Source of the DNA: Coleophoma eucalyptorum
Lineage: Eukaryota; Ascomycota; Leotiomycetes; Helotiales; Dermateaceae
Direction of reading: 5' to 3'
DNA length: 64,000 bases
NCBI GenBank assembly: GCA_026120035.1
Contig: JALRME010000037.1
Coordinates: 186,001 to 250,000 of the forward strand
Shown: positions 1 through 64,000 of the stretch, piece by piece
How the letters are laid out: each line of letters starts with the position of its first letter
Numbering within the stretch: position 1 is the stretch's first letter
The notes under the pieces: generated by a model
Seen by the model: only the letters and a program-made list of their open reading frames with translations
The model's database searches: none
What the model was told of the DNA's origin: nothing
Made by a program: the position numbers and the translations under genes

Positions 1-114
1 CATTTTCTTCTTCCCAAGTGAGGGACTTTAAAGGACTGTATTGAAATAACTATTGACGATAAATAGATCTATATGTTCCTCCTGAGCGAAAGCTGCTATG
101 ATAAGAGTATTCAA

Positions 115-2250
115 TTACCAGCTGAATGACTCCACTTCCAGTCTCACTTGAATCCCTTTGCTCTTCTTCATAATATCGCCAACAGCATTCCTTACCTCAT
201 CGATCATATCTTCAGGCCCTGAGACTAGCACGCAAACCTTACCCCTTGCACCGTCGACAAGCTCGTTCTCCACAATCTCTCTAATAGCCATCCTCTTGCC
301 GATAACAACCTCAATCTCGATACCTGATAGCGAACCTGTGCTTTGGAAGTCGTCGACTAAGGCCTGTGTTCTGCATCCCCAATATAGCTTGGCGCGGCCT
401 GGATGCGTGCGTACGTGAGTTAGTACAGCAGTGATACCGACGCCTCCAGCGAGCGCGATAAGTCTGGGAGACTTGTACAATGGCTCCGCGATTGATGAAT
501 AAGACGAGTACCCAGCTTCGATCAAAACTGAGGTTGAAGTGCGCCCACGGAGGAGCGCTGTCAGCCCGGTATGAGTTCGGATATAGAAGGTGATGCCAGG
601 CTGGATCGATTCTTGTTGGGATTTCCAAGGGCTGCTGGCGTGCCTGCTACTGTCAGAGGAATGGTGAGTGGGAAACGTGCTAGTCTTTGACTGCTTCTCA
701 ATGTCATTATTCGATGCTATAGCTAGGGAGCTGGATGATCTGAGAACGGTGGAAGAGACAGAAAATGGATGATTCTCCCAGACACGCCACGTAAGTGTTG
801 GGAAATAGAGATAGGCATGGCCTGAGGTTGCCACATTAGGGATAGTGACACGAACGTATTCGTCGTCAATGGCTGTGATCAGTGCACTCTTGACCCCATA
901 TCCCAGGAGCCTAAGAATACGGACAGCACGATCAAAGCCCCATATAGCCATACAAATAAAGATCCAGGTTTCGTAACCCCATTGATGCGAAAACTCAAGG
1001 ACAACATGATAGTAGCAGCCTACGACAATTAAGATAGAGATAGCAACGTGCCATGCCAAGAAAAGCTCGTAAAAACTTTTGCGAATTGGGAGAACCGACG
1101 AGGGAAAAATAATGGTCAAGCCTAGAGTGCCAATAATACCCCAATACCAGTACGGCAGTTTAGACTCGGAGCTGTGCGTACCGGCCTTGACGTACACATA
1201 CAGGTATATGAGGCTGTGCAAAATGGCCTGAAGCGTCGCAATGGCCGCAATCCATCGGTGAAGGAGGAGGAATGTCGAATGAGACCAGTTGGTCATCCAA
1301 AGCAGGAGGTTGTTCCGACTAGCATATAAGAATATCAGAGGCAAGTTGGTGAAGCTAAGCAGACCAAGGCGGTTGGAAATCAACATGCACATCCAGCGAT
1401 ATTCATCATCAGGGTACCACGTGTTGGGGTTGGCATATTGATAGTTGACTGCGGAAAGTACCGTGTTGATGGCGATGAAGTAGAAGATGAACAGTGCCTG
1501 GCCACGCGTCGGCATTTGAGCAAGGCCGAAGAAAACTGGCAGGCCGTGCTTATTGCCCCAGAGTGGTGGGTTAATGATCCAAGCATTGAACCTGGAGCAC
1601 CATCCACCTGGGAATGGCAAAAAGCGGACAAGAGAGAAAGCAATGGGAATAATAATACCAGAGAGGAGGATGACAAGTCTGATATTAATCAGCATCTGGA
1701 CCTTCTAACATTAGAATTTTTGTACTCACCCGTATCTTTCCTGTTGGCTCTCTTGTTGTATAAAGATCCTATCAGTATTATAGGCCGCAAACCAGAGGTT
1801 CTCAGAGACGATGCTTGTCTTGTTCAATAACCCTGTCTCGTTGTAGACCGCGATCGGACTTTCGTTAATTTTCGCCAGTGTCTGCTGGTATGTTTCTTTA
1901 GGATCTGGTTGATCTACGTACGTGCCAGCAACATTATTTTTCCAGAATTGCTCAAGCTTCCAAATGGGGATGTTCTGACACTGGGACTGGATACACCACG
2001 CCAGCGTTTGCAAGAAAGCATCGTCAGAGGCATAACATTCAGCGTCTGTCATAACCATGTCACCCATATCGTCTGTCATGACCGTAGAACATTGAAGTGT
2101 TGCGCCAGATATGGAGTCGCGGCATCCAAATGCACAATAAGGGTCAAAAGCAGCGATTCCGTAACCGACGAAGCCATGTTCAATGCGTCGCTCTTGGGCA
2201 AGGGTGCCAGAGGTCACAAGTAAGATGTTAAGGAGAGTCTGAAGCTTCAT
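115..2250 (-). CDS. Ferric/cupric reductase transmembrane component (FRE family)
   Basis: Plasma-membrane metalloreductase that passes electrons from NADPH through FAD and two hemes to extracellular Fe3+ or Cu2+. Exon 1 is 2250-1730 and exon 2 is 1678-115, joined by a 51-nt intron; the protein is 694 aa. Residues 1-18 form a signal peptide (start MKLQTLLNILLV), followed by a Cys-containing extracellular domain to about 170 and then the multi-TM ferric reductase domain. Two His pairs, each 14 residues apart (near 314/328 and 383/397), fit bis-heme ligation. The FAD motif HPFSVSS lies near 477 and the NADPH motif GGVGITAVLTH near 582. A Ser-rich insert of about 40 residues separates the two. 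The ATG at 2250 is chosen because it gives the signal peptide. The next gene, on the same strand, is a copper transporter, which suggests a metal-uptake pair. The family is certain; iron versus copper preference is not. Confidence 0.95.
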
Positions 2251-4164
2251 TGTATTCAGTTCTAGAATGGATGCCGTAATAATAGGGTTCGCTGGTTACA
2301 ATTTGTAGAAACACAAGGATTCCCGTTCCCTCAAATATATGTTTAATATCTGCATTATGACCTAGAGAGCCAAGATCATCCGATTGCATTCACGGCTTAG
2401 GTCAACTAAGTCTGGAGTCAGTTAATTAACTATTGGAGGCAGGCCAATAATCTGGTTCCGAACTGCTAAGAGCATCAGCGCGTTTGCTGCAAATATGGTT
2501 GGTCATTCGACCGCCAAGGCCATAGTCGCGAGGAAACCATCCAAACCACCGCACGGGAAAAATGGGAACTCCACGAGCACTAATTGGATCACTACCTCTA
2601 ATCATGAGGGATTAAAGTAATAGAGATGTTCTAGATTTTTTGAGCGAATGAAGTAGAGAGAACAATCCTTGTAGATGAAGCCATGGACAGCTCACCTCAC
2701 GCACTATAGGGTGAGATACTATGATTGTGAATGCCCAGTTCTTCCTCTAATGCGTCTCTGCCATGGAGAACATCACTGATATTACAGCAGCTATTTCTGG
2801 TGCTCCGTTGACACAACCTGCCCTAGCCGCGGAACGGAATAGAAAGAAGTATAGAGGTTTGCCACTTGATGGGCTTCAGGAGGAAGTAAGGATAATTCGG
2901 AAGCTCTCCGCGATGGCTAAAACAGGTAAAAGAGCTTGAAGGGGCACAAGACGGTTAGGTAATCGCTCACTATTAAGAGCCAAAATGTCCCAAAAGCCAT
3001 AATATAAAAATAAGTATTCCTCAGATTTGAATAGCTCTATCATCCCAAACAATTATCATAAATTAGTTCTGTATCTTTTCGTGGAGCTTCATTTTGATGG
3101 CATGGTCATGCTTCAACAAACTGCCGCAAACCAACTCAAAAGTAGCTCAAACTGGCCCAGAACCTTGGGACTTTGTCTATATAGTATGCAATGCTTTATA
3201 TGCATGTCTTTAAAAGAAGAATCTGGACAGATTGTAGAATTTGCTTTTACTGGCTTGGGTACCTGTGTGGAGCACATAGTTGAACCCCGGCTTCAGGTAC
3301 TATCCCCCACGCTTTATTTGTCGGTAGCTCAGTTTGGTGAACGCTTTCTGATTTGCCTTCAAGATTCTGGGGCAATGATTGATCAATCAGCCTTAGCAAA
3401 CTATCCTCCACCAATAAATAAACCAGGGAGGGTATCAGTAAATATCAAATTCCCTTTCATAATTTTAGGAAGATATATCTCTGCTCGTTTTCTGCATCCT
3501 CACAAACAATCTAACTTCCCGACAGGCATCTTTACGGAGGGAGAGTATATCTTTGCACCGCCACTTCTATTTCCAATTCATCTACCTAGGATCACTAGAA
3601 CTTTTGGACATGATGCTCTTCTACCTGGGCTGTTAAGCGCAGCGGGCACTGGCACTGTCCCCATCATTAGAAGCGGACTCGCCGGATCAACAGATTCACT
3701 CTCTAAATCCATATTGCGCCCATGGCTGCTTCCGATCCTTCTCCAGCTTCACACTGTCGTGTTTCAACACTATCAGCGCTGGACGCCACACAACCGCCAA
3801 CTCGACTGCCTAAAACCTGGGCATGTGTCGAGCATCCAACTTCCCATTTCTGAGATCTATAGCCCAGTTAATAAATATTTAATGCGCGGATGAAGTTTGA
3901 CTCCACATAATGGTCAGGATAGGGGTGTCTATGCTTAGGAATCTATTCAAGGAATACATTGTTTGAAAAGGTTGTTTGTGCTCTTTCGACTGAGGGAATA
4001 TTATAGCTCATCATGCGCATTTGCTTTCCAAGAGCAGCATACTAAGTTTTTTTCAAAGCTACTTTTCAATAGTAACTCATTCATCTTCAAATAGCTGTCC
4101 AATACTTGCTTATATTATCATAAACTGATGTCATGGCTTTCCCCGTAGGAAATACTCCCTAACA
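2251..4164. other. Intergenic region: FRE promoter and Ctr 3' flank
   Basis: This is 1.9 kb between two minus-strand genes. It must hold the FRE promoter next to 2250. I see no convincing metal-response element; TTTGCTGCAAA near 2484 only resembles copper-factor sites. A 58-codon ORF (2763-2939) and a longer plus-strand frame (about 3100-3893, itself starting at a non-ATG codon) are open, but neither resembles a protein I know. The rest is AT-rich and featureless. Confidence 0.5.
2763..2939 (+). CDS. Small ORF, 58 aa, unrecognised
   Basis: An ATG-initiated 58-aa frame (MENITDITAAISGAP... KTGKRA) with a basic C-terminal half. The composition is protein-like, with few Cys or Trp and mixed charges, but I recognise no family. 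It lies alone in the 1.9-kb gap upstream of the ferric reductase. It could be a chance ORF, a remnant of a longer gene or a microprotein. Confidence 0.15.
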   Translation: MENITDITAAISGAPLTQPALAAERNRKKYRGLPLDGLQEEVRIIRKLSAMAKTGKRA

Positions 4165-5161
4165 TTAACAGCAAGGCTTGTCCACGTCTTCCTTTTCACT
4201 AGTCTAGAATTAGAATTCAATTTAGAATAGATTAGAAGCAGGTACAACGTACGTGTCTAGATGTGAGTACAGTGTATCTCGAGTGAAGAGAGAAAATCCT
4301 ACTAATGATCCAAAAAGGATTGCAATAATAATATAGCCTAGAAGAATTTAGCGTTTTAAAGCCTCAAATTGAAAGGATTGAATGGTTCGTATCTCACCAT
4401 TACTATACATAAATAACAACATAATACAATAACTAACACCGAATTGTACTGTATGAATAACCCCTCTTAAGAATTGCTCCACTGCTATAGCAATCTTCCT
4501 GTCCCTCGTCATCGCATTCGAAGCAGTTGCACCGCCACCATTTAGGAGCTTCTCTTCCGTCTCCTCGGGTATTTCATACTTCCCCTCTTGCAGAAATTCA
4601 TTCCTAGCCCGAAGATATCTGTCAAAACTGCGTTGAGCTCTTCGAATGAATTCCAGTGAGATAACAAGGAGGAAGGATGCGAGACAAGTAAGGAAAAACG
4701 TAAATGAGGATCGTATATGGACATTGGACGACAGAAAGCACGCATCTATGGTGCTCCAATTTAAAAGCATCTACTCAAGTTAGTCTCAAAGTGTGCCATA
4801 TATAATGCTGACTGCATGTGGATCTTTCATTGGATGCTAAGCCAAGATATCACCTCCCTCTCATTCGATTTTGGCAGTAGCACTACATCGAGTGGGATCG
4901 TCTCAAGGACCCCGTATCCCCATAGACAAAAAATATGAAAAAAAGGGAAAGTCAATATTCAGACAGATAACTCAAAATTCTGTCGTATAAACGATTTAAA
5001 TTGGAAATTCTCACAGAAAGTTTGCAGCCGCTACTGCCTCCCATGGACATCGACATTGCATTCGTAGAATCTTTTGCTGCTTCGTTGGTAGCCGATGCAA
5101 CCATGCTTATGCTTGTTGATGATGCGAGAGCACTGGTAAACGTATTCATATCCATCTCCAT
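4165..5161 (-). CDS. High-affinity copper transporter, Ctr family
   Basis: Trimeric Cu(I) importer of the plasma or vacuolar membrane. I assemble four exons, 5161-5015, 4770-4398, 4337-4253 and 4198-4165 (introns 244, 60 and 54 nt), giving 212 aa. The N-terminus is Met-rich (MEMDMN..., MSMSMGG), as expected for copper capture. The core CKLSMLLNWSTIDACF matches the Ctr entry to TM1. TM2 carries the selectivity motif MLLFM (MxxxM) and TM3 the packing motif GSLVG (GxxxG). The tail ends DKPCC, a terminal di-Cys typical for handing Cu(I) to chaperones. All frames close, so the model is well supported. The first ATG (5161) is preferred; MDMN two codons later is possible. The metalloreductase at 115-2250 would supply the Cu(I) it needs. 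Confidence 0.93.
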
Positions 5162-6533
5162 ATTCAGTTTGAGTAAGTCTTTCGGCTCAGGCGAAGGAAG
5201 ATCAACTTTTTGAAGAATACAACGAATAAAATATGGACGAGAATAAGGAACTGCCATCAAAGAAATAGTATTCTGCAACTCTATAAAAAGAATAGAACGA
5301 GGCAAATATGGTAAGAGTTCTCTAGTATTATAGTCGAACAACCCAAAGCGTAAACAAATTCCGGCGGAGCTGATTCGTATAAGGCTGCAGTGGAGACAAT
5401 TTAGGCTAATCAAGCTCAAAACGAACTCATGGTATCTCTAACTTGAGACGCCTTGCAGACTGCATGGGTGATTTACAATTAAGTCCGTAGTAATGATATC
5501 ATGCGCACGGCTTGCCAATCACAGGCCATTGAACAACATATGGAGGCAGTATTGTATATATATATTGGTGTAATTTATGTTTGTTGGAATTTTTTGGCAC
5601 ATAAGATACAGTAGTGGTCTTTCTATTGAATTATTCATTTGTGTATTCAACACGGCAACTCTTAGTCAGATATGCAAGTTTGAGTCTTGGTAGTCAGGCA
5701 TTGGACGACTGTGGTACTTGACCACTCTGCCCACGTTATTGAGGCTTTTTAACGTGCTCAAATAGTCTCCCTTTACTATCAAAGGCGGTCCAGACTTGTT
5801 TTAGATCAACCGTTGTGGCTTGGAAATTTAGGACTGTACACATGCAGATCACTTTTCTACCAATGATTCGCCCCTTTGACCAGTCCTCAAACTAACTTCA
5901 TCCAAATCTAGAATTTTAACGGCATATCCGATGACGGCTGGGCCCCAGGCGAACCATAGATACAAGGGTTGAGGTATGATCCAGCATATTTGCACCAGTT
6001 TGAGCAAATTTCAGGGTTATGCGCCGATAATTTCTAGGCCGCCATTTGCAAAGCCTGCCAAGGCATCACAAACCCATTCATATGGGGCATTATGATAGAC
6101 AATTATGTTCCATCGCCGGTCGGCATACATCTGTATCATTGCACTCCATCCTCTACTGATATATGCACCTGCATATGCTGGCACACAATTTATCCAGGTA
6201 TACTGGGACATAGGTCTCGTTTGGACCTTTGCATTGTGCTTTATCATGCCAATGCCAGTGCTCTTTGTGCACAGAGAACAGTATGGGTTGTTCCTCGAGA
6301 CCCATGTTTGCCTGGCTTTCAATAGAGCCCTAACCCTTTCTTGCATCTGAAATCATACTTCCAGGACCACTAACTTAAACTCTCGTCCGACCTTGAGCTA
6401 CTTCTGAAATGGACTGCCTAATTACTATACTTATGTCATGGCATCTAGGAAAAAGAATAATACCTAATCAACGCAGTGAAATCACATTAAATTGACCCGA
6501 GAAAATCAGATTCATACCCAAATTTTGCTATAT
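5162..6533. other. Intergenic region between Ctr gene and HMG-CoA lyase fusion
   Basis: About 1.4 kb holding the Ctr promoter at its left end and the 3' side of the lyase gene at its right end. Several overlapping frames on both strands (6017-6350) are open, but none has recognisable protein character. A half-match to the cluster motif (GCGGTCC, near 5785) is noted but isolated. I see no other feature. Confidence 0.5.
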
Positions 6534-8356
6534 TTATAACTTGCTAATATTTGATTTTGTTCCTATGTTTTCCCAGTCCACCCCTTGAGCCCTGATACGG
6601 AAATGCTTCAGACCATACTGAGATTCCGAGCCTTCAGCCATCATGCTGTCAAATGCACTCCTGATAACTTTATATTGTTCCACACCACCAGCATCTGTCC
6701 ATGAAGCTCTAACTAGCCCCTTACATAAAGCCGATGCTTGGGGTGCTGCAGAACGCAGTTCATCGAGTATTTCATCCTCAGCAGCCTGTAAAGCGCCATC
6801 CGTAGCACCATCAATGACTTTGTACACAGCCTGTAACTTCAACAGTTCTGATGGAGTCACGTCTCTGGCTGTCAACATTGCAGATCGCGCCAAGGTCAAA
6901 CCCCATTCTCGAATGATGTACTTTGATATGACCGCCGGACAAAGACCGAGTTTGACCTCACTAAGCTTGAAGATTGCAGTTGAGCTGATGATTCTCAAAT
7001 CACAGACAAAGGCAAGACCAACTCCTCCACCAAAGCAGGGCCCATTGACAACAGCAATGGTGGTCTTAGGACATCGGTCGATGGCTTCAAACAAACCATG
7101 TAAGAGCTCAAACTGTTCATCCGCTTCAAAAGTGGTTTTGAGATCCATTCCTGAGCAGAAGTATTTACCCTCGGAGCTTAGAAGTATTCGAAAGATATCT
7201 TTATCTCTGGCATATTTAGTAAACACAGTAGTAAGCCCTACAATCATTGCTTTTGTCAAGGCGTTGCCGTTCTTGCCGCGTGTGAGGTAGACTTTTAGAC
7301 TTGCTCCACTACGCTGTACGCTAAATTCCTTTGTTGACTCAACGATTGTCCATTTTCGTTTACAAGTAGTCTTTACGAGGCGCCGAGGGATTGGATCAGA
7401 TGCGAGTGGTGTGCGTGCAGCCAAAGCAACTCCAACACGACTACTATTTGGCTGCTGTAATTGATCCGATATCCAAGCTCCGACTGCGACGACTTTTTCA
7501 AGATCAACTCCTGTCGATACCCCCATTCCCTGCATGGTGTAGACTAAATCCTCGGTCGACAGGTTTCCTTTTGCACCTTTCGCAAAGGGGCATCCCCCTA
7601 GTCCAGCGACGCTACTGTCAAATGTTCTAATCCCCATATCGTAGCTTTTTACAACGTTGGCAATTGCTTGTCCATACGTATCGTGGAAATGGCCAGCTAG
7701 TCGGTCTTTTGGAATGAATTTGAATAGTTCATTGAGCAGCCTCTCCACATCGGCAGGGGTACCAACTCCGAGCGTATCTCCTAAGCTGACCTCATAACAA
7801 CCAGCATCCAACAAATATTTGGTGACTTTAAGTACCTGATGTGGTTTCGTAGGCCCGTCATATGGGTCAGAAAATATGCATGAGACATATCTAAAGAATT
7901 CAGTATTGTGAGTAGTATGTTTCAATATTTCAGATGAACTTACCCTCTTACTTTTATACCTAGAGGTTTTGCTGCTTCCAAAACCTCCTTGACGCGCGTC
8001 AAGGACTCGTCAACCGAACAGTTGATGTTTTTCTTGCTAAAGCCTTCAGTCGCTGACACAAAAACAGCTATTTCCTTGACGTTGCTTTGGATTGCTGATC
8101 TTAATCCTTGCATGTTAGGGACAAGCACCGGGAGATGAATACTGGATCGAATCTGTGGCCGAATGCGTCCCATAACTTGGGCGGCGTCGGCTAACTGAGG
8201 AACCCATCGCGGCGAGACGAAGGAGGTTGCTTCAATGGTAGTTAGGCCTGCAGCAGCAAGCTTTTCAATCAGTTCAAGCTTCGTATCTGTTGGAACAACC
8301 TGAGAAATGTTTTGCAGGCCGTCCCGAGGGCCTACTTCTACAATCTTGACAGACAT
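6534..8356 (-). CDS. Fused HMG-CoA lyase / methylglutaconyl-CoA-type hydratase, PTS1 (SKL)
   Basis: A bifunctional enzyme for the last two steps of a leucine-type pathway. Exons are 8356-7944 and 7890-6534 (53-nt intron); 589 aa. Residues 1 to about 300 are an HMG-CoA lyase: VEVGPRDGLQN with its catalytic Arg/Asp, metal ligands in HFHDTYG, and the signature SSVAGLGGCPF with the active-site Cys. A linker of about 45 residues leads to a crotonase domain with oxyanion motifs FCSGMDL and CFGGGVGLAFVCD. Its SEVKLGLCPAVIS resembles the bacterial LiuC/AtuE hydratase type, whose reactant is the lyase precursor. There is no mitochondrial presequence, and the last residues are NISKL, a canonical peroxisomal PTS1. 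The ATG at 8356 is used because the frame upstream starts only at TTG. Divergent from the carboxylase alpha gene. Normally these are two separate mitochondrial proteins. Confidence 0.93.
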
Positions 8357-8780
8357 ATCCAAAGTTGTTTAACTGGCAGTTTTTCTGTTTGCAATGACGA
8401 CGAAATGTTGGATTTATTCTATTATTTTCTTAACGAGATGACCAACCCAGGATAATTATTGACACCATACTACACTTTCAAGAATGAACACTGTGTCCGT
8501 ACCATCTATTTGCTCTGCTCGGCCACGCTATACGACCGTGCTGCATGCAGCCTCGGATAGTATCACGGTCCGCCACGGTCCGCCTAGAAATGAAGCGACA
8601 CACATTATCTCAAAGCGCATATGCGAGGTTATAGAGGCTGGCAGATCTGTGTACCCCACAATACGGGCCAAGGGATCTTGCCATGTTACAAAATTTTAGA
8701 TTGCCGTCGCTCCCGTCCTATTTTAGAGAACCAAAGAGCGAGCTTGCATCTAGGAAGAAAAGAATTTGTATTAGGTCACG
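8357..8780. promoter_or_regulatory. Divergent promoter with tandem CACGGTCCGC repeats
   Basis: A 424-nt shared promoter between the lyase-hydratase (-) and the carboxylase alpha subunit (+). At 8564-8583 the 10-mer CACGGTCCGC occurs twice in perfect tandem, and ACGACCGTG lies at 8532-8540. The core CGGTCCG also occurs in the other two divergent promoters of the cluster. CGG/CCG triplets are typical Zn2Cys6 targets, so this is a candidate operator for the in-cluster regulator; that assignment is inference. Confidence 0.7.
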
Positions 8781-11275
8781 ATGTCTTCTAAATCCTCTGC
8801 AGCAGCGAATGGTGCGACGAACCAAATACCATCGCAATTCGCGGGACGAAGCGCTCGAAAACTGCCCGAAAAGTTGTTTAATCAACTAAACGATTCTAAT
8901 GGACAACCTATGATTAAGAGGGTGCTGATTGCCAATCGTGGGGAAATAGCATGCAGAGTCATTGCGACATGCCGGAAACTCAATATTACTTCTATTGCTA
9001 TTTACACTGAACCGTGAGCACAACAGCCATCCAGGTGCCCTTTATCTTCCCCTAGTAACCATGCTAATTTATTTGAAGAGATGCACTGTCACGGCATGTA
9101 AAGGAAGCAGACCACGCTGTTTCGATCGGCCCAATTGAGGGTCCAGATGGAAATCCACACCAAAACATTGAACTGATAATCCAGGTAGCGATTCAGTACA
9201 AGGCTGATGCCATTCATCCCGGATATGGATATTTGAGTGAAAATCCCAGGTTTTCCAGCAGCGTCAAAGAGGCAGGATTGTTGTTTCTTGGCCCATCGGC
9301 AAACAGCATGGCAGTTCTGGGAGATAAACGGTTGGCAAAAGAGTACCTCGCGAAGCACGCACCACAAGTACCATTAATTCCAGGATATAATGGCTCTGAT
9401 CAAAGCATTAAACGATTGCTGATAGAATCGGATCGCATTAAGTTTCCCATACTCATCAAAGCATCAGCAGGCGGGGGTGGAAAGGGGATGAGAATCGTCC
9501 GGCATAGACACGAGCTCGAAGCTGAGTTGAGGAGAGCTCAATCGGAAGCCCAAAGATCATTTGGGTCGTCTGACTGTATCTTGGAACGCTACATTGAAAG
9601 AAGTAAGCATATTGAGATGCAGATTTTTGGCGATCAACACGGCGTTATAGTATCCTTGTTAGACCGGGAATGTTCCATTCAACGAAGGCACCAAAAGGTC
9701 ATTGAAGAGGCTCCATCCTCGTGGCTATCCGCGGATCTTCGTCGCAAAATCAGCTCAGCTGCCATCTCAATTGGAGAGCTTCTGGGTTACGAAAGTGCGG
9801 GGACAGTTGAATTTATCATCGATGTAGAGACTGCAGACTTCTTTTTCCTCGAAGTCAATACGCGCATCCAAGTTGAGCACCCCATCACTGAGGAGACAAC
9901 GGGTCTGGATGTTGTGGCGTTGCAAATTTATGTGGCTGGAGGTGGTAAACTTGATGATCTAGACTACTTCAAGGAGGGCGGCGCTCCTCAAGTTGGGTAT
10001 GCCATTGAATGCCGATTATGTGCTGAGGATCCTTCACGAGATTTCTTACCCGATCTGGGCATCATTCGACGCTGGACCCCAGCAACGGCGATTCTGCATC
10101 CTTCGCAGACACAATATGTCAGATTCGAGACAGGTATAGAAACTGGATCTGAGGTTTCGATCTACTTTGATTCTTTGATTGCCAAGATTGTAGTTTGGGC
10201 ACCAACAAGAGCGCAGGCGATAGCGAAGATGGTCCTGATGGTCGCCAACACGGTATGCATTGGTATAAGAACCAACCAGGCTTTCCTACAGTCATGTTTG
10301 ATGCATCCTGCCTTCCATGATCCTGCGTACTCCACTAGCTTTATACCAGAGTTGCTACCTACTCTACTCCAGAACCCGCACGTTGCCGACGTGCCGGCCT
10401 TCTTACGTCAACTTGCTTTTGCGCCTTCACTACTTCGGCAACAGGCAATCCAATCTCAACAGAGGCTGAGTGGAAAGCGACTACCGTTCTCATCCATCAA
10501 GCCCAGCTATCGGAACCAAAAAGCAGACGCTGCGAATGCCGTTGCAGACATCGTGCAAATTCAAGGCCAGGATGTTCAAAGCTTCATTGTGGAATGGCCA
10601 TCCATGGAGCTTGATCTCAAGGCCACTCAGGACGTCAACATTGTTCCTTTGGCCGTAAGAAAATATGAAACAACTACAAGCCATTCAGCCAAAAAGAGCA
10701 TGCCGCCTGGTGTCCAGCTAGCTCGAGACTACAATGCCATCAGTGCTCAGATTCGTAGCCTGAGGTCTTCGCCCAGCAGTAGCACCTTATCAGGTAGAGT
10801 ATCTCTGCAGATTCTGAAGCAAAATTCTTTCTCCACAACTGACCACGTGCAATGGAACCTCAGTGATCTCACGTTAGCTATGGGCCTGGAGCGACAGACA
10901 ATCTACACAGTTGCTTCAAGCTCTATGGGTGGCAACGATGCCGGAGTCCATCAGAAAGTCTATGCGCACATTGCTGCGCTGGGAACTTATGTTGAATTCC
11001 GACTTTTCTCGCTGCTAACGTATGGCGAGAGCTTGCGTGTCAGCGACGCAGTGCAAGTCGCAAGTGACAGGCACGCGAATGCGCCAATGCCTTGTAGGGT
11101 ATTGGATGTGATCAAAAAGGATGGAGAGCGTATTGAGGTTGGTGAGACGGGGATGATTGTCGAAAGTATGAAGATGGAGATGAAGGTGTCAGCAACGGTG
11201 GCGGGGATATTCAAGGGACGTTTCACTAAAGGGGATGCAGTTAAGGAAGGAGCAGTTTTGTTCAGCGTAACATAA
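8781..11275 (+). CDS. Biotin-dependent acyl-CoA carboxylase alpha subunit (methylcrotonyl-/geranyl-CoA carboxylase type)
   Basis: Carries biotin carboxylase and the biotin carrier, and works with the beta subunit at 16665-18754. Exons are 8781-9013 and 9079-11275 (65-nt intron); 809 aa. Residues from about 45 begin the biotin carboxylase fold ([17 protein letters not shown]). The ATP-grasp glycine loop [11 protein letters not shown] is near 206 and [15 protein letters not shown] follows. The C-terminal biotinyl motif is [10 protein letters not shown], with the modified Lys near 777. The protein is about 80-100 residues longer than usual MCC alpha subunits, the excess lying in the linker before the biotin domain. 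I see no clear mitochondrial presequence and no C-terminal PTS1 (ends LFSVT); [10 protein letters not shown] near residue 28 only loosely resembles PTS2. It could be imported together with the beta subunit. Confidence 0.93.
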
Positions 11276-11413
11276 TCAGTGAGCAATAATGTACATGTAG
11301 ATCCATATAAACATGCTATCTTCTAGCTGGTCTCAGTTATTGACTGTGACCGACTCCAGTATTTATACTGGAGCACCTCTCTCTTTGTTTCCAGCTATTG
11401 AAGGAATTCACAC

Positions 11414-13853
11414 TCAAGCTCCAAAGTTCATGTACGGATCATGGAAGAAGCCAGAGAACGGTGATGTTCCAGGTGGTGGTGAGTCATTATAAGCGGCATC
11501 TTCACCAGGAACCTGAGCGACCAATCCTTGTCTCTGGCTATTGGGGGAAACAAAAGCTGCCAAAGGGTTCATATTCATATTCATGTTGAACACTGTATCG
11601 TAACTGGGTGATATGCCCCGATCTACTTTTGCTGCTACAGCCGGCTGTGACATAGTTGTATAATCTACTGCGGCCCAAAGATCGACCAATTCGTTTGAGT
11701 CAAGTAGCTCAAACTTAGGTGCAGCTGTGAGAGCCGTCAGAATCGGAGATGGATTCGAAACAAGCTTGTCAAGTATTGCTAGCTACTACCATCAACACAA
11801 GGTTACATGCTCTGGGGAGTAATTATGCATACCATATGTTTCCCATTTTTCCATACGAGAGCGTATTGCTCCAGGAAATCTCTGCCGGTGTTCAGACATT
11901 GTTTTGCCTGCTGGCGACGCTCAATATTCTGGTCGTTTAGGTACATAGTGTGTATGCTGGCACAAACCGTCGTACAGTACCCGAAGTATGAATAAAATAC
12001 CGGGCAGCCGAGAGATTCCGTATCCGTAAGAAGCTTGGTCATCAAACAAGCATTTTCTCTACTGCTCTCTAGGGCTCGGCTGAAAAAGCTGGCGGGGGGC
12101 TTCATACCCATCGATTTACACTTCTGATAGAGTAAGAATGGATGATGAATAAGACATTGTGAAGTGTAGAACAAAACGTAAGAGAAAATGATTGGCCCTG
12201 CAATCTGCATATCATAACCAGACCCCTTTGAGCACTTCGCAGCCGAAAGGGCGTCTTCGATACTGCTACCAATTTCAAATTGGGTTTCAACCTGTAGAAG
12301 TGTCGAATAGATCTTGGCAAAATCAGATTTAGAGTCCCATGGTGGGAGACCATCTTCCTCCTGGCCCTGATCATGGATCATATATTGAGCGCACCTTCCG
12401 ATTATGGAAGCAGCAAGAATGACCAAGGAAAAATAATTTCGACGTTTGTCGTGGCTGTCAACTGAAGAGAAGGCCTGCTTTAGTGTTTGCACCTTTTGGC
12501 AATCACTATCTTGCGAATCCACCTCATAACCTGGCAGCTGGACGTGACATTGTCCGTCAGGAATTGCAGCGGGTCGTGCTTTTCCACAAGAGCAGAGCTT
12601 GTCCAGAATATAGATAGACCAGAAAACACTGCGCCGCTCCTCCTGGTCAGTAAGACTAAGGCTGGCATCGGGTTCCAGCATGAGCCCAAGGTCCTGAGCC
12701 ATTCTGATTGCCAGGCCAATCTTCATCCAGCCTGGGTGTCTTCTTCCACCTAGATTTAGAACTCCATGAGCCTGTATACTTGGTAAATTGCTTCTAAAGA
12801 TTTGTGCTGGATTATAACGCACCTGTAAAGTCGATGATAGAGAGGAGCGTGACAGCCTGACAGATCTGAAGATTGGGATCCGTTTCAGGAGCAAACCACA
12901 CATTTACTATATGATTCCATGAGCTGCTTGCATAAGCCATGGTTGTTTCCTGCTTCTTATTTTGAAAGTGAGGATCTGTCGAAAAGCGTAATGAAGATGC
13001 TAATATAGCCAAGGTCAGGTAATTGGGTATTGAGCCATCTGAATATCTCTGTCGAAAAGTCTTCTCGTGGAAGAAAGTGTATGGTTGGTTGTGAACACGG
13101 GAGAAGTATACATCTATTAGACTGGAAGTTATGTCTGCTGGCGGTAGCTCATCAAGGGATCTATTTATGTGAACTTTCTGTGGTGCAGTAAGGCGGTCTA
13201 TACATACGTTTTTCGCATCTGTGCCGCTTGATCCTGATCATCGTGGCCGATGTCTTGAGCAGAATGATTTATTGAAGGAATTTCATACGAGATTGGAGCG
13301 GGAAGGATCGTCGGCCATCTGGTTTGATTCTGCAGCAAAGGAAGAAAGCTACAAGTGCCATCAGCGGGCATTACTCTTGGACATGCCCTGCATAAAGTGG
13401 ACAGGGCTATCACGTACCTCTGTATGGTGTTTACGAGTTGGTCTACCTTACCCTCGAGGGCTTGGATCCTTTGGGTCAATAGATTCTAGTATTTGAGTTT
13501 GAGTAAAATTAATCAACGCAGATGGCACTTCCATAGAGTCCAGGGGCTTACATCGTTCATTCCGCTTTGCTCGTGGGGGTCTGAAGCGCTGTCTTCCTCT
13601 CTTTCCTGGTTGTCTTTGGGCTGCAAAACATTTCCATCAAAATACTTACAAACCTGCGATAAACGCCGGCAAATCTTGCAAATTGGTCGCTCGCCAGAGC
13701 ATTTCGCTTTTTTTCGCCTATCGACGATGTGAGTATGTATCTCAGTGTGTGAGGATATAGCGAAAGCTGTGGGCGTTCTAACCTGCAGTTCTGGCAAGCC
13801 TGGGCTATGCGCCGGATGGGACGGTATTCATTGAGAGGGGATTGCACCGACAT
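11414..13853 (-). CDS. Zn(II)2Cys6 transcription factor, cluster regulator candidate
   Basis: Seven exons assemble to 689 aa: 13853-13783, 13717-13552, 13495-region exon starting at 13485 and ending 13418, 13348-13208, 13160-12823, 12749-11833 and 11782-11414. The zinc cluster spans the first intron: CQNCRRKKAKC then SGERPICKIC and a sixth Cys six residues later, which is C-x2-C-x6-C-x6-C-x2-C-x6-C. A short coiled stretch (LTQRIQALEGKVDQLVNTI) follows as a dimerisation helix. The middle is the fungal-specific TF domain, with PGWMKIGLAIRMAQDLGL as its hallmark. It sits between the two carboxylase/dehydrogenase gene pairs and is divergent from the dehydrogenase, so control of this cluster is the likely role. 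The exact splice at 13417-13349 is less certain than the others. Confidence 0.9.
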
Positions 13854-14758
13854 GATATGTGGTGATCGTCAAGCAGGATTGGGTAGGCATAGACCATAGG
13901 AAGGTAGCGCCGAAAGGAGGGTGATGGCAAAGTAGAGGCTACGGCACCATCTGACTCTACTGCAATTCGGGAGACTCAAGTAGCTCAGATTGTGCCTGAA
14001 TCCTACCGTGCGTGACTATTAGAGAATTCGAGGACTCCAAGTTACTTCCAGAGGTTGCAAAAGCCTCCGTGCAAGTTACAGCTTGTAAGGGCCATTTGAT
14101 GCGGGGAATCGCGACTAACTCGCAGTTTAGCTCCGGTTAAACACGTGATCTTTACGACAGTACTAATTGTAACCCTTCCTAAAGGTGTAATTGCGATCAC
14201 AGAACATATTTCAGCTGTTATAGATATTTGAGACTATATTATCGGGGAAGTGGAAGATGCTGTGTTCATTCATGATGCTGTTTTGCATCCCCAGGCGGCA
14301 CGGAAAGGACCTTGCCCAACCTATATTCACGTGGGTACTTACATCTGGGGCCAGCCACTGCTGTCTGCTGGTGCGAAGTACAAAGAAGGCGATGACACAG
14401 GCATGTAGTTGTTCTTCGCTGCCCATGTTTCCTGGACATGGTGCAATTCTGATTTGGGGATCCATCACTTCATCGGCTATTCCATGCTTTGCCAAGGGAG
14501 GCGGTCCGGTTGTAGCTCGTACGGACCGTGTCTCTCTGATTGGACCATTTGCATCGATGTTAGCGATGGCTGATCCGGTATTCCCTTCCCCAGATCTTGC
14601 TTGACCGAGGCGAGATGGTGGGTTTTGTCCTGGTCGGCAAGCAAAACGGCCAGCCCATGATATTTTAAACGCGTGGATTGCTACGCTTCAGCACTTTCTT
14701 TTCCTATCATATATTCGATCTGAGCATTGGACTGTGAATATACGAAGTATTGCCCACC
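13854..14758. promoter_or_regulatory. Divergent promoter with inverted CGGTCCG / CGGACCGTG pair
   Basis: A 905-nt region between the regulator (-) and the acyl-CoA dehydrogenase (+). GCGGTCCG at 14501-14508 faces CGGACCGTG at 14522-14530, the reverse complement of CACGGTCCG. An everted or inverted CGG pair is the classic geometry of a Zn2Cys6 dimer site. Because the regulator's own promoter carries it, autoregulation is possible. The rest shows no other feature; overlapping open frames here look like chance. Confidence 0.65.
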
Positions 14759-16312
14759 ATGTCAAACATGCACCTTGGCGAATTGGTTCCATTTGGAGAG
14801 CCGACTTGGTATTCACGAAGATCTTCGCCTTACTATAATGCGTCGCATGAAAGACTCCGAGTGGCGGTTCGGTCTTACATTGAAGAAAAGATCATTCCAC
14901 ACTGTGCTGAATGGGAGGCAGTAGGGTGTGTACCGAAGGAGGTTTGACTCCACCAGCCGATTACTCTACTTAGAAGAAACAGGACACTGAATTTAATGGG
15001 TGTCTAGGTCATTCAAGAATATTCTGCACGAGGATACACCGCAGTTACATTAAATCCAGCCGCGATCGCCAATTACCTTGATAAGGTCGAATTGCCTGGT
15101 GGTATCCGACCCCAGGAATGGGATGGTTTCCATGACTTGATTTGTATCGACGAAATCGCACGTTGTGGCTACCTGGGAGTAATCTGGGCCCTTGGTTGTG
15201 GGGACTCGATTGGATGTCCACCGGTCGTCAACTTTGGATCTGATGCACAAAAGCAACGATTCCTGCCCTCTGTCATTCGTGGACAGAGTCGTTTCTGCCT
15301 GGGAGTCACCGAGCCCGATGGTATGCTAGCATCCTAACTTATTGCGAAGCCTATCTAATATTTGCAGCTGGTTCGGATGTTGCAGGGATCTGCACTACTG
15401 CCAAGCGGAGGGGAGATGTGTATGTTGTCAACGGAGCGAAGAAATGGATCACTAATGGCATGTGGGCAACTCATTGCACAGCAGCTGTGCGGACTGGCGG
15501 TCCAGGAAAAGGTGGAGTCTCTGCCCTCGTTATACCTCTCAATCTGAAAGGCATAACTCGCAGGAAAATCTTGAATTCGGGGGTCTCCGCTAGTGGTAAA
15601 GCTCTCGGCTGAGGAGGGCTGCAGGCGTTACTGATTAATGTTCAACAGGATCGACATATCTAGAATTTGACGACGTCGAAGTGCCAGTGTCTAACCTTCT
15701 TGGTAGAGAAAACGAAGGTTTCAAAATCATCATGTCAAGTATGTCTCATTCTCTGCCGAATACCACACTGCCAAAAATAATGCATACTGACCATATTCAG
15801 ACTTCAATCATGAGCGCTTATGGCTCGCATGCACAAGTTTGAGAATGGCTCGTGAATGTATGAAAGACGCATATAGCCATGCCCTCACCCGGAAGACCTT
15901 CGGTAAGAACCTTATTGATCATCAAGCAATACGTACAAAGTTCTCCGCTATTGGCCTGAAGATAACGCCTACATATGCATTCATGGAATCACTTGTGGCA
16001 ATGGCAGATGATATTACGACGAAGAAGAATAATTGTTCTGGAGAGAGAACAGAAGAGTTGCGTTATGGAGGTCTCATCGCATTGCTGAAGATCTCTGCTG
16101 GCCGAGCCTTAGAGGAGACAGTCAGGGAAACTCAGCAGATAATGGGTGGGTTGGGTTACTCACGTACAGGGAAAGGAGCTCGAATTGAGCAGATCAGTCG
16201 TGATGTCCGGGTAATGGTAGTTGGTGGGGGGAGTGAGGAGATCCTCAGTGACTTGGCATTCAATCAAGAAAGTAGAGATCTAAAGGCAATCGTCCGTGAA
16301 AGTAAATTGTAA
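14759..16312 (+). CDS. Acyl-CoA dehydrogenase (isovaleryl-/citronellyl-CoA type), PTS1 (SKL)
   Basis: Flavoenzyme for alpha,beta-dehydrogenation of the branched acyl-CoA before carboxylation. Exons are 14759-14941, 15008-15320, 15368-15595, 15649-15738 and 15801-16312; 441 aa. The start ATG has a CCACC leader. Family landmarks are FCLGVTEPDAGSD (FAD/substrate region), KKWITNG, and the C-terminal helix region QQIMGGLGYSRTGKGARIEQ followed by RDVRVMVVGGGSEEI. It has no mitochondrial presequence and ends VRESKL, a perfect PTS1. That is unusual, because isovaleryl-CoA dehydrogenase is mitochondrial and hands electrons to ETF. A peroxisomal form would need another electron acceptor, for example oxygen. 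Substrate specificity cannot be told from the sequence by eye. Confidence 0.92.
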
Positions 16313-16664
16313 ATTCAAATAGAAAGGAGGAAGCCAAATCGTACACATTATCTAAGCCTTATCTACACCTGCTGATACGCATCTATGAGGCAAAAGGCTC
16401 CATTTAGATTACGTACTAACTGCTCACATCGATTGGGAAAGATTAATTGAAGGGCCAATTGGTGAAAATAGACACAAAGAAGCTTACGGGCAAGAGTAAA
16501 GAGGGAGAGGGGGAGAGCACCGTCTGTCCCACAATATTTCTGATTCTCTCATCCATTAGAATCATACTATCTGAATTAAGAGTTGTATCGACAAATTTTA
16601 GAAAGTATAGACTGAGCCAGCATGGAAGCGATGGAAGTAGATGGTCCAAAGTAGACTATTTACA
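16313..16664. other. Convergent intergenic region
   Basis: A 352-nt spacer between the 3' ends of the acyl-CoA dehydrogenase (+) and the carboxylase beta gene (-). It is AT-rich, presumably holding both polyadenylation regions. I see nothing else in it. Confidence 0.6.
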
Positions 16665-18754
16665 TCATATTCTAGCAAGGCCTCTGAAACCCAAATTCCC
16701 CTCAATTGGACTAATACTTACAACCTCTAAACACATTCCCAGTACGTCCCTTGTGTCCCTCGGATCAATCACTCCGTCATCTATCAAATGGGCCGAAGTA
16801 CTATAGCTCTCTGAATCTTTGCGAACCGACGCACTAAAACTATCTATTCGCTCTCTCAATTTGTCCTCTTCGACTTCTTTCCCAGCGCGTGCGGCCGAAT
16901 CGCGAGCAATTGTCTCCATCACCCCTCCAAGCTGCTCAGGGCCCATAACAGAGCAACGGCTCGTTGGCCAGGCGAAAATAAATCGCGGTGCATATGCTCT
17001 TCCGCACATGGCGTAGTTACCTGCACCGTACGAGGCGCCACACAGAATACTGATATGTGGTACAGTGCTAGTGCTAACGGCACTTACCAGCTGGGCTCCT
17101 TTCTTAATGAGCCCTGCTCGCTCGGACTTGACACCAACCATGAAGCCAGTAACATTATGCATGAAAACAATTGGATTACGCCTTGATAATTAGAATATTT
17201 AGTTCATCTCTACTTATTGACTTGAGGTACAGAGTGACATACCCTTGATTGCAAAGTTTGATAAAGTTGGTGGCTTTGTCGGACTCATTCGGAAGTATGA
17301 CCGGGTTTTGATTCGCAATAATCCCAGTCAATCGACCTGTACAAATTTTAGTATGGAATGGAATGGTTTAGATTTGTATAACTTTACCATGGATATGTGC
17401 CCAAGCCGTGATTATTCCAGGCCCAAACTGGGGTTTAAATTGTTCGATCCTAGAATCGTCCACAATCCTCAACAGGACCTCTTTCATATCCAGTGGCATC
17501 CGAATGTCTGGGTTAATGATGCCAAGTAAATCTTGCACGTCATACCTAGGCTCGAAGACATCTCTCACATTATTTATCGTCGCTGAATTCTGAGAAGTAG
17601 CAGTTGTAGTCAAAATCCATTCCCTTGCCTTTCTTATTGCGTCGAGTCTATTTAAAATCAGCCCTTCCAAGTCATCCAGTTATTATTAATAGTAACATAC
17701 TCATCTGTTGCTAGTTGGTCAGATAGGCCAGTCACTGTGGAATGCATATCTGCACCTCCGAGGTCTTCCGCTTCGGTGATTTCACCTGTGGCCATTTTCA
17801 CCAGCGGAGGTCCGCCCAAGAATACTTGGGCTTGATCTTTTACAAAGATCGTGTAGTCGGACAAAGCAGGGTGATAAGCTCCTCCTGCAGTCGAGGATCC
17901 GAAAACAATTGCACAACTAGGCATTCCATTTTTAGATCTCAGTGCCAGATCACGAAAGATCTGGCCTCCTTTGTGGAAAACACGGAACTGTTGAGGAAGG
18001 AAGACACCAGCCTAGTCAGACCGTCAAGTCAGCTCACTTTTGCATTTTGATCCACAAGGCAGGATATCCGAACCGACTGAACCAAAGCTATCAAGGGGAG
18101 ATTGTTCTCAGATGCTATCGCGGTTATCCGATTCTGCTTCAGAACTGTACCAATGGTTAGAGGGTTTTGAATAAGTAGATAGCAATGGACTTACCGGTGA
18201 ACTCGTTCCAAGCACCACCTTGTAAAGAAGGAATATGCGCAAGAATCATACAAATTATACCGCTGAGGTACTTCAGAGTCAGTCCCATAATGCGCCATAC
18301 GCCATCTGTGCGACAGAAAGTAAAGGAGGGTGAGGACAACCCCCACATACCTAACAACTCCAATACCAGCAACCAAGGACGCTGACGGGGAGGATTCGGC
18401 AAGCTGATATCCTGAAAACGAGCACAATTCTAAGAAGGGAGTTCCGTTATCTCTCAAAAGTGCCACCCTATCGCGCGCTTTCACAAATTAATATAATGCT
18501 TGATTCTGATGTTGGGGTCAGAACCTACCTAGTAGTTGTCGTGCGGTATGTTTCTCCAGCGCGCCAGGCGATATACTTTCTGAGCATACTACCTGCGATG
18601 CAGAAGCATATTCGGACAATATTTTCTTCCATTTCAGACTGTTTTCTTGAAAATCCGAACTTTTCGTGTTCAGGCTACTTGGTAATGTCGGGAAGGAGGA
18701 TGGAATTACTTCCCGCGACAGACGGGGCGTCTCTGTAAAACCGCTCGACATCAT
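16665..18754 (-). CDS. Acyl-CoA carboxylase beta subunit (carboxyltransferase; methylcrotonyl-/geranyl-CoA type)
   Basis: Carboxyltransferase partner of the alpha subunit at 8781. Eight exons close to 561 aa: 18754-18529, 18477-18351, 18262-18195, 18144-18038, 17987-17701, 17647-17388, 17336-17243 and 17181-16665. The N-half has [34 protein letters not shown] and [17 protein letters not shown], then [20 protein letters not shown]. The C-half has [23 protein letters not shown] and [16 protein letters not shown]. The length matches MCC beta subunits. Where the family usually reads VQSAG, this model reads VQSVR and continues SCLVDQNAK before FRVFHKGG; see findings. The C-terminus GFRGLARI could act as a weak PTS1 (ARI). 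No mitochondrial presequence is evident. Divergent from the acyl-CoA synthetase. Confidence 0.9.
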
Positions 18755-19170
18755 GCTACCAACCTAGAGATTTGGATGGGGATTGGCCTGCAGAAAGAGA
18801 AAGTCCTTAAGACTGATAAATGGCAGTGACTATCATACTTGGCCCATCAACATGAAATTTCCTCATTCCCGATCGTCTCGGCTGTGGTTTGCTTTACCGT
18901 GGCATATGTTTTACTAGGAATCCCGAGCCGCTTCACGGTCCGTCCGTAACGGCAACGCTGCGGATCGGCCGTACGCATTCAATCCCAGGGTTGCTTGCCG
19001 CAAGTTTTCCACAGCTTGTATGTCCTACCAGTTAATATGAATTCGACGATGCTTCTCTTGTTGCTCACAATGTCGCATCGTCCCTCAACATTTGTACTGG
19101 TTCATTCTTTAAAGGGCAGCAGTCTAAGAGGCAATAGCTTAATCGGCTGGTAACTCAGTAGGGCACAGTC
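18755..19170. promoter_or_regulatory. Divergent promoter with CACGGTCCG motif
   Basis: A 416-nt promoter between carboxylase beta (-) and acyl-CoA synthetase (+). CACGGTCCG occurs at 18934-18942, followed at once by TCCGTAACGG and, at 18961, CGGATCGGCCG. This is the third promoter of the cluster with the same nonamer. Confidence 0.65.
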
Positions 19171-21111
19171 ATGCCACCTCCCCTCACCAAAGTGTCATAT
19201 CTACAAGGGCCAACAGAAGAACCCTTATGGAATATAACGCTCAGTCAGCTCCTTCAACAACAAGCAAATAATACCCCGTCCAGACAATGTCTCGTGTTTT
19301 CCGAAGCCAACTGCCATGTCAATTATAGAGATCTTTACCTTCGCACCTTAAGGATTGCGAAGGCACTTATCGCGGCAAAAATTGGTCATGGAGATCATAT
19401 TGGAATCATGGCTGGAAATTGTCTCCCTTATGTGGAACTGCTGTTTGCTGCCGCACATGTTGGTGCGGTCTTCGTCGTTTTGAACAACACCTACACAGCA
19501 ACCGAGCTCAAGTCTGCATTGAAGCATTCTGGTATGAATCATTTCTCTGTCAAAACTCCAACTAACACATTGTCTTAGAGTGCAGGATCATTTTTACTGT
19601 ACCATCCATCGGGAAGTCTCCAAACTCGGCAATTCTGGATTCGCTCTATACAGAACTTCACAGCACAAATTTATCTAAGCTTGAAAGCGCCATTATGCTT
19701 AAACCTGAATCTTCGCAACGGTTTATGGCATATGACACTTTTAACAACTTGGGTAGACACATTACTGACGATCAATTGTATGCAAGGATGAGAAATGTCC
19801 AGACTACTGATGTCTGCAATCTTCAATTCACCAGTGGCACAACTGGGAGCCCTAAGGCTGCTATGCTGACGCATAAGTATTTATTATCCTATATGTATCT
19901 CTTAGGGTATCACTGAATGCAAGACAGGAGTATTATCAACAATGGACGGTTCATCGGTGATCGAATGCGCCTGAGCCCGGACGATATAATCTGCTGTCCT
20001 CCGCCGTTATTTCACTGCTTTGGTCTTGTCCTTGGCTTATTAGCAGTGTTCACGCATGGAGCTAGTATTGTGTTTCCAAGTGAAACTTTCAATCCTGCAG
20101 CAGTACTACAAGCCGTCTCAATGGAACGTTGCACAGGATTACACGGCGTTCCGGCAATGTTCTCCGCAGAGTTGGAGTGCTTGAAAGAGAATCTAGACTT
20201 TTCACACCTCAGAACTGGGATAGCAGCCGGAGCACCAGTACCAAGGAAGCTAATGGAAGACCTTCGCAACATTTTACATCTGAATGAGATAACAAATACC
20301 TACGGTGAGAAGTCCGACGCTGCATGCTCCCTTAGTGATGAACTCATATGAAACAGGAATGACTGAAACCTCGCCTGCAACCTTTATGACTTCCACCGAT
20401 GACCCAATAGAGATGCGGCTTACTACTGTAGGACGCATACTACCCCATACAAAGGCCAAGATTATCGACAAAAATGGCGATATAGTACCAATTGGATCAA
20501 GGGGCGAACTCTGTGTCGCTGGATTTGCCCTTCAAAAAGGCTATTGGAAGAACCCGGTCAAGACAGCAGAAGTTATGAGAACTGATCAAGAAGGTGTTCT
20601 GTGGATGCATACTGGCGATGAAGCAATCTTCGATATGCGAGGATACTGTAGCATCACTGGTCGCATCAAAGACGTCATCATTAGAGGTAATGTCTCGCTT
20701 TCTTCCAGTTCCCTCCTGCCTTCTCAGAAAGGAGCATTCCCTAATACTGAGGCTTTGACTACAGGTGGTGAGAACATATATCCTCTCGAGATTGAGGAGC
20801 GCCTTTTTCAGCATCCAGCAATCATGCAAGTGAGTGTATTTGGTATTTCGTCTCCAAAATACGGTGAAGTTGTAGCTGCAGTCTTGAAACATCGACCTGG
20901 ATACGAAAAGCCAACAATGGAGTCCCTACGGTCTTTCGTGTGGAAAACTCTGGGGAGGCATAAAGCACCCGTGCATATATGGTGGCTAAAGGAGGGAGAA
21001 GACTTTCCGAAGACAGGGAGTGGAAAGATTATGAAACATGTGTTACGTGAAAGAGGTGAGAGAATGCGGAAAATTGAGGAACGCGGAATACCGATGATTT
21101 CAAGGCTATAA
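19171..21111 (+). CDS. Acyl-CoA synthetase (AMP-binding), PTS1 (SRL)
   Basis: Activates a carboxylic acid to its CoA thioester with ATP, the entry step of the cluster. Exons are 19171-19531, 19579-19876, 19928-20304, 20357-20686 and 20765-21111; 570 aa. The AMP-binding P-loop is LQFTSGTTGSPKAAMLTH. The adenylation motif runs TNTYGMTETSP across the third intron. The hinge is MHTGDEAIFDMRGYCSITGR, and the C-terminal catalytic Lys is in PKTGSGKIMKH. The C-terminus is PMISRL, a standard PTS1 variant. It belongs to the medium/short-chain acyl-CoA synthetase group rather than to long-chain FadD types. Isovalerate, or a geranate/citronellate-like acid, would suit the neighbouring enzymes. Confidence 0.93.
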
Positions 21112-21247
21112 GAAATACAGAGCATATTCAAAATTATCCAAGAAAGAATTCGAACATTATCCTCGAAATGAAATATAATTTTATTGACATCTTTAACAGT
21201 TGACCATTCATTCCAATTTAATACTGTCCTTTTACTAGTCATAGCTT

Positions 21248-23413
<2,166 letters not shown>

Positions 23414-25514
23414 ATGTCTGAAATTGCAATGGCCGATATTTGCAATTACGATGACAGCGGACCTCACATGAAGAGAAAGCTCAGCAAGTTCAATATGATT
23501 GCTATGACATTTGCGATCTTGAAGTAAGATGCACTCTCGTATGTCTTTTACTTTGAGACCTTCATACTGAAAATCGCCTAGTACTTGGATAGCACTTGCA
23601 GGAATCCTAGGAATTGTACTCCCATCTGGAGGACCGGCGGCATTAGTCTACGGCTTTATTTTCTGTGTCCTGTGCAACCTGTGTCTCACAGCAAGCCTTG
23701 GCGAGCTTGCCTCTATTTGGCCAACTGCGGGTGGTCAATACCACTTCTCTTATATGTTAGCGACGGAAAGATATAAAAATATTTCATCTTTCATTGTGGG
23801 TTGGATGAGTATTGCTGGCTGGCTTACTTTGGTTACAACTGCTGGATACTTTAGCGGTCAGTCAAACTCCAGTCCTTGCTTAAACTGACTACTAATTTAC
23901 TACCTCATAGCATTTTTCATTAACGCAGCTATTATCATAGCAACTGGTGCATCATATAAAGCCGAAACCTGGACGACATACCTCATATTTGTGGCGGTTA
24001 TAGTGTTTGTCACCCTCGCCAACCTATACGGAAGCAGGATCCTCGACCAATGGAACAACTATGCTCGTATGATATAATATCTCCATAACCAGAGAACCAC
24101 TGAATGCTGACTGGGCCACAGTCATATGGTCATTACTTGGATTTATTGTTCTCAGCATAGTCCTACTAGCAACGTCGAAAAAGAACAGCGCTCAGTATGT
24201 CTTTACTGACTTCAGCAATACAACTGGATGGAATAATGGCGTTGCTTGGATAATGGGAATGCTGCAATCTGCTCTCTCATTGATAGGCTCCGATGCCGCT
24301 ACACATATGAGTGAAGAGATGCCGAATCCAGCTAAGGATACTCCACGGGCCATGGTATACTCCATCATTGTTGGTGGCGTTACGTACGTTCATATTTACG
24401 CTATCACGAGGTCAAGCTGTCATGGAAACTAACATTCAGAATAGAGGTTTTGCATTCATTCTAATTATGCTGTTTTGCTTGCAAGATATGGACGAGATAC
24501 TTGCTACCGCGACAGGAATGCCCATTACCGAATTGATATATAGATCTACCGGCAGTCATGCTGCAGCAACTATTATTACAGCAATGCTTGCCATATGTTT
24601 CATCAACGGAACAAACGGCGCTGTAACAACCACAAGCCGACTCATTTACGCAATGGCTCGAGATGATGGAACCCCATTCTCGAATTAGTAAGCCTACGTC
24701 TTGAATATTTAAACAACTGTTAACATAGACATAGTTTCTCCAAATTGAATGCAAATAGCATCCCAGCCCGAACCGTTTTGGTCTGCTGTGTGTTCAACCT
24801 CTGCTTCGGACTTATCTATCTTGGTTTGTTATGACACGAAATGAAATCTGAAGGGGCTTTCGCTAATATACTGGCTGCAGGACCGTCGATAGCCTTTAAT
24901 GCTTTTATCGCGAGCACAACAATCTTTTTGAATATCTCATATGCCATACCTATACTTATACTCTTAGTAAGAGGTCGGAAGATCTTGAGCTCCCAAACAG
25001 TTCACTATAGTTTAGGTCATATGGGTGTCGTCTGGAACTCAATTGCCGTAATTTTCGTTGGTTTCACATCGATTGTAAGCAAAAAGGTCCAAGAGAATAC
25101 TTTGTTATATTCCACTAATAAATATATAGTTTTTCTGTTTTCCGGCATCACCTATTGTGACGAGTTCCGACATGAGTAAGTCTCATTCAGAATTTTGGAG
25201 AGATTGGTCATCTAATATACCGTGTCAGATTATGTCACAGCTGTCATAGGGATTTTCTTAGTTCTCATGGCTTTTACCTGGGTACTTCAAAGACATCAAT
25301 ATCATGGACCGGTACCTTCACTTACTTTTGCAGCTATGAACATTCTAGAAAGCTGACGATTTGATAACAGGATATCTCAATGCTCTTGGGGGTTTCAATC
25401 GAGAGCTCGGGTTCGCATGTGCTTGAAGTGCCAGTCACAACCAATAACGAGAAGAAGTGCAGTATAGTAGGAAGTGTTTCAAAGCCAGGGGTCGCATTAA
25501 GAACATTCTTTTAA
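23414..25514 (+). CDS. APC-superfamily amino-acid/amine permease (GABA-permease-like)
   Basis: Twelve-TM plasma-membrane importer. Ten exons assemble to 533 aa: 23414-23523, 23582-23856, 23911-24066, 24122-24383, 24445-24687, 24735-24823, 24881-25074, 25130-25175, 25229-25311 and 25371-25514. Landmarks are KLSKFNMIAMTFAIL at the start, the TM1-2 stretch LPSGGPAALVYGFI, LGELASIWPTAGGQYHF, the conserved SDAATHMSEEMPNPAKDTP and RLIYAMARDDGTPFS. These are typical of fungal choline/GABA/amine permeases. Divergent placement next to an amine oxidase suggests it imports that enzyme's amine. The last exon is the least certain part of the model. Confidence 0.88.
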
Positions 25515-25865
25515 GTCGTGCTGTATTTGGAATATATGTATTGAAATAGGTACGGAGTAAAGCACGGCCCTCTAGATTACTTCTCGTGCCAGTATATGAA
25601 ATTGATATTAACGACAAATCCCACGCCATAACATTGCGTTGGAATCGCACTTTATCTTCTTTGGTTGTATCCATAGCCCTCCTGCCAATGAATTAATGCC
25701 TCCTGTGCCTACACTGTCTCCAGGAAATCACATGACATCTCCTTCTACGGTTGGAGATTAGTAATGCCGCGCACTAGAACAACCGAGAGCACACTGGGAC
25801 ATCGCCATAGACATCGAGTTGTACAGAATGGAGGCTTCTGTACCGACACCAGAGTCATTTTAGTT
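25515..25865. other. Intergenic region
   Basis: 351 nt between the permease 3' end and the second regulator, presumably containing that regulator's promoter. I do not see either of the neighbouring promoter motifs here and note nothing else. Confidence 0.5.
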
Positions 25866-27877
25866 ATGCTTCACCAATCCCAATTCAAAAGGAGTCGTAT
25901 ATCACAAGCATGTAATCCTTGCCGGGATAGAAAGGTTAAGGTATGTTAGCCAACGAATGTCACGCGCCGCGGAGGTATGGATGGAGGAGAACTTGACTGA
26001 TTCGAGGACTACGACCAGTGTGACGGCAGGAATCCCGATTGCGGACGGTGTTCTGCGGATAGTATCAAATGCTTTTATACGCGTTCAAAACGCAATAAGA
26101 GGTAGAGAAGCTCTTATCCTTTGGACTCAGCCAATCCCGTAGTGTAGAACGGTGCTCACTAGGCTGTTGGACAGAGCTCGTATTGTAGGCTCTGCTGCCG
26201 CGGACAGCGCATCATTCGTCGACCCCCAGTCCAGCTTGCGCATCCCAACCCCAGACAGCCCCAGGTCACCGCACCATAGACCACTTAATGACACCCAAGA
26301 ATTTACAATTCCGCTTCAACTATCTAGTCGATTATTTCAGGCTTACTTCAGATGCATACACCCAATCTGGCCATTACTGTATAAACCTCTTTACAACATC
26401 TATGAGCATGCAGAGCTGCTGGAAATCCTTCCTAAGCCGTTGATATACGCGATTCTATCAATCGCAGTCTTACTCCAGGAGTGTGCCGATTGCAATCATG
26501 GCGGATTGTCGAGCCATGAGCAATCCCAACGCTTCTTCACCCAAGCAGTAGACGGCTTACAATCGCTTGGTGGAATTCATAGACTCTCATTCCTTCCAAG
26601 CAGGCCATCCCTACTGCATTGCCAAGTCCTGACACTTCTGGCTCTTCAACAGCACAGTATGGCGGCATTTTCTCAAGCGGGAACTCTTTGTGCCATTGCC
26701 TCATCCATGGCCATTGAGCAACGACTCCATATTAAATCGGATACGGATACATACGTAGATAGTCAGATTAAGTCTCGTTTGTGGTGGATGATCTATGTGC
26801 TGGAGAAAATGCTATCCTGCGAGATGAGCCGACCTGCATTGTTGAGAGCTGAGGAATCTGACGTCCCTTTCCCCTCCGTAGAAGAATCCGATGAGTATGA
26901 GCTTTTTACTGCTGGCTCACAATCCGAGACTGTCATTGAGCAGACTGGGATGCAGCCGCTTAAGCTCAGGACCATCTCAGCATTTCACACGTCGATTCGT
27001 ATTACTATGATTATGGAACGTGTGTCAAGGCAGATTTATGGTGCAGAAGCTCGTCAACAACTGAGAAATAATCTTGCAGCTGCGAATGAGACTAGAATTC
27101 GTTTATGGGCCGAATTAAAAGACTGGGAACGACAAATCGAGGCATCGCCGCTAAAATTGGATAGATCAGAGAAACAATCCTCAATCCCAGTTGTTATAAC
27201 AAATTATATAGTAAGTGAAATTATGACATGTGTATAGTTTCGACTCTCAAGATCTTGACACGTTATAGTACATGTGGTCGACCACCATCTTGGTACATCG
27301 ACCCTTTATTGAGCAGTGGCAACAGCAAAACCAGGAAAGCGATTGCTCATCCTCTCAAGATAGCCCAGATTACATCTGTCGATCTGCTGCAGAAGACATT
27401 TGTTTAACAATTGAACTATATAGCAATTTTCTCCCGAGATTGCCTTGTGATTTGATTTTTCCTATCTTTATGGCTGCCAACGTTCTCATGAACTACTGGC
27501 GTGAGACAGGAAGTAAGGACATCCACTTACGCAAGAGGTTAGATCAGTGCAGTAAATGGCTCAATTCACTTGGAAAGAGTTGGAAGAGCGCAGAAGCTCG
27601 CCAGAAAGTGGTATCAGAATGTAAGATCCTTTTATATCTTTTCACCCGCCCAGCTAATGGTCACTTTGTAGATTTAAATCAGACCACCCAGTCTTCGGAG
27701 GATGTGTCGCGTGAGACTACACCAACCTTATTACGCTCTGAGGAACAGATAGAAAATCTATTGAATGAAACAGTCGACTTCACAATACTGTCAACGCCAG
27801 ACAACTTTGATTTGGATTATTTGGAATGGATCACATCACTAGAAATTCAGGGATTTCTTGACGAGCCACTTACTTAG
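25866..27877 (+). CDS. Zn(II)2Cys6 transcription factor
   Basis: Exons are 25866-25940, 26019-26101, 26148-27210 and 27269-27877; 609 aa. The zinc cluster bridges intron 1: CNPCRDRKVK, then CDGRNPDCGRC and CFYTRSKRNK, fitting C-x2-C-x6-C-x6-C-x2-C-x6-C. The fungal-specific TF domain follows: FRCIHPIWPLLYKPLY, then SMAIEQRLHIKS and SRLWWMIYVLEKMLSCEMSRP. Introns inside the DNA-binding domain are common in this family. It lies directly downstream of the permease on the same strand and is the likely regulator of the amine oxidase/permease pair. Confidence 0.92.
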
Positions 27878-28250
27878 GATGGCTTTTAACTTTGTAATCT
27901 ATAAGATTAAATTTATCCATCAATATAATTTTCATGTCAGTGCCTTCTTACTTACTATCCAGATGTGCCACTCTTAAAAAAGGAGTTCAAATATTGTGCT
28001 TTCATACAAATTCTCAAATTCTGTCCAGTACTGAAAGAAACTACGGCAGTTCCGCAGCCGATGTCTTGGAAGTCGTGAGGTTATGTTTCTGTGCCGACGA
28101 TACCTCAGTAGCAGCCACTTCATTTAAGCCAAAATTACCAGCCATCTCCCCAGGCATCTCATTCCGTTCTGTATTTTGTGGGTTTCCATATTTCTCAGCA
28201 AGGGTCTCATCGTAAGTGTCTCCTGACGTAATAGCTTGACTCTTCTGTCT
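27878..28250 (-). pseudogene. Open tail downstream of in-frame TGA (possible lost or readthrough cytoplasmic tail)
   Basis: Directly after the TGA at 28253-28251 the minus-strand frame of the upstream surface-protein gene stays open to a TAG at 28043-28041. It encodes about 69 residues, hydrophilic and beginning RQKSQAITSGDTYDE. That is exactly what a cytoplasmic tail after a TM segment looks like. The open frame is therefore either a tail cut off by a CGA-to-TGA change or a tail reached by splicing or readthrough. The remainder of this interval (27878-28040) is AT-rich 3' sequence. Confidence 0.4.
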
Positions 28251-29367
28251 TCAAAATCCAAAGAACCAAATTGCTAGAGCGGCTAGAGCTAGACCTAATA
28301 CACCTCCAAAAACCCCACCGGCAATGGCGGCTATGTTAGATGTCGAATTGTGACTTGAGGCGGAAGGCTGACTTGTTGATAATGTCGAGGATGTCGACAT
28401 TGATACTTCTGTAATTACCAAAATATCATTAGCCACAATAAATTAAAGCATTTTGCAAGTCCAAGGTCATAATGACATATATTTAACACTATAATACCCC
28501 AGCTAATATACTACTACCGCCTAAGCCAACTTTTCACTGGAAATTCACATTTCAAGATATTTCATCCAACAAACACACTGTAAATGGAATATAACCAAGC
28601 AGGAATTGAATTTTACATCCCAAATACAACAGCAAATAGTCCCATAAACATACCAGTCATCGATATAGTACCAGAGGCTGGTGAGCTATTGGCTGTAGAA
28701 GATGCCTTGGCGGTGGAGCTAGTCGCGGTTTGCGTTGTAGTACTCGAAGAAGATGTAACGGTGGAGGTGGCAGCACCAGCTTGATACTAATATCTCAAGT
28801 ATTAATAATCAAGTATAGATATACTGCTAATGGCAAACTTACCACAGTCGCCAGCAATGATGAAGCCGGCGCAACACTCTCCTCTACACATAATCCTGCT
28901 TGTCCAGTGGTTAATGTATCGGGGAGAATTCCAATCTGCCCAGAAGAACAACAGAAGAAGTATTGGTTCCCTTTGTAAAGAGTCCAGCTGGAATCTGCGC
29001 AAACGGGGAGGGTGACTGCAGTTGTTGAACAATCATTTTCTAGAAGCAAAAGGAATTTGATTTTAGCCATCTACGATCAAGACGAGGCGATTCTGACACT
29101 TGAGGTAAAAGCTCGTTACTTACTGTCTGGACAGCATACTGCGGCTCCGCCCAACCCATCTATAGAGCAGATGGTGCTTGTTGGGCAGCAACTGCCCGCG
29201 AACGGGCACACGGTGGTATTGCTAGGGCAGGTGGTTGCTTCGATGGGCCATCCACCATAGAACGAAGCCCGAGTATCCAGGTGTTGTGCCACCCTTTTCG
29301 CAGGAATCATTTCCGAAGTAGACGTGCCGACAAAGGCCAACCAGGAAAAGATGTTGACGAGCTTCAT
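28251..29367 (-). CDS. Secreted Cys-rich, Ser/Thr-rich surface protein with C-terminal TM
   Basis: Exons are 29367-29124, 29039-28843, 28786-28654 and 28408-28251; 243 aa. The signal peptide is MKLVNIFSWLAFVGTSTS. The ectodomain has about ten Cys, including CPSNTTVCPFAGSCCPTSTI and FFCCSSGQIG. A Ser/Thr/Ala-rich mucin-like stretch follows, then the TM AAIAGGVFGGVLGLALAALA and a stop after WFFGF. If the last intron (245 nt) is retained, the frame instead ends in a hydrophobic GPI-signal-like MFMGLFAVVFGM at 28613, so a GPI-anchored isoform is possible. The in-frame TGA is followed by a further open tail (27878-28250). Probably a cell-surface or wall-sensing protein; no precise family is recognised. 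Confidence 0.72.
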
Positions 29368-30761
29368 AGTGTCAGATGTAGGAAATGTACTCGGAATCCC
29401 CAATTATAGATGAAGGGAAAGCTGAGGTTATATTTTTGGGGAATTCGATGGATGCAAAGTTGGTCGTAGTTGGAAGTGCAAGCTGAAGTATGATGAGCAA
29501 CTGGGGGATGTGAAGGATTTAAGCTTGTTTATATAGTAAATAAATACCAGTAGGTGTTCGTGTTGAAAGTAGGCATGCCGCTTTCCATGAGCTGGCATGA
29601 CGCTTTCAGGAACAGCCATTAGCTGCGCTTTCACTGAAATCTAGCATATTGAATTGAAAGCATTCTTGGCGTTTTAATGCTTTACTCAAAACAAATAAGC
29701 TGAATCACATGTGGTCAGCAGCCACCACCCCATGGAGGGATGCATCGAAAACTCTCAGGAAGGCGTTCATAAGATTATAGCATAAGAACTATCTTGGGTC
29801 TGGTGTAGGTTTGATATCTCGCTCCTTTATGCCAAGGTAGGTTAGAACTGCCCCGACGGCTCAACTTCATCACCTCAACCTGACTGGCGGCAACTTTCTA
29901 GAGATGCTACTTACTATAAAATAACGGGGTATTAGAATTAATCTTCTGGGGATTTGGATTTCTTGAAACTCGAATCTATGTAAAACTTTAATGTTTTATC
30001 TATCGACCCTTTAGGAATAAATGCTCTTACAAAAGGAGAATCATTTGTCGGAAGTATCAGTGCAACTCATTATCCTTACCCTATTGTATGAGAGTATTGT
30101 TCAGGAGGGAGCCCCGCCCTATATTAGTGGTGAAAGGCGGGGGCGGAGCATATCATAGAGTTTGTGGGGGCTGGGCTGGTCTGGTCCAACCCCTACGCCA
30201 AATCGCGGCTGAACAAGGCATTATCTCGTCCTTTTGGTCATCTGTCGCCCGTGGCTAGCACTCCTAGCATGGGGTTATATTGCTTGCGTTAACAAAATAA
30301 CATACTTCTTTTAATCGCTGCCTATCCCTAATTCTGGTGATACTGCTGAATTTTAAGGGTTTATGTAACAGTGCGAAGGGCCCCTTTGTAAACCCATCTC
30401 CTCAGCAGTCCTTACTTTCACTCCTATATAGTTAATGACACAGTTGATTTAGTATCTATTGACTCTACTTATCTTTATATAGAGTTTAAGTCTCATATTT
30501 TCGGAAATGTAGCCCAGTCCAATCAACTGGTGCAACTTGCGCAACCGTGAGAGACGGTCAGAGATGGCAGTGTTAGCAACTTCTAATGGCCGAAAAATCC
30601 CACAGAAACAGCTGCTTCAAATTAGAAAATCAAAACAACAGGCAAAATAGAGCCAATCCTGCCTTGTTTGAAAACAGAATTCGTATATTAATCCTCAATA
30701 CAAATCCTCCTTGCTGCTGCAAGCAAGTAGAAAATTACACAGACTATGATAGCCAAAACTT
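29368..30761. other. Gene-poor intergenic region with GC-rich hairpin
   Basis: 1.4 kb between two minus-strand genes. The 29368-29700 part is the surface-protein promoter. At 30111-30145 a GC-rich island (GCCCCGCC... GGCGGGGGC, 18-nt spacer) can fold into a hairpin, which stands out against the AT-rich surroundings. I see no gene. Confidence 0.5.
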
Positions 30762-32736
30762 CTAAATAATAGTCACAGTTTGCACTGGCCATTTGGTACC
30801 TGGCTCGCTGTCTAACATCAAAGCTCTGCCCACACGTTGGTATACCGTACTGCCTTCATGCATACTCGTAAGAATTAAACCCACGATCACATCACGTGGA
30901 GCATATGTTGATTCTAAATTCCATCTGGCAACCTGGAGATAGAGAAGAGATTTGTGTTCCTGAACATAATCTCCCGAACATGGCTGCTGTCCTACACGGT
31001 CTAGCATTAACTCTTCAACTTTCGTACCGAACTCAGTACCGGCCACGCCCCAGACATGGAAATCTACCTCGGTCGATTCAGTGCGCTCATCTAAGAATGA
31101 GGATGGGACACGACAAGAGCAGACGTTATGAGACTGTCCTTTGATTATCAAGTTTCCGGCTTTGAGGAGCCCCAAGGGGTCTTCGGTAGGAGAAGTTGAC
31201 ACATCAACTCCAAGAATGTTTGCGAGGGGCATTATTCGAGAAGGGATGTGGCTGTATATCTTCTTTCCGGATTGGCTCATGCATTTGCTAAAGTCAATGC
31301 TGGCCCAACTCCACGAGGGCGCTACATATTCAATCTGCTTTCGCGCTCCTGTCGTAGCGGGGAACCAGAGGATACCAACATGTATATCGTGATACCAGAT
31401 GCCAGCTTTATAGGAACTATTCGGCCAATATCTGTATAGTTCTTTGGCAATTCCACCTATAGCCACTAGTCTGTCTTGCTGAAAACTAATATCACGAGCG
31501 ACGTATTGATCGACAATATCTAGATACCAGTATTCGAGTACGTTTCTTTCTGTTTCTGAGTTAATTGGCTTTAGCTGACTAGGTGTACTCAGTGATAGCT
31601 CATTGCCGAGTTTTACAAGTTCATCGTAGGCTCTTGGCTTCTCTGACCATAGGCGCCAGTTTTCAGATGGGAACCGCTCTCTTCGGCTCCCATTCGGGCA
31701 ACGCCATAACACCTCCTCTTCAGTGAATCGTAACACCCTAGGTGATAAGACATCTTCTTGTAAGGTCCAAGCACGATCACTTAGAGGTCCTCGCTTCGGC
31801 TCAATGAGTCCCGCTTCCTCTAAATATATGACCCCTTGAATAGCATGGTTAGAACTATGGCAGTTTGTCTTTACGGTTCGAGTCCTCTTCTTGTTCCGGT
31901 GAGTCATGCTCCTGATGATGCCTGCAGAACTGCTTGGAGATGCTTCGGCAGCAATGGTTATAGTTGCGTTTCTATACACATGGTTCATATTCGAGGACTC
32001 AACCAGCCATTCGGATAACGAGTCTTGTACAACGCACAGGGCATCAATCCACAGATACTGCAATCCAAGACCTCGTGTAATCAGAACTGCATCATTGAAA
32101 GTAGGTGGGAGATTTGCTAACGGAAGCTCCTCGCAATGTTCCTTCAGATTTTTGGCATTCGTTTTCAAAGGCAAACTGTCACCCCAGCAATGGCTAAGTG
32201 CAACCCATCGCCCACGAATGTCTTTGGAGAAGACCAAACGAGGCGCAGTAGCTTCGGATCCCACATCAATAACTCTTGTAGGAAGTAGAAAATCTTTTCG
32301 AGCTGGACAGGTGGTGTGGGTGTCACAACACGACTCAAACCAGGATTTCATCATTTTGAAGGAGGAGTCGGACAAAATATTTTCGTGAAGACATCGAGAA
32401 GCGAGAATCGAAGCCATATCACTGTCTACTTGGAGTCAGATGTGTAAAGCCAGAATATTTCTACCAACCTTCAGAAGCATGGATGCCCAAGTGCACTCGA
32501 GATGGTCTTGAGTAATCACCGCGCCAAACCACGAATGCTCTTGTCTCAATTCGACAAGACAGTCGCTGGTGGTCGGCCGGGTCTTTTCTTCCTCCAGATG
32601 CATCTCGAACCAATTTACAGATCTCGCAGCCATGATCAGCAGAAGCGAAAAGGTCTGACCAACTTGCGTGATGCAGAACACCTTGCCTGCTCAGGAGCTG
32701 ATCAAAATCAAAATCTCGACAAAACATGCAAAGCAT
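30762..32736 (-). CDS. HET-domain (heterokaryon incompatibility-type) protein
   Basis: Two exons, 32736-32469 and 32425-30762, give 643 aa; an alternative splice (32465/32421) also keeps the frame. The N-terminus MLCMFCRDFDFDQLL and CEICKLVRD are typical of HET proteins. The HET domain runs from about residue 140: WVALSHCWG, YLWIDALCVVQDS, MNHVYRNATITIAA, then RAWTLQEDVLSPRVLRF and EEVLWRCP. Such proteins act in non-self recognition and programmed cell death of fungal cells. The protein lacks visible NACHT or WD repeats. It lies in a repeat-like, gene-poor stretch, as HET genes often do. Confidence 0.93.
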
Positions 32737-34341
32737 CGTGATGGACCCGATTCAGCCTGCGGGCTCCCATGGGTGAATTACTCTACTCCAGTAGAACAAA
32801 ATGTGCAATTAGATGTAGGTGCCATTTTGCAGTATACAGAATACGCTTCACCGTGGGTTTCCCATACTGCCTCTTCCCCAATCGCTCGAATGATAGCCAA
32901 TGATACGATGTCTTTAACCCTTAGCTTCTTTTCAAGGCAGCGATTTCTCAAACACAAAATTTTAATAGACGCATTCTTGCCCTCTAGGAGTTATTCTGAC
33001 AACGAGGGGATAATTTATATTATGCCACATGGCCTTTCAATATTTGTTCTATTAGGAAAGTACCTCCATTAGCAAACCAAGAGGTATTCAAACAAACTTA
33101 AGAAGCACAAACCTGCCATAGAATTACAAAAGGTCACATGTCGTTGAGTCACCTGACGCAGTCGCGAAGACGGTCGGAGGGGTAAGGTAGTATTTGTAAA
33201 TAGCCTCACAGGAACTGGCATCTCTTTGCGCTCTTTCTGTCCTATTCTTAGATACTTTTTAATACTAGTTGATTATCTATGTAACTCAATTGGTCTCTGT
33301 GACAAGATGGATCCCATTCCACCATCTGCCACAACTAAGCATACTCCATCTTTCGCTAAAGAATTAATTAACCGCACAAAGATATCCACCTGGCATCGTC
33401 TTTCGATTGGAGTGGGAATCTCTTTGTACATTGCATTCTGGCTGTGGTGGGATGACTGAGACTTAGATATGGCCCGACACTGCTTCACCATATTCCACAT
33501 AATACAATGGCACAATTGACAAACTGGTAAGGCGAAGCGAGGAAGTTTACAGGGTGTATGACTACAGTATTACCACCTCCAGACCCAGACCTCCCCATAT
33601 TTATGGGTCTGGCAGGGGAAGTCCACGAACGACGCGGTTGTTGTCTACAGACAGAACCCCTGGGAACAATGCTGCACTAAGTGCGCAGACGAATCCATAG
33701 GGCTGCAATAACCACTCGAGGCTGCCTCTAAACCCGAATACTAGTTGATAGAAGTAGAGAGAATATAAACAGCTACCGGACGTTTAAGTTCCAGCTTAAT
33801 AGAATTTAGTATCTTGAGACGGAGCATTCCCTGGTCGGAAGATGTGCTTAGTAACCTGCTTATGACGTGGCTAGCTAGGGCGGCACGGACGAGTGGTTGC
33901 GCGCGTTGGTAAGAGCGGCAGCTACCCCTACTAATTTAGTTTAACAAAAGCACCAAGGTTTGATGTTCGTCGGCCAGACGGGAAGAGAAGATTGGTTTTC
34001 TTCAGATCTGAGCAGGCGCCGCTTTAAATTGATACAGGGCTAGATTACCCAACACCCTGCAGCTATTTCAGCCCATGGGAGGGGCAATGCTGCGCCTGGA
34101 TGATGCCTTTGTGAGGTTCTAAGGAAAGGTACAAGACTCGAATCACCGACTGAGATAACAGTTACCATCGCCCTATAGAACTTGGTTTTGTGTGTCGAGA
34201 TGTATCGCTGATATCTGTAGTCACCCAATAACTACATCCTTTAGCACGATTCTCTGGCTCTGCAAGCCAGCAGCACGGCAAGGCTGTGTACTTTCGTCTA
34301 TATAAGCGCCTCTCCATCAGTGGAAAGAATATAAATCTTCC
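32737..34341. other. Gene-poor intergenic region
   Basis: 1.6 kb between the HET gene start and the glycosyltransferase start, so it contains both promoters (divergent arrangement). It includes a 50-codon ORF with a TM segment (33307-33459) and a short inverted repeat, CCAGACCC at 33579-33586 with GGGTCTGG at 33605-33612. No other feature is evident. Confidence 0.5.
33307..33459 (+). CDS. Small ORF, 50 aa, predicted single TM
   Basis: An ATG-initiated 50-aa frame. The first 27 residues are polar (MDPIPPSATTKHTPSFAKEL...) and the end is a hydrophobic segment, LSIGVGISLYIAFWLWWDD, long enough to span a membrane. This resembles small tail-anchored proteins, but I recognise no homologue. It may be a genuine microprotein or chance. 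Confidence 0.25.
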   Translation: MDPIPPSATTKHTPSFAKELINRTKISTWHRLSIGVGISLYIAFWLWWDD

Positions 34342-36849
34342 ATGGCTTCTGATGCCCCCCATACCAACTCAGAGGAAGGCAATCCAACAACTACTGGAGA
34401 TGCCCCGCCATCGTATAATGCTGCGACTGGTACCCTTGATCTACGCCAGGGTGGTCTTAGCTCCCAAACCCAGGTTAGAGGTCTGCTCCCCCTTTCTCCC
34501 TTCATGTGACTTGAACTCACCAAGGCACAAGATGACGGGCGTGTCGACATACGTATAAACGAGACCGATACTCAGCTTGCACAGCAAATTGAGCAGATTC
34601 AGTTGGCCGCTCAACGAGAAGAGCAAGAATCCCCTTCACCGGAATACACGTCTTCAGATGTCGATAGTAGGCCGACTGAAGCCCCACCGTCTCTCAATAT
34701 CGTTATTCAAGTCGTCGGTTCTCGAGGAGATGTTCAGCCATTCGTGGCACTTGGCCAGGAGCTGAAGAAGAACTACGGCCACCGTGTCCGCCTAGCTACC
34801 CATGGGACGTTTAAGAAGTTTGTTGAGGAAAATGGTCTCGAATTCTTCGAAATCGGGGGCGACCCGGCCGAGTTAATGGCCTTCATGGTCAAGAATCCAG
34901 GCCTCATCCCCGGAATGAAGTCGCTAAAAGACGGCGAGGTGGGCCGTAGACGCAAAGGCATAGCAGAGATTCTCCAGGGCTGCTGGAGATCTTGTGCTGA
35001 TATTGATGAAGCTAAGGATGATGACGAGGCTAAAGAAGATGACGATAGTTCGCCGAAACGCAGACCATTTATTGCAAATGCAATCATCGCGAACCCGCCG
35101 AGTTTCGCACATATCCATTGTGCACAGAAGCTGGGGATTCCATTGCACTTAATGTTCACGTGAGTTTCGAGTTTATTCCTCATTTTAGCAATAGCTATAC
35201 TAATCAGAATCATTTTCTAGTATGCCCTGGTCATCAACTCATGATTTTCCGCATCCTATTGCAAACATCAAATCATCTACTGCTAGCGGAAGCATGACCA
35301 ATGAATTGAGCTATACGGTTGTAGATATGATGACATGGCAAGGCTTAGGTGATATCATCAACAAATTCAGAGAAGATACTCTAGACTTTCCGCCACTCAC
35401 TCAAGCCGCAGCGACCACTATGCTTCACCGACTTCAAATACCCTATACGTACTGTTGGTGAGATATTCTTCCCTCGGCTCTAACCCAAAGCGGGATTTCA
35501 GGTTTATAAAATGTCAAAGTTCTAGGCTAATATCTATCCAAAGGTCTCCAGCCCTGATTCCCAAGCCCAAAGACTGGGGCCCCCACATATCAATTTCAGG
35601 ATTCTACTTCCTCTCTCTCGCATCTGCCTACCAACCTGAACCTGATCTTGCGGATTTCTTGGCCTCTGGAGATCCACCTGTTTACATCGGCTTTGGGTCG
35701 ATTGTTGTTGACAACCCGAACGCCATGACTCAACTGATCTTCGAAGCCATCAAAAATACCGGACGAAGAGCCTTGGTTTCTAAGGGTTGGGGCGGCTTGG
35801 GCGGTGATGAGCTAATTAAACCTGACGGGGTTTTCATGCTTGGCAACTGTCCCCATGACTGGCTCTTCCAGCATGTTTCTTGCGTTGTTCATCACGGTGG
35901 AGCAGGAACCACAGCAGCTGGCGTTGCCCTCGGCCGCCCAACGGTTATTGTTCCCTTCTTTGGGGACCAGCCATTCTGGGGCGACATGATCGCGCGTGCT
36001 GGTGCGGGACCTTCACCCATCCCTTACAAGGAGCTCACGGCCGCAAAGCTTGCAGATGCAATTCTCGAGGCGCTGGAACCCAAAACCCTAGAGCGGGCAA
36101 AGGAGCTCGGAGAGCGTATCCGCGAGGAAAAGGGGTGTGAAGCTGGCGCAGCTAGCTTTCATCGGCAGATGAACGTTGCTCGATTGCGGTGTCAAATGGC
36201 GCCAAGTCGAGCGGCTGTCTGGCAGGTTAATCTCAACGGATCAAAGACAGAAGATATTAGACTTAGTGCCTTTGCAGCGACTGTGTTAGGGAATGAAGGC
36301 CTTATTGATGTCAACCGGTTGACACTATATCGGCCGTATGAGTACCCAGTTGACGAGCACTTCATGGTCTCTAATTTGAGCGGACCCAATCCCGTCCTTG
36401 GAACATTAGGTTCTTTTGCCTCTGGCGTTATACACTGGCCGATAAATGTTGGCAAAGCATATGCGGGTGTGGTCTATGAGCCGTATAAAAGCGTGAAGGC
36501 AGATGGCTGGCGTGGCTTTGGCAAAGGCCTGGGTAAAGGTTTCGGCCATCTCTTCTTTCCTCGAAAGGGCCTGCTGGTTATACACGGCAAGTCGTATGGA
36601 TTACGTGCTGTATACAGAGCGATCAAAAAACGAATGGGTGCAGGTGTTTTAAGTTTTATCCTCGCGGCGCACTTTGCACAGGGATTCGAAGAGGCAAAGG
36701 AGTCCACGGAGGAGGAACGTCAGGATGTGGTGAGGCGGTGGCATGAATTAGTGCCGGAGCTGATGCAGCAGCGAAGTAGAACTAGTACGGCAAGTTCAGC
36801 AACACAATTGAGCTTCATAAGTTCAACAAGCGGCTCCACAATAAGGTGA
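34342..36849 (+). CDS. Sterol-3-beta-glucosyltransferase-like UDP-glycosyltransferase (GT28/GT1)
   Basis: Transfers glucose from UDP-glucose to a sterol-like acceptor. Exons are 34342-34473, 34525-35159, 35221-35457 and 35544-36849; 769 aa. The N-terminal GT28 domain starts [40 protein letters not shown] crosses intron 3. The C-terminal donor-binding motif includes VVHHGGAGTTAAGVALGRPT and PFFGDQPFWGDMI. The first 110 residues are low-complexity and Gln/Ser/Pro-rich. It lacks the PH and GRAM domains of autophagy-type Atg26, so it belongs to the short fungal group. A further basic C-terminal domain of about 200 residues has no function that I know. Confidence 0.92.
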
Positions 36850-37864
36850 GAAGGACCCAAGCGCCTCTACTAGGCAGCTGAGCGGAACGAATACAAACAA
36901 CACTAGGAGTAGTTGTTGATAGATCTGGCCTACTATAAACTGCGCTCCCTTTTTTAGACTTTTGGAGATAATAGATTGTTTAGATCGTCTATTCAAGATG
37001 AATTCTTTGATTTAATTGCCTTTTGTTGAAGCTTTGTATATAAAAGAGTTTTCAACGCTAGTAAAAGTAGTAAATTATATATAGAAAGAAAGAGATTCGA
37101 GTAGGTCAAATCCTAAAGGTTAGATTCTGACGTTCTCTAAAGACTAGCGTGCTTCTTTCATTGCAAATAACCCCTTGGAGCTGTGAACAACGGCAATTAG
37201 TATGTAGACATAAAAACAAAGTAGCAGTAAGGTAAACAAGGCATACCTAGATTAGAAGACTATCGTGGTAGGAGTTATAAGGACAACTTAGTAAAGTACT
37301 AGAGTGATCTTGTCTTATAAACTTGTTGCATTAATCTTTGTACTTCTTCCCTCTACTTAAATAGTGTTATGACGTAGTTATAAGCGAATAGTAAACACAA
37401 ATGAGTAAGATACTTGAAAAGACACCAAAAATTGGGAATTTTATATCTTTCCATTTCCTTAAATAGCAGACTATATCTTCTAAAACTTGGTGTCTTTTCA
37501 AGTGTCAGACTCACTTGCATGTCAAACTCGCTTAAAACGTATGTTATGTCGATCAAGGCAAATTCGGAGTGGGCGAGCTTACATACCCCGCACAAAGACG
37601 GGTTGGGAATACGAATACATTGTTATTGGCCGTTGATCTATTTCCTCGCCCACGCTAAAACAGTTTGAGAATACGAACATGTTATTATTGGGCGTTGATT
37701 GACTTATTCGCCAGCTGAGAACCTTCAGAGACTAGTAACATACCACCACCCAGCATCATATTTCTTTATAAAAGGTTATTTCTTCAGCCGGCAACGACAT
37801 GTCATTGCACACACTAAAAAACCTTCCTAGATAGTCTCATCTCTCCATTGTTCATATTCTGGCC
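36850..37864. repeat. AT-rich intergenic region with 17-bp inverted repeat and 31-bp direct repeat
   Basis: 1 kb upstream of a flavin monooxygenase. A perfect 17-bp inverted repeat (ACTTGAAAAGACACCAA at 37412-37428; its complement at 37487-37503, 58-nt loop) could be a hairpin or a small foldback element. Closer to the gene, 37607-37637 and 37669-37699 are imperfect direct repeats starting GAATACGAA and ending GCGTTGAT or CCGTTGAT, spaced 62 bp. The 36900-37350 part is AT-rich with no readable gene. Confidence 0.6.
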
Positions 37865-39505
37865 ATGGGTGATAAAGTGGCAGTCATAGGAGCTGGAGCG
37901 CTAGGTCTTTCGGCGACCAAAACATTCATTGAAGATGGATTTACTGTTACTACCTACGAGTCCCGCGATTATATAGGCGGCTTATGGAAAGACTCTGACG
38001 ACTCATCTATTTCCGTCGATGCTACGACAATCTTCAACACCAGCAAGTTTCGTGCGGCCCTATCAGACTTCCCTTTTGCCGATACGGATGACAATTACCC
38101 TACAGCCGCGCAGCTACATGCTTGGCTGCAAAGGTATGCCCATAAATTTGATTTACTGAAGAGAATCAAACTGGGTATGAAGGTTCTATCCATCAAAAGA
38201 AAGGGTGATGAATGGGAATTAGTGGTTCAGAAGCATAGTACTGGTGATATTACGGTAGAGCATTTCGACAAGGTGTGCATAGCGGCCGGTTCATTTTACA
38301 CACCCCGATGGCCAACCCTGGCAGGTCTCGATCAATTCGCTGGAAAGGTCTTGCACTCAATTGATTATCATCAATCTGAAGAGTTCGAAGATCAGAATGT
38401 TTTACTGGTCGGCATGCATGCTACGGCCCAAGATACGACACACTCTTTGAGTAAGAGCGCGAAGCATGTCTACCTTTCACATAGAGGCGGTCTTCTTATG
38501 CTACCAAGATATGGCGAGGATGGTGCCACTTTTGACACTTCGGGGTCTTTGATGGTCACTCTTTTTATGGCCTGGATGGCTGTCCACCTGCCTAGAGTCT
38601 TGTACTGGATGATGGATATGGCTCTGCAAAAAATATCTGCAAAAGCATTTCCAGGCATTCCTAATGAGTGGAGACTAAGTCCACCGCCACCTCTAGCCAC
38701 CTCAACTCCTCTGATGGCCGACACCCTCTGGCCACATCTCCAATCCAAGTTTGCAGAGCCGGTTCCGCCTATTCGTCGCATCTTAGGGCCCCATTCAATC
38801 GAATTAGACGACGGCCGCATCTTGGAAGACGTCGACTCCATCATCTATTGCACTGGTTACGATTTCAATCTACCTGATGGCCTAATCCCGAAGGCATCTC
38901 CCACTGAAGATTTCCATCCTTACCCAGATGGCTCTTTGGGACAGCCTCCTAATCTGTATCGGAATACATTCCCTCTGCATCGGGACCGATCTATTTGCAA
39001 CTCCCTCGCGTTTCTGGGCCAGGCTAGTATTATCTTCCCTGGCTTCGTCCAGTGGGAATTGTGTGCCATGGCGATTAGCCAGACCTGGAAGGGCACATCT
39101 TCATTACCATCATATGATGCCATGCTCAAATGGCGAGAGTGCCATCTTGCAGAACGACGCGCCGCTATTGCGAGATATAAGCCACGCGAAAACTCCACGT
39201 TTTACCCTACGTTGTTAAACATGGGAGATCATTTGCGGTGGGTAGATGAGACCGCTGGCGCCGGGATTTACCAGAATTTGAGTATGGCTTGGTTGAATTG
39301 GCGCGCTTGGAAACTGTGGTGGCAGGACAAAGAGCTTTATTACTTATGCACGAGAGGGCTATTTAGTCCTGCCATATGGCGACTTTTTGAAACTGGCAAG
39401 AGAAAGGCGATGCCAAGAGAGGAGTGTCGCGCGATGATTGTGAAGCAGAGCATGATGGCTGAACAGCTCAAGAACAAGGGAATAGGATCTAAAAAGATAC
39501 TGTAG
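37865..39505 (+). CDS. Flavin-containing monooxygenase (FMO-like)
   Basis: Single-exon 546-aa flavoprotein that would use NADPH and O2. The FAD motif VAVIGAGALGLS is at residues 5-16, followed by ESRDYIGGLW. The FMO-identifying element FAGKVLHSIDYH (FxGxxxHxxxY) is near 160. The usual NADPH motif GxGxSG is replaced by LLVGMHATAQD, so cofactor binding may differ. CTGYDF near 336 matches the family's ATG/CTGY motif. A hydrophobic stretch (SLMVTLFMAWMAVHLPRVLY) in the middle may attach to membrane. The start ATG has a good context (GGCCATGGG). No neighbour obviously shares its pathway. Confidence 0.9.
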   Translation: MGDKVAVIGAGALGLSATKTFIEDGFTVTTYESRDYIGGLWKDSDDSSISVDATTIFNTSKFRAALSDFPFADTDDNYPTAAQLHAWLQRYAHKFDLLKRIKLGMKVLSIKRKGDEWELVVQKHSTGDITVEHFDKVCIAAGSFYTPRWPTLAGLDQFAGKVLHSIDYHQSEEFEDQNVLLVGMHATAQDTTHSLSKSAKHVYLSHRGGLLMLPRYGEDGATFDTSGSLMVTLFMAWMAVHLPRVLYWMMDMALQKISAKAFPGIPNEWRLSPPPPLATSTPLMADTLWPHLQSKFAEPVPPIRRILGPHSIELDDGRILEDVDSIIYCTGYDFNLPDGLIPKASPTEDFHPYPDGSLGQPPNLYRNTFPLHRDRSICNSLAFLGQASIIFPGFVQWELCAMAISQTWKGTSSLPSYDAMLKWRECHLAERRAAIARYKPRENSTFYPTLLNMGDHLRWVDETAGAGIYQNLSMAWLNWRAWKLWWQDKELYYLCTRGLFSPAIWRLFETGKRKAMPREECRAMIVKQSMMAEQLKNKGIGSKKIL

Positions 39506-40556
39506 GGGAAATTTCCTGAATAACATAGACAGAAGCAGTATGAATTGTATTTGATAGTAATCAAACTCCAAGATTAGGATTGAAATGGTATATTTAACAT
39601 CTGGAGAGCCATACACATGTTTTCAACTTGCTCCCCGTGATAATTAGAATAGGTTGGCTCGACAATCATCCAGGGAACAAGTCTGGGTGAAAAAATGCAT
39701 CACACGATATGGAAGATATTGACCTCCAGTTTTGGATTATCTTTCCTGTGCCCCTTGATACATGGGTTCTGTGTCATGCTTACCTGATGACACTGGGAGG
39801 CAATAAACGCTTAATAGCGTCCATCTCTGACCGCAAATACAGGGTACAAAGTTGATTAGATCGGCATGGCACATACCCCGATTGCGGAGTTCAGAATGTA
39901 GTTCGCTAAAAGCCGAAGCCCACCCTTTGCGTGAGATGCTAAAAGTGGGAGCAGAAACTAGACTTAAAAGTAAAGGAAGTATGGACCACACTTAAAGGAC
40001 TTAATTGTGATTGGACAGGAGTATTCCGTTTGATAAACAAAATCCAGAATTGATCAACCGAGACAATCGTAACCATGATCTGGTTTCAATCAGTATAGTA
40101 GATTGGCGACGTTAACATTATACAGCAGTATGACTTACTTTACCATACTATGCTTTCGAATTTTGTAATCTATATAGTGTATACCATCACCAATTTCAAA
40201 GCAAGAACCACATATGAATGAGGAGGGGAAATAAGGCGAAGCTCCGCTATCCATGCTCAATATGAGAATCGAGCTTGCAGTAATCATCTTTTTATGCTCT
40301 GCCATTACAATCTTACGAACCAAGAAGACAACATATATTTAAGCTTCTGTAATTGTACTAAGCCTGTATATATTCAACTAGTCTTATCAGGTTCCACAAA
40401 TGATAGGAACAGTGGGGGTTATGCTGTAGGCAAGAGACGGATGTTTACTCTAACCCTTGGCATAAGAACGACATCTTTTTCCTTTGCAAAATACTCCTGC
40501 ATTTTCCATTATTAGCTCTTGTTTTGACAAGCTGCTAGGTGTTTTAATTTACAACG
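39506..40556. other. Intergenic region with a possible secreted-protein exon on the minus strand
   Basis: 1 kb upstream of the secreted hydrolase. On the minus strand, 39991-39780 reads a hydrophobic lead (WSILPLLLSLVSAPTFS) followed by a Cys-bearing stretch (CHADLINFVPCICGQRW) up to a good donor (GTAAGC). The lead begins at GTG rather than ATG, so a 5' exon would be needed. This could be a small secreted protein or chance. The rest shows nothing. Confidence 0.25.
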
Positions 40557-42612
40557 ATGGTCGACAGTAAGCTTGTATGCTGCCATGGCATACTCTTGAA
40601 GTGGATTATAGCACTACTAGCAATGGCAAGTTTGGCTGCGTCTTTCAATACAAGTCAGCAATTAAATCTTACTGAAGTATGATTCTACTCTCTGAAATTC
40701 GTGGCGGTATATACTAACAAGTCATGTGTCGCAGATCGCCCCAACACCTAGCCTCATCTGGTATCCGTGCTATTCCAACTTTTCGTGTGCCAAACTTGAT
40801 GTATATATACCTTCTTACTGCTTATATTATATATTCACAGTATTTTTAGGCTCCTCTTGAGTATACGAGGCCTTCCGGCCCCAGAATTTCAATACCACTC
40901 ATAAAGCTTGCGGCGAAAAACACAACCAAATACCGGGGAATGGTTTTGACCAATCCGGGTGGCCCTGGAAGCTCCGGAATCAATCAAATTGCACAATCTG
41001 GTGAACTGTTTCAATCCGTTATTGGTACAAATTATGATATAATTTCCTTCGATCCTCGAGGAGTTGGTTTTGCGACACCCATGTTGAATTGCTCGATACC
41101 GACTACTGTATCAAAAAAAAGGAGATCTATACAAGTTGAAGGTCCACACCTCAACAATTCGATATATGAAGACTATTTTGCCGAATATACTGAGCTAGGC
41201 ACCATTTGTAAATCTGAAGCTGGCGGCCACGGAGATATTGGTCCGCATATGACTACAGCGGACAATATTCGAGACATGGTTACCATTGTCGACGCATTTG
41301 CACAAACTAACGACGGCCGCAAGGCTGTAAATGCGTCTTTGCTCAACTTTTGGGGCTTTAGTTACGGCTCTTATCTAGGGGAGACCTTTGCGTCCATGTT
41401 TCCAGAACGAGTTGGTCGATTTGTTCTAGATGGAGTGATCGATCCAGAAGATTACACCTCAGGACTAACTCTTAAAAATATACTGCACATGGATGATGTG
41501 TTTGCACTCTTTTTCGTGTATTGCAACCTTGCCGGCCCCGAAGCGTGTCCATACTATACCGGGAGTACAGCTATGGATATTTATGAACGCTTTGAAGCTT
41601 CCTTTTGGAAACTCAATCCCCAGAATGCTATCGCTCAAGGTTGGAAGAATGCCAGTTTGATACAGGACACATTGATGACTATTAAGACCGATATATGGCA
41701 ATTTAACTATTCACCAATCGGTTCCTTCCCTTATACTTCAACTTTAGGGCTTGGGCTAGAGGAAATAGCGCAAAATCTTACAGAGGAAACAGTTGCAGAA
41801 GTTGTAGCTGGGATAGCAGCACAACAGGCAGAAACTACTACTATTACTATTGAAGATTTCTCGCAGCCGGCACTCAGCACAGCAATATGGTGTGGCGATG
41901 TAGGTGGTGCCTTGTATAACTCAACACTGGCACAACTAGAGCCATGGCTACAGACACTACAGAATCAGAGTGTCGTTGTTGGAGAACTCTGGAGCTTCGT
42001 TGGAATTGGTTGTGCAACATGGCCGATTCTAGGAAAAAGCAGGTATCTAGGTAAGCTCACATAATACAGCCTTTAAGCCACCTCTTTCTTTCTTACAATA
42101 TAGCAGGTAAATTTGGTGGAGAGACTGAAAATCCAATTCTATTTGTCAGCAATACCTTCGATCCAGTAACTCCAATTGAAAAGTAGGACCGTGTCTTTTC
42201 CTTGATGATTCAAGTTGCTAACAAAAGTCACAGCTCTCGGAAAATGATTAAACATTTCAAAAACGCACAATTACTTGCTACAGATGGCATAGGTGTAGGT
42301 GTAGTCCAAATATCATCAGACTCTATATTCTCTTTCATCTTCAATCATACCATTTATATCGCCTATTCTCACGGTAGCCGAATAATGACTAATTTGATCT
42401 TTTTATAGCATACAAGTCAGGCTTCTAACAACTCTTGTGCTTATGCGAAGATTGGAGCTTATTTCCAAAATGGTACGTTACCAGGGAAGAGTAACTTTTG
42501 CGAGTTAGAAGCAGGCCCATTTGGGATTACTATCCCTGGGGGTCTAGAAAGGATTCAGGGCAGTAATAGTTTACAGTCTATAAAGGAAAGGATAAGAAAG
42601 CTGAAAAGGTAA
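40557..42612 (+). CDS. Secreted alpha/beta hydrolase, tripeptidyl-aminopeptidase-like (S33/TAP)
   Basis: Exported serine hydrolase resembling Streptomyces SlpD/tripeptidyl aminopeptidase. Exons are 40557-40676, 40735-40800, 40850-42050, then three short exons starting near 42106, 42232 and 42410; the frame closes at TAA 42612. The N-terminus has a hydrophobic segment (LLKWIIALLAMASLAASF) as signal peptide or anchor. NPGGPGSSG is the oxyanion region, FDPRGVGFATP follows, and the nucleophile elbow is GFSYGSYLG. The acid is in NTFDPVTPIEK and the His in GIGHTSQAS, both in the C-terminal TAP-like part. Several N-glycosylation sequons are present. Likely role: extracellular peptide or ester hydrolysis. 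Confidence 0.88.
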
Positions 42613-44068
42613 TGGAATAACTACATGTTATTATAAAGTGGTATCCTAGCTGTGAATGGAGTGTACAAGATTTACGGTGCACAACACACATCTTAGGGAC
42701 CTTATATATCGCAAGGCTGCTATCATGAACGTCCCCGAATCTATTGCTGCAGTCAGCTTAGTATTCCCTTTAGAAAAAACCAGGCAAGACGAAGTGAGAA
42801 GTTTTAGAAATAGCTTTTCTTTTAAGGTTATAGGCAGCGTTGATGAATATTGTATCTTGAGCATAGAGTACTGCCTCTCGCACTTCCAGACCTTGGATTC
42901 TAGATGGTTTTCGCCTCGCCTGGTCTACAAGGGCCGGTTAGCACAAGCATGTAAGCCAGCATCATGGGGAAAAAAATATCCTAGTTTGTGCTAATAATTG
43001 TTCGAAGATCACCATTGACAAGGACGATGAATCTTGTATCAAAGCTAGTTATCATTTGGCAGGTTGTGGACCCGAAACACACCTATTAAGTGATAGTTAA
43101 GTATGGATCGCAGCATACCGGGTTGGATGTGCCCAGCGATGACATAAAGGCAGTCACGTGTGTGTTCCTTTCCTCCTCCGCATTGGTTGAGTTAAAGCCA
43201 ATTAAATTAATACGGGGCGAAGTTCCATTATCGGCTGACCCGGATCTGCACTTTCCGGTTGGCTTCCAGCATCGACCCATATTCTCTGTCTCTGGACCCG
43301 AGTAGCTGCCGCTTTTATCTGAGTCGAGAGGGAGCATTCGCGAGTAGAGCCTAATATGCCTGAACCAAGCCTGAGTAACCCCAGAGTCAGCCTGCGCTCA
43401 CCGGAATGTGATCCGTTTTTGCCCCCTGTGCGACTCCGAGTATAATTCCCTTCGTCCTGGCCCCTTACAAGGCTCTTACCAGAGCTACAAGTACTTGGAC
43501 AGATCTCATTAAAGTACACGTGAACATTAATTCAGCCTCACGACTTAGCAAACATTCACCAACTCAAATCATTCGAATAGAAAACCTCCATTTACTAAGC
43601 AATTACTCATCTCTGTTATTCTAAGAGCTTACAATAAAACATACATAACTACTTTCTTACGAGTATTTCTATAGGGCTGTTAAGGAAAGCACAAACGGTT
43701 TTCTACAAGTATTTGAGACCTATACTGCTCTTATTCTACGAAGTAAAAGTAATATCTTACTAGCAACATTTTGAAGGTATCTAGAATTTTCACCAAAAGA
43801 GATTTGGAAATCGTATTGTACTTAAGAAACCATTGTAAAAGTTCATAGAGGCTTATCGCAGAATGTTATTTCGAACACTGAGTTACTGGCTTAGGTAAAA
43901 AATGAAACTATCTCCTGTTTTGGGTAAGAGAACGTTACACCCATGTACTGTACGGCGTTCCGTGCATTGAGGTAAAACAATGCAATTATAACAATGCTTT
44001 ATATTGCATGCTCAGATACTCTAGTGGCATACCATCACATTAGACCTGACCTTTCATAACCATGGATT
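42613..44068. other. Convergent intergenic region
   Basis: 1.46 kb between the 3' ends of the hydrolase (+) and the unrecognised gene (-). The part near 43090-43520 is richer in GC and has overlapping open frames on both strands, but none looks like a protein; it may be decayed sequence. The 43550-44000 part is very AT-rich. No gene seen. Confidence 0.5.
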
Positions 44069-45488
44069 TTAAGCATCTCGTCCATTGGCATAAAAGGCTC
44101 GGTTGTCATTGGTATCCGCAATGTCCTGAACTCTCTGCCATAGCTTGTCTGCAAAAAACTCATCATCATCTCGATTAGACCCTTGAGAGAACTTGCCACC
44201 ACCGAAGCCGCCTTCTTGAATTCGCTTCTTTGTCAAGGGTGGGCAGCCATTGGGGCTAGAACCATTGGGGCTGTGAAGATGGTTAACGAATTTGCACACA
44301 TATGGAGTATAAATGACATTTAAAAAGGATTCATCTGAACATACTCCATCATTCGTTGATACGAATTTGCCAACCTTCCGAATTCCTCAGGATCAAGGTT
44401 AGATTTGATGTGTGAACGTCTTCTTTCGAGTTCGGCATCTGTGGGATGCAGCGCTCGGCCCTGGCTGTCGCGAGCCAGTGCCGTGACGCACTCCATTGAT
44501 GGTGCCGAATATTGTGTCTGGGCTTGCTGAAATTGTGCTTTGAAAATCCTAAGCTTGTTGTTTACTATTTTACCACCCTGGAAGTTACGATATGCTTGAG
44601 GGACCCAGTGAGTATCACCAAAGACAAGCTTCGGTTGATCATGCTCTTATCAGTATCAACTCTCAACCATAGTCTTGATTTCTGAGAGATAAACTTACAT
44701 ATCCATCTCCAAGTTCATCAATAGCGCCTGGATAGCCGAAATTACGAGGAATACAGAACATTCTGTTATTTCCCAAGAGACGTTGCTCAGCCACTGTGTA
44801 TGCCCCTGCTCCACCAAGCGGTGTTGCAATTATGCCAAGACTACAGCCTATGTATGCTTTAGTATTTAGCCTGCTCACTCTTTTATCTTCTTCGTCTTGT
44901 TCGCGGCCGTTTCCTAGTTCGGCGTTATATGGCGGATTGACACAGAGTTGATCAATGTAGAACGGGGCATGGACCCACACCAACCAGCGCCATGCTTCAT
45001 GAGTGATTGCAGCGCCTGGAAACTTGGGTCTCCGGTTCCGGCTCCAATAGTCAACTTGATTTTTTCCGTCGAGTTTGGCTTGGAGCATTCGAGGATATGG
45101 AACCCTTGGATTTGGTGCAATCTTGTCATGGGCCATATCGTACTTATCAAAATAGGTGGTAGACCACACGTTGAATCCTTTTGGAGTTGCTCGTATATAG
45201 CATTGTTGACACAAACTCTTGGTATCAATGTAGTATATGTCTCTTAGAAGGTCATTATCGTGATTGGTGTCCTGGCTGAAGAAGCAGAGTCTTTCTGGAA
45301 TGGCTTGCGCTAGGCCGGGGCGGATCTTGTGTGTGAGGGCATTGAATGCCGCCTGGCCCAGTGAGCTGAGATTCAAGAAATTCTACGTAACCTTGAATAA
45401 AGTACTCCGACGAAATATCACGGAACCCAGTGTCTAGCGGCTTACCAGAGCGGTCTCGATAATAACCGTATTGTTTTGGGTCTGACAT
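44069..45488 (-). CDS. Conserved-looking hypothetical protein
   Basis: I do not recognise a family. Three introns fit: exon 1 from ATG 45488 (MSDPKQYGYYRDRSGKPLDT); a short intron at about 45406-45367 leading into SLGQAAFNALTHKIRPGLAQ; a third exon beginning HDQPKLVFGDTHWVPQAYRN; and a last exon PNGSSPNGCPPLTKKRIQEG ending NGRDA. All frames close. There is no signal peptide or clear TM, although SLGIIATPLGGAGAYT is mildly hydrophobic. The protein is rich in Tyr, Trp and Arg with motifs such as AWRWLVWVHAPFYIDQL and LLGNNRMFCIPRNFGY. It appears to be a soluble cytosolic or nuclear protein. The first junction (40-nt intron) is the weakest. Confidence 0.7.
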
Positions 45489-46629
45489 GATAAAGTATTT
45501 CCCTAGAGGAGGGCGCGGAATATGTTGGTCGTTATTTGAAGCTGTATTATTTCGAGTTGTCTAACTGAATGAGTAAGTTTTATATATGTTTGTGCATTTA
45601 AATCCACAGAATGAGGCTCAAATGTAATGCACTAGCGGTGTAGTTCGAGAGCTTCGTGCCTGTACCTCGTTCCTTGGCTGCAGGACAATGTTACAACAAG
45701 ACCCACTCCTTGTCAGCGATAAATGGGGAATTTAGGGGTCTAGGACTCGCTCCACCAGTTAAATCAAAAGTCAACTCGTCATCAAAAACCGCAGCAGCAC
45801 AGGTTTAGTGAGGCATTTTCACAGATGCGCTGCTGCTGGACGCGGACGAGAATTGATAGGTGCTACGCCAGACTTCAGCCTCACCACTTTATCCGGTCTC
45901 CGACTTTATTTTTCTTTCCCCAATCTGATAAAGTGTTTCCCCTTTCGCATGAAGCAATCTGTAATCAATTCATGTCTCAAACTTTAAACGGGCTGTCCTG
46001 ATTGTCCGCTCATCATGTTATTTTCGACTACCCCGCAATCCCTCAAGGAGTGGCAGCCATCAGCATCGATGCCATTGGTTTTGTAACTACTAGGTGTGAG
46101 TGTGCTCTGTTGGAATTTGACTACTCTCATGATGACATAGAATTCTGATGTGAAATCCCAACATTTCTACAGTAGTTTACCGCTTTCGATCGCAACGCTC
46201 ATACTTTTGTTTCCTATCGGCATGCCTGCCATACTATTTAAAGGGGAAATAGTAATACTATTCTTAAGGATACCTATGTTTAACCCAAGTATACCGTGAC
46301 GAACCACTAGGTATATTTCGGAAGGCGTTCAGTTTAGGATCCCTGGGGGTTTGGGCTCTTTGAACAATATCGTCACAACTTGTCAAAAATTTACATCATG
46401 CTCGAGCTGCTCTGGTTGCTCTGATGAGTTGCTTAGGTTGTTCTAGGGTGACCGAGCCAAGGGGTGAGCCGAGCCTGTAAGAGCAGCAAGCCTACTAGCC
46501 GAATCCAAACATAAGCAAAATGGACCGTTAAAGCCTCGGTTTTTCATGTATATAAAGTAATTGCTGCTCGTTTTATCGCCCTTCTTGGAGTTCCTGCGGA
46601 AGAATATTTGTGCTTTCAATAATCTAACT
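45489..46629. other. Divergent intergenic region
   Basis: 1.14 kb containing the promoters of the hypothetical gene (-) and the EBP-like isomerase (+). I see short GCAGCAG/CTGCTGC stretches near 45790-45840 and otherwise nothing beyond AT-rich sequence. Confidence 0.5.
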
Positions 46630-47379
46630 ATGGATACGGCAACGATCAAGAATCCTCAACTTTCTGGGGAAGGGCATCCTTATTACCCTCCAGGCTTGGC
46701 TCTTCTAGCTTTTGTTTCGAACGATATAGCACTATCAATCCTCATCTCATCATTCGCCGGTGCAGCAGGGCTTATCTTCTGGTTCACTTCTCTTTTAGCA
46801 CGAACTGTCCGACCGAGTATTAGCAACGGTCAGAAATGGACTGCCATGTGGTTTATGCTCTGTGGATGTATTCATCTCTTCTTTGAAGGTAGGAGAAGTC
46901 TAGCACTCCGGTACTTCCGCTAAACAAACATAGGCTACTTCGCCATTAATAATGCCCAAATGCCATCACGAACTCATCTCTTCGGACAGTTATGGAAAGA
47001 ATATGCGAAGTCCGATCGACGTTACATGACTCGAGATTCTTTCGTCGTCTGTATGGAAACGGTAACTGCATTTTGCTGGGGGCCGCTGTCCTTTCTTATA
47101 AGCTGGTTGGTAATTAAGGATCATCCGCTTCGGTATGGCCTTCAGATTATCACCAGCACAGGCCAACTCTATGGAGATGTTCTTTATTATGCAACGTTTT
47201 TCTTTGACGAAGCTATCTATGGAGAAGTATATTGCCGGCCCGAGGCATTCTACTTTTGGGTATACTATATCATGCTCAATGGTTTCTGGATTATCATTCC
47301 TTTGTGGGTGATAGGCCAGAGTACTAGTGAGATTACGGGTTTAATTCAGGTGGCGAGGAAAGTCAAGAAGCAGGCGTGA
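46630..47379 (+). CDS. Emopamil-binding-protein-like sterol Delta8-Delta7 isomerase (EXPERA domain)
   Basis: Endoplasmic-reticulum membrane enzyme that moves the sterol C8 double bond to C7. Exons are 46630-46888 and 46934-47379 (45-nt intron); 234 aa, the family's usual size. Four TM segments are evident. Conserved residues include the TM2 stretch WFMLCGCIHLFFEGYFAINN with His and Glu, LWKEYAKSDRRYMTRDSFVV, and METVTAFCWGPLSFL with Glu and Trp; then GQLYGDVLYYATF and FYFWVYYIMLNGFWIIIPLW. Ascomycetes normally use the unrelated Erg2 for this step, so an EBP-type copy may serve a special sterol or terpenoid. No synthase gene is adjacent. Confidence 0.92.
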
Positions 47380-48108
47380 TGGAAACACAATGGACATGGT
47401 TTCAGATCTTTGTTCTAGCTCTACCTACAAATATTGTGGGTTATATTGCGAGGTTTAGAGTAAAGAGGGCAGAAAATGGGATAGATTACAGGTATACAGG
47501 GAAGAAACTATCAGTCTCCAAAATTAGTTACCTAATTAGTGGTGGCATTTTAAAGTCTTTTTTTCATCCAGACTTTGGAGGCATTTTTGAGACTTTCAGT
47601 TAAGTGGGTGGCTTTAAGTAGATCTGTTGAGGCATGACGCTAGTTTGTAAATGGCCCTTGTTGTTTATGTATGCATTGAGCTAGGCGATTCAAGCTACTT
47701 GGAATGAATTGACTGCGAAATGGGCTTGCCAGACTTCTAAATTAATAATTTCAATGATCACCATATTGCATCCAGGTTGTGTAAGTGATTGCTTCTTAGA
47801 ATTGCATACATAACATAAATTTGTACGAAGATTTTCATACGAAGAATAAAATAAAAGTCTGTTCGAGCTTTCTAAATATAATTATCTAGTCTTAGGATTC
47901 TAGTCTGCTATAATTTATAGCCTGTAAGCGAGGAGAAGGACTTTGACTTTCACTCGTAACATCAATATTCAAGTGTTCGTATTGTCAATAGTTATGTTTA
48001 TTCACAATATTTATCAAAACTCATTATAAAGAAAAGTTCTATATGCTTCCAGAGAGTCTCGCGCAATGATTAGCTTTAACCGCAGAATGTAACTATTCAG
48101 ACGCCAAC
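47380..48108. other. Convergent intergenic region
   Basis: 729 nt between the isomerase (+) and the permease (-) 3' ends. AT-rich with no readable gene; the open frame at 47376-47603 overlaps the isomerase end and looks like chance. Confidence 0.5.
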
Positions 48109-50055
48109 TCAAAAGACTTTCCTATCGATCCACTCCGAGAGTTTGCTCTGGTCTTTAGGCACATATGTGGCTTCATACTCATCAATTTCTTCCCTGATGC
48201 CACCCAAACTTAGATCGGCCATTCCCGGTCTGATATACTTCGTCTTCTTGTACACCTTCCAGAAGATGAAAGCGATAGGAAAGAAGCCAACCATGGTATA
48301 GCTGAGAAAGAAAGTACGCAGACTGAATGGAGTTGAGTCATGCACAAAGTTGGCCCAGCCGTTCGCTAGCATTCCAAAGACACAGAACCCCATTGCCACG
48401 TAAGAAGTATATGGTTGAAAGCGACCTTTGTAAGGGAGGGTATTACGATCGATACCTTGCGCTTGAAGAGCCGCATAGAAATGGCGATAAGTGACAGCAG
48501 TGGCACAGTAATTTATCATTTGGCACGCAGTGACCAAGCTTACAAGCCAGCTGATGACCTTTGCACTTGAAGTCTTGACGTCCAGGAATGCTAGTGCGCA
48601 GGCTGATAATCCGGCAATTACGGCGTAGTATGGAATCCCGCTCTTCAGTGTCTTGGTGAAGAAGGAGGGCGCTTTGCGGTCGACCGCCATTCCGTATAAG
48701 GTTCGGGAAACAGCATAGATATCACCGTTGCCAGAGGAGAAGACGGATGTTAGGATACATGCGTTGACGATGTGAGGAAGGACTCGGATTTTGAGATTCT
48801 GCATCGCGATAACGTATGGGGAACTAATGAACACGCATATTAGCTTTCATGGTGTCACAATAAATTTAGGGTCACTAACGCAGCCGTTGTTCCTGAACCA
48901 CTGATCTTTCCATCAACGATGGCTACTAGAGTTTTATCGTTGGATGCGACGAGAATTCCCATGGCGATTGCGGAGCCAATGAAGAAGATTATGAATCTCC
49001 AAACGACATGTTTAAAGGCTTTCGGCATAACCTTTCTTGGTAGTTCGGCCTCGCTGGCAACCATGGATATGTACTCAGGTCCGTTATAGCTAGATGCCAT
49101 TAGTAATGAAGCTGGGATGATACAGAATTTTCCCCTACGTGAAGGCAGCTTGAAGAAGACCAACTAAGACACCCAAGAATCTTCCACCGGAACCATCTTC
49201 CTTATATTCGACGAACGCACCCTAGTAGCTATGGTTATTGGGTGATCTTTCAGACATAATGCATTTACTCACAGGATTATTCCAGTATCGAAAGCCAAAG
49301 CGATCGTGGAGCGGATTTCCGCCGAGCATGACAATGAAGGTGAAAAGGAGAAGCCCCACCATCAATGCAATCTTGAAGGTTGACATACACATCTCGGTGA
49401 TGCCAAAATATCGTACATTGATCAAGTGAAGAAATGCATAGCAGACCGTAACTGCAACGATCATTGCAGCTGCAGGAATTGCATCAGTCCAATAGTGCAG
49501 AAGAAGATTGAAGGCGACAATCTCGTATGGTACGAGGAGAGCTGTGGTTCAAGTCATGGTTAGCAATCCAATGCAAATAACAGACATAGAAAATCATGCA
49601 CCTTCTTTGATGAAGAAGTTCCAGGACATGGCGAAACCGAGAGCATCATCAACCCATAACCCACTCAGTGTAATGAATGGGGATGGGATGGGCAAATAGC
49701 AAACCATCTCTGCAAAACACTCGTTGACACACCACATAACACCACCCCAAATGATAAATCCAATTAAGAGGCCAGCAGGGCCACCGTGCGGTAGCACGGT
49801 TCCCATTTGGACGAAGAGCGCTATGTAAAATCAGCTCAAAGCGTCGTTAATCCGGTTCTTGAATTCCCTACAGGTGCCAATCGTTGTTCCCATGCAATAC
49901 ATCTGCACCTCTTTAGAACGCAATTTTCTCTTCAGATGTTGTGCTCCCGACTTCAAAACATCAGACGATCCTTCCATCAAATCATTGTCGTTGACATCGG
50001 GAATGGAATCGGAGGCAGTCTCAGCCGCCTTCGGGATAGATGCATTTTTTTCCAT
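48109..50055 (-). CDS. Amino-acid permease (APC/YAT family)
   Basis: Twelve-TM importer of the yeast amino-acid transporter type. The start is ATG 50055 (MEKNASIPKAAETASD); exon 1 ends 49872 and exon 2 begins 49820. Later junctions lie near 49609/49550, 49267, 49147/49098 and 48877/48826. I read VQMYCMGTTIGTSLFVQMG at TM1, the LSGLWVDDALGFAMSWNFFI region, the TM6 segment AAFTYNGPEYISMVASEAEL across a 49-nt intron with a TACTAAT branch, and SVFSSGNGDIYAVSRTLYGM. The last exon ends DQSKLSEWIDRKVF. It lies next to an FMO, an aldolase and a hydantoinase-like gene and may import a nitrogen source that they process. Confidence 0.9.
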
Positions 50056-51090
50056 TTCAATTGATGGACAATAAGAAATGTAGAAATCGTTAGTGCAAAT
50101 AGATTCCACGGGTAGCCTGAAGATCGGAAGACCTCACACGACCTTATAACCTTTCGACAATACGCCAATCACTTATTCCAATATACGGAGAGCCGTTTAT
50201 CATGCCTAGGGATCACTCCTGATGGAAATCGGCAGGTAAAATGATATAAAGATACCGGGGAAGCTATGCTCTATGTATTTGCACATGATTCCCTCTTAGT
50301 CTGTACTGTCGGGCAAGAATAGATGTGCTCTTTCAAGGGACCTAATTAAGCTATGCTCACGATAAGACAAAATACGGGCGATAAAGCTTACGAGTTCTTT
50401 CCTATCGAGTCCACACCTAGCAAACCCACTTCTACCAAACCCACACCCACGGATCTATAGAATACAAGGCTTATATCCGTACACCCCACCCTAACCCAAC
50501 CCCACAAGTCATAGAAGTAAATACCGTAGATACCGTCACGGAGTATATCTGCATTCTGCTGCTGCGGCTGCCCGCTCACTGAAGGTAGTGAGATTGAAAA
50601 GGCAGGGCAAAGGGCGGGCAAATGTAGAGGGATCATCCCAGATTTTCAAGAGGGACAAATCCACTTAACATGTTGGAGTAAGTCAGGTGATTTCGTGATT
50701 CTCTTTCCATGCCTTGTGCCAAGACTCATGCTTTATACCGTAGACGGGCCGGTCTTCATAGACGGACGCTTTCTGAGTCGTGCAAATACTAATAACTCGA
50801 ATAAGTTATCCTAATCCTTATCGCGCGCTTCCATATTTGCCCGCACACCCCCACCAACTTGGTTGCCTTGCCCTTTCAATACGTACGACAACATGTGTGT
50901 TTTTTAATAAGCAATTTCATGATTTGAGTCTATTATATGGCCTGACCTAATCTGACCTGACTGAGGTGTCAAAATACGGTGCCGGTACTACCACGGAGGT
51001 TCTACGTGCTCGAATTGTAATAAGTTGATCATATCCTGACTTTGTGGTTGGAATCTTCTTGGGCATAATCAACTACTCCTATCCGTAACC
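50056..51090. repeat. Divergent intergenic region with MITE-like imperfect inverted repeats
   Basis: 1 kb holding the promoters of the permease (-) and the FMO (+). Arms at 50593-50623 (starts ATTGAAAAGGCAGGGC, ends GCGGGCAAAT) and 50835-50880 (starts ATTTGCCCGC, ends GCCCTTTCAAT) are inverted relative to each other with about 210 nt between. This is the shape of a small non-autonomous element, but I find no clear target-site duplication. A C-rich stretch at 50405-50510 is also notable. Confidence 0.35.
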
Positions 51091-53009
51091 ATGGCTTCTG
51101 AAGTCGAACATCGCTCGGTAAAGCTCTTGATCATCGGTGCAGGTAAGAAAAAAATCCGGCTCTGTTTTATTGATGGACTTATCTGACGTAAACAGGTACC
51201 ACTGGTCTATGCACCGCCAAAACATACCTTGAACTTGAACCAGAAACCGATTTCGTGATCCTGGATGATGTAGGTTTTTCCTTAACGCACATAAGTCGTA
51301 AATGTTGTTATACTTATTTCGGCCCAGAAAACAACTGTCGGCGGGGTATGGGCAGCAGAATGCTGCTACAAAGGCCTCAAAACCCAAAATATGGTTGGCA
51401 GTTATGAGTTCTCTGATTTCCCCATGGACTCAAAATATGGTCTTGCGCCAGGTCAACATATTCCAGGTATTACAATGCACAAATATCTCACAGATTATGC
51501 AAACCACCACGATCTCGTGCGCCGAATCAGATTTCGGACTAGAGTAGTCGAGATAGAGAAGCTTGATAATAGTACTTGGAAAGCGCTAGTTCAGGAGACT
51601 GGTGTAGATGGGGCTATTAAAGAAGTCCTTTATGACTGTGAAAAGATCGTTGCAGGGACTGGTCTATCTTCAGTGCCAAATCCAATCTCTATTCCTGGAA
51701 TGGAAAGCTTCGATAGGACTATCTTGTCTGCAAGTCAATTAACGGAAAAAGCTCCTGTTTTGCTGAAAGACCCTGCCGTAAAAACCGTCACTGTACTTGG
51801 GGGTTCAAAAACAGCTTATGATTCCGTGTTTACATTGGCTTCAGCCGGCAAGAAAGTAGAATGGGTTATCCGCAAGTCAGGTATTGGACCATTGTGGATA
51901 ACGCCAGAATTCATTCCTCTAGGACCTTGCAAGATCAAGCCAGAGACCTTGGCAACGATTCGATTCATGACTTGGTTTAGTCCTTGCTTATGGGGTAGTG
52001 CAGATGGTTATGGATTTATTCGAAAATTCCTGAATAAGACGCGTTTGGGAAGATTTTTCATGCACCAGGTCTGGGAGAAGCTGAGAAGGGATGTCGTGGA
52101 TGTTAATGGGTATCGAAAACATCCGGCACTGGCTGCTCTAGAACCAGATGAAGGGTGGGTTCAGCCTGTCTTGATATTTGTCCAGAAAATTAACAGTGAC
52201 CTAGTATTTTTTGGACTGGCAGGGTCGGCATTCATAATTACGAGACGGATATCCATGAGCTGCTAAAATCAGGCCAAGTAACAGTGCGTCGAAACGACGT
52301 CTCACATCTATCAGATGCTGGAACCATAAATTTTGTCGACGGAACAAGTCTCCAAACAGATGCACTCATCGCTATAACAGGTTGGAAAATCACCTCAACC
52401 ATCAAATTCACACCTGAAAACCTCGAAGCAAAACTCGGTATTCCGACGGATAAGCTCACCGACAAAGAAACAGCATTTTGGGATGATCTTGATACCAAAG
52501 CGGATGCTCATGTAGTCGATCAGTTTCCATACCTTCAAATCCATGCACCGAAGAGAAAACTCCCTATCAAATCAGCCGTAACGCCCTTTCGTCTGTACCG
52601 GGCAGTCGCACCTCCAGGCCTAACAGCCACTGGCGACCAATCTATCGTCTTTCTCAAGATGCTAGGCACAACATCCAATATGACACTGACAGAATTGCAA
52701 GTCCTCTGGTCCTACGCATATCTCGAAAACAAACTCAGCATTGATCAAAAAGACGTATACTGGCAATCGGCATTGATGAGCAGATTTGGTAGACATAGAA
52801 CTCCGTGTGGGTTTGGAGCATGGCATCCCGAGATGAATTACGATGCTGTATCATATTCAGATTTATTGCTGAGCGATCTGGGACTGAGCGGGAGGAGAAA
52901 GCCCACGTTGCTCAAGGAGATCTTTGAGGGTTATTCTATTCATGATTATAAGGGGGTTGTGCAAGAATGGAAAAATGCGCAGCAGAAAAAGCTTTGTCAA
53001 TTTAAGTAG
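51091..53009 (+). CDS. Flavin-dependent monooxygenase (FMO/Baeyer-Villiger-like)
   Basis: Exon 1 is 51091-51142; further introns follow FVILDD (about 51270-51328) and PDEG (about 52158-52230); the protein ends at 53009. The FAD motif KLLIIGAGTTGLCTAKTY spans intron 1, and TTVGGVWAAECCYKGL corresponds to GGxW. The second dinucleotide site is VTVLGGSKTAYDSVFTLA (GGSKTA in place of GxGxSG). LIAITGWK is the family ATGY-like element. GCxxG-type motifs for halogenases are absent. It starts a run of metabolic genes that continues to 57.6 kb. Substrate unknown. Confidence 0.88.
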
Positions 53010-53293
53010 ATTAGTAGTACAATTATATTTATCGCACTTCACTTTCCATCCATACAATCTGTGAGGTTCTTGCTCTCGGCGATTAATAGTGGCTGAAACA
53101 GGATTTGGGGGTTATTACCTAGAGAGACACTATTTCCCCTGAAATATACCGGATATCACTGATGCGGATTTCAACAATCTCAAAATCTGAAATTTTCAAA
53201 TCCGTCGGGATATATAATTTGTGTTTGACTTTACAAAGAAACTTTGAGGGTAAAATTAGGCCGTGTTCGTTTCTATATTTTTGCTTGTACTAT

Positions 53294-54232
53294 CTACAAT
53301 GAGGATTCTATCGCGGCAAGCTCGGCCATAATGGATCTTATTTGACTCTTCGTATCTTCTGAAGCCGGTCCATAAGGAGTTCTGGGCTTCAATTTCTCAT
53401 CCGCACCCTCAATTCCTGCAGCTTTCGCACTAAAGACAGCTGCAGCATACTTTGTGCTTGCAATTCCAGCCTTGCAAGGACTCTCAGCCAATGCAGCAAT
53501 CCTATGCAACTTTAGAGCTTCCTCGAACTTCCCTTCGTTATATAACGAATAAATCTTAGACAAACTCTTCGGGAATACGTTCGCGAACGCAGCAATACAA
53601 CCAGCAGAGCCAACCGACAAACCACCAATAAGGAAATCCGACTGTCCGCCAAATGTAGCGAACTTGGAAGAAGGAAGTGAAGCCGCAAGCCGTGTGATCT
53701 TGCCCACAGAAGCACAAGTCAATTTAACGCCGACAATATTCTCATGCTTCTTTGCCAGTTTTGTGATGAGGTCGGAGTCCATATCGACGCCGTTGCAGAC
53801 ACCTGGGAAATTATAGAGAACTATCGGAATAGGTGAAAATGCAGAGACATCGGCGTAGAATTTCTCGATGACGGCGGGCGAAGTTGCCTTGCCGAAATAA
53901 GCGGGTGGCAGCACAAGCAGATAATTTGCGCCTGCTTTTGCGGCGTCGGCAACAAGCTCAAGAACTTGTTTTGTCGAATGCGCTCCTACGCCGGCCATAA
54001 TAGGGAATGCCGGTCCTACTGCCTCTCGAGCGGCCGCGATGAGGGCATATCGCTCTTCGCGAGTGAGCAGGAAGGCTTCGGCGTTAGTCCCTAGGATCAC
54101 GAGTCCTGCGAGACCAGTCTTCGATAAGTATGCATCATATTGCTTTTGAGCGATGAGATCGAGAGTGTCATCATCGTGATTGAAGAAGGTGACAGCGGGG
54201 CACCAGACGCCTGAAGGTGGAACGGAGCCCAT
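53294..54232 (-). CDS. DapA/NAL-family aldolase or dehydratase
   Basis: Single exon, 312 aa, TIM-barrel lyase of the dihydrodipicolinate synthase superfamily. GTNAEAFLLTREER near 50 matches the family GTTGE element. The catalytic Tyr is in LYNFPG near 142 and the Schiff-base Lys in VGVKLTC near 170. The barrel end is TFGGQSDFLIGGLSVGSAGC. Fungal relatives include keto-deoxy-sugar and hydroxy-oxoglutarate aldolases; fungi do not make lysine through DapA, so a catabolic aldolase is likely. Divergent from the dihydropyrimidinase, sharing a 0.8-kb promoter. Confidence 0.93.
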   Translation of the reverse strand: MGSVPPSGVWCPAVTFFNHDDDTLDLIAQKQYDAYLSKTGLAGLVILGTNAEAFLLTREERYALIAAAREAVGPAFPIMAGVGAHSTKQVLELVADAAKAGANYLLVLPPAYFGKATSPAVIEKFYADVSAFSPIPIVLYNFPGVCNGVDMDSDLITKLAKKHENIVGVKLTCASVGKITRLAASLPSSKFATFGGQSDFLIGGLSVGSAGCIAAFANVFPKSLSKIYSLYNEGKFEEALKLHRIAALAESPCKAGIASTKYAAAVFSAKAAGIEGADEKLKPRTPYGPASEDTKSQIRSIMAELAAIESSL

Positions 54233-55023
54233 GATAGAAAATGTGAGAATGCTATTTCTTTCGTTTTTGTCCTGTCAAGATATGGAAATCCTTCCCTCTT
54301 ATCAAACTGAAATGTATTCAATTATTTCTACCTGAAAAACCATCATCTTGTAGGGAAATTAAGAGCTTCGCCATGGAGGGCTAGAGGGCAACGGCGTTGT
54401 TCGGCATCGAATATGCACCCCGCGTATGCACCGTCGGGCAGGGAGTATAATTCTACGGCGAAATTCCTTTGAAGGATATGAGATCGGGTTCCACTCCTTA
54501 AGAGGAGCCTACATAAGTTGGTAACAGTAGTAAAGACGGAGAAGACACTGATGCAAGCTCAGACGACGAGAGCTTGCCCGGATCTTAAGCGAGCGGGCAA
54601 GACATCTTTGAAGAGCGAAGAACTGTAGACTATCAGCCCTATTTCCAGTGAGAAGGGAAATTGATATTCCCGGTACCAAACTGGGTCTTTCACATTTACA
54701 GTGTGTGTATCAATCAGCCCTATCTCAAAACGAATCTTGTCCGAATGTCCAGAGCCATGAAGGGAAGAGTGGGTCTCATTCAATCGCCCGAGACTAATGC
54801 CTGGGTATATCCGCCCCGCCAGCAAATTCGGCCAAGTCCTATCTTCCTTCAGACGAAACACCTCCAGTGGGGATATCTTGCTCACGTGAACGCTGATTAC
54901 ACTTCACGTTCCATTGAACTGCATATGACGATAGCGATAAGGTTCAAAGGAAATTTCTCGCAAGCTGCGGAGAGATGCCGCACTTTGCTCGATCTTTACA
55001 CACACAATCAAAGTTCCAACAAG
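54233..55023. promoter_or_regulatory. Divergent promoter with short hairpin
   Basis: 791 nt shared by the aldolase (-) and the dihydropyrimidinase (+). CTTGCCCG at 54573-54580 and CGGGCAAG at 54594-54601 form a perfect 8-bp inverted repeat with a 13-nt spacer, a plausible dimer-binding site or hairpin. An open frame at 54661-55131 overlaps the downstream start and I regard it as chance. Confidence 0.4.
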
Positions 55024-56657
55024 ATGAATTTCCAATTACCGTGTGTCGCTGCTACTATTGAATGTGATCTCCTTATCACAAATGGAATTATTGTAAGTCG
55101 CAAGTCCTGTAGAAGGTCGGTCTCATATTAACTGCCACAGGTGACACCAAGTGAACTGATATATCCTCCAGCATCCGACATTGCTGTTCAAGATGGAAAG
55201 ATACTTTGCATCGGATCCCTATCTGGGATTTTTAGTGCAAAGCGCACAATAGATGCCGAGGGCGGATATATAACTCCTGGCGGAGTTGACACGCATGTGC
55301 ATTTGGATCAAATTAGCTTGATCGGTGCTGTTGGGGACAAGTTTGAGACAGGGACAAGGAGTGCTATAGCGGGTGGAACGACCACTATTATTTGCTTTGC
55401 CCTACAACAAAAAACTGAAGAGAGTGTGCTTCCTGTTGTCGAAGCATATCACAAAAAGGTAGGAAATTGCCCCGTTGTTTTGTTTGTATATCCGCTGACA
55501 AGAACAAGGCTGTGAATCTTTCATATTGCGACTATTCGTTCCATGTGATCCTTACAAATCCGACGCGCTCCATTGTCGAACAAGAGCTTCCAATTCTAGT
55601 GGAACAAGGCATCACGTCCGTAAAACTCTACATGACCTACGACGCGATGAAGCTTGGCGATCGGCAAATCCTCGATGTCATGATCGCCACACGAGCGCTG
55701 GGCATGACTACCATGATGCACGCCGAAAATGCGGATATGATAGCGCTTATCACTGAGCAGCTCATTGAGCAAAACAAGACTGACCCATATTACCACGCCA
55801 TTGCTCGACCCAAGATTTCCGAAGACGAAGCAACATACCGCGCCATTGCAATGGCCCAGTTGATTGATGCGCCGATACTGTTAGTCCATATCTCATCTGC
55901 AGTTGCAGCACAACACATTAAAAGGGCACAGACGAAATTACTGCCAATCCATGCGGAGACTTGTCCGCAATATCTATATCTCATGTCCGATAGCTTGCGG
56001 GGTGAGAATTTTGAAGGTGCTAAACACGTGTGCTCTCCACCGCTGCGGGACAGCATGGCTGATTTGGATGCTTTGTGGGAGGGCATCGCCAACGGAACAT
56101 TTACAACATTTTCCTCGGACCACGCGCCCTTTTCGTTCAATCATCCTCAGGGCAAACAGCTTGGAGTCAAAGATGGTATTGCGAGGTTTACCAATATACC
56201 GAATGGACTCCCCGGCGTTGAGACGAGGTTGCCGCTCTTGTACAAAGGGACGCAAGCGGGGAGAATCAGTATACAGAAGTTTGTCGAAGTGGCATGTGCG
56301 AATCCGGCGAAGCTTTACGGTCTGGACAAGAAAGGCAGCATAGCACCGGGTTACGATGCGGATATTGTGATCTGGTACAAAGATGCGGCGTTCACACCAT
56401 TCAAATTGACAAATGAGATGCTGAACCATAATATCGACTATACCCCCTACGAGAACATACAATTCGGAAACTGGCCACGATATACACTTATCAGAGGAAG
56501 CGTTGTCTGGGCTCGTGATGAAGGTGGAATAATGGGTGACAAGACATATGGCAAGTTCGTGAAGAGGAGTAAAGCTGGGCTAATGCAGCCGAGAAATAAG
56601 TTCGAGAACGAGTGGATTCCGCAGTATAAAAGCCAGATTCCAAATAGTAGTACATAA
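55024..56657 (+). CDS. Dihydropyrimidinase/hydantoinase-type amidohydrolase
   Basis: Binuclear-zinc cyclic-amide hydrolase opening dihydrouracil or hydantoin-like rings. Exons are 55024-55092, 55141-55458 and 55509-56657; 511 aa. Metal ligands are visible: DTHVHLD (first HxH), the carboxylated Lys in VKLYMTYD, HAEN, then the VHISS and SSDHAPFS His/Asp pair. GGVDTHVH, ETCPQYLYL and GSIAPGYDADIVIW are family hallmarks. Length and motif order match fungal and animal dihydropyrimidinases. Neighbouring aldolase, SDR, FMO and permease suggest a nitrogen-ring catabolic set rather than plain uracil breakdown. Confidence 0.94.
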
Positions 56658-56827
56658 TGACATTTGTTCTTCAACTCGAGCCCCTCTAAGACTTTAATTC
56701 CTCTCGGGTGTAGTGACTCGCAAAATATCATTTATTCCAAGGAAGTCTTTAGAATCCCGCCAAAACATAAAGCTTTAAATCAGTTCATGTTTGCATATTA
56801 TTAGTGTATAAGTTCCATATCGATATA

Positions 56828-57586
56828 TTATTGAAGGCCACCGCTGACTTCGATGACACTCCCATTCATGTACCGACTTGCATCGCTGAACAAAAAAGCA
56901 ACAACGTCGGCAATCTCCTGAGCAGTGCCCACCCTGCCCAGCGCCACCCTTCCTCTTATCTTCTCTAACTCTTCAACGCCAGCAACCACACTCATATTTG
57001 TAGGCGTTTCTACCGCCCCCGGACATAAAACATTAACTCTCACACCTCTTGGTCCCAACTCTAATGCCATACTTTTCGAGAAGCCTATTACGGCTGCTTT
57101 CGTCGCGCAGTAAACAGATACCTGCGCGGACGGCCGGAGTCCGGCTGTTGAGGAGACATTCACGAACGAGGCACCCGAGACGAGATGCGGGATGCAGGCA
57201 CGGGTGACGTTGAAGAGGCCTTTAAGATTTGTAGCGATGAGTTTATCCCAGTACTGATCCGTAATCTCCTCGGTTGGAATCCTCGTCGGGTTTACTCCCG
57301 CACAGTTAAAGATGTGATCAATCCGGCCGTACTTTGAAATTATGCTCGTTACGAAGTCTGATACAGCACATGTGCTGCCTATGTCGAACACGGATGTGAG
57401 GTGCTGTTTTGCAGGGGTGATTTGACTGTCGGTACATAGAGTGCACGTCTCCTGGACAGAGGAGGCGCTGATGTCGGACAGGGCGAGGGTGGCACCCAGA
57501 GAAGCCATTTTGATGCTTGTTGCACGGCCGATACCACTTCCAGCACCTGTGACAAGGACAACCTTATTCTCAAATGATTGAGCCAT
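56828..57586 (-). CDS. Short-chain dehydrogenase/reductase
   Basis: Single exon, 252 aa, classical SDR. The cofactor motif TGAGSGIG is at residues 14-21 and an Asp ends beta-2 (LALSDIS), favouring NAD(H). NCAG is near 93. The catalytic Ser lies in NVSSTAG, and Tyr/Lys in YCATK near 158. LCPGAVETP and the C-terminal GSVIEVSGG are typical of FabG-like enzymes. Convergent with the dihydropyrimidinase (170-nt gap). Substrate unknown. Confidence 0.94.
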   Translation of the reverse strand: MAQSFENKVVLVTGAGSGIGRATSIKMASLGATLALSDISASSVQETCTLCTDSQITPAKQHLTSVFDIGSTCAVSDFVTSIISKYGRIDHIFNCAGVNPTRIPTEEITDQYWDKLIATNLKGLFNVTRACIPHLVSGASFVNVSSTAGLRPSAQVSVYCATKAAVIGFSKSMALELGPRGVRVNVLCPGAVETPTNMSVVAGVEELEKIRGRVALGRVGTAQEIADVVAFLFSDASRYMNGSVIEVSGGLQ

Positions 57587-58727
57587 AATGGTGACGATTG
57601 TGACGTGAATAGCGTTCAGGCGAGTCTTCCTTCGCTCAGATTCTGGGGAGTACGCTGGCCAAGCAGAAGCGTGAAGGGTTCAGAGGCTCACCAGATATTC
57701 AAAATGGCTGATAGTACACGTCCTCTCAACCTCTCACATGATTATGGCCATAAAAATGTTCTCACTCCTGCGAATTATTTGCATAAACTAAGATAACTTT
57801 CATCATCTTCGGCCCCGTTGTGTATCAGCAATGCTCTGCCGACTCTAGCATCCGCGTAATCACTTTCTTGTACTAGCACCGGCCAACCTCCTTAGCCGGA
57901 TATCCAAATCAACTCTTCATATCTTAAGCCGAAGTTCCTCCAAGGCCTAAGAAAACCGCAACATCTTCCCGTCGTGGTGGAGGGCAGCCCAGCCGGGCGC
58001 TGATGGTAGGCCGAGAGCGAAATCAAGGTCTCGCCGTTGTTCTGTCCGAACCCACCCCGCTGAGCATATTTGCCGATGCAGCGATAACGATAAACATTAT
58101 ATATGCCGAGTTCCGGTCGAAAAATTACTTAGCAGGTAGCCAATCAAATATTCGCGATAGAGAAGCGCTTTGCAGTAAGTCAGAATATCACCACATCATG
58201 GTTACATGAGGGTTAGATAAGCCTCGGAGCAGGAGGGATTAGGCGGCCCACAGCTAAAGGCACGCGGCTATAGGATTAAACTATAAGATTTTTGCTGTTG
58301 ACTCTTTCTGTTGGAATATCGTTATTAGATCATCATACGACTCCGGTTGGAGATCATGTGATGCTGCAAATGAGGGAGGCCCCCCCCCCCCCCACATCAC
58401 ATTGACAGCCGAATCATCTATATTATTACACCACATTTTGGCCTATATTTACAATTGAAATTGGGTGCTTACCAACACTTTCAATATAATTTTCAATTAA
58501 GTGTACTATATTCTATTTCGGCCACGTTGAAATTTATGGTGGGCAATTCCTGGGTTGCAGATTTAATTAAAATTCTTTATAGTTCGAGATAATAATGTTA
58601 GAGACATGGTTGCATCCAACTATCATGACGTAGAATTTCGCAATATAGTCTTCTAGGTAATTTCTCAAGTTTTAGAAAACAGTTAACACAGTCACTTTTA
58701 GAGCCCCGAGTTTTGCGGTAGCTCCAA
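57587..58727. other. Intergenic region with C14 tract
   Basis: 1.14 kb containing the SDR promoter at its left end and the acyl-CoA synthetase 3' flank at its right. A run of 14 C lies at 58380-58393 (possible assembly- or slippage-prone site). No gene is evident. Confidence 0.5.
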
Positions 58728-60974
58728 CTATAGCTTAGGGCTGGTATGCTTTTTAATCATAATTTCATGGTACAAACCATCAATATGCTTCTTGAACATT
58801 TTACGAGCCTCATATCGCTTGAGTTTAGCCCTATAAAAAATCGACTCATTAGCTATAATATAAGTATCAAACATTCGGGAAGTTAATACGTACGTTGGAG
58901 TCAGTAGGTTGTTTACCATTGTAAAGGGCTCAACTTCTAGATGTACTCCTCGCACCCTTTCATAACTATTGAGTCCGTTTTTCCTTCCGATATCTTCCAA
59001 GATGTCAACCAGCGCACACTTCACCTTCTCATCCCTTGCGGCTGTGTTAATCATAGTTAACTGACTTGGTTGTATATTGGCATTTAAAATTCGTCCCGCA
59101 AATGGTGCAAAGGTAGCTGGATCCACGCCAAAGATGGCAACAGGAAAACTTTGTGACGAATCCCCATGCACATATGCCTGTGTTAGCAAGTTACAATGGG
59201 CCAGATAGACATTCTCAATCCGTTCAGGTGAAATATATTCCCCTTGGGCCAGTTTCAACAAATTCTTCTTCCGATCTATAATTCGAAACCTCCCTAACTC
59301 ATCTACCTCAGCAATATCGCCAGTGTGGAGCCAGCCGTCTTTATCGATAGCCTTGCTCGTTTCTTCTTCATTCTTGTAGTACCCACTAAAAAGTGTATTT
59401 CCCCTTAGCAAGAGTTCGCCGCGAGGGTTTGGGCTATCCGTGACGAGATACTCCATTTCTGGCACGGACTGGAGGCAGGCTTCACTAGATGGCGCAACAC
59501 CACCACAGTTGCCTGTTGAAAAGTCCCTGCCCACCTGCGCCATGGCAATTGCGTGGGTCTCCGTAAGACCGTAACCTTGGATAACTTCATTCCCAAAGAC
59601 TGCACGAAAGAGCTGTTGAAGGCTGGGGTCCAAAGGAGCTGATGCGCTGACCATACGTCTTGCTCGCTGCAAACCAAATGCCTGAATCACTTTGGACCTC
59701 CAATGAGACTCGAGGATTGTGTATCTATTATTAACTGCCCCCTTGGAAGCAGGGAGATTGAGACTGGCGAGTTTCTTACTGATTATTAAACGGCTGATGG
59801 CGTCATTGACTCCTGATCCCATCTCTGTGGCTTGTCTAATGGCGGAACCGAACCGATTGTACAATCGAGGTACTGAATTGAACCCGGTTGGTTGTAGGAG
59901 CTTCATATCGTCTGTAATTGCAGCAACATCGCCATGAAAGTAACCTACTGCCGCTCCTGCAAAAAAAGCAGCATGCTCTGCAACCCTTTCGTAGATGTGT
60001 GCGAGAGGGAGGTACGAGAATATGATATCGTCGCAAGTTGTGTCGAAAATTAGACGTCCAACAGAAGCAGCAGTTACTGCGTTTGTATGTGTAAGAACCA
60101 CACCTTTTGGATTTCCCGTAGTCCCGGAGGTATAATTTATGGTAACAATATCCTCAGGCTTGGGATGTTTAAAAGCAATGTGTGATCCTGATCCGATTTC
60201 CTCGACATCAGACATTGCACAGATCGTAATCCCCACATCTTCAGCCAGAGAAGTTAGCAAAGATAGTTTTGTTGTTCCATCAGGCTCTCCTTCTTCTATT
60301 GGGTCTACAGATATGATTATCTTCAATGTCGGACAACGTGGTGCAATTTTAAGCAAGGTTGGGATGTGAGTAAGCGATGATACTACACAGGCCAAGGAGG
60401 TATGGTTGATTATATACTCGGTAGTGCCGGGTCCCAAGGTCTCGTATATTGACACGGTAAAGAGGGATTGAGACATGCATCCCAAATCTGGATATACTAT
60501 TAACATTTATCTAGGTTTTCCTGAACATCATATCTCACCTGCGATCTGCCATTCTGGTCGGTTAGAGCACCACAGACCTACCCCAAATTTCTCCTGAGTG
60601 ATACCTACTTGCTCATGTAGTTCTCGGATACCTGCCCCGAAGACCTTTCGCCTCTCGGCTACTTCTCTGTAGGACATCCATTGATATGCACCCCATACTC
60701 TTGCTCTCGAATCCCATCTTCGACTCCCTAAACACTTCGAATTTGGTCTTCTCTGAGCGGAAATTTCGAAGAGGTCTTGAAGGGTTGTGACCCGGCGATC
60801 GAGTGTGCGTAAGAGCGGACCTTCAGTGTATCTCCAGTGCCGATAGATTGGACCCCGTGATTTGTCCTTATCTTCGCTGCTGGGACGGGGTATTGAATAC
60901 GGTTTTCCTGAAGCAGGAGGTTTTTGCAAATGGCGATGGAGTGCATCCGGGCTTAGAGACTCCATGAAAGCCAT
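58728..60974 (-). CDS. Long-chain acyl-CoA synthetase
   Basis: Activates long-chain fatty acids. Exon 1 is 60974-60532, exon 2 begins 60488, and a last intron at about 58895-58833 precedes the final exon; the three assemble in frame. The N-terminus MAFMESLSPDALHRHLQKPP is typical of fungal peroxisome/lipid-body LACS. The P-loop is INYTSGTTGNPKGVVLTH, followed by SYLPLAHIYERVAEH, the linker motif IQGYGLTETHA and WLHTGDIAEVDELGRFRIID. The end of the protein reads KKHTSPKL, a weak PTS1-like tripeptide (PKL). The ATG at 60974 is used; the frame above it starts with GTG. Confidence 0.93.
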
Positions 60975-61959
60975 TTTTATAAATGGAGATTTGGTTGTGA
61001 CACTTTGTACAAAACGGATGGTATGCTCAGTTCTACTGAAGAAATGATATGACACTCGTAGCGTAGGAACTAATAGACGTGTATCGTTATGAGGAGGCTA
61101 AGAATCCTGCCATGCTTTTCACTACATACCACTCAATCTTGGCCAATCTGTATATAGGAGGGCTTGGCATAGTTAAAGCTGAATGGCACTAGGAATTACT
61201 TCTATGCGGATTCTGTCTTACGTTCGCTCTCAATACTGCGGGCATGCTTTTTCTGACCCTCACCTCGACGTACGAAACCAGTTACAAGATATATGTTTGA
61301 CGTACGAAAAATAAACGCTACTTCGGGCTTTCGGGAAGCAAAATAAAGCTAGGTCGGTAAATGAATTGACTGGAACGGTACGACCAATCATCATCTTATG
61401 TCCGTTTATTTTTAGCAATAATATAGACACCTTTAAAATAATATCTTTGTCAGTGAAGGGGTGGGGGGTGCGCATACAGCTATATCAGGACAAAGAAAGA
61501 TATCCAGATAGCAACAAGTAAAATATATCATAATTCTTATTCGCTTCTCTGTATACCGTGCCTTAGCAAAAGTCTCCGAAGTATCTGGGGTTGGATTTCA
61601 ATATCACTTAATCGCAGGTTTACTGCATAATAACCGAGACTTCAGGGTGACGAAGATTTCGGTGACCGATCATTATTACATCGCACTAGTTCATTGCCAA
61701 CAGCCGAAGTACCAACCAAGTAATAAAGTGTGAAGAGTTCATTCGTATGATCCACCACCTTCGGTGATCGAGGGTATGTAACGGTGAAAGGTATACTTAG
61801 TTGGAAATTTGATGGGAGATCCTGATGGGTCGTGGCTTATGTCATCATTAAGGGCTTTCACACATGGGAACTTTGGACTTGAAATGGCATATACACATGA
61901 ATTGCACATTTTTATATACTAAATTTCAAACGCAAAAGGCAGAAGTTAAATTTCACAAT
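60975..61959. other. Divergent promoter region
   Basis: 0.98 kb between the long-chain acyl-CoA synthetase (-) and the DHA2 transporter (+). GGTGAC occurs twice around 61646-61665, flanking a GAAGATTTC stretch. Otherwise AT-rich with no further feature. An in-frame ATG at 61864 upstream of the transporter start I choose also lies here. Confidence 0.45.
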
Positions 61960-63984
61960 ATGGCAAAGAACGGGAAATATGGTAATGGAAAGAAACCTGT
62001 TACCACTAGAGAGCACACCGAGCACACTCCACTTCTTGAAAACCGCGGTGCTCAGTCCTTTGTCTATACCAACTTTCAGGATACAGAACTTGGAAATGAA
62101 CACAATGATTATGAGGGTGGGGTTGAAACCGCACCCACAGACTTAAACGCTTTCCAAATTGGAGGGTGTGGGTTGGATCCGGAGTCACAAGAAATATCCA
62201 TATTACCGAGTGGACAAGACCATAAAGCCAGTAAAAAAACAATAAAAACGTCCTCTCTCGCAGCAGAAATATATTCAACTGATCCAGAATCCTCGGATGG
62301 AGAGACCGTAGAGGCATCTAAGAGTCCCTATTTGGGTGGAGTCAGTGTCTCAAAATTCTGGCTCATTTACGCAGGCATACTATCCAACTCCTTCATTTCC
62401 ACGTTCGACTCAACACTGATGGCATCAACTCACCCTGTTATTACGTCCTATTTCCATGCATCAAATAGTGCTTCATGGTTGTCGGTGGGCTTTCTTCTGA
62501 CTTCCACCAGTTTTCAACCGTTATTTGGGAGACTATCCGATACCGTAGGCCGAAAGCCGCCTTACCTTTTTACATTGGCTGTCTTCCTGCTGGGAACAAT
62601 CTGGTGTGCCACTGCAAAAAGCATGATCTCCCTCGTGCTTGCTCGTGCAGTTTGTGGCTTGGGGGCAGGAGGCATGATGTCCATGAGCTCAATCATTACT
62701 TCTGATCTCGTGCCAATTGAGATTCGTGGAGCCTATCAGTCGTATGTACATATCGCATTTGGTGCTGGGGCTGGCCTAGGGGCAGCAACTGGCGGTTTGA
62801 TTGCCGATCGTCTTGGTTGGCGATGGGAATTTGGAATTCAAATTCCCCTTCTCGCGGTACTTTTCCTGCTTGCGTGCTTCACAACACCCAAAGACCTCGG
62901 AATAGGAGCAGGTGTCACAAAAGATGGCTTGTGGGAGGCATTGAAGGCTTTCGATTATAGAGGGTCGATACTACTTACTTCCTCTATCACATTCCTCATT
63001 CTAGGTTTGGTATGTCAGCATAACCTCCTCAAATGCGATCTGAATCGCAACTGACGAAAGATAGAATCTAGGTGGTAACGTGTATGCATGGGGTCATCCC
63101 CTTGTGATTACAGTTTTTGTGCTGTTCGGTATCTGCTTTCCTCTTTTCGTCTTCGTCGAGACGAGAGTGTCAAATCCTATCATTCCTCTCCAGCTCGTCA
63201 CAAAAAATCCACATGCTAGTCTTATCATAGCGAATTTTCTCGGGTCCATCGTTACCAACCTGATTCTATTCAATACTCCTCTATACTTTCAGGCCGTTCT
63301 ACTTGAATCTGCAACAACTTCTGGTTTACGTCTCCTGGTTCCAAGTTTGTGTACAAGTGCCATAGGGACCTCCACAGGATTTTTGATTACCTACTTACAG
63401 AAGTTGAAGTGGTCATTGAATTTGGGCGCATCTTTGTTGTTTGCTGGTACGATTTTATTGTCATTTATGAAGAGAGGTCTGCCATCATGGACATACTCGT
63501 TATTTTTGGTGCTGCCAAGCATGGGACAAGGTTTTCAAAACCCAGGAACATTTATGAGTATCTTGACTGTCAGTGAACAGAAGGACCAAGCAGTGGTTAG
63601 TAGTACCTTAATCTTATTTCGAAGTATGGGTATGGTGTTGGGCGTTGCTTCAAGCAGTCTGGTTGTGCAAAATGCATTGGTCTTCTATCTCAATAAATTT
63701 GTTACTGGGGAGAACAAACAGAAGGTAAATGTTCCTTAAATTTCTACAAATCTCCTGGTTTCTTCCTGCTCCTGCTAATTCAAATATGCACAACTTAGAT
63801 TATTCTTCAAGCTCGCAAATCTGTTCACTCAATCGGATCACTACCATTGATATGTAGGGAGCAGGTGATTAGTGCGTACACACTGGCTCTGAGAGTGACC
63901 TTTCAAATGGCTGTGGTATTGACGGTGGCAGTCGTCATCATTATATTCATGATCCGACTCCCAACATTAAGAAAAAAGAATTGA
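61960..63984 (+). CDS. MFS drug/amino-acid transporter, DHA2 family (14 TM)
   Basis: Proton-driven exporter or vacuolar transporter. Exons are 61960-63009, 63065-63724 and 63799-63984; 631 aa. A hydrophilic N-terminus of about 120 residues (with the dileucine-like EHTPLLENRG) precedes TM1. TM1 has SFISTFDSTLMASTHPV (motif D1 of DHA2) and motif A is PLFGRLSDTVGRK. ARAVCGLGAGGMMSMSSI and the motif-C region GAGAGLGAATGGLIADRLGW follow. Intron 1 splices LILGL to NLGGNVYAWGHP, the normal family sequence. Motifs resemble Vba-type vacuolar basic amino-acid transporters, where a dileucine signal is common. Start choice: 61960 preferred, since residues from 61864 look like leader. Confidence 0.92.
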
Positions 63985-64000
63985 GTCCAGGAAAGAAATG

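What the first reader, a model, noticed from the sequence alone, without database searches (positions are those of the whole stretch)
6534..21111. A complete acid-to-HMG-CoA-type catabolic cluster with its own regulator
Six genes in three divergent pairs encode every step for a 3-methyl-branched acid: synthetase, acyl-CoA dehydrogenase, both carboxylase subunits, hydratase and lyase (the last two fused), plus a Zn2Cys6 regulator. Known fungal leucine clusters hold dehydrogenase and carboxylase genes; the fusion, the dedicated synthetase and the in-cluster regulator make this one distinct. It could be a second, specialised copy beside the housekeeping mitochondrial pathway.
Basis: partly seen in the sequence, partly recalled or inferred. 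Interest (0 to 1): 0.9.

Follow-up and report, generated by a model that had tools for sequence, protein, structure and literature searches.

The report
Fungal peroxisomal branched-acid breakdown cluster
Six neighbouring fungal genes look like a self-regulated kit for dismantling methyl-branched, probably terpene-like acids inside peroxisomes, separate from the fungus's ordinary mitochondrial leucine breakdown; this is read from sequence and not yet tested at the bench.

Summary
In detail: window 6534-21111 holds six genes in three divergent pairs (lyase-hydratase fusion, both carboxylase subunits, acyl-CoA dehydrogenase, CoA synthetase, Zn2Cys6 regulator). The leucine reading is only partly supported. 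The genome has a separate leucine-type set with mitochondrial-looking N-termini. The window set differs from it. (1) Four of five enzymes end in peroxisome-type signals (SKL, SKL, SRL, ARI); this type of ending is kept in 117 (beta), 91 (dehydrogenase) and 70 (fusion) of 120 listed homologues each. (2) Carboxylase-beta lacks the Phe and three-residue insertion that mark methylcrotonyl-CoA carboxylase and has the Gly of geranyl-CoA carboxylase (120 homologues: Gly 108, Ala 9, Thr 3, Phe 0). (3) Both subunits fall in a third lineage, beside bacterial operons that in 5 of 10 loci carry the acyclic-terpene gene atuA. A CACGGTCCGY motif occurs four times in 64 kb, only in the three divergent promoters. 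Best reading: a peroxisomal, Atu-like route that removes the beta-methyl branch of isoprenoid-type acids larger than isovalerate. The substrate is inferred. The fusion itself is not distinctive: a fused paralogue with a mitochondrial-looking N-terminus lies in the same genome.

The parts
6534..8356 (-). HMG-CoA-lyase-type/enoyl-CoA-hydratase fusion, 589 aa, exons 8356-7944 and 7890-6534, C-terminus SKL
   Evidence: 13 of the 15 closest homologues end in SKL or AKL
8781..11275 (+). Carboxylase alpha (biotin carboxylase + biotin carrier), 809 aa, exons 8781-9013 and 9079-11275; no PTS1 or PTS2 match
   Evidence: third-lineage place in alpha tree
11414..13853 (-). Zn2Cys6 transcription factor (exons not fully resolved)
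   Evidence: PF00172, PF04082; reading frames
14759..16312 (+). Acyl-CoA dehydrogenase, 441 aa, five exons, helix-G-type Glu (NHERL) and Gly at the other base position, C-terminus SKL
   Evidence: homologues
16665..18754 (-). Carboxylase beta, 557 aa, eight exons, no three-residue insertion, Gly at the MCC Phe191 position, C-terminus ARI
19171..21111 (+). Acyl-CoA synthetase (PF00501/PF13193), 570 aa, five exons, C-terminus SRL
8564..8583 (+). Two tandem CACGGTCCGC motifs in the fusion|alpha promoter
14521..14530 (-). CACGGTCCGT motif in the regulator|dehydrogenase promoter; a further CGGTCCG core at 14502
18934..18943 (+). CACGGTCCGT motif in the beta|synthetase promoter

Best explanation
A co-regulated peroxisomal pathway that removes the beta-methyl branch from an isoprenoid-type acid larger than isovalerate. 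Proposed order: the synthetase activates the acid; the dehydrogenase makes a 3-methyl-2-enoyl-CoA; the biotin carboxylase carboxylates its methyl (gamma) carbon; the hydratase domain adds water; the lyase domain splits off an acetate unit, leaving a 3-oxoacyl-CoA for ordinary beta-oxidation. The Zn2Cys6 regulator acts through the CACGGTCCGY sites. Shown by sequence: gene set, C-terminal signals, pocket signature, lineage, shared motif, separate leucine-type set. Inferred: actual import, import of alpha together with beta, reaction order, substrate class (geranyl/citronellyl-, farnesyl-, phytenyl- or labdane-type acids), regulator binding.
For: Peroxisome-type C-termini on 4 of 5 enzymes and on 117, 91 and 70 of 120 listed beta, dehydrogenase and fusion homologues, against 0.37%, 0.56% and 0.31% of internal tripeptides. 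GCC-type Gly and no insertion (rule from PMC4673880). Third carboxylase lineage in beta and alpha trees with atuA in the flank of 5 of 10 loci (0 of 9 MCC, 8 of 11 GCC). Hydratase, alpha and dehydrogenase score higher against Pseudomonas AtuE, AtuF, AtuD than LiuC, LiuD, LiuA. A paralogous set on C59 contains an AtuA gene. Separate leucine-type set. Motif only in the three promoters.
Against: No substrate, localisation or expression data. ARI is a weak PTS1 (recalled); under a strict rule only 53 of 120 beta homologues pass; the wider rule was chosen after seeing the tails. Alpha has no signal. The window cluster has no atuA. Beta scores higher against LiuB (407 bits) than AtuC (382). The Gly rule was made on Pseudomonas enzymes. 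The lyase domain resembles LiuE, which serves both routes, and the C36 fused paralogue may serve leucine, so the fused enzyme itself does not tell the substrate. In the cleaned hydratase tree the link to AtuE is unresolved. Only about half of the third-lineage loci show atuA, and these bacterial operons have no known substrate.
Confidence: 0.58

Rival explanations
1. A second leucine-type pathway in peroxisomes: the substrate is isovalerate (for example from isoamylamine through the neighbouring amine oxidase) and the products are acetyl-CoA and acetoacetate.
For: Same reaction chemistry; lyase domain 52% identical to LiuE; beta closer to LiuB than to AtuC; amine oxidase and an amino-acid-permease-like ORF lie next to the synthetase gene.
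Against: MCC Phe and insertion absent in the window protein and in 120 of 120 listed homologues; dehydrogenase far from isovaleryl-CoA dehydrogenase in the trees; a leucine-type set exists elsewhere; no promoter motif beside the amine oxidase.
Confidence: 0.2
2. Cytosolic or mitochondrial, with C-termini that look like PTS1 for another reason; the pathway may still be Atu-like.
For: Alpha lacks a signal; ARI is weak; many fusion homologues have N-terminal extensions.
Against: Strict signals SKL, SKL, SRL on three window enzymes and strong conservation above background; the window fusion starts right at the lyase domain.
Confidence: 0.12
3. A biosynthetic cluster that makes a branched acyl precursor for a secondary metabolite.
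For: In-cluster Zn2Cys6 regulator; a few fungal homologues are named after biosynthetic dehydrogenases (apdG, AFT10-1; names only).
Against: No ketosynthase or condensation domain in the 24 window ORFs outside the cluster that I gave to Pfam (4, 20; not every exon was tested); carboxylase plus lyase is breakdown chemistry.
Confidence: 0.06

Closest known systems
Pseudomonas Atu (acyclic terpene utilisation) pathway, atuABCDEFGH with liuE
   Same: Same order of reactions; CoA ligase, dehydrogenase, two-subunit carboxylase with Gly and no insertion, hydratase, LiuE-type lyase (PMC4097962 passages)
   Different: Fungal and peroxisome-signalled; lyase and hydratase fused; carboxylase in another lineage; no AtuA or AtuB/AtuG-type dehydrogenase found inside 6534-21111
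Fungal mitochondrial leucine cluster (A. nidulans ivdA-mccB-mccA; here C79)
   Same: Dehydrogenase and both carboxylase subunits side by side (PMC4117967 passages)
   Different: C79 has presequence-like N-termini, the MCC insertion and Phe, and proteins about 60% identical to LiuB and LiuA
Bacterial third-lineage carboxylase operons (Rhodococcus gordoniae pDND3A, Dietzia pDK58, Bacteroidota L110)
   Same: Sister lineage of both carboxylase subunits; hydratase, dehydrogenase and in these three loci atuA nearby
   Different: No lyase found in the flanks; not fused; substrate unknown

Membership tests
Geranyl-CoA carboxylase / Atu pathway | Beta has Gly at the Phe191 position and lacks the three-residue insertion (rule of PMC4673880) | tested here: met
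Geranyl-CoA carboxylase / Atu pathway | Beta falls in the clade of the solved Pseudomonas GCC | tested here: not met
   separate, third clade (100/99)
Geranyl-CoA carboxylase / Atu pathway | AtuA gene in the cluster | tested here: not met
   no PF07287 match on C32; one lies in the paralogous C59 set
Geranyl-CoA carboxylase / Atu pathway | Activity on geranyl-CoA | not testable with these tools
   needs enzyme assay
Leucine (Liu / ivd-mcc) pathway | MCC-beta Phe and three-residue insertion | tested here: not met
   absent in window; present in C79
Leucine (Liu / ivd-mcc) pathway | Dehydrogenase groups with isovaleryl-CoA dehydrogenases | tested here: not met
   C79 gene groups with four LiuA proteins (100/100), window gene elsewhere
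Leucine (Liu / ivd-mcc) pathway | Mitochondrial presequence | tested here: inconclusive
   judged by eye only: none seen in window proteins, seen in C79, C22, C36
PTS1 peroxisomal matrix proteins | C-terminal PTS1 | tested here: met
   fusion SKL, dehydrogenase SKL, synthetase SRL; beta ARI is a weaker form
PTS1 peroxisomal matrix proteins | Carboxylase alpha carries PTS1 or PTS2 | tested here: not met
PTS1 peroxisomal matrix proteins | Localisation to peroxisomes | not testable with these tools
   needs microscopy or fractionation
Zn2Cys6-regulated catabolic cluster | Regulator in the cluster and a shared CGG-type site in its promoters | tested here: met
   binding itself not tested

The most novel reading that the evidence does not exclude
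Filamentous ascomycetes took up from bacteria a third lineage of gamma-carboxylating acyl-CoA carboxylase, moved it with its partner enzymes into the peroxisome, and use it to strip beta-methyl branches from long isoprenoid acids (phytenic, farnesoic or labdane-type resin acids) so that ordinary beta-oxidation can finish them: a peroxisomal biotin-dependent acyl-CoA carboxylase and a fungal counterpart of bacterial beta-decarboxymethylation.
Probability: 0.38. Interest if true: 0.85.

Novelty: new variant of a known kind. Interest (0 to 1): 0.7.

Why it matters
Beta-methyl-branched isoprenoids cannot be degraded by plain beta-oxidation (general knowledge). The 2014 review whose passages I read describes the complete Atu/Liu route for Pseudomonas strains and says that fungi using monoterpenes as sole carbon source were long unknown, with Grosmannia clavigera a recent exception (PMC4097962). 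A gene set with a pocket signature, organelle signals and a candidate operator makes a fungal route directly testable, for example in a laboratory Aspergillus. Listed homologues come from many filamentous ascomycetes and several are labelled 'methylcrotonoyl-CoA carboxylase', some 'mitochondrial', which this evidence suggests is a mis-annotation.

Tried and rejected
Rejected: (a) That the window genes are the housekeeping leucine genes: C79, C22 and C36 look like those. (b) That the fusion is unique: it is widespread and present with a mitochondrial-looking N-terminus in C36. (c) That the amine oxidase belongs to the regulon: no motif there. (d) A wider regulon from motif plus half-site: 3 hits in the genome against 8 for the reversed control, uninformative. 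The single motif is genome-wide rarer (61) than its reversed control (100); only its clustering tells something. (e) A shared 9-mer alone is weak: 23 of 2000 shuffles and 44 of 3000 real non-overlapping segments share one; with overlaps allowed 139 of 2000. With at least four copies: 0 of 2000 and 2 of 3000; and none elsewhere in the window: 0 of 3000. (f) NCBIfam gave no shown family above its cut-off for carboxylase, synthetase or dehydrogenase; it gave none for the Pseudomonas AtuC and AtuE controls either, so this says nothing. Only the lyase part passed (NF004283, 404.8 bits, on homologue P0001). (g) The dehydrogenase's closest solved chains and those of AtuD share the top entry 3r7k; too general to weigh. 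Structure prediction and fold search were not run.

Data handling: one search used 27 of the 80 loci (no stops found) and 14 of 120 fungal homologues. Of 748 plasmid records with a match I opened 3 (H1, H2, H11). One search covered 84 loci; I list 32, grouped after the tree. The two 'window-like' dehydrogenases of L093 and L102 were put into the tree because they matched the window protein best, so their sister place is partly chosen. One search lost 4 fusion proteins (P0017, P0110, P0115, P0062) to a failed motif rule. On checking I found that my scripts had dropped stop marks inside 1 of 23, 1 of 24 and 4 of 27 bacterial fragments; I repeated the three trees without these rows and cite those. 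The fungal placements held; the hydratase link to AtuE (92/79 before) became unresolved. My aligner also put a short spurious intron into the C59 fusion (used); one search uses the open frame. The C59 dehydrogenase was left out of searches and trees.
Full report
WHAT IS THERE. The window is G000:C32:186001-250000 of an unnamed 45.26-Mb genome in 101 contigs. The closest homologues are Phialocephala subalpina proteins (84% for carboxylase-beta; 82% for the dehydrogenase), so it is a fungus, probably of the Helotiales (inference). At 6534-21111 six genes lie in three divergent pairs: fusion|alpha, regulator|dehydrogenase, beta|synthetase. Pfam: fusion PF00682 and PF00378; alpha PF00289, PF02786, PF02785, PF00364; regulator PF04082 and PF00172; dehydrogenase PF02771 and PF00441; beta PF01039; synthetase PF00501 and PF13193. 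Motifs that I recall as catalytic (GPRDG, HFHD, GGCP in the lyase; ESMKME in the biotin carrier) are intact.

THE LEUCINE-TYPE GENES ARE ELSEWHERE. Contig C79 carries beta, alpha and an isovaleryl-CoA-dehydrogenase-type gene side by side, with presequence-like N-termini (judged by eye) and the MCC loop DKEHFG. Its beta and dehydrogenase are about 60% identical to Pseudomonas LiuB and LiuA. C22 has a stand-alone lyase and C36 a third lyase-hydratase fusion, both with presequence-like N-termini. A. nidulans has the same known trio ivdA-mccB-mccA (PMC4117967, passages). So the window set is additional. A paralogous set lies on C59 at about 57-70 kb, with an AtuA gene (PF07287, 489 bits), alpha, beta (ARL), fusion (AKL) and a dehydrogenase whose model has three in-frame stops.

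PEROXISOMAL SIGNALS. Window C-termini: fusion SKL, dehydrogenase SKL, synthetase SRL, beta ARI, alpha none and no PTS2 match in its first 60 residues. Among the best 120 listed homologues of each, [AS][RK][LIMF] ends 117 beta, 91 dehydrogenase and 70 fusion proteins, while 0.37%, 0.56% and 0.31% of internal tripeptides fit; the strict rule [SAC][RKH][LM] is met by 53, 83 and 68. I chose the wider rule after seeing the beta tails. The fusion family mixes forms with and without N-terminal extensions; of the 15 closest to the window 13 end in SKL or AKL. Alpha would have to be imported with beta or act outside (inference). Acyl-CoA dehydrogenases assigned to peroxisomes are already reported in A. 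nidulans (PMC4117967, passages), so that part is not new.

POCKET. Jurado et al. 2015 (PMC4673880, passages) state that MCC-beta has Phe191 and a three-residue insertion just before it, that GCC-beta has Gly162 and no insertion, that the Phe blocks geranyl-CoA, and that exchanging the residue can change the preference; they offer this as a guide to annotation. Window and C59 beta lack the insertion and have Gly; C79 has insertion and Phe. Over 120 homologues: Gly 108, Ala 9, Thr 3, Phe 0. The rule comes from Pseudomonas enzymes; using it on a third lineage is an extension.

LINEAGE. In a 52-row beta tree (27 of 80 bacterial loci, three plasmid loci, two Pseudomonas proteins, three PDB chains, 14 fungal homologues, three own genes) the fungal clade (16 rows, 100/100) joins Bacteroidota, Myxococcota and Actinomycetota sequences (26 rows, 100/99), apart from an MCC and a GCC clade (both 100/100). 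The cleaned 26-row alpha tree agrees: window and C59 with Bacteroidota L110/L111 (96/90), inside the third branch (93/88). Roots are midpoints, so direction of transfer is inference. Among the loci I grouped, atuA lies in the flank of 5 of 10 third-lineage, 8 of 11 GCC and 0 of 9 MCC loci, and a lyase in 0 of 10, 0 of 11 and 2 of 9 (flanks differ and some contigs are short). Rhodococcus gordoniae pDND3A and Dietzia pDK58 have annotated AtuA-family, carboxylase, dehydrogenase, hydratase and AMP-binding genes together. The fungal dehydrogenase clade is sister to two dehydrogenases inside GCC loci L093 and L102 (99/97), which were chosen for their similarity. Against one Pseudomonas genome: hydratase domain AtuE 108 bits, LiuC 84; alpha AtuF 390, LiuD 363; dehydrogenase AtuD 173, LiuA 148 (best of all a Nocardia protein, 191); but beta LiuB 407, AtuC 382, with the three actinobacterial proteins best (452-485). 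In the cleaned hydratase tree the 20 fungal fusions lie on the AtuE side (89/88) but their exact tie to AtuE is unresolved.

REGULATION. One 9-mer, CACGGTCCG, is shared by the three divergent promoters. CACGGTCCGY has 4 matches in the 64-kb window, all there (expected 0.04; 0 of 100 shuffles reach 4), and 61 in the genome (reversed control 100). Its core CGG-N-CCG, a pattern that I recall for Zn2Cys6 factors, occurs 7 times in the window, 5 of them in the three promoters (binomial 3e-7, computed after the fact). Controls for picking the motif afterwards are in Tried and rejected. Binding and co-expression are untested.

CONSERVATION OF THE CLUSTER. I had no fungal DNA beyond this genome.

MECHANISM. 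As in Best explanation: activation, desaturation, gamma-carboxylation, hydration and cleavage turn a 3-methyl-branched acid into a 3-oxoacyl-CoA that can be beta-oxidised. For citronellyl/geranyl-CoA in Pseudomonas this sequence is described (PMC4097962, passages). That it runs in the fungal peroxisome, and on which acid, is inference.

IN PRINT. Ten full-text searches of an open-access library showed me no paper that describes such a fungal pathway; three of them returned long lists of which I saw only part, and subscription papers are not held. Phacidium infestans was reported to encode two AtuA-family proteins with a suggested uptake, transport or detoxification role (PMC12148953, passages). 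The Histoplasma peroxisomal proteome paper uses methylcrotonyl-CoA carboxylase as an endogenously biotinylated protein for normalisation (PMC13343957, passages). In the Penicillium janczewskii labdanolic-acid proteome paper the words carboxylase and lyase do not occur in the main text (PMC5534450, term search).

VERDICT. Observation confirmed; interpretation partly supported; a new variant of a known kind (Atu/Liu chemistry) in what looks like a new compartment, with a carboxylase of another lineage. The substrate is the open, testable point.

Noticed in passing
L018:1030-8376 and L019:529-4873 (G000:C59, about 57-70 kb): Second peroxisome-type set with an AtuA gene; its dehydrogenase model has three in-frame stops, so that set may be decaying.
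   Followed up: partly
L004:1126-3327 (G000:C36): Third lyase-hydratase fusion with a presequence-like N-terminus and no PTS1; dehydrogenase exons lie within about 15 kb on the same contig.
   Followed up: partly
L023 (G000:C13, about 1574-1579 kb): A further carboxylase-like pair of unclear kind; the alpha-like frame ends in AKL, another possible peroxisomal biotin enzyme.
   Followed up: no
G000, PF07287 search: AtuA-family genes at about nine places in this genome; in C14 one lies near a dehydrogenase match. Their role in fungi is unknown to me.
   Followed up: no
homologues P0016-P0049: Many fusion homologues have both an N-terminal extension and a C-terminal AKL, which could mean dual targeting.
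   Followed up: no
window 21456-22759 (-) and 23571-23888 (+): Flavin amine oxidase and an amino-acid-permease-like ORF next to the cluster, without the promoter motif.
   Followed up: partly
window 115-1704 (-) and 4348-4770 (-): Ferric reductase and Ctr copper transporter genes upstream of the cluster.
   Followed up: no
window 37835-39505 (+), 51295-52266 (+), 53294-57679: Two FMO-like monooxygenase frames, then DHDPS-like, amidohydrolase and short-chain dehydrogenase genes, perhaps another catabolic group.
   Followed up: no
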